Of a stretch of DNA of 64,000 nt, positions 1 to 64,000 are shown piece by piece (the first letter of the stretch is position 1; each line of letters begins with the position of its first letter). Both the position numbers and the translations under genes were made by a program. The stretch spans positions 15,671,808 to 15,735,807 of the forward strand of contig NC_088315.1 of the NCBI RefSeq assembly GCF_910592395.1, given 5' to 3'. The notes beneath the pieces are model-generated. The model saw only the letters and a list, made by a program, of their open reading frames with translations. It did no database searches and was not told the origin of the DNA. Source of the stretch: Lineus longissimus. Taxonomy: Eukaryota > Nemertea > Pilidiophora > Heteronemertea > Lineidae.

Positions 1-1026
1 TTAACACCACAAGGCCCTTTCAAATAAGAAAATGTGGCCGTGAACATATATATTAATTAAAGAATCTTGCCCTTTTCTGGATTCGCGCAGCGGTAGCTTA
101 TTGCAATTTCTACAGCATTCTGGCCTCATGTGCACATCCTTAACCTCAGCCTATCCTATTTTCATCGCTATGCAAAAGGACACGAACTTCAATTTTTTCC
201 ATCTCGATTTCCAGTCACTGGCAGAAAAGAAGGACTTTCGATAGGTATTGTGCCAATTTAGAATTTTTGACTAAAACATGCACATGATGATATACGGTGT
301 GAAGGATTAATCAGGTTAGCTTCTTGAAGTGTGGTTGTTCAAGATCGGTCAGAAAAAACAGACTCTTTTAATTTTCGCTATAACCTCTGCAAATATAAAT
401 ATTTTGCCCTAGATTTCTCTGGCAGGGGTGGGATACCGGCACCGCCATAGCTTTGAAATGAAAACAGTTTTTATTAGACAATCTGAATTCTCACAAATTT
501 TGTATGCGACTCTTTCTTTCGGGAACAAAATGTATACGGCCGACCCCCAACTTTTCGCACCTCTATTTTTACAAATTTAGAAATATTACCGCGACGCGAA
601 ACGTGGTAAGATCACCATTCCCACCTTCGGTGCTGTTCTTACTCTCATGCTAACCACTGCATATGTTTTGTTGTTGTTCAATTCTGGCGTTCATTGAATT
701 TCCCCGTTTGCAAATATTTCAGTCATTATTGTCACTATAAGGTCCGGGAGCTGAGCGACTTTTATGTAACATACAAGCAGCAAATGATTTGAATGTGTTG
801 AGGGATAGAGTACGCCTACCTGACCATAGAAACCCAATTCTTAAGGCTTTCCAGTGGTGGCTGTAGGAGATAGAAGGGTTCGAATGTAATGGCGGTTACG
901 TTGGCGCAGCCACAAGGCGTTGCATTTCATACCAAAAAGTTACCTCACTGCTGTCATACATGTACTTGTAACCAAAGGCACTTTAATTTGGCTGTTCATG
1001 TTACTTGTAACTTTATTCAATTTCAG

Positions 1027-1284
1027 ACAATATATTCTGTAAATAAAAACGGATGCCAGTTCAAACCGACGCAATATCAGTCAGATCAAGGATTACTGCA
1101 CCGTTGACTGTGGTATTTGGAATTGGTTCTACATAATAACCAAGGCCAAGTGTCTTTGAGTGCAGTATAAACCAGGTCGGCGTGTCTGTCAAGTCATCAG
1201 CAAGCTTTTAGCGTCAAAGACTCCGAGGCCGGGTGGTATTAATAACAAATCCCAAGTTAAATGCATCTCTCCTACGCTATATAC
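1027..1284 (+). pseudogene. Broken PAN/apple terminal exon (U1)
   Basis: Copy of the PAN exon that is intact at 18319-18593 and 53117-53391. It keeps the splice acceptor (TTTCAG, 1021-1026) and most of the Cys framework. It has an in-frame TAA at 1044-1046, a one-base deletion near 1090 relative to U2, and a TGA at 1157-1159 where U2 has a glycine codon. A Tc1 element then separates the last few codons from the exon. It would belong to a gene whose upstream exons lie left of the window. Confidence 0.75.
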
Positions 1285-1286
1285 TA

Positions 1287-2863
1287 CACTCATCAAAGAA
1301 AGTTAAGGACCACTTTTTATTTTTAACATATTTTTTTCACAGCACATATTAAGGACCAGAAAATGCCTAAATATGAATGTCCTGTATGACCTCCAAGACA
1401 CAGTAATCAATTTCACATGTGGTTTGTTCCAGTTGTTGCATAACTTCTTTCTAAACTTGTCACAACCTTAAAATGGGTGTTTTGGTGTGTCAACTTTTTC
1501 ACAATTTTAGCCTAAATGTCTTGTCAACAATGTCAGCATGGTCAGTAGCGAGTATGGCCTCCCCCTGCTTCATTAACAGCCTGACACCGCTGTCTCATTG
1601 AGTTTATCAGACGATTAACATCCCTGGCATCAATTGCATCCCATGCAGCCTCCAAGGCCACACCAAGCTGCTGCAACCCATTTGGCTGCACCTCAAGCGC
1701 TCCAATACTCCTTCCCATCATGTCCCAGACATGTTCTATCGGATTCAAGTCCGGGGCTTTCGCTGGCAAGTCCATACGCTCAATTCCACGATCCGCCAGG
1801 TACTGTGTCACCACCCTCGCTGTGTGGGGACGGGCGTTGTCGTCCATGAAAATGAAATTTTCCCCAGCGTTTTCTGCAAACGGAACCACGAAAGGTTCCA
1901 CGATTTCATCTCTGTACCTCACACCTGTAATTGCTCCCCCTGGGACCACATAGAGGCGAGTGCGTTGGCCGTAGCTGATTCCGCCCTACACCATGATGCT
2001 GCCTCCACCATAGCGGTCATGTTCAGCGATGCAGGCATCTGCAAATCTCTCTCCCTGTTGTCTCCAGACTCTAACACGTCCATCATTGTGGTCCAGGCTG
2101 AATCTGCTCTCATCTGAGAACAGAACACGGCGCCATTGCTGGTGGCTCCATCCCACATGATCACGAGCCCAATTGAGACGGATTCTTCTGTGAGCAGGGT
2201 TTAATGGGATGCATTGCAGTGGCCTCCTGGCATGGATGTCGGCTTTGTGAAGTCGGTTACGGATGGTTTGATTTGAAACCGTCACCCCAGTTGCAGCAGT
2301 GAATTGGTTATTGAGTCTGCGAGCACTACTGAAGCGGTTGCGACGACAAAGAGTCACTAAGTAGCGGTCATCCCTCGCAGTTGTTGCTGATGGGCGGCCA
2401 GTACGGGGTCTCTCTGAGTATCGCCCTGTCTCCCGGTGTCGTTGGTTAGCACGACTGATGACACTGTGAGACACACCCATCATCTCAGCTACTCGTCGCT
2501 GACTGAAGCCAGCTTCCAGCATCCCTATGGCTCGTGCAACCTCTACTTCACTCAAGTGGCATCTAGGCATCTCTCTTGTCAGAATGCTGCCTGAGCTTGG
2601 TGGGAAATGCAAGGAAAAGCACTTGCATGGACTTTTGTACCACTTTATGTGGTCAGCTGACACACCAAAAACATCCATTTTCAGGTTGTGACAAGTTTAG
2701 AAAGAAGTTATGCAACAACTGGAACAAACAACATGTGAAATTGATTACTGTGTCTTGGAGGTCATACAGGACGTTCATATTTAGGCATTTTCTGGTCATT
2801 AATATGTGCTGTAAAAAAATATGTTAAATATAAAAAGTGGTCCTTAACTTTCTTTGATGAGTG
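1287..2863 (-). mobile_element. Tc1/mariner-type DNA transposon (Tc1 family), U1 copy
   Basis: A 1577-bp element with inverted repeats of about 205 bp (1287-1493 and about 2656-2863). The tips read CACTCATCAAAG and CTTTGATGAGTG, and TA is duplicated on each side (1285-1286, 2864-2865). It contains one transposase gene on the minus strand, interrupted by a single stop codon. The orthologous copy in U3 lies at 32085-38265 and is split by another transposon. The insertion therefore predates the 30.8 kb duplication. Confidence 0.97.
1542..2570 (-). pseudogene. Tc1-family transposase, DD34E, one nonsense codon
   Basis: About 342 codons from the ATG at 2570, the usual length for this family. The N-terminal half is a paired helix-turn-helix DNA-binding region (ARAIGMLEAGFSQRRVAEMM, then a GRP-like motif RPRTGRPS). 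The DDE catalytic domain follows, with first Asp in LFSDESRF, second in FMDDNARPHTA, and Glu in PDLNPIEHVWD; 34 residues separate the last two. The only visible defect is TAG at 1986-1988, where the U3 copy has TGG (Trp in the segment SIMVWGGIS). The frame is the same on both sides of the stop. It would cut and paste the element at TA sites if intact. Confidence 0.93.
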
Positions 2864-2865
2864 TA

Positions 2866-3334
2866 TATACTGCGTGTGATTTAAATAATTTGTAGTAGCA
2901 CAATCAAACAGTTGGAATAAGGAGAACTTTTAGGAGTGATATTGTTGTGCTGATGTCGTCGTATCTTGTCCGCCGTATGCCATTGCATCAGTAAACAGTG
3001 GTGGTATTTTGTTCATCAGTTATGAAACTTCAAAACTGGTCTGTAATGTCTTATGAAAACATAGCCTGACATACCTAAAACCATCTTCAATATCCTAAGT
3101 GCTTCAGTACAATTCCAGTTTTACAATTTTACAGAGTATTCTGAGCCATCGTTTTCACGGAGTTTTAAAATCTAAAAAATCAATCAAATCCTCTTTTCGA
3201 TTTCAATATCTTTGAGAGCTTATAGCTCGAAAACTGAAAGGAAGAACCAAAATCGCCATAACCGTGGTTAAATCAGCATCGACCTGCCTGTGTATCACAA
3301 AATGGAAAATGGATAGCAGTCCACACTCCGCAGA
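2866..3334. other. Sequence downstream of the PAN exon, no gene seen
   Basis: Matches 38268-38733 in U3 and, more loosely, 18594-18840 in U2. It holds no supported exon. It contains the last bases of the broken PAN exon, displaced by the Tc1 insertion. Confidence 0.6.
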
Positions 3335-3470
3335 CAGAGCATGCTCCGCACAAAACAGTGAACTCTTCACTGTCTCCATTTTCCACTTACACAGTAGACA
3401 GTTCACAGTTGGCCAGATGCTTTCGCCGTCTATTATCCGCTTCTTGAATTAACAATGAGTGGGCCCATAC

Positions 3471-4330
3471 GTGAGACAAAAAGTTACCAGATTGTGACTC
3501 GTGGCTGTAAATGATAGGACCCCGACCCCTGATCATTGCCAAACTTTATATGTGAGACAAAAAAATTCCTGATTGTGACTTACGGCTTGGAATGATGGGA
3601 CCCCGACCCATGACCACTGCCAAATTTTATATGTGAGACAAAAAGTTACCAGATTGTGACTCGTGGCTGTGAATGATAGGACCCCGACCCCTGATCACTG
3701 CCAAACTTTATATGTGAGACAAAAAGTTACCTGATTGTGACTTACGGCTGGGAATGATGGGACCCCGATCCATGACCACTGCCAAACTTCATACGTGAGA
3801 CAAAAAGTTACCAGATTGTGACTCGCGGCTGGGAATGATAGGACCCCGACCCATGATCACTGCCAAACTTCATACGTGAGACAAAAAGTTACCAGATTGT
3901 GACTCGTGGCTGGGAATGATAGGAGCCCGACCCCTGATCACTGCCAAACTTTATATGTGAGACAAAAAGTTCCCAGATTGTGTCTCGTGGCTGTGAATGA
4001 TAGGACCCCGACCCATGATCACTGCCAAACTTCATACGTGAGACAAAAAGTTACCAGATTGTGACTCGTGGCTGGGAATGATAGGACCCCGAAAAAGGAT
4101 TCAAAATATCCGAAACGTCGTCTTTACAACGTTGTAGTGTTGTTTTTTTATCAATCAGAACCCCGACCCATGATCATTGCCAAAATTCATACTTGAGACA
4201 AAAATTTACCAGACTGTGACTGGCAGCTGGGAATGAGAGGACCTAACCACCCCAACCCCTCATACTCCTGGCACATAGGGGAAAAAGGTCTCTTATTGTG
4301 ACATGTTGTTGGAAATGATACCGCCTGTAG
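3471..4330. repeat. 81-bp minisatellite, about 8 good units plus decayed ones
   Basis: Units start with GTGAGACAAAAAGTTACC at 3471, 3552, 3633, 3714, 3795, 3876, 3957 and 4038, a constant 81-bp spacing. Units differ by scattered substitutions (for example CATACGTGAG or TATATGTGAG before the start). The 4038 unit is interrupted by 67 bp, and later units after 4190 are more diverged. There is no dyad or protein-coding pattern. Confidence 0.93.
4093..4159. mobile_element. 67-bp insertion in the minisatellite with 7-bp duplication
   Basis: The minisatellite unit is interrupted by a 67-bp segment flanked by ACCCCGA on both sides (4086-4092 and 4160-4166). The segment contains CCGAAACGTCG and ends in a T-rich run. 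The direct duplication indicates transposition; the family cannot be assigned at this length. Confidence 0.55.
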
Positions 4331-4915
4331 CCGCCCATCCTCACTGCTAAAATGAAATAAAAGAGTCAAAATTTCAAATTCAAATTGATTTATTGATTTA
4401 TCATCTATTCGGCTACAGTCAAAAACTATATATATAGTACAAATTAAAAACACGTGGTCATTCAACAATATTCCAGATTATCATACCTCATTAGTATGTG
4501 AGCCAATCACGTCGCGTCATTCACGACCACGTGCCATGCGATAATTTTGACTATTCCACGGCATTATTCCACGGCTGACGTCATCGATGACGCGATATTG
4601 CAAATGGCGGCCATTAAGATTTCGACGAAATCGGCGATAAAAAACAGCATATTTACGGCGTTTTAAGCCAGGAAGTTGCACAGTGATACTGTCAGGGTCT
4701 TGAATTACACCCACAAAGTAGGTAGGTTGCATTGGGTGGGACTGTTACATCCACGAACAGAAAGTACAAGGCATTCAAGTTGGGCCTGGACTCGCTTCAA
4801 ACAAACATCGTCTGCTAATGTAAACACACACTGTCTACAGTACATAATGTACACGTCTTGGCTCCATACATGATTTGCGTATCCGCCGATTAAAAATCAC
4901 TTTGACAGTGGTTTG

Positions 4916-5832
4916 TATGGCAAGCCAAAGCGGAATTTATTCAAGACTTTAGAATTACCATTCAAGAAGTTAAATATAAGTTCAAGAAGGAAATATATGT
5001 TCAAGACTAAAATATGTTCAACCTTGAATCAAATGTTTTCAACCTTGAATAAAATATGTTCAACCTTGAATAAAATATGTTCAACCTTGAATAAAATATG
5101 TCCAACCTTGAACAAAATAAATTCAACCTTGAACAAAATATATTCAAGACTCACGTGACCATATTCAAGACGCACGTGACCACAAAATTGATGACGTATA
5201 GAATCTGTGGTACTTCTGATGCGTTCTGTTTCACGACATGATTGATTGCCTGTAGAGCCTAAACACTCAAACATGTCAAAAGACAACGAGAATCCGATAC
5301 AGTGGTGTCGGCCTTAAGAATGAAAGGTGAGAGGCATTGCGCATTTTGAACCTATAATTTGCCTGATATGTCTGTGAAACATGTATCGACTCTGACATTC
5401 ACTCGGCATCCATGTCATGATGTGTAGGATTACAGTACATGTCAGGTGTAGGCGGCTAGGTACGTGTACAACCATGTGTCAAAACCTCGTGCGAACAATT
5501 CGAGCTCCGAAACGCAACACAAGTACCATGGGTTCGGGAAAGTCCGGACGCGGGTTCGGGAAAGTCCGTAAAGCATCAAAACATGAGCAACTACGTCATC
5601 AATTTTGTGGTCACGTGCGTCTTGAATATGGTCACGTGAGTCTTGAATATATTTTGTTCAAGGTTGAATATATTTTGTTCAAGGTTGAACATATTTTATT
5701 CAAGGTTGAAAACATTTGATTCAAGGTTGAACATATTTTAGTCTTGAACATATATTTCCTTCTTGAACTTATATTTAACTTCTTGAATGGTAATTCTAAA
5801 GTCTTGAATAAATTCCGCTTTGGCTTGCCATA
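4916..5832. mobile_element. 917-bp foldback/MITE element with long inverted repeats
   Basis: The outer about 280 bp at each end are inverted copies, starting TATGGCAAGCCAAAGCGG and ending in its complement. The 6-bp sequence GGTTTG flanks it on both sides (4910-4915, 5833-5838). Inside each arm is a subterminal array of a 21-bp repeat (TTCAACCTTGAATAAAATAT-type), at 5017, 5038, 5059 and onward on the left and complementary on the right. The unique centre (about 5200-5590) has no recognised gene, so it is non-autonomous. A 6-bp duplication and TA-starting termini would fit an IS3EU-like family, but this is only a suggestion. Confidence 0.85.
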
Positions 5833-6010
5833 GGTTTGGGTCGCTGTGCAAAACCTGCTGGGCCGATTTCTTCAAGGTTTGGTTTAAAGCCTCGTGAAAT
5901 AATTTTTGACCTGACAAATAATTTTGACTATTCTATGGCTTGACATGCAGTATTTATATAATATTCAATGGTATTCTTCGTTGCGCAGAGAATGTGCGCA
6001 AAAGCAAACA

Positions 6011-6068
6011 CACAGTAGAATGTTCACTGTTTAATGCGATATCGACAACAGTGAAATGTTCTACTGTG
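6011..6068. repeat. Imperfect hairpin near the right edge of the U1-specific segment
   Basis: The arm CACAGTAGAATGTTCACTGTT (6011-6031, one more than twenty bases written across its length) is followed by its near-complement at 6047-6068, separated by 15 bases. The stem has one small internal mismatch. It lies 21 bases from the edge of the segment missing in U3 and might have helped provoke the deletion. Confidence 0.6.
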
Positions 6069-6095
6069 GTATAGTAGAGAGTACGTTGCCGCAGA

Positions 6096-7609
6096 ACAGG
6101 CGCAGCAAGTTGATTTTGGAATATTGTGAAAATCGTCTTTTTTTAGGAATATTTACAATAATGATATGAAAATGAAAATATTTCGTTTTGGGTATTAAAG
6201 TTTATAGGTAATATTCATGCAGGATTCGGTTAAGTATTTCTATGGCTTACAATATCATTCAGTTTTTGGTTCATTTCAAGCTTTACGTGATGTACCATGG
6301 AACGTTTCATTTACTTGTTTATTTTGGCTTGTTTAAAACTTGAAACGAGCCAAATTAAGTGGGCCTATGTGAATAATTGCATTTTTATTTGATGCAAGTA
6401 TAAACTCTTGCAATCAAATTAAATCTATAAAACTTAATCTTCAATTTCATTTTTGGAACGCTTATTTGGTTCGTTTAGTCGCCAAGTGGATTTGAGGTTT
6501 TGAATTTCGACTGTACCATTAGCAACATTGTTTTGCTTTTGTCTAGAGTGGTAAGCCAACAGAGCTTGGCTTGTTTCATTTTTGGTCGTTTCAACATTTA
6601 CTGCCAAAGAATTTAATCCGGAAAGATTGGTTGTTGCTCCTACCAACTATCAGGTATGCACTACTTGTTGCCCTTGATGTATGAAGAGGCACCCTAAACT
6701 AACGTTTTGCTTCAAATATGAGCGAGTATTCATCCTCATGGTCATCATCATATAACTATGTAGGTTGCTAATAACCCTCACGAGTCTTGGCGAATTCTGG
6801 ATGGTTGTGCTAAACAAAAATAGTGTATGTCAAATAACTGCTAATGAGAAGAGAAAACGTCAAGGTAACTGGCAGCCACAGAAATGAAGTGCGGGTAATT
6901 ATTTTTATCCTTGAGAAAATTATAATTTTAGTGCTGAAACGAGGATTTAGTCATACGTTGATATGATAGCGACAGCTGGGTCAATCAAATTCGAGCACAC
7001 TATTACAGAGCCGATATAATAACTCGCTTTCAGTATTACAAACAAATAGATGCTGGCCTAACAAGCCCTCGCCTCTATTCCGCATTGATGAAATAATGTT
7101 TTAACACTAAATATATCAATTTAGATCGATAACTTGCTGTGCAAAGCCTGTGAAATTGTATAGTATCAAGCAGTGGTTTTTACAATGCGAAAAGATTAAA
7201 GAAGGCTGAATGATTTGTTATCTGGTCGATCGATATTTCGACTACTTTTTAGTCACGAAATAAAGCTTATGTTTCTGTTTTATTCCGTACTGCCAAGTCA
7301 TCTCACACACACGGTACATTTGCCAGCCGCAATCAAAGAGGCCTTGGTGACCAGGTGGTGTCATCATATCACATAGTATCTCAACTCCACTGTGTTTATT
7401 CAGGTTTGAAGCTCGAGAAACACTGGAAAATCAACGACGCTTTCTCTCTCTGTCTTTCCTAGTTTTAGTTGCTACTTATTCTTCCAATCATCAGCAAAGG
7501 GAGATTTGAAAAACTTGTCAACCTCTGTCCGACGGGCGCTGCAGCTGTTATTTTAATTATTTTGACCATAATCACCTTAACATGGACTGATTGGCTACGA
7601 CGTTTACAG
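6096..7609. other. Intergenic or intronic stretch before the Cys-rich exon (U1)
   Basis: Collinear with 38734-40260 in U3. The first part (6096-6200) also resembles 18800-18890 in U2. Short open frames such as 6434-6646 (minus) recur in U3 only because the copies are nearly identical. No domain or splice-supported exon was found. Confidence 0.5.
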
Positions 7610-7775
7610 CGTTACGCTATTGAAAAGTCAAGGATTCTTGGACTTTCTGCAGGTCAGTGAAGCGACCATCTCAATCTCCAACAACAACGAGCAATGTCGG
7701 ACGTCTGTGTCGGAGATCTGCTTGTTATACTGCTCCTTCAGATGGTGTTATCCACTGGCGGATTCTTACCAGACG
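7610..7775 (+). pseudogene. Cys-rich exon of the LamG/PAN gene, frameshifted (U1)
   Basis: Equivalent to the open exons at 22367-22546 and 40261-40440. It keeps the acceptor (TTTACAG) and donor (ACG/GTATGA), but it is 14 bases shorter near 7653. That shifts the frame and creates a stop directly after the codons for LGLSAGQ. The exon in U1 is therefore broken although the downstream LamG and PAN exons of the same gene are open. Confidence 0.6.
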
Positions 7776-8538
7776 GTATGATTTTCTAACAGTACTCACT
7801 CATGACCGAGTTGACAATTTTGCAGCCGACATAATGGAGCCTCATGACGTTGATGCATCTGTTAGTAGGTCGCACCTTAATCAATAAGAATGCTTGCACT
7901 TGTTCAGAATTTTTTGTTTAATTTAAACTTCTCTAATTATCAGGAGTACCTCGCTTTAAATGATTGGAGTTTTGTTAGACCAGAGAAGGGTGTCCTTAAT
8001 AATTACAGAAGTTATACTGAGACGTTGCATAGGTTGGGTCATTTCTACGCGTGTGGGTTCTGTGACACCCGTTTGTATATATGGAAGCTTGTGCACTTTC
8101 CGGAACAGTCTAGCTCGTATTAATATTAACACGAACATCACCAAATTCACAATGTTTTTAATCATATTGTGAGAATCTTTGTTTTCTAATCATCATTGAT
8201 TATGGCAGGAAAGCAATTGCATAAGTTTTTCATTACGAAATCGGCCTTTAAAAATCCCTTACAAAAAAACTTTTTATTTTTTTTTTATTGTTCTTAAAAC
8301 ACAAATTTCTAAGAATTTTGGTGTCAAGTTCATTAGAATCGAGCAGTATTTAAAGACAGAGCAATTACAGCATAACATGAGGCATGAGGTGTGTTCTATT
8401 GTTAAATTGGCGAACAATTGTGTTGTCTATACAGTGCACCCGATAAATTGCATTGATTTTGTTACATATCCACTAAGCCACCGTGTATTCTATTAGGTGT
8501 CTGAAGAATTCCACTATACATTCTGTACTATTTTCCAG
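7776..8538. other. Intron, no exon identified (U1)
   Basis: Near-identical to 40441-41187 in U3. It contains a 77-codon open frame (7890-8123) with no recognised domain; the U3 copy carries indels there, so coding is unlikely. If the Cys-rich and 43-nt exons belong to one transcript, a further exon should lie in this interval, because their phases do not join directly. Confidence 0.45.
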
Positions 8539-8581
8539 CAATTATCTCCGTGAAGTTAAACGACGAGGATCCATCTGTCAG
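8539..8581 (+). CDS. Candidate 43-nt exon preceding LamG (gene 1)
   Basis: Bounded by TTTTCCAG and a GTACAG donor. Read in the phase required by the LamG exon it gives IISVKLNDEDPSVR. Its last two bases (AG) combine with the first base of the LamG exon to form Arg, so the junction is in frame. The same exon with the same length and phase occurs at 27742-27784 and 41188-41230. It is too short for a domain call. Confidence 0.4.
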
Positions 8582-9528
8582 GTACAGAAGACAACTGAAC
8601 CGGATAGGTCAGTTCTCCAGGCCTGTCGTCCGTGTGGATGTGGTGGCCATGGCTTATTGTGATGGTATCGTGGAAAATATAACAGGAAATTTAATCACTA
8701 ATTTCACCGGTCAGATCACCGGGTACAAAAACCTTTTTTCCACGGACGTTGGCATAACGGCATGTGTACACTGACAACATCCCGAAGGGGCGACATTCGG
8801 CATGTTACCCGACGTGTAGGGTAATATTTATTATCTCGTATCAAAAGTCATTGGAATTTACGTAGAGATGCCGACGTCGGAGAAAACACTGGTCACAGCA
8901 CAAGTAAACCATATCAAATTATGGCGATCAAAACTAGACAGAAAAGCACGTGATGTCAGTGTGTATTTGGTAGAAACGCATGAACGTCAATTTTGCCACG
9001 AGAAACGACATCCTTTTGGCATATCATATAAATACTGCCGCCACGGAGTGTAAACATGCCGAATGTCGTCACGCCGGTAGACGTGGGAAAATGTCGACCG
9101 GCTAGAGCTGGCAACATTGCAAACACCACACGGTCACGTGACGTGTATCAGCCAATCATATTCATGGAATCTCACCTGAGGTATGAGATTCCTGGGTGCA
9201 ACACTTTGTTGGCAAAGTTGCATTGTGTGTAAAGGAAAATACATTTTACAACATGTTGTTACATGTAAAATGTTGTAAAAATGTTGCAAATTAAATGCGA
9301 AACGGTTCCTCGTTGCATGTTGCAAAAACGGCGTAAATTCGTCCGCTACCAGAAATAGGACTGGTGACATTTGATCTACCTGAGGTCATGTGACTTTGAC
9401 AAAAGAGCATCCCCATACAGCCCACAATTGGACTCAAAATAGGACCGAAAGGCGTATACTTTTAAAGCTTTGACTGCATGGACAGCCGGTGCCTATGCCG
9501 AGACTGAGAGAGCCACAGAGGGCACATA
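8582..9528. other. Intron, no exon identified (U1)
   Basis: Matches 41231-42180 of U3. It includes a run rich in ACATGT/TTGTAA palindromic words around 9180-9340, which also occurs around 28000-28160 in U2. No gene is supported. Confidence 0.45.
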
Positions 9529-9951
9529 ATTAGTACATTAACAATGGCAGACACCTAGACAGAATGTGAAGACAGATGGACACTGGATAGGCCTAAGACA
9601 AAATACCATTGTTTTTGAGACAAAAAGGAAACACTGGTCACTGCAACCTCAGCACACAGCATGCAATGTACACTGTAGTATACAGCCAGGTGTTAGTGTC
9701 GGTGTAGTGCAGACTACAAACTCCAGTCTGGACATGCCTAATCAATCTACGTGGCATGTTCACCAGTTTTACAGCAATAACAAAGACACATGATTTGATG
9801 TTTAAGTGCAGCCCCGTGTCACGGTGTGTGGCAATGCATTTCATGATTTGTGACTGTACATACTGTACACATTGACATTATGCGGCGACCAAAACAACGC
9901 GTTTACCTTTCAACATTCTGTCTAGGTGTCTGCCATTGTTAATGTACTAAT
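9529..9951. mobile_element. MITE-like element, 38-bp inverted repeats (U1)
   Basis: The left arm (9529-9566, starting ATTAGTACATTAACAATGGC) is the exact complement of the right arm (9914-9951). The 347 bp between them have no recognised gene. In U3 the left arm is intact at about 42180, but most of the right arm is deleted and a different MITE lies within the body. A target duplication could not be defined. Confidence 0.7.
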
Positions 9952-12371
9952 TTTTACGGCCAGTTTGTTTCATCCCACGCTTCCTTAAATCGTCCTTCAG
10001 CTGAATTAGAGTCCAGGTTGTGTAATCTTCGCATTTTAACGGCATAATGCGGAATAAATCGATGAGCAGACGTGTGTGTGTGTGTTGTCATGATGTGTTA
10101 CAGTTGTTTACACTGTGGTTTGGCACGACCGGTCCAAGCGCTTGCAGCGCCACCGCATCACTTAGTTCTGCGGCCTTGTCGTCGGACACAAAATAGGACC
10201 GAAAGGCGTATACTCTAGAATCCCGCGGGAGAGAACAGATCTTCTGCAGCAGCGACATGACCGGCGATTGACCGATTCATTTAAAAACCCACCCACAACT
10301 TTACCACCAGCTCTATTTGACCAATCAGGATCGCCCATCATTTTGCTTTTGTGTTAATGTTGGCTTATTATAACATCATAACATACTCAAGTATTGATAC
10401 CACAACCAAGTTAAATTATTGATATTCGTGGCTATGAACGATCAGTTTGATTTGAATCGTCCACATGCATATGCGATTCAGCATGTGGTCACAGATTAGT
10501 CAATATACTCATTATGAATAAATGATAGGTCTTTAGAAAACCAGCGGTAAACAATGGTCACAAGTGCCGGTAAACTCTTGTCCTAAATACAATTTAGTGA
10601 TACACTAAAACTTCTTTTTGGGATGAATCGCTCATTTATTATAAACATGTTCTCTAGATGGTTACGTAACCTACAATTTAGCAAGATAGTAATATACTAC
10701 TGCGGTGCTATAGAAACAACCGAGAATAAAAGTGAATGAGGTACAGAAACGTCGCATACACACGTAACCGCAGATCAAGCATATTATAAAGACTGAGCGC
10801 TAGCTTAGACAAAAACTGATATAAAGGTCTGAACACACCAATGCAATTCCGCACCAACGCGGAAAAAACTTTTTTCGAAGACATTGTACGAGGCCAAGCA
10901 AACAACAAAGGTCAGCGTGAAACCGAGGCCTGAAATAAGAAAAAAAAGCTTAAGTGGGTTCAGGCCTTCAAAGGCACCTGTCTCTTTCATGCACTTTCGA
11001 TGACCGCGAAAAGTGCCCACATGGATGTTTCCGCATTTTGCCCTTTCCCATCACATTATGACCTTTTGAAATGTCAACATGACTTATCCTAGAGTAAATT
11101 AGTAATGAAGTGGGGCGATATATGAAAATGGAGTGAAATTGGCAACAGAACTGGCAAGATCGGAAGGAACTCAAATTTGTCATTAGAATGGATGCGAAAT
11201 AAGAGCACTTTCGAACCAAGTACTCAAATGGCTTCTGTTTCAAGATCCCGGATCCTGAAAAGCATCAACGGGGTGGATCTGGATCATTTATTTGGGTATA
11301 AAATACTCCAGGAACATTTCGCTACAGCAAACGCTTTTTTTCCCTCGTTGTCGATGGATGTTTCTCATTTAATGAATCGGGGCATTCTCTTTGCAACACG
11401 CTGTAGGCCCAGATACCGGTGTAGCAGTTTAAAATGTCCTAGAATAGAATGCCTGGGAAACAAAGGATTCTATTATGCGCTTCAATCTCTGAGCTATTGA
11501 CGGTCAGGGTCTCTATAGAACCATATTGCAGAATACAATAGGGCCGGACACTTTTTCCAGGGGGGCATTTGTTACTGTTTCACCGGCGTAAAGCCAGTCA
11601 AACCAGCTTCAAACACTGAATCAAACATACATGTAAGCGGGCCTGTACTATTAGTACATGTGTCCAGCCCACTTCAATACAAGTTACACCAATAAAGAAC
11701 GTTACGTTATCCAATGTAATTGATCCATTCTAAAGTCGCGCTGTGAACTTATGGCCACACCACCATGATAGTCAGAATATTTCTCCATACCGAGGTTGGT
11801 CATTGGCAAGTGGGCTGGCCACCGTTGGTGTGCCTATAATGTTCTCTCCCACGGAATTCTTGAGTATATGTATCTGAGTACTGCCCTTCCTTATGTGACA
11901 CAACCTCTTAACGTTTTAAGGAAGGAGGAAGTTCTAGTATTAAAGAGCGTCTATCGCTCAGCCGCAACTCCTCCAACAGGCTGTGGTACGCCCCATAGTG
12001 ATCTTGGACCTGGTCCGCTCTCTCTGCAATTTTTGACGACGTCTCTTCCGCCTCTCAACGCCAAATTGATAAAATATTTCATCATCGCGTCAGATCCTTA
12101 AATTAAATTGAGATTGAATTGGAAAGCTAAGCCATCAGTACTTAGCCTGGTACTAAGAAATCCCATCTTTATTTGTTTTCCCGAGAAAACCGTTTCGGGA
12201 GCTTAAACAATCATGCATGGCAGGAGGTCTAAAGGGCTAATGGCGAATATTGATCAGCGTTTAAAGGGACGTTTAAGATTTCGGGTTTGTCTCAGATTTA
12301 CTTGGCAGACTTGCACATGTAAACCCATACTCGCTGACACTTTCGCCTGATCGTTTGCATCTTTCATTTAG
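9952..12371. other. Long intron before LamG exon (U1)
   Basis: Collinear with 43280-47058 of U3 apart from the Kolobok-type insertion there. The empty target TTAA of that insertion is visible at 10950-10953. A short GT run lies near 10070. Open frames at 10708-11020 (minus) and 11177-11500 (plus) have no domain and no acceptor or donor support. Confidence 0.5.
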
Positions 12372-12901
12372 ACTTTATGGGAAAGTGTCCATCAAGGAAT
12401 CGTTCATATTTGGCAGAGTTCTTAGTATTGATCGTCAAAATGGATGTGCGACGGTGCCCCAAGTCGATATATTGGCGACTGGTGAATTCTCAGTCGCCGT
12501 ATTCATCAAATTGAGACAGAATAACTGGCCCCAGTTCCTTAAATTCGAAGTAGACAATTATATTGTCAGTATCCAGTTTCACGATTTTACGTTGCGTCTT
12601 GTATTTTGCAATGATAAATTCAATGTACGGGTTACCGGTTGTTTGCACTATGTAACAACGGCAATAACAAGTGGTTTGGGTCATTGGCAGTTTTTAGTTG
12701 GGTGTTTCAAAAACAAGTCAAAAGCAGCTTCGATTTATATTGATGGCAAAACGGTCAGAGTTCGAGAAATTTACATGAGCGGTTATCCTGCAAACAATGG
12801 TGTCGAAATTGGATGTGCTGGATTCCTTGGATTGATCTCGGAAGTTGTGGTCTTTCCTGTGGTCCTCACCAGCCTCTCCGTCATGGAAATATATCAGAAA
12901 T
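12372..12901 (+). CDS. LamG-like jellyroll exon, gene 1 (U1)
   Basis: A 530-nt exon between acceptor TTTCATTTAG and donor GTGAGT, phase 2 in and phase 1 out. It encodes about 177 residues with the layout of a laminin-G/concanavalin-like beta-sandwich: LATGEFSVAVFIKL near the start, GHWQFLVGCF, then SIYIDGK, and a closing GLISEVVVFP...MEIYQK segment. Such domains bind glycans or proteins outside the cell. Splicing to the 43-nt exon upstream and to the PAN exon at 18319 keeps the frame (T + AC gives Tyr). Compared with U3, changes cluster at 12751-12780. The family assignment rests on pattern only. Confidence 0.72.
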
Positions 12902-13088
12902 GTGAGTCAACCTCTTTGAAATATAATTCAAGTTTCGTCGAAAGTAATGTTGCCGCATGTTATCATGAGATTGAGTCGCACTCAAAGTGGACAAGAACAT
13001 CTGGTGAAGAGATGTAATGGGAGCGCGGTTTCCAACAAGAACACTACATGTACAGGTTGATTTCGGAGAACGTAGACCGCATTCAATA

Positions 13089-13298
13089 GGCAGGTTTCGC
13101 AACCCTTACGAAGAGCTGCGAAAAACGAAGAACGAAGTATGTAAATGTACTTTATTGACGACGCTTTTTTCGAAAGTTTCCCCGATTCTTCGTACAAATT
13201 GGTACAGAAGTTGATTTACGAGTGTCGCGTAAATGAATTAACACATGGCTTGATGACACGACAGACCTTCGTTGTTCGTAGGGGTTGCGAAACCTGCC
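13089..13298. mobile_element. About 210-bp MITE-like inverted repeat (U1)
   Basis: The arms GGCAGGTTTCGCAACCC (from 13089) and GGGTTGCGAAACCTGCC (to 13298) are inverted copies of about 25 bp with one mismatch. The same element is at 47776-47985. U2 lacks it, together with the surrounding few hundred bases. TTCAAT occurs near both ends but not directly next to them, so the duplication is uncertain. Confidence 0.65.
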
Positions 13299-13932
13299 TA
13301 GTTCAATCTGTTCACTGAATCGGATTTACTGGAGATTGCATTGTTTACGTCCAATCTCGCAACTTCCCGTGAGAAGACTGACGGCATTGTCTTCATGGCG
13401 CGGTCCCACGTGTGCAATAGTTGAAATGCAAGCCACACTGTCTATAGAGAGGAGGGTATTCCGTCGTACGAAGATCCCTTTCCGTGTTCCTCTCTGAAAC
13501 CACTTATCCTCTTTGTCGAGGATCAACACATCCTTGGTGTCAAAAGGAAGTCCCGTTATTTGCAGGTGAGAGGAGAGAGCCAAATTGTATCCACTGGTTC
13601 TTGTTTGTTTGTGCTGGCTCATACGGGAGGTTTGTCTTTATGGTCCACTACTTCCTGTCTCAGCGTATTGTTTGGTTTGAAAGTTACTGCAGCTGAGAAA
13701 ATTCTCTTGAGTTTCTCCGACAGACTTAATACGTAGGGGATAGATTATCGTTCTCCTTGCAGGCGCGTTGGTTATGGCGCCTTCTTGTTGTTCGTTCTTA
13801 CCTTCGGGCGCCTTCTGAAAAGCCCACCTAACGTAACAGGCAGAACGCAGGGATCCTGTTTGCTTTCCAAGTCCTCCTTGGTCGTTCGCCCCGAAACGAG
13901 TAGTGCGAATCACCCCAAGTTTGTATTTTAGT

Positions 13933-14369
13933 GGGTGATGCGAATCAAACAGAAGTTACTGATCCGTGTGTTTGTTTTAAATAAACGCTAACCTTGAGAG
14001 AGCCATCTCCAAGCACTTGTACTTTCTGTCTAAAGAAAGGGAATGCAAACCGTTGTCAGCTGCCTCCTGGGTGAACTGTAGACAATCTCCAGTAAATCCG
14101 AATCCAGTGAACAGATTGAACTTCAGCTTGTGTTATAGCGGGTGATGCGAATCAAACAGAAGTTACTGATCAGCGTGTGTGTGTTTTCTATAAACGGTAA
14201 CCTTGAAAGAACCATCCCCTATACATACACTTTGCTGTCTAAAGAAAAGGAGTACGCCGTGATCAGCTCCCTCCTGGGCAAACTTTAGACAATCTCCAGT
14301 AAATCCGAATCCATTGAATAGATTGAACTTGATAGTGTTATTGTAAACGGCCTGGATGACTGAAAGCAT
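13933..14369 (-). pseudogene. Penelope-like reverse transcriptase fragment, duplicated in tandem
   Basis: On the minus strand this reads GDGSFKVTVYRKHTHADQ, the C-terminal palm region typical of Penelope-like element reverse transcriptases (VYRKxTHTDQ). A 207-bp stretch is present twice in tandem (13933-14139 and 14140-14346), each diverged with its own stops. U2 has only one copy, at about 29850. It is a fossil older than the 15 kb duplication. No endonuclease or terminal repeats are visible. Confidence 0.65.
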
Positions 14370-16094
14370 ACACCAGTATTTCGATCATCTTCAGTTTAGC
14401 CCTTTGTCAGAAAAACTCTTTTTGGAAGTCACGATCAAAACATCAAACATCTTCTGTATAAAGAAGATCTTATTTTGCATTAATAATTATTTGTCAAACC
14501 CCATTACCGAATGTTATCTAAGCATTCCGACTTGCTCCATCAAATGATAACATTGTGCGAACATGAAAATTAATTCTGAGAAGGTGAATATGAGTGCCAA
14601 ATCATATTATCACAAAGTGGTATGGCAACAATAATTTTTTACAAAAAAAATTATAGCAACACAGACTGTGATAACATTTTGGTTACTTTTTATTGTGTTA
14701 CCGTAATACATTGTTTCACACCAACGACCGCCGGTACTGTAAACGTTTGAAATGTCAGATGATAGATTGTCTGTGTAACCAAGGATTCTATTATGCAATT
14801 TAAATCTCTGAGGGTAACGACGGTCATGGTCTCTATAGAACATACTGCATAATCCGTCTGAATATAATAGGGCCAGACACTTTCCAATGGGATTTTTTTG
14901 ACTGCTTTACCGGTCCTCTTTCTTCAAAGAACTTGTTTGGACTCTGAAATGAACACATACATGACAACTTGTGCATAACTTAGTCTTAGTCGTGGTTAAG
15001 TCTTGCATGATGGAACTAGAAATTGCAATATGTGGCTGCCACTTGAAGTTGGAAGATGGCTTGATTTTTATTTAAACATGGTCAGGCAGATCCCCATCCA
15101 AACCAGTGGACGAGTAGGTCTTGTCATTAATTTCATTAGAGGTAGGGTTATGTTATTCCCCGAATGACTTGACCGGCCCATCTTGACCTCTGGCCCTTTT
15201 CTGGATTCGCGCAGCGGTAGCTTATTGCAATTTTTACAGTATTTTTGCCTCTTGTGCACATCCTTAACCTCAGCCTATCCAATTTTCATTGTAAAGCAAA
15301 TGGACACGACCTTTGATTATTTTCAATCTCGATTTCCAGTCATTGGCAGAAAAGAAGGACTTCCGATAGGTATTGTGCCAATTTATAATTTTTGACTAAA
15401 ACATGCACATGATGATATACGGTATGAAGGTTTAATCAGGTTAGATTCCTTAAGTGTGGTTGTACAAGATCGGTCAGAAAAAACGGACTCTTTTAATTTT
15501 TGTTATAAGTTCTGCAAATATAAATATTTTGCCCTAGATTTCTCTGGCAGGGGTGGGATACCGGCACCGCCATAGGTTTGAAATGTAAAAGTTTATATTT
15601 GACAATCTAGATTTGCAGAAATTTTGTATGCGACTCTTTTCTTCGCGAACAAATTCCTGAAATGTATACGGTCGACCCCTAACTTTTCGCGCCTCTAGTT
15701 TTGCGAATGTAGAAGTATTACAGCGACGCAAAGCGTGGTAAGACCACCACTCCCACCTTCGTTAGTGTTTTAACTCTCATGCTAATCATTGCCTATTATT
15801 GCCTATATGGTGTGAAACCTTTTAAGTTTTAGTTTTTGTTAAATTTTGGCGTTCATTTTATTTCCCCATTGCATCAGCAAACATTTCAGTCTTTTGTCAC
15901 TATATAGCCCGGGAGCTGAGCGACTTTTATTTAACATGCAATCTACAAATGGTTTGAATATGTTGAGGGATAGAGTACGCCTACCTGACCATAGAAACAG
16001 TTTTTCCAGTGGTGGCTGTAGGAGATAGTAGTGTTAGAATGTAATAGCGGTTAGGTTGGCGTATCCACAACGCGTTGCATTTATATGCCAAATA
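14370..16094. other. U1/U2 junction and intron before the U2 PAN exon
   Basis: Contains the border near 15190 where sequence like position 70 restarts. The remainder is the intron between the LamG exon at 12372 and the PAN exon at 18319. No supported exon was seen. It matches 49057-50781 closely. Confidence 0.5.
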
Positions 16095-16337
16095 CTGTAA
16101 AATATGTGATAAGCGAACGGCCCACAAAACTGGTCGAGAGGAAATCATTGCGTAAACATGTTCAGGTCCTTTGAAATAGGCCTAGATGACGCTGATGACA
16201 AGTGTCGTTCTCATGTGGTTATAGCCTAGGGGTTATTGGTGGTAGACTTCTACCGCGTTCGTGCAAAAGTACTTGGGCTCATTGAGTTGAATTGGATGAA
16301 AAGAAAGACAAACAGGATGTGATGATTAATACTGGGT

Positions 16338-17986
16338 TTAAGTCAATTCTTCGTCCAAATCTACAAATTCTAGACCATTGTCTTCGATTTCAATGTTATC
16401 AAAATCAATAATGTCTTGATCAACATGATCTGGCACTGGCTCATCTCCTTGAAGCAGTCCGCACGCACGCCAGGCCGTATGGATTGCCTCTTCCGTTGTA
16501 GGGGCCCAGGAGTCGCTGATAATGCGCAAAAGCGTATCCCTAGTAATTGGCTCACAACGACCATGTTCATCATTACTTTGGATCTTCCAGGCCTTCCACA
16601 TTTTACGCATGTTGATTTTGAAGGAACGGATGACATTTTTATCAAATGGCTGGACCAAAGAAGTACATCTTCCTGGAACCAACTGGATAAAACCAGGCGC
16701 ATCTTCAATGTGATGCTGAACCTGGGCATTTCTATGGGCTGGGAACATGTCCCATATCAACAAAAATGGAAAGGCATCACCTTCAAAAGGGGAAGAGTGT
16801 CATTAACCTACGATAGTAGTGTCTGCCAGTTTGCCCAACCCGTTTCAGACCCGGTTACTCGGACATTGTCGGGTGCATTTTCCCTCAAATCCTGGATTAC
16901 TTTCCCGTCAGCCCTCAGTCCTCTGAGTATCACACTCGCAGGCATCTTTCTCCCATCCCTTGTAATCCCTAAAGTTACTGTACATCCTAGTTTCGGATTC
17001 CCTCGGGACGTGCGAAGATCAATTTGTTTTGCCCCCTTTTCATTGTATTGTATTGTATTGTATTGTATTGTATTGTATTGTATTGTATTGTATTGTATTG
17101 TATTGTATTGTGGCGCCATGTCAAAGAGAGCAAACGTTTCATTCATGTTTATCACAAGTTCAATCCCATTTTCATCAACCGTCTGGGTAACATTTTGCTG
17201 AAAATTGGCCACAAGTTCATCCGCGTTTTCGGGAATAGCCGTAACATTTTTGCATTGTTTCCTAAAACTAATACCGTTCCTAGAGAGAAAACCAGTTAGC
17301 CACCCTCTGGACGCCCTGAAGTTTGTTAATTGTGGCCGATGCTGCCGGTATTCCTGTTGCTGCTGTTCGGGAAGCACTGCCTAGCATGTTCGGAAAGACT
17401 GTTCAGCTTTAATCATCATGTAGTCACCCGAGACAGGTACCCCATGTTGTCGCCTTGTTGCCATCCATTCACGAACTGACCTGTCAACCTCTGGCCATAA
17501 GGCTGAAAAAAATGTGGACTTTAGAAAAGAACAATTTCAAATTTAAAGTTCCAGGTTCTCATGAAAATCAAATTTGAAAAGAAAATGACATGGAAGATGG
17601 CGTTAATTTTCTGTTAAAAGTACAATACAGCACTCACCAATGCCTCTTTGTCTTTGTCTGCGCCTGTTGACCTGCCTGCTCGTAGTTTCGCGATGTCTCT
17701 CTCGGAGGTCATCCTCTTCGCGGACCCATCGGCGCATAGTCCCGGAGGAGATGTTATACTCCCTGGCAAACTGGGGCGATGAAATCCCATGAGGCTGCCT
17801 GATGTTTTCGTTTTCATAGTCATCGAGCAGACGGATTTTCTCCGCCAGTGAATACGATCGGTGACGCCGAGCAGGAGGTTGTAAGGCATCGACATTTTCA
17901 TCAACATTATTGATGTCGCCATTATCCATTGGATGAACGAAATCAGAAAACATTATCAAAATGCCAAAAAAGACAGTGCACATCAT
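16338..17986 (-). pseudogene. pogo-type transposase, two exons, inactivated
   Basis: Exon 1 (17986-17638) ends at a GTGAGT donor and encodes a Psq-like helix-turn-helix (YSLAEKIRLLDDYE, then QFAREYNISSGTMRRW). A 135-bp intron (17503-17637) follows. Exon 2 starts LWPEVDRSVREWMATRR with a CENPB-type second helix-turn-helix (RASRGWLTGFLSRNGISFRK), then a DDE_1 domain. Defects: TAG at 17381-17383 where U4 has Trp; NMNETFALFDM where the family normally has an Asp (DET) as first catalytic residue; and a frame change between the middle part (to 16808) and the C-terminal part (16763-16338). The last part holds LLIWDMFPAHR and VQPFDKN. A pentanucleotide array lies inside the DDE domain. Confidence 0.88.
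17042..17111. repeat. (ATTGT)14 microsatellite inside the pogo DDE domain
   Basis: Fourteen perfect ATTGT units. On the coding (minus) strand they encode repeats of QYNTI between FDMAP and KGAKQIDLRTSRG. The U4 copy has nine units (51729-51773). The 25-bp difference is not a multiple of three, so U2 reads through in frame and U4 does not. Confidence 0.97.
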
Positions 17987-18318
17987 TTTGGTTTCTTGCT
18001 GACGCTTGCGATTGACAATCTTAAATGCACGAGGAGGCCAGCGTTAAATCGGTTATTCAATATCATCTAAATTCAAAGTGATATCAGACATGGATTTTGT
18101 GGTACATGTACATGCTCAATAAATCGTGTCATTAGCGTCATCTAGGCCTATTTCAAAGGACCTGCACATGTGTACGCAATGATTTCCTCTCGACCAGTTG
18201 TGTGGGCCGTTCGCTTATCGCATATTTTACAGTAAGTGACCTCACTGCTGTCATACATGTATTTGTAACCAAGGGCACTTTGGCTGTTCATGTTACTTAT
18301 AACTGTCTTCCTTTCCAG

Positions 18319-18593
18319 ACAATATATTCTGTAAATCAAAACGGATGCCAGTTCAAACCGACGCGATATTAGTCCGATCAAGGATTGACTGCACCGTTGA
18401 CTGTGGTATTTGGAATTGGTTCTACATAATGACCAAGCCCAAGTGTCTTGGAGTGCAGTATGAACCAGGGCAGCGTGTCTGTCAAGTCATTAGCAAGCTT
18501 TCAGCGTCAATTACTCCAAGGCCGGGTGGTTTTGACAACAAATCCCATGTTAAATACATCACTCCTACGCTATATACTATATACTGCGTGTGA
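18319..18593 (+). CDS. PAN/apple terminal exon, gene 1 (U2)
   Basis: Starts after CTTTCCAG and runs open to TGA at 18591-18593. With the T left by the LamG exon the first codon is Tyr, so the join is in frame. Cys residues are spaced as in PAN/apple modules (NIFC, RIDCTVDCG, KPKCLG, QRVCQV), and the domain ends the protein shortly after KYITPTLYTIYCV. PAN modules bind protein or carbohydrate ligands in secreted and surface proteins. The U4 copy differs by few residues (Trp to Leu in IWNWFY). U1 and U3 copies are broken. Confidence 0.68.
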
Positions 18594-20538
18594 TTTTAAT
18601 AACTTGTAGTAGCACAATCAAACAGTTGGAATAAGGAGAACTTTTATGAATGATATTGGTGTGCTGATGTCGTCCTATCTTGTCCGTATGCAATTGCATC
18701 AGTCAACAATGGTGGCATTTTGTTCATCAGTCATGAAACTTCAAAACTGGTCTGGCACGTCCATGTCCACGACACTCCATTGTACCGGCGCGGCCAATTG
18801 CTTTTGGAATATTGTGAGAATCGTCTTTTTTAAGGAACATTTTATATACTTTAATGACTTGAAAATCAAAATATTTCCTTTTGGGTAATGAAGGGCAGCC
18901 TCTGGATCGTACAGTGGTTTTGCAAGTGTCAAAACAGTATATAAAATGACCATACCAAATTTGCTCGCGATCCACTGAGGATTCTACTAAAAATGTTTTT
19001 TCCCGATTGTTTTGACCAGTCTGAAGAACTTCAACAGAAGTAAATTTTAAAGGGGTCTATTTAAAAAAGGATTTTTCAACCTTTGCTGTATGTTGTTGGT
19101 TTTCATGCGTAAATGAGATCCCTGTCTCAATGGCGTGTCTGATCCGTGCATTTGCCGGAGTGACCAGTGACCATTCATGTTTCATCTTATCGTTGACCCT
19201 CTCCATTCTGCTGCCGAGGAAGTACATTTTTCTTGTTAAAATTAATACGGTTCTTGCCGTTTGTAACAATCAATTTTATACGATCATGACTAACTCTACT
19301 TGCAGTAAAATGTGATTTCCACCTGATTTCTATAAGAAGATGATTTTGAGGTAGACGTCGGACTTAAGGGAATGGGCGGCTTTTTACTGCAGTATGTATG
19401 TTCTTCTTCTCGTTCATCAGCTATCATCAACTATCTGAAAGTATTTGATGTTTTTCCAATTTTGTTTCAGCTCTTAGATAGTAGAAAAATGCGTTATTCG
19501 TTATTTTTAGTTCGCACAAGTCCTGGCTGGAAATACCTTTCCCGCCACGTGAGTGCACGTCGAGATCCGAGTTCACGTCACCCCGCTATTACGAAGCAAC
19601 GTCATTTCCATTATCGGGCGCAGTAGCGGGGTAATCAAGCGCGACCTTGGAAAAATATACATCTACCCCGAGATGTCAGGTCACGCACCTGTAATAAAAG
19701 GTCCGGTCGAGGTTGTAGAGAAAATAGTCCGTTTAAAAAAAATCAATTGCCTTATCATGCACTGGGTGGGGGGTTTAACATTTTAAATTTTTTTTAGAAA
19801 TCATATAATGATTCAGTATGGTCTATGGGGCTAATATCATTCATGAATTTTCCAGATCACTACGCATGCACGTATGTTCCTGTCAGTGGGTTTGAACCAT
19901 ACATCCCAAAAAGTAGTGCCACGTTGAAAATCATTGAAAAAAAAGTGCCAGCTATGTTCAGACCCCCCCGAAAAAAAAAATTCAACAATGAAAATTACAT
20001 AGTTTGACAGGCTTGGACAGATCTATTTGGCTGTGAAAGCGTTCCTCGCTGATTATGTCTGGGAACTAGATATGAGCATGCAGATTGTGCGAATTGAACC
20101 AACCTCGTTTACCCTGGGGTCATTGCGCACTCCTATGGTCACTTGCACTGCCCCTGGAATCATGTTGAGCTAAAACATATTTGATTGGTAAACGAATAAC
20201 GTTTGACATGCAAATGAGATGTAAATGATGTTTTGACACTTGACATATTGAATCGGCGAAAAGGGCGGCATTATCAATCTACATAACCATTTACCCTAAT
20301 GCGATCACCAATCAATTAACGGCGAAATAGAACTTATGGACACGGATGATATATGAAACTAATGCTGATATAAAAAATGAATTGCCTCTGCAAGAAAATT
20401 GCGTCATTTAGTCGGGCACTCCGAGCAAAATAGCACCGAAGAAGCACGTGTTACAAATGCCGATCGCGCGAGCACAATGAAAATATTATTTCAAAATCCC
20501 TTTTGATAACTTGTTTTTATATTTAAGTATAAAGATTC
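18594..20538. other. 3' flank of gene 1 and spacer (U2)
   Basis: Nearly identical to 53392-55336. Several short open frames appear in both copies but have no domain. A polyadenylation signal could not be singled out. Nothing else was recognised. Confidence 0.5.
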
Positions 20539-20935
20539 CACTCGGAGACGTTCGGTGCCTCATACTGGGTGAGGACACCGAAGCTGTGGAACAGCCTCCC
20601 GGTCCAATTACATAATTTGAAAAAAATGCATTTTAAATCGTCCCTTAATGTTTATTATTTTGACAGGTTGGATCGTTTGGATGTCGACGACATGTGCACT
20701 TTCGTCACTTTCTGCCGTTGTGCAAACTGTCGGCCCACTTAGTGCGCATGTCGCCGGCACCCCGACGACACAACCCATATTATCTGGTGCCATATAATAG
20801 GTCTCGACCTACATGGTTACCAGTGTAATGCATGTACGTTTTATTTTGTTCATAATCCAATGTCTTGTCATGTTATATCAAATATTGTACATGTATTTTA
20901 CACGAATAAATAAAAAAAAAATAAAATTCTTTATC
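20539..20935 (+). mobile_element. 5'-truncated LINE 3' end
   Basis: Present in U2 but missing from the matching place in U4 (about 55336), so inserted after the duplication. The first 204 nt (20539-20742) are open and read SYWVRTPKLWNSLPVQLHN followed by HFKSSLNVYYFD, the C-terminal tail typical of non-LTR reverse transcriptase ORF2. A 3' untranslated stretch and an A-rich tail near 20910-20934 follow. ATTC flanks both sides (20535-20538, 20936-20939). Confidence 0.75.
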
Positions 20936-22366
20936 TGCATTCACCCTGAGATGATTGCTCAATTTTACAATTATTTGGTCGGCTACAAACGATTTTGGTC
21001 ATGATGCAACAGTGCTGACACGTCGTGCCCGAATAGATGGGTCATAGGTCAAACATGCTACGTCACTCCTAGATTGTGGCGGTGACGAGTGATATGACGT
21101 ACACGAGTATCCAGGGTCTAGTGGTGCAGCCATTTTGAATGCTAATCAAGTAGACCCCGGATGTAGAGGTTGCAATTTAACTATAAAATGGCTTAGAAGT
21201 TTAATACAGGTGCGTGACCAGCACAGTATAGATCCATGGCTCCAGGAAGCGCCTTACTAGTGCATCGTTCCACATGGAAAAGATCGACACATGAAGAGAT
21301 AACTCGGGTCAAATCGGAGTAGACATCGTGAAAGCGTGTTACTTCAGTCATTTTGAATTGTTACTATTTTTGTGCAGTTTGTTGAAGGAAACTACTCATG
21401 TGGAATAGGAGGTGACTGGGCAGCCGACAGCTGCGTAATACTGACTTTTATAATACCAATGGTCCTTGAAGTCAAAAGTGTGTCGGTTCTGTAGAAAAAC
21501 GATGCTGCTATGCGAGCTGTCCACAAATTATGAGGCCAATGCTATGTATGTATGAAGTTTCGAGGTGTTGGTAACCCTGAGTTGGCCTCTCATCTCCAAA
21601 AAAGCAGTGTCTATTTTGCATGGCAGGTATCTATACTACAGTATATCCTATCAGCTACATGGGCGCTTTAATGGTATGGGCTATACTATTGAGTGTGAAC
21701 GAGTCAATTAGCGATTCCACTGGCCTTTTCGTTGATTGATAGCTCCCAGTCTACGAGTATAGCATTTACTTAAACGATTCGCACATTTCCAAATAGCAGG
21801 GTATGTCCCATTTTAGGATTAACTGTCACCCTAATGGGCCTTTTGCGTCAAAGGAAACCGACGACCCGTGAATAGCAAATCATGGAATATAAAAAATCAT
21901 TTACCTATTGTCATTATACTGAAGAAATGAATAAAATAAGGCGATGGTGATCCTGGTTTGAGAAGCTGTCTTTGAACATGTTCAGCTGATTGTGGCGAAG
22001 GAGGACTGTAATAATATGTATCAGGAGGTCAATCTCGTTGATTAATATTTCTCTTGAATTCAGAAATATATATGTATAGCATATATATCTTCAGCAAATG
22101 AAACTATCCATCTGAAACGTTGCATCAATAAGTCGATACATGCAGCTCTGGTTTCACACTAAATGTCAAAGGTTACATTTTCTGTGCCCCCCCCCCCCCC
22201 GGACGGCTTTTATACAAATATCAGCGCATTCCATGCCCTTACTTTTTTATTAGTTCATTGAAAAATGCGTGGTAACAAACCTGAGATACATGTACATGAA
22301 TACTAGTGGCCGTGTAACATCAGTGACTGGTTTCCCATATTTCAAATATTTTTATATTTCATACAG
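20936..22366. other. Spacer upstream of gene 2 (U2)
   Basis: Close match to 55337-56772. It includes a C run at 22190 whose length differs between copies. No supported gene; a promoter for the LamG/PAN gene could lie here but no core element could be picked out. Confidence 0.45.
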
Positions 22367-22546
22367 CCTTACGCCATTGAAAAGTCAAGGATTCTTGGAC
22401 TTTCTACATTATTGTCAGCAGAGTTCTGTGAAGCGACCACCTCAATATCCAACAACAACGAGCAATGTCAGACCTCTGTGCCGGATATCTGCTCGTTATA
22501 CTACTCCTTTAGATGGTGTTATCCGCTGGCGGATTCTTACCAGACG
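22367..22546 (+). CDS. Cys-rich exon, gene 2 (U2)
   Basis: A 180-nt exon between TTTCATACAG and GTAGGG, phase 0 at both ends. The frame giving AEFCEATTSISNNNEQCQTS, then PDICSLYYSFRWCYPL, is favoured because most U2/U3 base differences (for example GCC/GCT, ATA/ATC, ACC/ACG, TTT/TTC, CCG/CCA) are silent in it but not in the others. Four Cys suggest an extracellular disulfide-bonded segment. No named domain was recognised. Without a downstream frame-compatible exon its joining to the 43-nt exon is unproven. Confidence 0.5.
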
Positions 22547-23470
22547 GTAGGGTGTCTCACAATCGCTAGGATAAGCACAATTCCAACTCCCACTCTAACG
22601 GAAACGTGGCCACCTGTGTACACTTGTGATTTAAATTATTTGATGGACACTAGCATTGATGAAACACTGTCAAATGCGAGGAAGGATCTGGCGTCTTAAA
22701 TCGATTGCGCGCTTAAACCGCAAATATCGAAGTCGTATTCCTATTCGTGCCGATTTCTTACGAATAGGAATACGACTTCAATATTCAAGATAAAAGAACA
22801 AAATAGATTAAAGATGCCGATTCATTCCCTCCTATACTGCTAAAACTGCAATTGGAATTGGGCATTGGGGAAACTAACTCTGGGATCGAGGGAAGAACAT
22901 CGACACGAGATACTTCATACTTTTCATTTATTCGAATGCTGAGTCCATAACAACGCATACTTGCACTCCTGGCGGAGATATATCTGGAACTCTAAACTCT
23001 CGGAAACTTGTAGCACTCCCGCTGCCAAGGGAAAGACAGTTTATATCCAGGAACCAACCTACGAGGAGACAGGGAATGAACTGCAATGTACCACTGCAGC
23101 ACGAATACCTCACCAATCATAAGGCCAGCAGCGTACTGCAATGCGCCGGACAATGCCGCAGTCAGATCAAACCCTCTCACCCGTGCTTATTTCGGTCCGG
23201 CATAGAGCCTACCTGTCCCTTTACAGGAATAATGCAAAGTTAAATACATTCAAATACAATACGATCACAGAAGTAGATGTTTATATTTTGAATACTAGTA
23301 TGAGCTGGACTGTACATTGTATAACTGATCTCATTCGGACAGCCTACATCAAACCCTAACCGAACATTCCTCTGGAACCTTGGACACATGTAACTCGTGC
23401 AACATAGAAGCTGTGACGCATAGAACCATGGATGACCCCGAACACGTTTAAGCCACCATGTAGCCTATTA
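22547..23470. other. Intron (U2) up to the 4.2 kb element
   Basis: The reading frame of the Cys-rich exon stays open to a stop near 22700, so an unspliced end is possible. Holds a long perfect hairpin (separate entry). No other gene is supported. Confidence 0.4.
22729..22779. repeat. Perfect 20-bp hairpin with 11-nt loop
   Basis: GAAGTCGTATTCCTATTCGT (22729-22748) is followed after 11 bases by its exact complement (22760-22779). The stem extends by several more pairs with one mismatch. It may be a tiny MITE relic or a structured RNA; neither is shown. Confidence 0.8.
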
Positions 23471-24181
23471 AGTGTCAGTCCATGATACCACCATGCAGGA
23501 TCATGCAAATGGTGGCAAGGTGGGGGGTCAACAGATCTAGTTGTAATTTCTACCACAGACCTGTCCTAGGGTACTATGAAGGCTGGTGGATTGGTTTCGA
23601 AAATAACCCCACAGTTTTGGGGTACGGCTGTTAACCATTTCCTACTCATTTTCCTTTTAAAAAAACATGCATTATCCCTCAAAATAGGCTAAGTCTTTTG
23701 TCAATTTTCGTGCATCAAACAGAATTATCACTAAACACCGCCTATTGAAATTGAAAGTACATGATCTGAGCTACCTTTTCATGCCTTTTGTTTTGCCCCA
23801 GGTACATTTTAATGACAGGTACAGTACGTCCCAAAAACAATGCAATCTCAAATTTCAGTAAAAAGGCAATTTTAACTCTCCTTTAGCTCCAACACTGCAG
23901 TTTTTTAGGTGATGCCACTTCCAGGTAAGGAAGTCAGAATGCTGTTTTTTAATTTGCAAAAGAAAAAAATCCGGCCGCCCTTACGGTTTTCCGGTGAGGG
24001 GGTCGAGTCGCGCCCTTCTCACTGGTGCCCATTTTTTGCCCATTCCCTCAGAAAACTGACGAAATACACATGCTTTCCAAATAAAATTACATTTTTAGAT
24101 GTTAGTGAACCCCCTCCCTTGCCCCTCCCACACACTCCCTCAAACAACCTAGAGGCCTTTATTAGCCCTGTGGAGGCTTAG

Positions 24182-25434
24182 CGGTCTTGGCGGAAACGAT
24201 CACCAGCAACGGCAACAACAACAACAGTTACAGTTACAATGCATTGTGTACATGCACGTGTACATTGTGTGATAGTCAATTGAAAATGGAACCTGAAAAA
24301 TCACAGTTGAAATGTGGATTTGCTGTCATATCCAAGGATATCGAGTGTGGTACTGACGCTTCATACCCCAATGACAAGAGTGTGATCCCCTTGAAACAAT
24401 GTAAGAAGGACGTGCACTCCCATTTGATGCGTTGGATGTCCTCCAGGAAAGCCAGTCAAGTCAAAAGTGAATGGGAGCTCATAGCACTTCGTGCTGGCGT
24501 GTTTGATATGAGTTCTCCAGTTCTGGACACCACAATATGCCCGAACCACCGATACAAGTTGAGTTTATCATGGAATCAGCAAAGGAGATGTCAGCACCCA
24601 CTTCATCAACCCTCTAAAACAAGTCGGAAGCCCAGAAAAGATGGTGGTTCAGTTCATCGAGCGATGTCTCGGGAAATATACATCAAGTGGGGAGTTTTTG
24701 TCCCAGTTGGCTCAGGTAAGGGATCAGTCTCAAAATCACTGAAGTAGAAAAGAAGCAGTAGGCCTGTAATGATACCCACTCTGACTAAACCTAACTTTGG
24801 TGCAAAACCAACTGAGTGATAACGATTTACCACTTCACTTGTGTTCTTCCTAGAAAGTTGATTGGAGCCTTGGCTTGGTGATCAGGAAGTCCCAGTTATG
24901 ATTCCCTGCCAGTGCCACTGGAGGTGATGCTTCACTGCCGTACAAAATCAGCATGGCCGGTCGCATTATCAAAACAAGTCTATCATCATCATCATGTCCT
25001 CACACTATTATATTGCACATCATATTATCATTACCCCCATAATCTGGTGCCTTTTCAGCTCTGTGTAAAGGATGTGAGGCTAAACATCGAGTACCTGTGG
25101 CAAATGTAGAACGAGAAGTAGAACCAGCACCCATGGATACAGAGGTGAGTTGAATGAAAAAAAAGGGGAGAAGATTCGGGGCAAGCCAAAGTGAATATTG
25201 GTTAATTCTGCCTGCAGCGACTGACTTGCATGTAAGAAGGTCACTGATGAGAGAGGAGGGACTAAGCTGAAAACCTTGATGCCATTCTGGCTCCCATCTC
25301 CTTGGCAATGAGGGATTCTAAGCCAAACCTGATTCTCCATCAATATCTTTTTTCAGTCCGCTGTTGCCTCTTCCTCTGTTCAACCAGCCGACGCCTTAGA
25401 AAACCCAGCAGACGGGACAGAAGGGCAAATTTAA
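24182..25434 (+). CDS. Three-exon Cys/His-rich protein inside the 4.2 kb element
   Basis: Exons 24182-24715, 25059-25144 and 25357-25434 are joined by GTAAGG/TTTTCAG and GTGAGT/TTTTTCAG sites with matching phases. The product is about 230 residues and ends at TAA. Motifs in order: a Cys-rich patch (ALCTCTCTLC), a central CPNHRYKLSLSW with CQHPLH that looks like a Cys2His2-type zinc site, and across the first splice VPVGSALCKGCEAKH, which adds two Cys. A possible tiny first exon (23912-23924, ATG to CAG/GTAAGG) would supply MPLP in phase; otherwise the first ATG in frame is 24286. The function is unknown. Intact phasing argues the gene is or was recently expressed. Confidence 0.6.
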
Positions 25435-27696
25435 TGGGTAATGTTGTTGCAACAGTATCATAAGGACTGCTGGTCAAGCACTCTTGAGCTGGGAGAGAGA
25501 AATGATAAGAGGGTGGAGACAGATTTTCGGAAATGTTGGTCTTTGAGTCATGACTGGGCAGAATTAGCCCAGTGAAAGTTGTCAGCTACACATCAAGAAT
25601 TCTTGATTAAGAATGAAAGGGTACGACTTTATTGGATGTACATTCATCAGGCTTGACCTGAGATTTTCCACGCCATTGATTGCAAATGCATTGTTCGCAT
25701 TCTGCAATACATCTCTCTTTTTCTAAAAAAAATACATGGTGAATTTCCTAAAACTGTTACACACTCGGTGTTTTGTCTCCCTTGACTAACATAACCTGCA
25801 ATATGAAGGACATCCATATTTGATGTTCTAGTATATCTAGCGGATGGTTCATCAGGTAAAATGCGGGGCTTGGTTAAAAAATGATTTTATAGCGATATCT
25901 TGGGATAAATTTGAACTTTGGCTTTCAGTAAACAATTGTAAATGCCAAGATAGATTTTTAATGTCAGTATACTTAGTATCGCTAATGTCAGTTTTGAACA
26001 ACCAAGCCTGCTACTGGAAAGTGGGACTCTCTCCTGATACTATCCTGCACTTGCGCCTGACATGTAGTACCGTAAATGAGGTCTTACTAGTATTGGTCCC
26101 TCCCTAGTAGTGGTTAGTAGTGGTTTTGCTATTGTCTGCAAAATAGCCTTTTTTCTATGTATCATTATATTAGCTTGTAAATAAATCACCCATTTGTAAA
26201 AAAAAAGTGTCCCTGCTTCTTAGGTGGCAGCACTGTCCTCTGCAGACAGGTACAAGTGTAGCATGTGGAAAGTTGTGATCTCTCCTAAGGGACTGGACAG
26301 TACCGTAACTCAGTTCATGAAAAACTTCTCCATTCCAGTACATGTATATGTACAATTTAGCCAATGCTAGAGCAACTCCAGGAGAACATTTCACCGCCAA
26401 CCAAGGAGCTAAAAACTTCTAATAGCAGTACTCTGACGGTGCAGCCAACTGCAGGGTTGTCCTCATCAAACAGTAATTACAGTAGGAACTGCACCTTTGG
26501 TCAATTGGCTCCTTAGCAATGGAAGGTGTTACTAGTATGTGAAATGAGCACTTCTGCAAGGTTCTTAGGAACAGGATGATCCCTGCATGGGTTGATAAAG
26601 ATGTATTAGTAGGTCATACCACATGCCCTTCAGGTGCCTTAGCCATGGGGGGGGGGGGGGGTCCAACCCTTACAACATGCTCTGGCAGCATGACACAGGC
26701 TAATGAATGGGTCAACATTAGCATCCTCACCAACAGGGGGGTTTCTTAAGGTTTTCGGACTGTAAGAAGGCCTACATGTAGCTTATTCAATTACGTTGCC
26801 ATCAGGTAGGCCAAGGCCGAAATGTTATTTGAAATTCAAATCAGCATTTCAGGACCTATGGGGCCCAATTCCCCAAAGGGCTTTCATCAAGGGCAAATTT
26901 GTAGTGATGAGCTTGTTCTTTTTTTGGGGGAAAAATGCAAGTGGAGTTATTTACCGGTAGGCCTACTTAAATAAGTTAAAATAGGTTAGTAGGCCTAGGC
27001 ATGGGGGGGGGGGGGGGGGGGTCATGGTGGTTGACAGTAACTACTAATCCTCATGGCCAGCACCAAGCATAAATTATGTGTTCATTATGCATTTATTTTA
27101 TAATTCATCAAGTGTACACAAGGTGGCAGCACTAGCCAATGAGTGTCAATTTGGTGGAAAATAGCACTTTTTCCTTGGTTTATCCTGGGAAAACAGTAAA
27201 AGCGGCCGGAAATTTTATTTCTGATTTTGAAAGTAGGTATCATTACCTTTATCATGTGCAAGCCACAGCATTCAAAGACCTGCAGTGTTGGAGATATGAG
27301 CGTCGATAGAGAGCTCTTCCTAAGCACTGCCCCTAGGTATGCATAATTACTAGGCCTAGCACGACCAAAGTATGAAGTGTTACTCAATGACCTGTTGCAG
27401 AATGGAAGATCTCATCAAATACTTCCATCATACAAAGGGGGAAAATCCAGCTATTTTTTTTAGTCTCTGCAGGAGTGCCCAATATTGACCCAAAAATACA
27501 CAAAAAATAGGGGGGAAAAAGCTAAAACAAGCCCCCTAACTAGGCCTGCCCCTAACTCGGTTGCTAGTGATTTTTGAGAGTCATCAATTGCTGTGTAATG
27601 ATGTCTTAGTGGAAGGATCTTGCATACCTAATCTCGTTAAAAACGGTTGACCCCCACCTTGCCACCCTCTGCATGGTGGTATCATGGACTGACACT
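25435..27696. other. Non-coding right half of the 4.2 kb element
   Basis: No supported ORF; 25844-26107 is open but has no recognised motif. Contains T-rich and G-rich runs (26648-26660, 27003-27020) and the right inverted repeat. Confidence 0.5.
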
Positions 27697-27741
27697 TAAT
27701 GTGTCTGAGAATTTTGCTATACCTTTTGTACTATTTTACAG

Positions 27742-27784
27742 CAATTCTGTCCGTGAAGTTGAACGACGACGATCCATATGTCAG
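27742..27784 (+). CDS. Candidate 43-nt exon, gene 2 (U2)
   Basis: Same length and borders (TTTTACAG, GTACTG) as in U1 and U3. In the LamG phase it reads ILSVKLNDDDPYVR, with three residue differences from U1/U3. Preservation of length in the older copy supports a real exon. Confidence 0.4.
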
Positions 27785-28764
27785 GTACTGAACCTGACCG
27801 GTCAGTTCCCCGGGCCTGTCGCAAGTGTGGATGGGGCGGCCATGGCGTATTGTGATGGTGTCGTGGAAAACATAACAGGAAATTTGATCACTACAACTGA
27901 ATTTCACCGGGCAAAACACCGGGTACACAAGCGGGTTTTTTAAACTGACGACGGCAAAAAGGCATGTGAACATTGACAACATTTTAGCAAGCTTTACAAT
28001 ATTCCTGGATGCAACACCATGTTGGCAAAATGTTGCATTGTGTGTAATTGAAAATACATTTTACAACATGTTGTTACATGTAAAAAGTTGTAAAAAGGTT
28101 GCAAATTAGATGCGAAACAATTCTTTGTTGCATGCTGCAAAAATGTTGTAAATTCTTCAGCCACCAGAAACCGGACAGTGGTCATGTCACTTTGACAAAA
28201 GAACATCACAATGCAACCCTACAATTTGACACAAAATAGGACCAAAAGGCTTACATATGCATCCGAGTGCTGCCCTTCATTTGTGGACACAGCCTTCACT
28301 CTTCAAGGAAAGAGGAAGTTCTAGTATCAAAGAGGGTTTATCGCTCAGCCGCAACTGGTTCAACAGGCTGTGATACGCCCCATGATCCTGGGCCACTCTC
28401 TATGCAATTTTTGACGACGTCACTTCCGCCTGTAAACGCCACATTAATAAAATATTTTTCATCATCGCGTTTAGATTCTTTAATTGAAATTGAATAGGAA
28501 AGTTATCTAAGCAATTACTTAGTCTTGTATCAAGCAATCCCATCCTAATTTAATTTTCCGAGAAAATCTGTTTTTTGTCTCGGGGCTTAAACACTCGTAC
28601 TGGGTAGGATGTCGAAAGGGCCACAGGGCTAATAGCGAATGTTGATCAGCCTTTTAAGGGATGTTTAAAATTTCAAGTTTGTCTCAGTCATTATTTGGCC
28701 GACTTGCACATGTAAACCTATACTCGCTGACACTTTCGCCTGATCGTTTGCATCTTTCATTTAG

Positions 28765-29288
28765 ACTTTATTGGAAAGTGTCCATCAAGGAATCGTTCAT
28801 ATTTGGCAGAGTTCTTAGTTTTGATCATCACAAGGGATGTGCGAGGGTGCCCCAAGTCGATATATTGGCGACTGGTGAATTCTCAGTCGCCGTATTCATC
28901 GTATTGAGACAGGACATCTTGCCTCCGTTCCTTAAATTCGAAGCAGATAATTATCAAGTCCTGCTCCAGCCCCACGGCTTTACGTTGCGTCTTATATTTT
29001 GCCATAAATCCGATAGACGGGTTACCGTTTCTTCGCACTATATAACAACCGGCAATAACGAGAATCGGTCATTGGCAGTTTTTGTTGGGTGTTTAAAAAA
29101 CAAGCCAAAAGCAGCTTCGATTTATATTGATGGCAAAAAGGTCAGAGTTCGAGAAATTCACATGAACGGTAATCCTAAAAAGAATGGTGTCGAAATTGGA
29201 TGCGATAGATTCCTTGGATTGATCTCGGAAGTTGTGGTCTTTCCTGTGGTACTAACCAGCCTCGCCGTCATGGAAATATATCAGAAAT
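28765..29288 (+). CDS. LamG-like jellyroll exon, gene 2 (U2)
   Basis: Open throughout, with the same acceptor and GTGAGT donor as U1 and U3. It is six bases (two codons) shorter, so the phase is kept. The fold-defining segments are conserved (GEFSVAVFIVL, SIYIDGKKVRVREI, GLISEVVVFPVVLTS). Variation is spread widely but includes the same loop as in U1 versus U3 (KKVRVREIHMNGNPKKN here). Its natural partner PAN exon at 31825 is broken, so the product would be truncated or altered. Confidence 0.68.
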
Positions 29289-29849
29289 GTGAGTCAACCT
29301 CTTTGAAAAATGAAGTTTTGTCGAAAATAATGTTTCCGCATGTAATCATGAGTTTTCTTGTCGTTCGCGATCCCTTTCCGTATCCCTCTCTGAAACCACC
29401 TATCCTCTTTGTCGAGGATCAACACATCCGTGGTGTCCAAAGGATGTCACGGACATTTTCAGGTGAGAGTAGACAGCCAAAACGTATCCACTGGTTCTTG
29501 CTCATCTCTGCTGGCACATACGAGAGGTTTGTCTTTATGGTCCACTACCTTCTGTCTCAGCGTATTGCCTGGTTTGAACGTCATTGGAAATCCTGCAGCC
29601 GAGGAAATCCTTTTAGGTTTAATTTCTCCGACAGACTTAGTATGTCGGGGATTGATTCTCGTTCTCTTTGCTGGTGCGTTTGGTATGGCGCCTTCTTCGT
29701 TCTTACCACTGAGTGCTTTCTGAAAGCCAACCTATCGTAACCGCACTTGCCTAAGACAGAACGCAGGGATCCTGTTCGCTTTCCTAGTCCTAAACTTGGT
29801 CGTTCGGCTCGAAAAGAATAGTGCGAATCACCCCAAGATTGTGTTTTAG

Positions 29850-30090
29850 TGGGTGATGTGAATCAAACAGAAGTTACTGATCCGTGTGTGTGTCTGTTTT
29901 CAATAAACGGTAACCTTGAAAGAGCCATCCCCTAGAACATGCACTTTCTGTCTAAAGAAAGGGAATGCGCCGTTGTCAGATCATTTCAAGGTGAACTTTA
30001 GACAATCTCCAGTAAAGCTGAATCGAGTGAATAGATTGAATTTCATATTATTGTAAACCACCTGGATGACCGAAAGCATACACCAGTATT
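29850..30090 (-). pseudogene. Penelope-like reverse transcriptase fragment (U2)
   Basis: Minus-strand reading gives FTGDCLKFTLK and GDGSFKVTVY before stops; it is the single-copy counterpart of the tandem pair in U1. Non-functional. Confidence 0.55.
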
Positions 30091-31824
30091 TCGATCATTC
30101 TCAGTGAAGCCCTTTCTGAGGAAATCTCGTTGTGCCCACAGAAGGCATGATCGAAACATCAAACATCTGCTGTACAATGAATATCTTATTTTGCATTAAT
30201 TTATCCAACCCCATGCATGACCAAATGTAATCTAAGCATTCCGATTTTGCTCAATCGGCTGATAACATTGTGCGTACTTGAAAATTAATTCTGTGAAGGT
30301 GAATAAGTGCCAAATCATATCATTGCAAAGCGTTATGGCAAAGGATAGAATGTCCATAGAACAACGGATTCTATGATGCGATATCAATCCCTCCCCCCCC
30401 CCCACCCCTCTACGCGTAATGACGGTCTTGATCTCTATAGAACATACTCCATCATCCGTCTGAATACTATAGGGCTTGACATTTTTCCAGGAGGATTTTT
30501 TCCACTGCTTCACCGGTGCTCATTCTTCAAAGAAATTGTTTGACCCTGAAATGAACGCAAACACGACAAATCTCGTGCATAACTTAGTCTTAAGTAACGG
30601 TTAAGTCTTGGCATGATGGAACTACTGTAGAAATTGCAATACGTGACCGCCACTGAAAATCAGAAGAAGCTTAGATTTTTATCTAAACATAGTCAGGCAG
30701 CTCCCCGTCCAAACCATTGGATGAATAGGTCTTGTCATCAATTTCATTAGAGGGTGGGTTATGTTATTACCCGAATGACTTGACCGGCCCACCTTGACCT
30801 AACACCACAAGGCCCTTTCAAATAAGAAAATGTGGCCGTGAACATATATATTAATTAAAGAATCTTGCCCTTTTCTGGATTCGCGCAGCGGTAGCTTATT
30901 GCAATTTCTACAGCATTCTGGCCTCATGTGCACATCCTTAACCTCAGCCTATCCTATTTTCATCGCTATGCAAAAGGACACGAACTTCAATTTTTTCCAT
31001 CTCGATTTCCAGTCACTGGCAGAAAAGAAGGACTTTCGATAGGTATTGTGCCAATTTAGAATTTTTGACTAAAACATGCACATGATGATATACGGTGTGA
31101 AGGATTAATCAGGTTAGCTTCTTGAAGTGTGGTTGTTCAAGATCGGTCAGAAAAAACAGACTCTTTTAATTTTCGCTATAACCTCTGCAAATATAAATAT
31201 TTTGCCCTAGATTTCTCTGGCAGGGGTGGGATACCGGCACCGCCATAGCTTTGAAATGAAAACAGTTTTTATTAGACAATCTGAATTCTCACAAACTTTG
31301 TATGCGACTCTTTTTTTCGGGAACAAAATGTATACGGCCGACCCCCAACTTTTCGCACCTCTATTTTTACAAATGTAGAAATATTACCGCGACGCAAAAC
31401 GTGGTAAGATCACTATTCCCACCTTCGGTGCTGTTCTTACTCTCATGCTAACCATTGCATATGTTTTGTTGTTGTTCAATTCTGGCGTTCATTGAATTTC
31501 CCCGTTTGCAAATATTTCAGTCATTATTGTCACTATAAGGTCCGGGAGCTGAGCGACTTTTATGTAACATACAAGCAACAAATGATTTGAATGTGTTGAG
31601 GGATAGAGTACGCCTACCTGACCATAGAAACCCAATTCTTAAGGCTTTCCAGTGGTGGCTGTAGGAGATAGAAGGGTTCGAATGTAATGGCGGTTACGTT
31701 GGCGCAGCCACAAGGCGTTGCATTTCATACCAAAAAGTTACCTCACTGCTGTCATACATGTACTTGTAACCAAAGACACTTTAATTTGGCTGTTCATGTT
31801 ACTTGTAACTTTATTCAATTTCAG

Positions 31825-32082
31825 ACAATATATTCTGTAAATAAAAACGGATGCCAGTTCAAACCGACGCAATATCAGTCAGATCAAGGATTACTGCACC
31901 GTTGACTGTGGTATTTGGAATTGGTTCTACATAATGACCAAGGCCAAGTGTCTATGAGTGCAGTATAAACCAGGTCGGCGTGTCTGTCAAGTCATCAGCA
32001 AGCTTTTAGCGTCAAAGACTCCGAGGCCGGGTGGTATTAATAACAAATCCCAAGTTAAATGCATCCCTCCTACGCTATATAC
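31825..32082 (+). pseudogene. Broken PAN/apple terminal exon (U3)
   Basis: Near-copy of 1027-1284 with the same TAA early in the exon (31842-31844), the same one-base deletion and a TGA at 31955-31957, followed by the Tc1 insertion. The lesions therefore predate the 30.8 kb duplication. It lies where gene 2 should end. Confidence 0.75.
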
Positions 32083-32887
32083 TACACTCATCAAAGAAAG
32101 TTAAGGACCACTTTTTATTTTTAACATATTTTTTTCACAGCACATATTAAGGACCAGAAAATGCCTAAATATGAATGTCCTGTATGACCTCCAAGACACA
32201 GTAATCAATTTCACATGTGGTTTGTTCCAGTTGTTGCATAACTTTTTTCTAAACTTGTCACAACCTTAAAATGGGTGTTTTGGTGTGTCAACTTTTTCAC
32301 AATTTTAGCCTAAATGTCTTGTCATCAATGTCAGCATGGTCAGTAGCGAGTATGGCCTCCCCCTGCTTCAATAACAGCCTGACACCGCTGTCTCATTGAG
32401 TTTATCAGACGATTAACATCCCTGACATTAATTGCATCCCATGCAGCCTCCAAGGCCACACCAAGCTGCTACAACCCATTTGGCTGCACCTCAAGCGCTC
32501 CAATACTCCTTCCCATCATGTCTCAGACATGTTCTATCGGATTCAAGTCCGGGGATTTCGCTGGCAAGTCCATACGCTCAATTCCACGATCCGCCAGGTA
32601 CTGTGTCACCACCCTCGCTGTGTGGGGACGGGCGTTGTCGTCCATAAAAATGAAATTTTCCCCAGCGTTTTCTGCAAACGGAACCACGAAAGGTTCCACC
32701 TGTAATTGCTCCCCCTGGGACCACATAGAGGCGAGTGCGTTGGCCGTAGCTGATTCCGCCCCACACCATGATGCTGCCTCCACCATAGCGGTCATGTTCA
32801 GCGATGCAGGCATCTGCAAATCTCTCTCCCTGTTGTCTCCAGACTCTAACACGTCCATCATTGCGGTCCAGGCTTAATCTGCTCTCA

Positions 32888-33317
32888 GAGACAAGACCAC
32901 AATTGATTTTCCAAGCCATTTCCAGTTATTTAAAATGCCTGCCATTAAAGAATGCGTGGAGCTGTGAAACTGAAATTCGGATATGATATACGGGTTAGTC
33001 TTGCGAGTAACTGGTGCGATGGAAATTGGTGATTGACCACGGAAATTTTTTTTAAAATTGACAAGTTTGACACAAGTGGACATTTTTACCCATTTCGGCC
33101 ATTTTCACTCCAAATTTGAACCACCCCCCTATGGCCAGGTTGTCAAAATTCAAAATTATTTTTTTACCAAACAATTTATTTATATCTGTAGACTTGCCAC
33201 AGCAAATATTTTTTCAATACCTCTCCAAATATGTACTTGAGAGTAAAAAACATGCACTCGTCTAATAGATAGGCCTGGACCCTCCAACCTATGAATATTC
33301 ATTAGTGGTCTTGTCTC
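32888..33317. repeat. Left 430-bp terminal direct repeat with own inverted ends
   Basis: Identical to 37081-37510 except one extra C in a C run and one fewer T in a T run. The first and last 13 bases are perfect inverted repeats, as in a stand-alone MITE. No coding potential. Confidence 0.97.
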
Positions 33318-34045
33318 AATGAAGAGGGATAATCTTGAGATATCAATGAAATATGCCTTTTCCCAAGCATTTGAGATGTCTTGACTAACATAACCAAGTT
33401 TCATCAAAAATGAACTTGATTTGAGCGAGCTATTAACGTTTTAAAATGTTGTCCGATACGGACAACCTACCTTATATTTCGTCTTCAAATTGTTTACAGA
33501 CTGTCTTCAAGTTAAGCTCATTAACTCGTAGAATTCTTAATCGAATGGTACCGAATCTTCGACAAATCACCAGTGGTCTACAGTCAATCTGAAATAGGAA
33601 TTTGAAACAATTTTAATTCATGAGAAATATTCAAAAATTTCAATTTTTTGGAAAAAAGTTGTCTTTTTAAAGGATGTTCCAAGGTTGTGACAGTGGTATC
33701 ATGCTGAAAATGTCAAAATTTCAAATCGAACAATATTAACTTTGTCTGAAATTTGAAAAACAACAAATATATGATGCATTATAAGCATGGAAAGCTTGTT
33801 AGTAAGGTGTGAAATGAGAAAAAGATTAACCCATATGTTATCTCCCTGTCTGTCACATCCAAGTCTGACACTTCCACAACAGCAACCATTGTCATCGCTA
33901 TTGTCCTATCAACATCGACCCTTTTGTAATCTCTTGTCCTTTCTTTTGTATTTTCAGTCTGTTGAAGGAAGCATCCCGAAATAGACATCTCCTAGGAGTA
34001 CGATTTTAAGCGAAGAAAGACAAGTATACGAAAAGACAAGACAAG
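33318..34045. other. 5' non-coding region of the composite transposon
   Basis: AT-rich leader of about 0.7 kb between the left repeat and the transposase ATG. It presumably contains the promoter, but no clear TATA or initiator could be assigned. Confidence 0.4.
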
Positions 34046-36250
34046 ATGAGGACAAAGGCGAGGAGATTGATAGGAAAACGGGGTTCTCCGAGGCGTGCTA
34101 GGGCATCGAATGCAGCAATGAGAACAATGTTCAAGAGCGGACACGTGCGGAGTGGAGGTGTCGAGGTGGTGAGCGACGACGAACGAGAAGTAGGCCTACA
34201 ACCCACATGGAGACGACTCACGCCCCAGGAGTACGGACAGGTCACAACGATGGGACACGACGGCAAAAGACACATACCGGATATTAATAACCGTACTGCC
34301 AAGAATGTCAACTTACTACGGCTGAACATGAAAGAAGACACTGATGATGAGATGGAGATACCAGATGAGACCATGGAGCATGATCACGAGAGTTTCGTTG
34401 TTCAGACAACCAAACTGATGGATGTGCTCAACGACGTTAACAGGGCCCATAGCGAATATCACGTGAACTGTCAGCCGATATTCAAATATGGAGAGGTACG
34501 TAAGCAGGGGGTGTGTTGTTCAGTCACTGTGGTGTGTAAAAACTGTGGTTTTTATTCGAAATTGTATAAACTTTTTGAGGACATAGACACTGGCAAGCGC
34601 GGACGAAAAGCCGCTCTTCCAAATGTTGCATTACAGATTGCGTTGCAGGACACAATGATTGGCAACGAGAGTATGAGTTACATACTGAGCATGATGGGAA
34701 TCCCGCCCCCCTGTAGGAGTATCATGCAAAAGCAGGCAAATAAGGTTGGTGATGAAACAGTTAAAATGAATGTGGCCGATATGGCAGACATACGCGAGAA
34801 CTTGAAAAGGATACTGCGCCTAAGAAATCAGGACGACACAGGAATCAATGTCCAAGCTGATGGACGCTATAATAGTTTACACCTCACTTCGAGGAACAAG
34901 ATGGGCCGTTGTGCGAGCACAATGACTGGATTATGTGTTGAAAATGTGACAGATGAACACAAAATCATTGACATTGAGGTTAAAACAAAACTCTGCTGGA
35001 TAGGGGCTGCAATGCGGGCGACAGGTTTTGAAGTTAAATGTGGTGCCACTGGCACAAACGTTGACGAACGACACTCGAAGTGCACGGCTAACTTTCCTGA
35101 AGCAGATGCATTCAGAGAATATGATCTTGGGGTTGCATTTGCCGAGACTTTTGAGAAACAGGGCCTACATGTAGAACATTTGACTACAGATGGTGATTCC
35201 AGTTCATTCAAAGGGTTAACTGATGCAACAAAAAAGCTCTTCGGCGGCTTGTTCACGGTGAAGCATCAACTTGACTCTATACATTTGCATCAAGCCCAGA
35301 CGCGTGCAGGACATAGAGCTGAATTCAGTAAAGGTATGTTCCCGGGACGTACTGCTGAGGAGAGAACACTGTTAAAAACAACGTTTCTGAATGATCTTAG
35401 GGTAAGGTCATCCAAGATTTTGCAATCTCTATTCAAGCGCTGCAACGGTGATCTTGACAGGATCATGGGATACCTGTATGACACTGTTGCCTGTGTTGTG
35501 AACTGTTATGGTGGTGACTGCACTGGTTGTCCACAGAACGAATTCTCACTGTGCTCAGGCACAACTGGTTCTTGGTGGCACAAATCAACACGATGGTCAT
35601 CTTACGGTGAGATTCCCAAGTTTAAAATGACAGTGATTGACAAGAACTTGGTACATCTCGTTTTGGAGGTATGCCTTAGTAAAGGAGCGTTGCAACAGCT
35701 GAGTCTTGGCGTGACAACCCAGGGGGTCGAGTCCAAGAATCGAGGTCTGTCGGCCAGCGATCCTAAGATTGTGACCAGGAGCAGGAACTCAACCCCTCGT
35801 ATCCATTCAGCAGCCCACAGAATGAACCATAACATAGCCGAGAGCGGGCGACGGAAACTAAAGTGGTTCAACATTGAAGTCGATACTTGTTGCCGCCCAA
35901 TGAAAGCACTGGACAGAATTGCAATGAACAGGCAGTACACAGTCAGGTACCAACGGAGTGCTAGACACCAGAAGTTAGCTGGTGTTTTGAAAAACATCAG
36001 GGCAACAGATTACTTCACCAAAAAGAAAAACAAAACCAGGGGTGGTGACTACAAGAAACATGTGATGATAACAATGCCGGACTTGCGAAGGAAGGCTGTC
36101 AAGAAGGCTGTTGCACGACGAGACAGACCGCCTGTACCAGAGTGGAAATGTCTCGACCCAAACAGCAGAAACTATGACCACTCCTACTTTCGGCGATCCT
36201 TCAAGATCCAACCAGCCACCAAGACATCCAAGAGGTTGCCATCGCGGTAA
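34046..36250 (+). CDS. Mutator-like DDE transposase, 734 aa, intact
   Basis: One uninterrupted frame from ATG (ACAAGATGAGG) to TAA. Residues 1-50 are basic. A CC..C..C cluster is at 157-167 (GVCCSVTVVCKNCGF). Candidate catalytic residues are Asp272 (NVQADGRYN), Asp382 or Asp384 (TTDGDSSSF) and Glu562 (GVESKNRG). MFPGRTAEER is at 431-440 and a Cys knot at 487-503 (CYGGDCTGCPQNEFSLC). This order matches the Mutator-like transposase domain found in many invertebrate proteins. It is followed by a basic tail. The enzyme should cut the element ends for transposition. The last 50 nt overlap the convergent endonuclease gene. Confidence 0.85.
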   Translation: MRTKARRLIGKRGSPRRARASNAAMRTMFKSGHVRSGGVEVVSDDEREVGLQPTWRRLTPQEYGQVTTMGHDGKRHIPDINNRTAKNVNLLRLNMKEDTDDEMEIPDETMEHDHESFVVQTTKLMDVLNDVNRAHSEYHVNCQPIFKYGEVRKQGVCCSVTVVCKNCGFYSKLYKLFEDIDTGKRGRKAALPNVALQIALQDTMIGNESMSYILSMMGIPPPCRSIMQKQANKVGDETVKMNVADMADIRENLKRILRLRNQDDTGINVQADGRYNSLHLTSRNKMGRCASTMTGLCVENVTDEHKIIDIEVKTKLCWIGAAMRATGFEVKCGATGTNVDERHSKCTANFPEADAFREYDLGVAFAETFEKQGLHVEHLTTDGDSSSFKGLTDATKKLFGGLFTVKHQLDSIHLHQAQTRAGHRAEFSKGMFPGRTAEERTLLKTTFLNDLRVRSSKILQSLFKRCNGDLDRIMGYLYDTVACVVNCYGGDCTGCPQNEFSLCSGTTGSWWHKSTRWSSYGEIPKFKMTVIDKNLVHLVLEVCLSKGALQQLSLGVTTQGVESKNRGLSASDPKIVTRSRNSTPRIHSAAHRMNHNIAESGRRKLKWFNIEVDTCCRPMKALDRIAMNRQYTVRYQRSARHQKLAGVLKNIRATDYFTKKKNKTRGGDYKKHVMITMPDLRRKAVKKAVARRDRPPVPEWKCLDPNSRNYDHSYFRRSFKIQPATKTSKRLPSR

Positions 36251-36794
36251 GAAAACTTTCAAATGTCAATTCAATATAATGATATTTTCTTTCAACTTCA
36301 ACATATAGCTTACCAGGAAAAATGCATTTAGGGCGGTTGCCATGGCCTGCACAGACTTTCTTGGCATTGCACCTTTTTCTACTTTGATTGACCCTTCCTC
36401 TTTCTATTGTCAAGTGCTCGACTTTCACGCACAGAGGATTATGACAAAGATGACTTATATGATAACCTGCGCCAGTTTTGAATTTCAATTCATCATGGTC
36501 ACACAAAAACATTGCCCGGTGTGCCGTCATTGTGACCGGCTTATCTAAAAAACTTACTTTAACAAACCCGTATGTTACCCCCCTCTTTTTTTGTTTAGCC
36601 CCCTCCCAATTCAAACAAAAACCATTACTTTTAGTCTTTGCTAATATTCTTGCTCGTAATTCAGATACTTTTCTCTTGAATTCACCTGCTGAAATAAAAA
36701 AATTAGTGAAAGCTTGGTACCCTGCCACCCAGCGTGCTCTGTGCCCGACACCTCCCAAAATGAAAATAACATGCAAAACAATCAACACTTTCAT
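36201..36794 (-). CDS. His-Me finger (HNH-type) endonuclease, 197 aa
   Basis: Open frame convergent with the transposase. The core is residues 90-160: AHRAMFLCDH, then HISHLCHNPLCVKVEHLTIE (catalytic His region plus zinc ligands Cys117, Cys122, His127), Asn136, and C-terminal ligands in RCNAKKVCAGHGNRPKC. This is the zinc-binding loop arrangement of homing-endonuclease-type His-Me nucleases. The first 17 residues are hydrophobic and may be a wrong start; a later in-frame start would keep the domain. All expected ligands are present. It might nick DNA during transposition or act as a cargo nuclease; neither is shown. Confidence 0.8.
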   Translation of the reverse strand: MKVLIVLHVIFILGGVGHRARWVAGYQAFTNFFISAGEFKRKVSELRARILAKTKSNGFCLNWEGAKQKKRGVTYGFVKVSFLDKPVTMTAHRAMFLCDHDELKFKTGAGYHISHLCHNPLCVKVEHLTIERGRVNQSRKRCNAKKVCAGHGNRPKCIFPGKLYVEVERKYHYIELTFESFLTAMATSWMSWWLVGS

Positions 36795-37080
36795 TACTAT
36801 TCACAATTGATGATTGTTATGAAACATATCTAGCCCAAAAAAGTAGAAAAATTTGAAATTATTTGAAATTTTTTGAAAATTTCAATTTTTGGCATTTTCA
36901 CTTAAAAGCCCTGTAGGCCAGGGGGGGGGGTTAAATTTGAGAATTTTCTTTTTTTCCACATTTTCCAATTTCAATGATATGTCCACACATTCTCAACACA
37001 TTTCAGCCAATTCAAACGGTTTTTGTGGATTTCAGAGCTCATTTACTATTTTTGACCTGTAACCCAAAACCCTCTAAATA
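36795..37080. other. Spacer between endonuclease gene and right repeat
   Basis: T- and A-rich, with a G run near 36920. It would hold the promoter of the minus-strand endonuclease gene. No motif stands out. Confidence 0.4.
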
Positions 37081-37510
37081 GAGACAAGACCACAATTGAT
37101 TTTCCAAGCCATTTCCAGTTATTTAAAATGCCTGCCATTAAAGAATGCGTGGAGCTGTGAAACTGAAATTCGGATATGATATACGGGTTAGTCTTGCGAG
37201 TAACTGGTGCGATGGAAATTGGTGATTGACCACGGAAATTTTTTTTAAAATTGACAAGTTTGACACAAGTGGACATTTTTACCCATTTCGGCCATTTTCA
37301 CTCCAAATTTGAACCACCCCCTATGGCCAGGTTGTCAAAATTCAAAATTATTTTTTTTACCAAACAATTTATTTATATCTGTAGACTTGCCACAGCAAAT
37401 ATTTTTTCAATACCTCTCCAAATATGTACTTGAGAGTAAAAAACATGCACTCGTCTAATAGATAGGCCTGGACCCTCCAACCTATGAATATTCATTAGTG
37501 GTCTTGTCTC
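37081..37510. repeat. Right 430-bp terminal direct repeat with own inverted ends
   Basis: Second copy of 32888-33317 in direct orientation. It ends GTGGTCTTGTCTC directly against the CTCA duplication. No primer-binding site or polypurine tract adjoins either repeat, which argues against a retroviral-type LTR. Confidence 0.96.
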
Positions 37511-38267
37511 CTCATCTGAGAACAGAACACGGCGCCATTGCTGGTGGCTCCATCCCACATGAACACGAGCCCAATTGAGACGGATTCTTCTGTGAGCAGG
37601 GGTTAATGGGATGCATTGCAGTGGCCTCCTGGCATGGATGTCGGCTCTGTGAAGTCGGTTACGGATGGTTTGATTTGAAACCGTCACCCCAGTTGCAGCA
37701 GTGAATTGGTTATTGAGTCTGCGAGCACTACTGAAGCGGTTGCGACGACAAAGAGTCACTAAGTAGCGGTCATCCCTCGCAGTTGTTGCTGATGGGCGGC
37801 CAGTACGGGGTCTCTCTGAGTATCGCCCTGTCTCCCGGTGTCGTTGGTAAGCACGACTGATGACACTGTGAGACACACCCATCATCTCAGCTACTCGTCG
37901 CTGACTGAAGCCAGCTTCCAGCATCCCTATGGCTCGCGCAGCCTCTACTTCACTCAAGTGGCATCTAGGCATCTCTCTTGTCAGAATGCTGCCTGAGCTT
38001 GGTGGGAAATGCAAGGAAAAGCACTTGCATGGACTTTTGTACCACTTTATGTGGTCAGCTGACACACCAAAAACACCCATTTTCAGGTTGTGACAAGTTT
38101 AGAAAGAAGTTATGCAACAACTGGAACAAACAACATGTGAAATTGATTACTGTGTCTTGGAGGTCATACAGGACGTTCATATTTAGGCATTTTCTGGTCC
38201 TTAATATGTGCTGTAAAAAAATATGTTAAATATAAAAAGTGGTCCTTAACTTTCTTTGATGAGTGTA

Positions 38268-40260
38268 TATACTGCGTGTGATTTAAATAATTTGTAGTAG
38301 CACGATCAAACAGTTGGAATAAGGAGAACTTTTAGGAGTGATATTGTTGTGCTGATGTCGTCGTATCTTGTCCGCCGTATGCCATTGCATCAGTCAACAA
38401 TGGTGGTATTTTGTTCATCAGTTATGAAACTTCAAAACTGGTCTGTAATGTCTTATGAAAACATAGCCTGACATACCTAAAACCATCTTCAATATCCTAA
38501 GTGCTTCAGTACAATTCCAGTTTTACAATTTTACAGAGTATTCTGAGCCATCTTTTTCACGGAGTTTTAAAATCTAAAAAATCAATCAAATCCTATTTTC
38601 GATTTCAATATCTTTGAGAGCTTATAGCTCGAAAACTGAAAGGAAGAACCAAAATCGCCATAACCGTGGTTAAATCAGCATCGACTTGCCTGTGTATCAC
38701 AAAATGGAAAATGGATAGCAGTCCACACTCCGCAGAACAGGCGCAGCAAGTTGATTTTGGAATATTGTGAAAATCGTCTTTTTTTAGGAATATTTACAAT
38801 AATGATATGAAAATGAAAATATTTCGGTTTGGGTATTAAAGTTTATAGATAATATTCATTGCAGGATTCGGTTGAGTATTTCTATGGCTTACAATATCAT
38901 TCAGTTTTTGGTTCATTTCAAGCTTTACGTGATGTACCATGGAACGTTTCATTTACTTGTTTATTTTGGCTTGTTTAAAACTTGAAACGAGCCAAATTAA
39001 GTGGGCCTATGTGAATAATTGCATTTTTATTTGATGCAAGTATAAACTCTTGCAATCAAATTAAATCTATAAAACTTAATCTTCAATTTCATTTTTGGAA
39101 CGCTTATTTGGTTCGTTTAGTCGCCAAGTGGATTTGAGGTTTTGAATTTCGGCTGTACCATTAGCAACATTGTTTTGCTTTTGTCTAGAGTGGTAAGCCA
39201 ACAGAGCTTGGCCTGTTTCATTTTTGGTCGTTTCAACATTTACTGCCAAAGAATTTAATCCGGAAAGATTGGTTGTTGCTCCTACCAACTATCAGGTATG
39301 CACTACTTGTTGCCCTTGATGTATGAAGAGGCACCCTAAACTAACGTTTTGCTTCAAATATGAGCGAGTATTCATCCTCATCGTCATCATCATATAACTA
39401 TGTAGGTTGCTAATAACCCTCACGAGTCTTGGCGAATTCTGGATGGTTGTGCTAAACAAAAATAGTGTATGTCAAATAACTCTAAATAACTGCTAATGAG
39501 AAGAGAAAACGTCAAGGTAACTGGCAGCCACAGAAATGAAGTGCGGGTAATTATTTTTATCCTTGAGAAAATTCTAATTTTAGTGCTGAAACGAGGATTT
39601 AGTCATACGTTCATATGATAGCGACAGCTGGGTCAATCAAATTCGAGCACACTATTACAGAGCCGATATAATAACTCGCTTTCAGTATTACAAACAAATA
39701 GATGCTGGTCTAACAAGCCCTCGCCTCTATTCCGCATTGATGAAATAATGTTTTAACACTAAATATATCAATTTATATCGATAACTTGCTGTGCAAAGCC
39801 TGTGAAATTGTATAGTATCAAGCAGTGGTTTTTACAATGCGAAAAGATTAAAGAAGGCTGAATGATTTGTTATCTGGTCGATCGATATTTCGACTACTTT
39901 TTAGTCACGAAATAAAGCTTATGTTTCTGTTTTATTCCGTACTGCCAATTCATCTCACACACACGGTACATTTGCCAGCCGCAATCAAAGAGGCCTTGGT
40001 GACCAGGTGGTGTCATCATATCACATAGTATCTCAACTCCACTGTGTTTATTCAGGTTTGAAGCTCGAGAAACACTGGAAAATCAACGACGCTTTCTCTC
40101 TCTGTCTTTCCTAGTTTTAGTTGCTACTTATTCTTCCAATCATCAGCAAAGGGAGATTTGAAAAACGTGTCAACCTCTGTCCGACGGGCGCTGCAGCTGT
40201 TATTTTAATTGTTTTGACCATAATCACCTTAACATGGACTGATTGGCTACGACGTTACAG
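38268..40260. other. Spacer before gene 3 (U3)
   Basis: Collinear with 2866-3334 plus 6096-7609 of U1; the join at the CCGCAGA microhomology is near 38733. No gene is supported. Confidence 0.5.
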
Positions 40261-40440
40261 CGTTACGCTATTGAAAAGTCAAGGATTCTTGGACTTTCTG
40301 CAGGATTGTCAGCAGAGTTCTGTGAAGCGACCATCTCAATCTCCAACAACAACGAGCAATGTCGGACGTCTGTGTCGGAGATCTGCTTGTTATACTACTC
40401 CTTCAGATGGTGTTATCCACTGGCGGATTCTTACCAGACG
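40261..40440 (+). CDS. Cys-rich exon, gene 3 (U3)
   Basis: Sixty codons, open, with the same ends as the U2 exon (GACGTTACAG, then GTATGA). It reads RYAIEKSRILGLSAGLSAEF and continues with Cys at CEATIS, EQCRTS, EICLL and RWCYP. It is intact where the U1 counterpart is frameshifted, making gene 3 the only copy with all recognised exons open. Confidence 0.52.
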
Positions 40441-41187
40441 GTATGATTTTCCAACAGTACTCACTCATGACCGAGTTGACAATAATGGAGCCTCATGACG
40501 TTGATGCATCTGTTAGTAGGTCGCACCTTAATCAATAAGAATGCTTGCACTTGTTCAGAATGTTTTGTTTAATTTAACTTCTCTAATTATCAGGAGTACC
40601 TCGCTTTAAATGACTTGAGTTTTGTTAGACCAGATAAGCGTGTCCTTAATAATTACAGAAGTTATACTGAGACATCGCATACGTTGGGTCATTTCTACGC
40701 GTGTGGGTTCTGTGACACCCGTTTGTATATATGGAAGCTTGTGCACTTTCCGGAACAGTCTAGCTCGTATTAATATTAACACGAACATCACCAAATTCAC
40801 AATGTTTTTAATCATATTGTGAGAATCTTTGTTTTCTAATCATCATTGATTATGGCAGGAAAGCAATTGCATAAGTTTTTCATTACGAAATCGGCCTTTA
40901 AAAATCCCGTACAAAAAAACTTTTTAATTTTTTTAATTGTTCTTAAAACACAAATTTCTAAGAATTTTGGTGTCAAGTTCATTAGAATCGAGCAGTATTT
41001 AAAGACAGAGCATTTACAGCATAACATGAGGCATGAGGTGTGTTCTATTGTTAAATTGGCGAACAATTGTGTTGTCTATACAGTGCACTCGATAAATTGC
41101 ATTGATTTTGTTACATATCCACTTAGCCACCGTGTATCCTATTAGGTGTCTGAAGAATTCCACTATACATTCTGTACTATTTTCCAG

Positions 41188-41230
41188 CAATTATCTCCGT
41201 GAAGTTGAACGACGAGGATCCATCTGTCAG
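41188..41230 (+). CDS. Candidate 43-nt exon, gene 3 (U3)
   Basis: TTTTCCAG acceptor, GTACAG donor, reading IISVKLNDEDPSVR in the LamG phase, as in gene 1. Confidence 0.4.
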
Positions 41231-42423
41231 GTACAGAAGACAACTGAACCGGATAGGTCACTTCTCCAGGCCTGTCGTCCGTGTGGATGTGGTGGCCATG
41301 GCTTATTGTGATGGTATCGTGGAAAATATAACAGGAAATTTAATCACTAATTACACCGGTCAGATCACCGGGTACAAAAACCTTTTTTCCACGGACGTTG
41401 GCATAACGGCATGTGTACACTGACAACATTCCGAAGGGGCGACATTCGGCATGTTACCCGACGTGTAGGGTAATATTTATTATCTCGTATCAAAAGTCAT
41501 TGGAATTTACGTAGAGATGCCGACGTCGGAGAAAACACTGGTCACAGCACAAGTAAACCATATCAAATTATGGCGATCAAAACTAGACAGAAAAGCACGT
41601 GATGTCAGTGTGTATTCGGTAGAAACGCATGAACGTCAATTTTGCCACGAGAAACGACATCCTTTTGGCATATCATATAAATACTGCCGCCACGGAGTGT
41701 AAACATGCCGAATGTCGTCACGCCGGTAGACGTGGGAAAATGTCGACCGGCTAGAGCTGGCAACATTGCAAACACCACACGGTCACGTGACGTGTATCAG
41801 CCAATCATATTCATGGAATCTCACCTGAGGTATGAGATTCCTGGGTGCAACACTTTGTTGGCAAAATGTTGCATTGTGTGTAAAGGAAAATACATTTTAC
41901 AACATGTTGTTACATGTAAAATGTTGTAAAAATGTTGCAAATTAAATGCGAAACGGTTCCTCGTTGCATGTTGCAAAAACGGCGTAAATTCGTCCGCCAC
42001 CAGAAACAGGACTGGTGACATTTGATCTACCTGAGGTCATGTGACTTTGACAAAAGATCATCCCCATACAACCCACAATTGGACTCAAAATAGGACCGAA
42101 AAGCGTATACTTTTAAAGCTTTGACTGCATGGACAGCCGGTGCCTATGCCGAGACTGAGAGAGCCACAGAGGGCACATAATTAGTACATTAACAATGGCA
42201 GACACCTAGACAGAATGTGAAGACAGATGGACACTGGATAGGTCTAAGACAAAATACCATTGTTTTTGAGACAAAAAGGAAACACTGGTCACTGCAACCT
42301 CAGCACACAGCATGCAATGTACACTGTAGTATACAGCCAGGTGTTAGTGTCAGTGTAGTGCAGACTACAAACTCCAGTCTGGACATGCCTAATCAATCTA
42401 CGTGGCATGTTCACCAGTTTTAC

Positions 42424-43142
42424 CGGCTGTTATAAAACGCGGATTCCGCGGAAATCCTCGGAAAAATCACAAAGCCGCTAGTAAATACGTGCATAATATT
42501 TAATGATAATTATATTATACTAATAACAACATAAATCATAAATCGGAGGCAAGAACTACCAGTTATCTGCACATTTCATCGGTCAGACTTTAATCCTCTG
42601 GAGCGCCATTCCGATCGACGCTTCCCTCTTTTTTTCTTGGTGTTGATAAACTTTGCATGTTATCTTCGACACCACCGTGGTTCCTTCCCTAACGGAACAC
42701 ATTGCGAGGCTGCTTTCAAGTGTGATTGATGCCCGGATTGATGTACTTTACGGTACATGTATATGCCTCCTTCAAATATAAGTCGATGACGAACTGAATT
42801 CTGGTTTACGAATTTTTTTTAGGACAATCTCCTTGCAGCTCGAACCTAACCAACCATATGCGACTGCACATTGGAGTCTAATTTAAGAAATCACAAAAAC
42901 TTACTTCGCGGCCCGTCTAGCGTATAAGTTTATTTCAAACTACAAGGTGCTTGTGATTTACGGCGCATACAGCGCACCATATAACGGGGATTCCCAAAGA
43001 CCTTGTCACCAGGAGTACTTCATGCGCACAACAATGCACACTACTGATATGAAAAACTCTCACCTGCGGTTCAGGTAGCCACCATGTAGACAAGTTAGAT
43101 TTTTCCGCGGATTTCCGCGGAATCCGCGTTTTATAACAGCCG
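42424..43142. mobile_element. 719-bp MITE with GC-rich inverted ends, 9-bp duplication
   Basis: The ends start CGGCTGTTATAAAACGCGGA and are inverted copies over about 34 bp, including CCGCGG. CAGTTTTAC is duplicated (42415-42423, 43143-43151); U1 has the empty site at 9764-9772. There is no ORF. A 9-bp duplication with long inverted repeats fits a Mutator-like or related family. It inserted after the U1/U3 split. Confidence 0.9.
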
Positions 43143-43151
43143 CAGTTTTAC

Positions 43152-44294
43152 AGCAATAACAAAGACACATGATTTGATGTTTAAGTGCAGCCCCGTGTCG
43201 CGGTGTGTGGCAATGCATTTCATGATTTGTGACTGTACATACTGTACACATTGACATTATGCGGCGACCAAAACAACGCGTTTACCTTTCAACAAGTTAA
43301 TTTTTACGGCCAGTTTGTTTCACGCTTCCTTAAATCGTGCTTCAGCTGAATTAGAGTCCAGGTTGTGTAATCTTCGCATTTTAACGGCATAATGCGGAAT
43401 AAATCGATGAGCAGACGTGTGTGTGTGTGTTGTCATGATGTGTTACAGTTGTTTACACTGTGGTTTGGCACGACCGGTCCAAGCGCTTGCAGCGCCACCG
43501 CATCACTTAGTTCTGCGGCCTTGTCGTCGGACACAAAATAGGACCGAAAGGCGTATACTCTAGAATCCCGCGGGAGAGAACAGATCTTCTGCAGCAGCGA
43601 CATGACCGGCGATTGACCGATTCATTTAAAAACCCACCCACAACTTTACCACCAGCTCTATTTGACCAATCAGGATCGCCCATCATTTTGCTTTTGTGTT
43701 AATGTTGGCTTATTATAACATCATAACATACTCAAGTATTGATACCACAACCAAGTTAAATTATTGATATTCGTGGCTATGAACGATCAGTTTGATTTAA
43801 ATCGTCCACATGCATATGCGATTCAGCATGTGGTCACAGATTAGTCAATATACTCATTATGAATAAATGATAGGTCTTTAGAAAACCAGCGGTAAACAAT
43901 GGTCACAAGTGCCGGTAAACTCTTGTCCTAAATACAATTTAGTGATACACTAAAACTTCTTTTTGGGATGTATCGCTCATTTATTATAAACATGTTCTCT
44001 AGATGGTTACGTAACCTACAATTTAGCAAGATAGTAATATACTACTGCGGTGCTATAGAAACAACCGAGAATAAAAGTGAATGAGGTACAGAAACGTCGC
44101 ATACACACGTAACCGCAGATCAAGCATATTATAAAGACTGAGCGCTAGCTTAGACAAAAACTGATATAAAGGTCTGAACACACCAATGCAATTCCGCACC
44201 AACGCGGAAAAAACTTTTTTCGAAGACATTGTACCAGGCCAAGCAAACAACAAAGGTCAGCGTGAAACCGAGGCCTGAAATAAGAAAAAAAAGC
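43152..44294. other. Intron (U3) between the MITE and the Kolobok-type element
   Basis: Matches 9773-10949 of U1, less a roughly 29-bp deletion that removes the right arm of the older MITE. No exon is supported. Confidence 0.5.
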
Positions 44295-44533
44295 TTAAAG
44301 GCCATATATCAAGGTTTGAAAACATGCTTGATACTCATGAAATATGTTGAGGGTTAAAAAAACAAGATCCCAGACATTAAAAAAATTCTAATAATAAAGT
44401 CATTATTTAGTTATTTCAATTTTCAATTTTAAACTATTTGAATTTCCCACCACACACAACTTTAGATTAGTTCCACATGTGGCCGCTAGGGATTTTTTGA
44501 TGACGTAGATCAGGTCAGTCAGAACAAAGCAAG

Positions 44534-44686
44534 ATGGCTTCCGCATACAGTTCAGAGAGTGAGAGCAGTGAATTTGAGGATGTTTTGGTCGATACAGAAG
44601 GATATTTAAACGTTGAGCCGTACATGTTCGAGCCATTAATATCACTAGATCATAATGAGAGTGATCATTCGGACGAAAGTGATTAG
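44534..44686 (+). CDS. 50-aa acidic peptide in the Kolobok-type element
   Basis: ATG-to-TAG frame reading MASAYSSESESSEFEDVLVD, with the short motif VEPYMFEPL and an acidic end DHSDESD. Similar Ser/Asp/Glu-rich starts with a PYxFEP motif occur at the N-terminus of invertebrate P2X7-C-domain-like proteins linked to transposons. Here the downstream region is decayed. It could be an orphaned first exon. Confidence 0.4.
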   Translation: MASAYSSESESSEFEDVLVDTEGYLNVEPYMFEPLISLDHNESDHSDESD

Positions 44687-45029
44687 AATTTGTGGTTAAT
44701 CAATTTGCATGGCAGACCTGCCAATATAGCAAAGAAGACATTGATAGACGGTTGCAGATGCATAACATGTATGATTTTTGAACAGACTAATGTTGCACAA
44801 TATTGTTTCGCCTCGTCAGTGTTGTATCGCCAGTTATGTCATGACGCTGAACTACATGTACTATTGAAAAGTGACGGTATTATGCACAATCATCTTGACG
44901 TGACGATATAATGCCGTGCAACGTTAGATAGGCCTAGATGTCAGATGACAATAATCTGTCATTGACAGTGGCTGTCACTGACACTGACCTGTGTCGCTGT
45001 CACCTACACATTATGTATAACAACCGACC

Positions 45030-45335
45030 TCAGCAGCCTCGGGCATTAAATGCAATTGACATGGTTGGAACAGCTGTTTTTAACAAGTGGCATTTAATAT
45101 TCAGTTGGATGCAGATATCCAGCTTCATGTGATAATCCGTATCGATAAAGTGATCACTGCAAAGTTTGGCCGAAGGCCCAGGCTTCCAACACTCCAAACG
45201 TTTGCACTTCCGAATCCACAGCTTCCTCCTCTCTCGTTCAACTGGCTTTGGAAATTCATGAAAATGGGTCCCATCCGTCATTCGATTGTTCTTTGTGCTA
45301 TCCTTGACACAATTCGTAGCCACACAATACACCAT
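45030..45335 (-). CDS. THAP zinc-finger domain protein, truncated
   Basis: 101 residues, almost entirely one THAP domain (C2CH zinc-dependent DNA binding). First ligands are in YCVATNC, then HFHEFP, KLWIRKC, and CSDHF with the last Cys and His. It closes with LKTAVPTMS, the position of the family AVPTIF box. Nothing follows that resembles a catalytic domain. In Kolobok elements the THAP domain binds the element ends. This may be a relic, or a short protein that competes for those sites. Confidence 0.75.
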   Translation of the reverse strand: MVYCVATNCVKDSTKNNRMTDGTHFHEFPKPVERERRKLWIRKCKRLECWKPGPSAKLCSDHFIDTDYHMKLDICIQLNIKCHLLKTAVPTMSIAFNARGC

Positions 45336-45640
45336 AGTGAATGAAACACATTACTTCCAGGTGTGCATAATTAATTAAGGCCCTCCTGCTTTTATGATTG
45401 CATGACATGTACAGATAACCTGATCTACATCACAACTTTTGCTGAACCCCCCGCCTGGCTCTAACAAGCCAGTTGCTAGCCTGATTAGGTAATCAAGTTG
45501 TCGAACACATAATTGGCTATATCTTCAAAATGGATGGAGCTAATTGCATTTGGTTTTCTGTATTGTATAAAGTGTTAGGTACACTTTTGAAATCGTCTTA
45601 CAGCAGAAAATGGCAAAAAACCTTGATATATGACCTTTAA

Positions 45641-47058
45641 GTGGGTTCAGGCCTTCAAAGGCACCTGTCTCTTTCATGCACTTTCGATGACCGCGAAAAG
45701 TGTCAACATTGATGTTTCCGCATTTTGCCCTGTCCCATCACATTATGACCTTTTGAAATGTCAACATGACTTATCCTAGAGTAAATTAGTAATGAAGTGG
45801 GGCGATATATGAAAATGGAGTGAAATTGGCAACAGAACTGGCAAGATCGGAAGGAACTCAAATTTGTCATTAGAATGGATGCGAAATAAGAGCACTTTCG
45901 AACCAAGTACTCAAATGGCTTCTGTTTCAAGATCCCGGATCCTGAAAAGCATCAACGGGGTGGATCTGGATCATTTATTTGGGTATAAAATACTCCAGGA
46001 ACATTTCGCTACAGTAAACGCTTTTTTTCCCTCGTTGTCGATGGATGTTTCTCATTTAATGAATCGGGGCATTCTCTTTGCAACACGCTGTAGGCCCAGA
46101 TACCGGTGTAGAAGTTTAAAATGTCCTAGAATAGAATGCCTGGGAAACAAAGGATTCTATTATGCGTTTCAATCTCTGAGCTATTGACGGTCAGGGTCTC
46201 TATAGAACCATATTGCAGAATACAATAGGGCCGGACACTTTTTCCAGGGGGGCATTTGTTACTGTTTCACCGGCGTAAAGCCAGTCAAACCAGCTTCAAA
46301 CACTGAATCAAACATACATGTAAGCGGGCCCATACTATTAGTATATGTGTCCAGCCCAATTCAATACAAGTTACACCAATAAAGAACGTTACGTTATCCA
46401 ATTTAATTGATCCATTCTAAAGTCGCGCTGTGAACTTATGGCCACACCACCATGATAGTCAGAATATTTCTCCATACCGAGGTTGGTCATTGGCAAGTGG
46501 GCTGGCCACCGTTGGTGTGCCTATAATGTTCTCTCCCACGGAATTCTTGAGTATATGTATCTGAGTACTGCCCTTCCTTATGTGACACAACCTCTTAACT
46601 TTTTAAGGAAGGAGGAAGTTCTAGTATTAAAGAGCGTCTATCGCTCAGCCGCAACTCCTCCAACAGGCTGTGGTACGCCCCATAGTGATCCTGGACCTGG
46701 TCCGCTCTCTCTGCAATTTTTGACGACGTCTCTTCCGCCTCTCAACGCCAAATTGATAAAATATTTTATCATCGCGTCAGATCCTTAAATTAAATTGAGA
46801 TTGAATTGGAAAGCTAAGCCATCAGTACTTAACCTGGTACTAAGAAATCCCATCTTTATTTGTTTTCCCGAGAAAACCGTTTCGGGAGCTTAAACAATCA
46901 TGCATGGCAGGAGGTCTAAAGGGCTAATGGCGAATATTGATCAGCGTTTAAAGGGACGTTTAAGATTTCGGGTTTGTCTCAGATTTACTTGGCAGACTTG
47001 CACATGTAAACCCATACTCGCTGACACTTTCGCCTGATCGTTTGCATCTTTCATTTAG
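45641..47058. other. Intron before LamG exon (U3)
   Basis: Near-identical to 10954-12371. No additional exon or element was recognised. Confidence 0.5.
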
Positions 47059-47588
47059 ACTTTATGGGAAAGTGTCCATCAAGGAATCGTTCATATTTGG
47101 CAGAGTTCTTAGTATTGATCGTCAAAATGGATGTGCGACGGTGCCCCAAGTCGATATATTGGCGACTGGTGAATTCTCAGTCGCCGTATTCATCAAATTG
47201 AGACAGAATAACTGGCCCCAGTTCCTTAAATTCGAAGTAGACAATTATATTGTCAGTATCGAGTTTCACGATTTTACGTTGCGTCTTGTATTTTGCAATG
47301 ATAAATTCAATGTACGGGTTACCGGTTGTTTGCACTATGTAACAACGGCAATAACAAGTGGTTTCGGTCATTGGCAGTTTTTAGTTGGGTGTTTCAAAAA
47401 CAAGTCAAAAGCAGCTTCGATTTATATTGATGGCAAAAAGTTCAAAGTTCGAGAAATTATAACGAACGGTTATCCTGCAAACAATGGTGTCGAAATTGGA
47501 TGCGCTGGATTCCTTGGATTGATCTCGGAAGTTGTGGTCTTTCCTGTGGTCCTCACCAGCCTCGCCGTCATGGAAATATATCAGAAAT
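47059..47588 (+). CDS. LamG-like jellyroll exon, gene 3 (U3)
   Basis: Same length and splice sites as the U1 exon; open throughout. Most of the sequence equals U1. Eight of the base differences fall at 47438-47467 and change Thr-Val-Arg to Lys-Phe-Lys and Tyr-Met-Ser to Ile-Thr-Asn on either side of VREI. Other changes (Gln to Glu, Leu to Phe, Ser to Ala) are also non-silent; only one silent change was noticed. Joining to the PAN exon at 53117 keeps the frame. Confidence 0.72.
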
Positions 47589-47775
47589 GTGAGTCAACCT
47601 CTTTGAAATATAATTCAAGTTTCGTCGAAAGTAATGTTGCCGCATGTTATCATGAGATTGAGTCGCACTCAAAGTGGACAAGAACAGCTGGTGAAGAGAT
47701 GTAATGGGAGCGCGGTTTCCAACAAGAACACTACATGTACAGGTTGATTTCGGAGAACGTAGACCGCATTCAATA

Positions 47776-47985
47776 GGCAGGTTTCGCAACCCTTACGAAG
47801 AGCTGCGAAAAACGAAGAACGAAGTATGTAAATGTACTTTATTGACGACGCTTTTTTCGAAAGTTTCCCCGATTCTTCGTACAAATTGGTACAGAAGTTG
47901 ATTTACGAGTGTCGCGTAAATGAATTAACACATGGCTTGATGACACGACAGACCTTCGTTGTTCGTAGGGGTTGCGAAACCTGCC
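47776..47985. mobile_element. About 210-bp MITE-like inverted repeat (U3)
   Basis: Counterpart of 13089-13298, with the same GGCAGGTTTCGCAACCC arms. It was inherited through the duplication. Confidence 0.65.
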
Positions 47986-48619
47986 CAGTTCAATCTGTTC
48001 ACTGAATCGGATTTACTGGAGATTGCATTGTTTACGTCCAATCTCGCAACTTCCCGTGAGAAGACTGACGGCATTGTCTTCATGGCGCGGTCCCACGTGT
48101 GCAATAGTTGAAATGCAAGCCACACTGTCTATAGAGAGGAGGGTATTCCGTCGTTCGAAGATCCCTTTCCGTGTTCCTCTCTGAAACCACTTATCCTCTT
48201 TGTCGAGGATCAACACATCCTTGGTGTCAAAAGGAAGTCCCGTTATTTGCAGGTGAGAGGAGAGAGCCAAATTGTATCCACTGGTTCTTGTTTGTTTGTG
48301 CTGGCTCATACGGGAGGTTTGTCTTTATGGTCCACTACTTCCTGTCTCAGCGTATTGCTTGGTTTGAAAGTTACTGCAGCTGAGAAAATTCTCTTGAGTT
48401 TCTCCGACAGACTTAATACGTAGGGGATAGATTATCGTTCTCCTTGCAGGCGCGTTGGTTATGGCGCCTTCTTGTTGTTCGTTCTTACCTTCGGGCGCAT
48501 TCTGAAAAACCCACCTAACGTAACAGGCAGAACGCAGGGATCCTGTTTGCTTTCCAAGTCCTCCTTGGTCGTTCGCCCCGAAACGAGTAGTGCGAATCAC
48601 CCCAAGTTTGTATTTTAGT

Positions 48620-49056
48620 GGGTGATGCGAATCAAACAGAAGTTACTGATCCGTGTGTTTGTTTTAAATAAACGCTAACCTTGAGAGAGCCATCTCCAAG
48701 CACTTGTACTTTCTGTCTAAAGAAAGGGAATGCAAACCGTTGTCAGCTGCCTCCTGGGTGAACTGTAGACAATCTCCAGTAAATCCGAATCCAGTGAACA
48801 GATTGAACTTCAGCTTGTGTTATAGCGGGTGATGCGAATCAAACAGAAGTTGCTGATCAGCGTGTGTGTGTTTTCTATAAACGGTAACCTTGAAAGAACC
48901 ATCCCCTATACATACACTTTGCTGTCTAAAGAAAAGGAGTACGCCGTGATCAGCTCCCTCCTGGGCAAACTTTAGACAATCTCCAGTAAATCCGAATCCA
49001 TTGAATAGATTGAACTTGATAGTGTTATTGTAAACGGCCTGGATGACTGAAGGCAT
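48620..49056 (-). pseudogene. Penelope-like reverse transcriptase fragment, tandem pair (U3)
   Basis: Same tandem 207-bp pair as U1. Here one stop is absent, so the reading continues FKVTVYRKHTHADQQLLF and DSHHPL, which strengthens the Penelope-like assignment (VYRKxTHTDQ followed by SxHP). No complete element remains. Confidence 0.68.
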
Positions 49057-50779
49057 ACACCAGTATTTCGATCATCTTCAGTTTAGCCCTTTGTCAGGAA
49101 AACTCTTTTTGGAAGTCACGATCAAAACATCAAACATCTTCTGTATAAAGAAGATCTTATTTTGCATTAATAATTATTTGTCAAACCCCATTACCGAATG
49201 TTATCTAAGCATTCCGACTTGCTCCATCAAATGATAACATTGTGCGAACATGAAAATTAATTCTGAGAAGGTGAATATGAGTGCCAAATCATATTATCAC
49301 AAAGTGGTATGGCAACAATAATTTTTTACAAATAAAATTATAGCAACACAGACTGTGATAACATTTTGGTTACTTTTTATTGTGTTACCGTAATACATTG
49401 TTTCACACCAACGACCGCCGGTACTGTAAACGTTTGAAATGTCAGATGATAGATTGTCTGTGTAACCAAGGATTCTATTATGCAATTTAAATCTCTGAGG
49501 GTAACGACGGTCATGGTCTCTATAGAACATACTGCATAATCCGTCTGAATATAATAGGGCCAGACACTTTCCTATGGGATTTTTTTGACTGCTTTACCGG
49601 TCCTCTTTCTTCAAAGAACTTGTTTGGACTCTGAAATGAACACATACATGACAACTTGTGCATAACTTAGTCTTAGTCGTGGTTAAGTCTTGCATGATGG
49701 AACTAGAAATTGCAATATGTGGCTGCCACTTGAAGTTGGAAGATGGCTTGATTTTTATTTAAACATGGTCAGGCAGATCCCCATCCAAACCAGTGGACGA
49801 GTAGGTCTTGTCATTAATTTCATTAGAGGTAGGGTTATGTTATTCCCCGAATGACTTGACCGGCCCATCTTGACCTCTGGCCCTTTTCTGGATTCGCGCA
49901 GCGGTAGCTTATTGCAATTTTTACAGTATTTTTGCCTCTTGTGCACATCCTTAACCTCAGCCTATCCAATTTTCATTGTAAAGCAAATGGACACGACCTT
50001 TGATTATTTTCAATCTCGATTTCCAGTCATTGGCAGAAAAGAAGGACTTCCGATAGGTATTGTGCCAATTTAGAATTTTTGACTAAAACATGCACATGAT
50101 GATATACGGTATGAAGGTTTAATCAGGTTAGATTCCTGAAGTGTGGTTGTACAAGATCGGTCAGAAAAAACGGACTCTTTTAATTTTTGTTATAAGTTCT
50201 GCAAATATAAATATTTTGCCCTAGATTTCTCTGGCAGGGGTGGGATACCGGCACCGCCATAGGTTTGAAATGTAAAAGTTTATATTTGACAATCTGGATT
50301 TGCAGAAATTTTGTATGCGACTCTTTTCTTCGGGAACAAATTCCTGAAATGTATACGGTCGACCCCTAACTTTTCGCGCCTCTAGTTTTGCGAATGTAGA
50401 AGTATTACAGCGACGCAAAGCGTGGTAAGACCACCACTCCCACCTTCGTTAGTGTTTTAACTCTCATGCTAATCATTGCCTATTATTGCCTATATGGTGT
50501 GAAACCTTTTAAGTTTTAGTTTTTGTTAAATTTTGGCGTTCATTTTATTTCCCCATTGCATCAGCAAACATTTCAGTCTTTTGTCACTATATAGCCCGGG
50601 AGCTGAGCGACTTTTATTTAACATGCAATCTACAAATGGTTTGAATATGTTGAGGGATAGAGTACGCCTACCTGACCATAGAAACAGTTTTTCCAGTGGT
50701 GGCTGTAGGAGATAGTAGTGTTAGGATGTAATAGCGGTTAGGTTGGCGTATCCACAACGCGTTGCATTTATATGCCAAA
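49057..50779. other. U3/U4 junction and intron
   Basis: Equivalent to 14370-16092; the unit border is near 49870. No supported exon. Confidence 0.5.
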
Positions 50780-51728
50780 TACTGTAAAATATGTGATAAG
50801 CGAACGGCCCACAAAACTGGTCGAGAGGAAATCATTGCGTAAACATGTTCAGGTCCTTTGAAATAGGCCTAGATGACGCTGATGACAAGTGTCGTTCTCA
50901 TGTGGTTATAGCCTAGGGGTTATTGGTGGTAGACTTCTACCGCGTTCGTGCAAAAGTACTTGGGCTCATTGAGTTGAATTGGATGAAAAGAAAGACAAAC
51001 AGGATGTGATGATTAATACTGGGTTTAAGTCAATTCTTCGTCCAAATCTACAAATTCTAGACCATTGTCTTCGATTTCAATGTTATCAAAATCAATAATG
51101 TCTTGATCAACATGATCTGGCACTGGCTCATCTCCTTGAAGCAGTCCGCACGCACGCCAGGCCGTATGTATTGCCTCTTCCGTTGTAGGGGCCCAGGAGT
51201 CGCTGATAATGCGCAAAAGCGTATCCCTAGTAATTGGCTCACAACGACCATGTTCATCATTACTTTGGATCTTCCAGGCCTTCCACATTTTACGCATGTT
51301 GATTTTGAAGGAACGGATGACATTTTTATCAAATGGCTGGACCAAAGAAGAACATCTTCCTGGAACCAACTGGACAAAACCAGGCGCATCTTCAATGTGA
51401 TGCTGAACCTGGGCATTTCTATGGGCTGGGAACATGTCCCATATCAACAAAAATGGAAAGGCATCACCTTCAAAAGGGGAAGAGTGTCATTAACCTACGA
51501 TAGTAGTGTCTGCCAGTTTGCCCAACCCGTTTCAGACCCGGTTACTCGGACATTGTCGGGTGCATTTTCCCTCAAATCCTGGATTACTTCCCCGTCAGCC
51601 CTCAGTCCTCTGAGTATCACACTCGCAGGCATCTTTCTCCCATCCCTTGTAATCCCTAAAGTTACTGTACATCCTAGTTTCGGATTCCCTCGGGACGTGC
51701 GAAGATCAATTTGTTTTGCCCCCTTTTC

Positions 51729-51773
51729 ATTGTATTGTATTGTATTGTATTGTATTGTATTGTATTGTATTGT
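51729..51773. repeat. (ATTGT)9 microsatellite in the pogo DDE domain (U4)
   Basis: Nine units against fourteen in U2. The downstream frame is shifted. Confidence 0.97.
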
Positions 51774-51980
51774 GGTGCCATGTCAAAAAGAGCAAACGTT
51801 TCATTCATGTTTATCACAAGTTCAATCCCATTTTCATCAACCGTCTGGGTAACATTTTGCTGAAAATTGGCCACAAGTTCATCCGCGTTTTCGGGAATAG
51901 CCGTAACATTTTTGCATTGTTTCCTAAAACTAATACCGTTCCTAGAGAGAAAACCAGTTAGCCACCCTCTGGACGCCCTG

Positions 51981-52108
51981 GGCCCAGTTGTTAGAAAGCA
52001 TGTTAGCTGGTAACATAATGTTGACATGTTGTTTTGTGTGCATCGATGTACACGTAACGACATGTCAACATGATGTTACCAGCTAACATGCTTTCTAACA
52101 ACCTGGCC
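51981..52108. mobile_element. 128-bp MITE, Harbinger-like, CTG duplication
   Basis: Near-perfect palindrome with ends GGCCCAGTTGTTAG and CTAACAACCTGGCC, flanked by CTG (51978-51980, 52109-52111). The empty site in U2 is CTG at 17316-17318. A 3-bp CTG duplication and GGCC-starting ends suit PIF/Harbinger MITEs. It inserted after the recent duplication. Confidence 0.85.
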
Positions 52109-53116
52109 CTGAAGTTTGTTAATTGTGGCCGATGCTGCCGGTATTCCTGTTGCTGCTGTTCGGGAGGCACTGCCCACCATGTTCGGAAAGACTGTTCAGC
52201 TTTAATCATCATGTAGTCACCCGAGACAGGTACCCCATGTTGTCGCCTTGTTGCCATCCATTCACGAACTGACCTGTCAACCTCTGGCCATAAGGCTGAA
52301 AAAAATGTGGACTTTAGAAAAGAACAATTTCAAATTTAAAGTTCCAGGTTCTCATGGAAATCAAATTTGAAAAGAAAATGACATGGAAGATGGCGTTAAT
52401 TTTCTGTTAAAAGTACAATACAGCACTCACCAATGCCTCTTTGTCTTTGTCTGCGCCTGTTGACCTGCCTGCTCGTAGTTTCGCGATGTCTCTCTCGGAG
52501 GTCATCCTCTTCGCGGACCCATCGGCGCATAGTCCCGGAGGAGATGTTATACTCCCTGGCAAACTGGGGCGATGAAATCCCATGAGGCTGCCTGATGTTT
52601 TCGTTTTCATAGTCATCGAGCAGACGGATTTTCTCCGCCAGTGAATACGATCGGTGACGCCGAGCAGGAGGTTGTAAGGCATCGACATTTGCATTAACAT
52701 TATTGATGTCGCCATTATCTATTGGATGAACGAAATCAGAAAACATTATCAAAATGCCAAAAAAGACAGTGCACATCATTTTGGTTTCTTGCTGACGCTT
52801 GCGATTGACAATCTTAAATGCACGAGGAGGCCAGCGTTAAATCGGTTATTCAATATCATCTAAATTCAAAGTGATATCAGACATGGATTTTGTGGTACAT
52901 GTACATGCTCAATAAATCGTGTCATTAGCGTCATCTAGGCCTATTTCAAAGGACCTGCACATGTGTACGCAATGATTTCCTCTCGACCAGTTGTGTGGGC
53001 CGTTCGCTTATCGCATATTTTACAGTAAGTGACCTCACTGCTGTCATACATGTATTTGTAACCAAAGGCACTTTAATTTGGCTGTTCATGTTACTTATAA
53101 CTGTATTCCTTTCCAG

Positions 53117-53391
53117 ACAATATATTCTGTAAATCAAAACGGATGCCAGTTCAAACCGACGCGATATTAGTCCGATCAAGGATTGACTGCACCGTTGACT
53201 GTGGTATTTTGAATTGGTTCTACATAATGACCAAGCCCAAGTGTCTTGGAGTGCAGTATGAACCAGGGCAGCGTGTCTGTCAAGTCATCAGCAAGGTTTC
53301 AGCGTCAATTACTCCAAGGCCGGGTGGTTTTGACAACAAATCCCATGTTAAATACATCACTCCTACGCTATATACTATATACTGCGTGTGA
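53117..53391 (+). CDS. PAN/apple terminal exon, gene 3 (U4)
   Basis: Acceptor CTTTCCAG, open to TGA at 53389-53391. It is the same length as the U2 exon, with the Cys pattern intact (IDCTVDCG, KPKCLG, RVCQV). Only a few residue changes separate it from U2. It completes gene 3 together with the exons at 40261, 41188 and 47059. Confidence 0.68.
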
Positions 53392-56300
53392 TTTTAATAA
53401 ATTGTAGTAGCACAATCAAACAGTTGGAATAAGGAGAACTTTTATGAATGATATTGGTGTGCTGATGTCGTCCTATCTTGTCCGTATGCAATTGCATCAG
53501 TCAACAATGGTGGCATTTTGTTCATCAGTCATGAAACTTCAAAACTGGTCTGGCACGTCCATGTCCACGACACTCCATTGTACCGGCGCGGCCAATTGCT
53601 TTTGGAATATTGTGAGAATCGTATTTTTTAAGGAACACTTTATATACTATAATGACTTGAAAATCAAAATATTTCCTTTTGGGTAATGAAGGGCAGCCTC
53701 TGGATCGTACAGCGGTTTTGCAAGTGTCAAAACAGTATATAAAATGACCATACCAAATTTGCTCGCGATCCACTGAGGATTCTACTAAAAATGTTTTTTC
53801 CCGATTGTTTTGACCAGTCTGAAGAACTTCAACAGAAGTAAATTTTAAAGGGGTCTATTTAAAAAAGGATTTTTCAACCTTTGCTGTATGTTGTTGGTTT
53901 TCATGCGTAAATGAGATCCCTGTCTCAATGGCGTGTCCGATCTGTGCATTTGCCGGAGTGACCAGTGACCATTCATGTTTCATCTTATCGTTGACCCTCT
54001 CCATTCTGCTGCCGAGGAAGTACATTTTTCTTGTTAAAATTAATACGGTTCTTGCCGTTTGTAACAATCAATTTTATACGATCATGACTAACCCTACTTG
54101 CAGTAAAATGTGATTTCCACCTGATTTCTATAAGAAGATGATTTTGAGGTAGACGTCGGACTTAAGGGAATGGGCGGCTTTTTACTGCAGTATGTATGTT
54201 CTTCTTCTCGTTCATCAGCTATCATCAACTATCTGAAAGTATTTGATGTTTTTCCAATTTTGTTTCAGCTCTTAGATAGTAGAAAAATGCGTTATTCGTT
54301 ATTTTTAGTTCGCACAAGTCCTGGCGTGAAATACCTTTCCCGCCACGTGAGTGCACGTCGAGATCCGAGTTCACGTCACCCCGCTATTACGAAGCAACGT
54401 CATTTCCATTATCGGGCGCAGTAGCGGGGTAATCAAGCGCGACCTTGGAAAAATATACATCTACCCCGAGATGTCAGGTCACGCACCTGTAATAAAAGGT
54501 CCGGTCGAGGTTGTAGAGAAAATAGTCCGTTTAAAAAAAATCAATTGCCTTATCATGCACTGGGTGGGGGGTTTAACATTTTAATTTTATTTTAGAAATC
54601 ATATAATGATTAAGTATGGTCTATGGGGCTAATATCATTCATGAATTTTCCAGATCACTACGCATGCACGTATGTTCCTGTCAGTGGGTTTGAACCATAC
54701 ATCCCAAAAAGTAGTGCCACGTTGAAAATCATTGAAAAAAAAGTGCCAGCTATGTTCAGACCCCCCCCGAAAAAAAAATTTCAACAATGAAAATTACATA
54801 GTTTGACAGGCTTGGACAGATCTATTTGGCTGTGAAAGCGTTCATCGCTGATTATATCTGGGAACTAGATATGAGCATGCAGATTGTGCGAATTGAACCA
54901 ACCTCGTTTACCCTGGGGTCATTGCGCACTCCTATGGTCACTTGCACTGCCCCTGGAATCATGTTGAGCTAAAACATATTTGATTGGTAAACGAATAACG
55001 TTTGACATGCAAATGAGATGTAAATGATGTTTTGACACTTGACATATTGAATCGGCGAAAAGGGCGGCATTATCAATCTACATAACCATTTACCCTAATG
55101 CGATCACCAATCAATTAACGACGAAATAGAACTTAATATGGACACGGATGATATATGAAACTAATGCTTATATAAAAAATGAATTGCCTCTGCAAGAAAA
55201 TTGCGTCATTTAGTCGGGCACTCCGAGCAAAATAGCACCGAAGAAGCACGTGTTACAAATGCCGATCGCGCGAGCACAATGAAAATATTATTTCAAAATC
55301 CCTTTTGATAACTTGTTTTTATATTTAAGTATAAAGCTTCTTTATCTGCATTCACCCTGAGATAATTGCTCAATTTTACAAATATTTGGTCGGCTACAAA
55401 CGATTTTGGTCATGATGCAACAGTGCTGACACGTCGTGCCCGAATAGATGGGTCATAGGTCAAACATGCTACGTCACTACTAGATTCTGGCGGTGACGAG
55501 TGATATGACGTACACGAGTATCCAGGGTCTAGTGGTGCAGCCATTTTGAATGCTAATCAAGTAGACCCTGGATGTAGAGGTTGCAATTTAACTATAAAAT
55601 GGCTTAGAAGCTTAATACAGGTGCGTGACCAGCACAGTATAGATCCATGGCTCCAGGAAGCGCCTTACTGGTGCATCGTTCCACATGGAAAATATCGACG
55701 CATGAAGAGATAACTCGGGTCAAATCGGAGTAGACATCGTGAAAGCGTGTTACTTCAGTCATTTTGAATTGTTACTATTTTTGTGCAGTTTGTTGAAGGA
55801 AACTACTCATGTGGAATAGGAGGTGACTGGGCAGCCGACAGCTGCGTAATACTGACTTTTATAATACCAATGGTCCTTGAAGTCAAAAGTGTGTCGGTTC
55901 TGTAGAAAAACGATGCTGCTATGCGAGCTGTCCACAAATTATGAGGCCAATGCTATGTATGTATGAAGTTTCGAGGTGTTGGTAACCCTGAGTTGGCCTC
56001 TCATCTCCAAAAAAGCAGTGTCTATTTTGCATGGCAGGTATCTATACTACAGTATATCCTATCAGCTACATGGGCGCTTTAATGGTATGGGCTATACTAT
56101 TGAGTGTGAACGAGTCAATTAGCGATTCCACTGGCCTTTTCGTTGATTGATAGCTCCCAGTCTACGAGTATAGCATTTACTTAAACGATTCGCACATTTC
56201 CAAATAGCAGGGTATGTCCCATTTTAGGATTAACTGTCACCCTAATGGGCCTTTTGCGTCAAAGGAAACCGACGACCCGTGAATAGCAAATCATGGAATA

Positions 56301-56772
56301 TAAAAAGTCATTTACCTATTGTCATTATACTGAAGAAATGAAGAAAATAAGGCGATGGTGATTCTGGTTTGAGAAGCTGTCTTTGAACATGTTCAGCTGA
56401 TTGTGGCGAAGGAGGACTGTGATAATATGTATCAGGAGGTCAATCTCGTTGAATAATATTTCTCTTGAATTCAGAAATATATATGTATAGCATATATATC
56501 TTCAGCAAATGAAACTATCCATCTGAAACGTTGCATCAATAAGTCGATACATGCAGCTCTGGTTTCACACTAAATGTCAAAGGTTACATTTTCTGTGCCC
56601 CCCCCCCCCCCCCGGACGGCTTTTATACAAATATCAGCGCATTCCATGCCCTTAGTTTTTTATAGTTCATTGATAAATGCGTGTTAACAAACCTGAGATA
56701 CATGTACATGAATACTAGTGGCCGTGTAACATCAGTGACTGGTTTCCCATATTTCAAATATTTTTATATTTC
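53392..56772. other. 3' flank of gene 3 and spacer to the array end
   Basis: Near-copy of 18594-22362 without the LINE fragment. A C run at 56599 is longer than in U2. No gene is supported. Array similarity ends at 56772. Confidence 0.55.
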
Positions 56773-57280
56773 ATGTTTCGTGACTCAGACACATGAGAAA
56801 AATCATGTCAAATTATATTTCAGCGTTCCTAAACAATGAGGAAGACACACCAAAATGGAAACAATAAACGTCACTTCGATGTCCTAGAATGTCTCGCTAG
56901 TAAATGTAATATGCAGGGTACTCGGCCGAAAAAAACAGGCTTAGCGAGTAAAAAAGGGGCAAAATCGGCTGCTCCGAATACAAATTTTCAAATTGTCTAC
57001 CTTCCCATGCTCTCCGCGCCCCCTTTCCAACACTAAAACGGTCGATTTGGGCATCCCACCGCATATTACATTTACTCTACACCCGAAAAAAAATAACAGT
57101 AAAATCCCTTCACACTAAATTTCTAAAAAACCCAACAAATCAAGGGTTAAAACCAACTACTCAAGCAAAAACGTTAATCCCTAGAGTCATTACAAACGAT
57201 ATCCAACATTTCTAACATTTCCACGTTACGAACATATCCAAATAAATCGAAAAATCAAAAAACACATCCCCTCACATCAG
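56773..57280. other. Junction between the array and the Polinton fragment
   Basis: Not similar to other parts of the window. The 66-codon frame at 56836-57036 has no recognised motif. TATATTTCA occurs on both sides of the break (before 56772 and near 56815), a possible microhomology. No Polinton terminal repeat was identified. Confidence 0.4.
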
Positions 57281-57682
57281 CTATTTCACTAAAAGTCCTG
57301 CTCCGATAACGCCTCCGACAATAAAAAGATATTCATAGTTTTTCATTTCCTCACTCGGTTGGTAAAAATCGTTTAATTCAGGCATTTTACGAAGTTGTAC
57401 TTTTTTCTCTGGATGAAGTTCGTTGTAGAGAACAAAAGAAGCATCAACATTTCGGAAATCAATTGCACTTTCATTTTCTCTTTTCAATTGAAGGTTAACG
57501 AAATCAATGGTTTCTTTTCGATGTTCATCCCAAGCCTTAGATTCCCTTTGTAATCTTTCGATAGCTAAATTGCGTCTTTTCATTTTGTCTTGATGACCAT
57601 TTTTGTCTTTGGCTTTCAAAAGATACCCTGCTCCAGAAAAGGCAATGGTGTTTACAACGGCACCAATTAACATTCCAGCCAT
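57281..57682 (-). CDS. Polinton accessory protein, 133 aa
   Basis: Open frame with a hydrophobic Gly/Ala-rich N-terminus (AGMLIGAVVNTIAFSGAGYL). A charged helix follows containing MKRRNLAIERLQRESKAWDE and FVNLQLKRENESAIDFRNVD, and a second hydrophobic segment (YLFIVGGVIGAGLLV) closes it. The same layout is seen in a conserved Polinton protein of unknown role next to the integrase. It may be membrane- or particle-associated. It is the only apparently intact gene of the fragment. Confidence 0.6.
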   Translation of the reverse strand: MAGMLIGAVVNTIAFSGAGYLLKAKDKNGHQDKMKRRNLAIERLQRESKAWDEHRKETIDFVNLQLKRENESAIDFRNVDASFVLYNELHPEKKVQLRKMPELNDFYQPSEEMKNYEYLFIVGGVIGAGLLVK

Positions 57683-57710
57683 TTACAAACAATAAGAAAA
57701 GGGTAAATAA

Positions 57711-58807
57711 ATGACCACCAAAAGGGTTCAACAGAAAGATGTTTCAAATGAACAATATCTGAGAGATTTATACTTTAATCCCAAAAGCACTGCGGTCTAC
57801 ACAAATGAAAGCCAACTTTGGAGAAAAATAAAAACTGTTAAAATGGCAATAAAGAAAAAGGAATTAAAAGATTTCCTTGTTAGTTTACCAACCTACCAAC
57901 TGCACAAACCAATCACCGCAAAAATTCACTTTCCGGAAAACAATGGTTTCTTACATGGATCAACAATCGCAAGCCGATTTAGTGGATTTACAGAAGTACC
58001 AAAGAGACAATAAAAATTTCAGATACATTTTAACGGTCATTGATTTATTCAATCGTTATGCTTGTGCTTTACCTTTCAAGACAAAGAAGGGAGAAGAAGT
58101 TAACGATTCATTTGTCACTATTTTTAAAGAAGCAAAACCAGAGAAACTACAATTTGATGATGGTAAAGAATTCTACAATAAATCACTGAAAGAATTACTG
58201 GAAAATAATAACATAGAATGGTTCTCAACTTTCTCAAGTAAAAAAGCAGCCGTTGTAGAAAGATTTAATCGTACCTTAAAAACTAGAATGTGGAAATATT
58301 TCACTGCAAAAGAGACTAACAAATAGTTGGATATTCTTGAAAACCTAGTGTATGGTTACTAATCCATTCGAATGAAACCAATCGAAGCTAGAGAAGAAGA
58401 TAATACCGGAACAGTTTGGTACAATCTCTATGGAGCATTTCTACCTAAAAATTATGGTCAACCAAAATACAAGATTGGTGACAGCGTTAGAATAACCAAA
58501 TACAAAACCATATTTTCTGAAGGTTATCTTCCTAATTTTACCAAAGAAGTTTTTAAAATAAAACAAATAATTTTCACAAAACCTATCGTCTACCAACTCG
58601 AGGATTATCAATCAGAAATTATAGACGGTTATTTTTACACAGAGGAATTATGTTAAGTTCCAAACCCAGATCAAATCGAATACAAAATCGAAAAAAAATT
58701 TACGTTACAAAACAGTTAAGGGAGAAAAATATGGTTTAGTTAAATGGAAAGGTTACTCAGAAAAATTCAATGAGTGGCTTCCGGTATTGAACATAAAATC
58801 ACTTTAA
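57711..58807 (+). pseudogene. Polinton integrase with chromodomain, broken
   Basis: Divergent from the accessory gene with 28 bp between them. The rve core shows Asp in QADLVDLQKY, Asp in LQFDDGKEFYN and Glu in VVERFNRTLKTRMW. It is followed by the SH3-like part (KIGDSVRITKYKTIF...GYLP) and a chromodomain-type KWKGYSEKFNEWLP at the end. At least one frame change near 57960, stops at 58324-58326 and after 58650, and a frame change into the chromodomain make it non-functional. Confidence 0.87.
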
Positions 58808-60056
58808 GTGTTTTTTAAATCGAATTTTTAATGTTTTTTTAAAAGTGAATTTAAGGTGTTTTTTGGGCGATTTCTTTAAGATTATTTACAATCAGGCTAT
58901 AACACCCGAAGGTTCTATTCCTTTCTTCTTCATAATGTTTTAGAAAATATTTAGATTTTTGAAGTTTACGTTTGTACTTACTGAAATCTACCTTTGCACT
59001 CTCCCTACGATTTTCTTCTCGACTAATCGGGTTGATACATTTTACTTTTCAAAGCAATAAATTCTTTCATTTCATCCCCGGCCAACTCATCTTTAAAATA
59101 TCCTGGGACTTTCACTTTACTCTTATCATACAATGGATGGTCTTTTGGGTAGTTACTGAAGTCGAAATGTTCTTTCAGAATTGTAAGATCCTTTGTCAAG
59201 TCGTCAGTCTTTAACTTTAAGACAAAACGGTCAGCGGCAAGATAGAGCAACTCTATGTTTTTCTCACCAAAGTGTTGTTGTAAATTATCGTAGTAGAATT
59301 TGTACTTTAGTAATTTAGATAGTTCTAGAACTGTAGCCCCAATGTAAATTGGTTTGTTGAACACCATACTTGTTTTCTCATTAATATTGCAACCAAATCC
59401 TCGTCGAAGATAACTTCGGAATCGAACTTAGGATTACCGTGTTTCCTCATTGCAACGTCGGGATCTGTCACCAGCTCAACACCCTTCCTGTTCCTTATGT
59501 TTTCACAGGTTTTGCCGTAGAATGCGTTGTTCATTTATTTGAGAAAATCTTTCTCAAAGTCTGTTTTGGCCACCATTCTCTGTTTGGTGTTGAAATCGAT
59601 ATATTTTCCCAACCACTTTTTCTGCCTAAAACTTATGACGTTGTGAATTTTTTTCAACACCATTCCTTGCTTTAGGTAAAATTGTAGAATTGTAAAAAGA
59701 ATATGGTACAGAACATTTCTTTCTCAGTAATTTGAAGTCTTCATTGTCTGGATAAAACTTCCTGGTGATTTTGAAGTCACAATCTACTATTGATTTTGTG
59801 ATGTTGTCCAAACCGGATTGCAGAAATCTGAAGGAATCTAAAAACCGAAAACAACCAAATTGAAAAGAAATATAGTCCTCCACTGACTTGGGAAGTAGTT
59901 TCAGTCTGTTACCTTTTGTCTTCTTAATCAACGTTTTTTTAACCAGTGTTTTAATGAAAAGATGAGAGTCATTGTGGCTAAGATTGTGGAAGAAAATCGA
60001 TACAAAGTTGGTATATCCTATGAGGTTACAGAAGTTGTGAGCTGCACCTCTAAACT

Positions 60057-60488
60057 CTAGGTGGAGCAACACAACAGCCCAACAATAGGGACCGATGGAC
60101 ATTGTTGTAAACTACAGTGACGGTATCCAGTTTTACTTCTACTATTCTGATTTTATTGTCTGGTCCGTGTGTATCATCGGTTGATCCTGTACTCCTCAAT
60201 ATGTGCCATTTGGACAGCCCACCTGCTGTGACTACAACAGAATGTTTCAACAACAGAGTTGCAACAAAGTCTATAACGTCACAACGTCATTGAGAAACCA
60301 CCCATGAGTCATGATGTCATTCAAACTGTGAACTTCGAACAAGACAGTGCAAGTCAACCCCAGCCACCCTGATGAAGCCTAGAGGGGCAGAAACGCGCGT
60401 CGGTGGAGCAACACAACAGCCCAACAATAGGGACCGATGGACATTGTTGTAAACTACAGTGACGGTATCCAGTTTTACTTCTACTATT
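60057..60488 (+). mobile_element. Retrozyme-like insertion, 342-bp monomer plus partial repeat
   Basis: GGTGGAGCAACACAACAGCC occurs at 60060 and again at 60402, a period of 342 bp. The second copy runs only about 90 bp. CTGCACCTCTAAACT is duplicated at 60042-60056 and 60489-60503. The unit starts exactly at the predicted cleavage product of the hammerhead at 60364-60406. It has no protein frame. This is the layout of small animal retrozymes (and of Penelope-type terminal repeats). It interrupts the Polinton polymerase gene. Confidence 0.85.
60364..60406 (+). ncRNA. Hammerhead ribozyme, minimal type I
   Basis: Core CTGATGA (60369-60375) and GAAA (60390-60393). Stem I pairs 60364-60368 (CCACC) with 60402-60406 (GGTGG). 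Stem II pairs GCCT (60377-60380) with GGGC (60385-60388) around AGAG. Stem III is two pairs with loop GCGC (60395-60398). The cleavage site is GTC, after C60401. An A-A pair at the base of stem II is unusual and may slow it. It should self-cleave RNA into 342-nt monomers. Confidence 0.88.
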
Positions 60489-62239
60489 CTGCACCTCTAA
60501 ACTTACCACTGTAATGATCATCATCCCTAAGGATTTTTTCATTGTTCTAATTATCTTTACCGCAATAATAACAGTTTCAGTTATCCTTATCCAACTCAAA
60601 CTTTTCTTGCTCTTCGCTAGTCCATTCCATTTCTACTTCTGTATTTAAAAGTTTCCCAAATTCATCTTCCTTCTGCATTAATCATTCACAAAACCAATCA
60701 ACCACATCCTCCACGCGGTATGAAAAATATGCGCTTTCAAAAAGTTCTGGATAATCTGAATGAATGTAACACCCCACCGCAGAGGCGTTTTGTATTTTCA
60801 ATCGCTTGGTTTTTTCTGACCCCTCATCGATAACACTTACTAGAACACCCTCAGAATCATTTAAATTATCACTAGTTGCTTCGAAATCGGCGTACACCAT
60901 GAAAGGAACCCTATTTTTAAACGAGTGGTTTTTAAATTTTAGGTTTGCTGCTGCGCTTCCCTTCTTCGGCATTTTGACTTTGCAATAATCATGTACCCCA
61001 CATTTCTTTTTATGATAAACTAGAGTTATTTCCCTATCAAAAGCATTCATACACCTTCCATATAAATATTTTTTATTACTGCTATTATTACGAAAAAACA
61101 CAGATCTATTTTTCAGTAGCATATAATGCTCTTGGTAGTACAAAATATATATTACATTTTCATCCTCAAAATTATCAGATAGATAGAGTGGTTCCAAAGT
61201 GTTGTCTAACAGATTATTTAACTGCTTATTAGTTCCAAACGGTTTCACCAACTCAAAAATATTAATCTTCAAATTATTTTCTCTTTCAATTTTTGGCATG
61301 TCTTTTTTTACACATACTGGAAAATTATATATTTTTATTTTATCTTCATATATCCTGTAGGAGCTAGCATTACAATGGTGATTAGTTGGTTCGTAATGTG
61401 CTGCTAGAAACTCCACAAAAAAACACTTCCCGTCATTACATTGTACGTACATTAATTATCGAATTAGATTTGAAAGGAAGTTTAATAAAGTGCCCGCCTT
61501 TGGTGTCTCTGTACGCAACTAAAAATAAATCCGCTCTGTTTATCTTTTTAAGTGTCAGTCCACTTCCTTTAAAATCATTTTTGTACGGCAACTTCTGGTT
61601 TTGATTTTTTTTAAACAACCTCAAATGGAGTTTGGATGCCATGAATCTTTAAAAAAAGAAGCTTTAGTGAAGTTAGCTTCCACATTAATACTTATCTCAA
61701 AATGATGGCTTATTAGAACTGACAAAATCTCAACAAATTTCTCTTTGTAATTCGACAAGTCTGTTACTACTTGTGGTTGTCTAAATTGCACAGTTACAAA
61801 ATCTGAAGGTAAATGTTTTTTCCTTTCTTCCAAATTTTTTACTATTTCTATTCCTTTAATTTTCCCCGCCATTGACAAAAAATCTTCCCTTTTTTCTGTG
61901 AGTTGTGAGGTATTACTAGAACTGCTAGTAGGCAGTGTGACATACGGCGAGGCCGGTTCTTCCTCTGGAGGAGTCGGTTCTTCACTAAGTGGGGGAAGCT
62001 CATTCTTAGGCGTTAGTGTTCTATTTAATTCCTCTAATAGTTTTTTTGTGTTAATTTTATGTTTTTCAGATTTTAGGTGGTGGTTGTAGTTTTTCTTTAA
62101 AACTTCAGAAAGCCAATCTCGACAAAATTCCTTTTTAGGTTGATACTATATTCGTTCCATTTAAGATTTTTTTTTTTTTTTAATTGTTATAGACTTGATA
62201 ATTCGTCTATTTAAGAAAAAATAGTATTATAAAAGGAGG

Positions 62240-62436
62240 GCAAAATAAGTGAAAATAAAGAAGTCGAAAATGTCGAAAATCTATCGAAACTTTTAGATGA
62301 TTTTAACATAGATTTCAAACCTAAAAATGAATTATGGTAAACTCGAAGACTTAGAAATCGGTGAAAAATGCAAAATAAAAGATATTTGAGTACAAAGTAG
62401 GTATGGTGAAAGATTGGAAATTACTCTAATGTTTTC
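62240..62436 (+). pseudogene. Start of a small Polinton gene, truncated
   Basis: Plus-strand reading in two frames gives KEVENVENLSKLLDDFN and then YGKLEDLEIGEKCKIKDI and RYGERLEITLM. The second part resembles a small Polinton protein with an OB-fold-like start. Frames are broken, and the sequence is cut at about 62436 by the DIRS-like element. The assignment is tentative. Confidence 0.4.
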
Positions 62437-62439
62437 AAA

Positions 62440-63330
62440 AGTGTTTTAACCTGTCGTATATCGCCTCGTATGATAGGGGTTTGTCTTCAACTTCTCCTTA
62501 TTGGTTTACTGATCTGAAGAGGTAACCGTGGGAGAGGTTTATGTTCAGAGATTGAGTCAGTTCAAAACACTTTTCCAATGCTGCCACCGGGCATATCATT
62601 TCATCTTGGCAGCAAAAGAGGGAGAATCGTTTGTTTTGTCTAGACAGAATGTTTTTCCCCAGGTGTGTTTTATCATATAGCACGATTTAGAAGGGAGGGA
62701 CTTTACCTCTTGCAAGAGCATAATGCCAGCATCATGGGCCCGATCTCCGCCAAAAACATCATTTTAAATATCGCTTGGTCTCGTGCCAAGATATATTTTG
62801 AAGTCGATTTTGGTTGAGTATCTGAGAGACGTCTGTCGATATACATGGAGATCAGAGCCAGCTTTTTTATAAAGAGCGGCACCGCCTGTTTTGGGCAGGA
62901 GTGTGCGATGCTCTGTTCGTTCTTTATTTGTTTCAGGAAATCAGCGACCTCCTGTGAGTTTGCTGGGTTACCGTTTTTTTCAAAAATATCCCAAGGTTTC
63001 TCACGGCCCAAATCCTTTTGGAAAATTCGTTTTAGTTGGGAAATTTTCCCCGCTACTGTCCTGAATGCTAATCTCCTGGGACATTTACAGCTAGGATTTT
63101 TTTGCCGTGATTTCCGGGCAAGAATGGATATGCACTATGGTTTTTCCGTTGTTGTCTTTCCACGCGAGATAAAGGCATATATCATATGGGGTGCAACTTT
63201 TTATATCCTTGCCAATTTGTTTAACGAAGTAGTCCAAATCTTGAAAAAGCTTACATTTGTTTCTCTGATATGCTGTGGCCTGAAAACAGCGTTTTATCGA
63301 TTGTACCCTTTCGTGCAGCCTTGACAGATT
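62440..63330 (-). pseudogene. DIRS-type tyrosine recombinase, truncated and frameshifted
   Basis: N-terminal helices (ENLSRLHERVQSIKRCF-like start, then FKKNGNPAN-type SAM-like region at 63011-62900), RDQAIFKMMFLAEIG before the first catalytic Arg position, and CPVAALEKCFELTQSLN followed by HGYLFRS. Frame changes at about 63090 and 62700, and loss of the C-terminal catalytic residues, show it is dead. Confidence 0.75.
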
Positions 63331-63398
63331 AATTTCAGCACTGGCTTTCTGGAACTGAATATTGAGAAAGAAGTTTACATTTCACTTTATATTTCGCT

Positions 63399-64000
63399 TT
63401 AAGTAAGTTGAAACCTTACCAAATAAAGGTTGTGTGTTATAGTGCTTGAAATGAAACCGTTTTGAGATGGGGCAAGGATACATTCTTCACCTTTGTGAGC
63501 CAGTATGGATAATTCTGCGTTTCTTTCAAGGTTAGGCAACCATGGCGGTAGGGGTGAGATATGTGGTATGACCAGAGAGAGTCTGATTTGCCTTTGGCAT
63601 TCTTCTAGAATGAACTTTATTAGTGGGCTGGCCATTGCGTGTGGGGGAAAACAGTAGTAGTTTTCTTTTGGATCCAGAATTTGGGCAAAACAGTTTACCC
63701 CGTGCTGCCTGGTAGTGGAAACGGAATGTAATGTGGCAGGGCTTCGCCCTTGTCTAATTGTACATTTGAATCGAGGGGCATTAGGTCAAAGGTGTGTGGT
63801 CCGTATCTGTTTTGTACTATTTTCCAGTGATGTGGAGACAGCATGGAATCGAGTTTGGACAGCTTGCGTGAGGGAGTGTCGGCCGGGTTTTTGTTTGATT
63901 GTACGAAAAGAAGTTTTAGGTCGTAGTTTGCTGATACCGTGATTTCAAATATTTTCTTTAGTAACCTGTTTAGGTTTATGTCTTTTGCACCTTCGTGCTC
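63399..64000 (-). pseudogene. DIRS-type RNase H / RT C-terminal region, partial
   Basis: Minus-strand frame entering from outside the window: LLFVQSNKNPADTPSRKLSK, LDSMLSPHHWKIVQ and RYGPHTFDLMPLDSN, all typical of the RNase H end of DIRS and related reverse transcriptases. One frame change near 63695 separates it from NCFAQILDPKENYYCFPPHA and SPLIKFILEECQRQIRLSLV. Not functional as it stands. Confidence 0.78.

Follow-up and report, generated by a model that had tools for sequence, protein, structure and literature searches.

A KolobokP-like DNA Transposon with Convergent Transposase and I-PpoI-like Nuclease Frames, and Its Empty Site in a Paralogous Copy of the Locus

Structure of the Element

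The window analyzed here is a 64-kb stretch of DNA, and all coordinates are positions within it, position 1 being its first letter. It contains an element of 4623 bp, in which an internal region (INT) with two convergent genes lies between two long terminal direct repeats (LTDRs). The element interrupts a Tc1/mariner-type copy, and the corresponding site in a paralogous copy is empty. The following features were delimited:

32083..38267, minus strand: host Tc1/mariner-type copy with TIRs of about 200 bp, its transposase split by the insertion (repeat search, sequence, Pfam)
32884..32887, no strand: left target-site duplication (TSD), CTCA (sequence and empty-site comparison)
32888..37510, plus strand: whole KolobokP-like element, LTDR-INT-LTDR, 4623 bp, its limits set by the paralogous empty site
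32888..33317, plus strand: left LTDR, 430 bp, with 13-bp TIRs at 32888-32900 and 33305-33317
33318..37080, plus strand: INT, 3763 bp, containing both genes
34046..36250, plus strand: DDE transposase, 734 aa (PF20700 and motif inspection)
36201..36794, minus strand: I-PpoI-like His-Cys box (His-Me finger) nuclease frame, 197 aa (PF05551 and alignment with I-PpoI)
37081..37510, plus strand: right LTDR, 430 bp, with 13-bp TIRs at 37081-37093 and 37498-37510
37511..37514, no strand: right TSD, CTCA (sequence and empty-site comparison)
2109..2112, no strand: paralogous empty site with a single CTCA, within an uninterrupted Tc1-type copy at about 1274-2875

Self-alignment of the two LTDRs in direct orientation gave 0 substitutions over 429 aligned positions and two 1-nt length differences, both of them in homopolymers. 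Each LTDR carries at its ends a perfect 13-bp TIR, GAGACAAGACCAC, and the termini of the element are GA..TC. With up to 2 mismatches allowed, this TIR was found at 5 places in the window against 0.89 expected by chance; four of these matches are exact and all lie at LTDR ends, while the fifth, at 28178, has 2 mismatches. Both the sequence and the empty site place the 4-bp TSD, CTCA, at the borders of the whole 4623-bp unit. Within the 64-kb window there were no further LTDR matches of at least 150 bp, neither a solo LTDR nor a multimer was seen, and a search against Rfam at gathering scores found 0 matches.

The left LTDR contains just one perfect palindrome of at least 10 bp, ATGAATATTCAT, at LTDR position 404. 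It was considered as a homing site within the LTDR and rejected, because a palindrome of at least 12 bp arose in 264 of 2000 Markov resamples; this one is no evidence of a homing site.

The INT begins with AATG (33318-33328 end) and finishes with AATA (37070-37080 end), and just within both ends lies an AGAGGG/CCCTCT inverted pair (33318-33328 and 37070-37080). The AATG/AATA ends resemble the TATA/TATA interior ends of one published KolobokP family (Kojima and Bao 2022).

Encoded Proteins

The two convergent frames, of 734 and 197 aa, are present where a sequence-only reading of this DNA had placed them. When the INT was resampled 300 times under a first-order Markov model, the longest ORF had a mean of 105 aa and a maximum of 266 aa, so the 734-aa frame greatly exceeds what chance produces, while the length of 197 aa is unremarkable and the nuclease frame therefore rests on its profile match.

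In Pfam, residues 119-495 of the 734-aa frame matched the profile PF20700, 'Mutator', at 1.7e-52. The families found at E up to 1 were this one and two unrelated ones (0.16 and 0.24), with no classical MULE profile among them, and at the same limit the transposase had no match among solved structures. Residue roles were assigned by inspection, without a reference alignment. The putative catalytic triad consists of D272, D382, and E562, the last lying beyond the PF20700 match, and the C/DxxH signature appears as D410xxH413. A Cys cluster (C487/C492/C495/C503) is located between DxxH and the presumed last E562, and a C..C..H..C set (C317/C332/H343/C346) follows the first D.

The 197-aa frame matched PF05551, zf-His_Me_endon, a profile for the zinc-binding part of homing endonucleases (2.5e-13). 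Its PDB matches at E up to 1 were 4 distinct sequences, all of them I-PpoI and all weak (best 0.021). From S114 to C142 the frame aligns ungapped with I-PpoI S97-C125, through the active site, and residues S114/H115/H127/E131/N136 pair with S97/H98/H110/E114/N119 of I-PpoI, whose roles were taken from Kojima and Bao (2022; PMC9587614). The profile match and this active-site alignment bear out the homing-type His-Me nuclease that had been proposed from the letters of the DNA. Three cysteines, C117, C122, and C142, likewise pair with I-PpoI C100, C105, and C125. By the numbers that we take to be those of the I-PpoI zinc ligands, 4 of the 8 His/Cys ligands are aligned (C117, C122, H127, and C142); C60, C148, H151, and C157, placed by inspection, are candidates for the remaining ones. 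Here, C60 may match I-PpoI C41, and C148, H151, and C157 could complete the second zinc site.

AlphaFold predictions made without alignment had a mean pLDDT of 37.2 and 32.5 for the two proteins, and both models were unusable. Among IMG/VR viral contigs, which are uninformative for an animal element, no relative of either protein was confirmed and each had one unconfirmed pattern match.

As read, the transposase frame (plus strand) and the nuclease frame (minus strand) overlap by 50 nt, at 36201-36250. The sequence-only reading had noted this overlap, and it holds for the open frames, but the true frame ends, and hence the overlap of the genes, are uncertain because of splice-like sites nearby. 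Our splice scan was crude, with a hand-made scoring matrix that commonly gives false positives. On the minus strand its two best acceptor-like sites are 36688 and 36685, and a donor-like site, 36313, lies near the end of the nuclease frame; on the plus strand the best acceptor, 33958, lies just 5′ of the transposase frame, and a donor-like GTAAG spans the transposase stop at 36247. The scan's proneness to false positives is evident: the best minus-strand donor, 36557, falls within the nuclease domain, and on the plus strand the transposase contains four donors that outscore 36247. About 35 residues at the start of the nuclease, plus its tail, may be intron read-through.

Assignment to KolobokP

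A lineage of the Kolobok superfamily named KolobokP was described by Kojima and Bao (2022, Mob DNA 13:24, PMC9587614), and our comparison draws on the portion of that paper available to us. It comprises 228 families, autonomous and nonautonomous together, from 7 animal phyla. In most of them the direct strand encodes a transposase, and the opposite strand encodes, further downstream, a nuclease resembling I-PpoI (PMC9587614). The order and strands of the two genes are the same here.

The published KolobokP LTDRs are about 450 or about 660 bp long and have TIRs of 11-18 bp with 5′-RR..YY-3′ ends (PMC9587614). In the present copy the LTDRs, of 430 bp, are slightly below the published 'around 450', while the 13-bp TIRs and the GA..TC termini fall within the description. 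TSDs of 3-4 or 4-5 bp are reported for the lineage (PMC9587614), and the 4-bp CTCA lies inside this range. All the nuclease residues given for KolobokP by I-PpoI numbering (S97, H98, H110, E114, and N119) are retained, and the transposase motifs, namely C/DxxH, the Cys cluster before E, and CCHC after the first D, are present. Thus, six features of the lineage (LTDR, TIR and ends, TSD, gene order, nuclease residues, and transposase motifs) were found in this copy. Its size of 4623 bp lies inside the range of the autonomous KolobokP families of oyster, 4,022-4,748 bp (PMC9587614), and nothing contradicting membership was found in the comparison with the available published description. Kolobok in general has a TTAA-specific 4-bp TSD, whereas here the TSD is of 4 bp but reads CTCA; TTAA is not required of KolobokP, for which no strong target preference is reported (PMC9587614).

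Judged by these features against the published description, the element is very probably a KolobokP DNA transposon monomer. Its transposase is probably of Kolobok type rather than Mutator, since motifs and architecture fit KolobokP. The sequence-only reading knew of no well-described animal system in which a DDE transposase is paired with a His-Me nuclease. That discovery claim falls, as the pairing was published in 2022 (PMC9587614) and is already known: it is a standing two-gene system, no accident of a single copy. By title and the start of the abstract, no second paper of this kind was found among the matches listed. What the present analysis adds to the earlier observations are the limits 32888-37510, the LTDRs, and the empty site within the same window.

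Possible Role of the Nuclease

If transposase and nuclease form a standing system, then we can ask: What would each of them do? The answer is less certain for the nuclease than the identity of the element. Judging from the family, the DDE transposase would recognize the short inverted ends of the LTDRs and would move the whole element and sometimes single LTDRs. Both the TSD and the empty site speak for transposition of the whole unit. The nuclease might cut within an LTDR, or where LTDR ends abut in a circular intermediate; LTDR-INT units might then be restored or multiplied by repair or by recombination between LTDRs.

This part of the scheme we hold tentatively, at somewhat less than even confidence. 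That the LTDR or the abutted ends of a circle are cleaved and then undergo recombination or repair is the proposal of Kojima and Bao (PMC9587614), as is the idea, also raised in the sequence-only reading, that the nuclease makes breaks for copying. Their support is comparative and consists of solo LTDRs, multimers, and excision footprints; in the part of the paper available to us no enzymology of the KolobokP nuclease was found. The simple monomer described here neither supports nor contradicts their proposal.

Another reading accepts the element as KolobokP and takes the nuclease for selfish homing cargo without a role in movement. The likeness of this nuclease to group I intron homing enzymes would suit such cargo, and some KolobokP families, two of them named, apparently lack the nuclease, though decay is possible there (PMC9587614). 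Nevertheless, in most families it occupies one and the same position and orientation, and its active-site residues are conserved; multimers and solo repeats fit, indirectly, a role in recombination (PMC9587614). We regard mere cargo as rather unlikely.

A more specific idea, which we consider unlikely, is that the natural target of the nuclease is the junction of two element ends in a circle or tandem. In the hypothetical junction, absent from the present copy, the 13-bp arms end in GTCTC, which about 4 bp of spacer separate from GAGAC. As noticed post hoc, the junction would be a palindrome around a 4-bp centre, the geometry of the 4-nt staggered cut of I-PpoI. The I-PpoI site includes the half CTCTC. 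The half-site GTCTC, also compared post hoc, is one base off that half, and the other half of the site has no match. Cutting at abutted TIRs has been suggested in general terms (PMC9587614); the spacing and the half-site match are not part of that suggestion. If this idea is true, circular intermediates would be opened by a homing enzyme whose stagger is that of the target duplication, and both enzymes would act in one pathway.

In the literature searched we found no test of the joint action of a homing-type nuclease and a DDE transposase in an animal transposon. With two open frames, LTDRs free of substitutions, and an empty site in the same window, the present copy is useful and a good start for testing such cooperation.

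Empty Site, Duplication, and Age

Self-comparison of the window detected a duplication of tens of kb, in which positions 2-22362 (copy A) resemble 30800-56774 (copy B). In the seven blocks of the self-comparison table, with gap columns set aside, the copies differ at 186 of 19142 aligned positions (0.97%). Around the insertion, block 2-2112 of copy A matches 30800-32887 of copy B and block 2109-3334 matches 37511-38736; CTCA occurs once in the empty copy and twice, on either side of the element, in the occupied one. Because the duplicate keeps an empty site with a single CTCA, the whole LTDR-INT-LTDR entered in one piece, and a single insertion of 4623 bp is the simplest reading. This joint entry confirms that both frames lie inside one transposon, as the sequence-only reading had supposed.

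Each copy also holds stretches that are absent from the other. One such stretch of copy A, missing from copy B, includes tandemly repeated units of about 81 bp (3466-4243). The Tc1-type copy at 1274-2875 fits a TA insertion into a diverged repeat (about 89-92% identical), and other copies of that repeat, at about 18578 and 53376, look empty, which gives a layered order of events.

How old is the insertion? Were the LTDRs as old as the duplication, the chance of 0 substitutions in 429 positions would be about 0.015. Set against the 0.97% divergence of the duplicates, this suggests that the element was inserted after the duplication, although gene conversion between LTDRs could blur the dating. 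The element looks like a young, intact, recently inserted copy. The duplicate, at about 1% divergence, could have arisen by genuine tandem duplication or through the joining of two haplotypes during assembly; if the latter, two alleles differ by the insertion, and the empty site stays valid.

Alternatively, the element could be older than the duplication and have been lost later from copy A, which would then be no ancestral empty site. Excision of single LTDRs has been inferred in other copies (PMC9587614), which lends this history some footing. However, copy A keeps one intact CTCA with its neighboring bases, while excision seldom spares the flanks, 1-5 bp having been lost on one side in six cases (PMC9587614). 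The comparison of 0/429 with 186/19142 also speaks against equal age, with the same reservation about gene conversion. We consider loss from copy A very unlikely and retain insertion after the duplication.

A chance composite of two short non-autonomous elements around an unrelated gene pair, toward which the resemblance of each 430-bp repeat to a complete small TIR element might point, is rejected as scarcely credible by the empty site, which with the single 4-bp TSD around the whole unit fits one insertion, and by the recurrence of identical architecture and gene pair in published families (PMC9587614).

Other Features of the Window

Three ORFs, at 12355-13017, 47042-47704, and 28661-29740, are related to each other; the first has a Laminin_G_3 match (5.1e-09), and the last a weak match (0.0024), below its cut-off. 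The ORF at 16808-17377 on the minus strand matches the Tc5 transposase DNA-binding domain (6.7e-05) and contains, several times, a repeat translated as YNTIQ. A 256-aa ORF at 60682-61452, also on the minus strand, matched no Pfam family at a limit of E 0.01; by motif it presumably recalls a Polinton-type DNA polymerase B.

Comparison with Known Systems

MULEs, including MuDR, have a related DDE transposase, and in maize MuDR a second, convergent gene is present as well. Their usual TSD is about 8-11 bp. Could the present element be a true Mutator-like element that captured the gene of a homing-type nuclease as cargo? The name that Pfam gives to the transposase profile, Mutator, favors this, and the earlier designation 'Mutator-like' stands as far as the PF20700 match goes. 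It probably does not extend to Mutator in the narrow sense. The 4-bp TSD is outside the usual MULE range, no classical MULE profile appeared among the Pfam matches at E up to 1, and the LTDR architecture is a further difference. The Cys cluster that we placed by inspection between DxxH and E is absent in MuDR according to the available text of PMC9587614. TSD, Cys cluster, and architecture together lead us to reject the Mutator identity, to which we give hardly any probability, in favor of KolobokP.

I-PpoI (PDB 1evw, 1cz0, 1a73) is an enzyme of a group I intron, whereas the nuclease here is encoded in a DNA transposon, and the overall similarity between the two is weak (E 0.021).

The lineages KolobokD and KolobokE share with the present element a Kolobok transposase, an accessory nuclease, and the CCHC set (PMC9587614). 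In contrast to the I-PpoI-like nuclease found here, their accessory enzymes are DEDDh or lambda-exonuclease-like, and in the published description, as far as available to us, the LTDR architecture is given for KolobokP only and not for KolobokD or KolobokE (PMC9587614).
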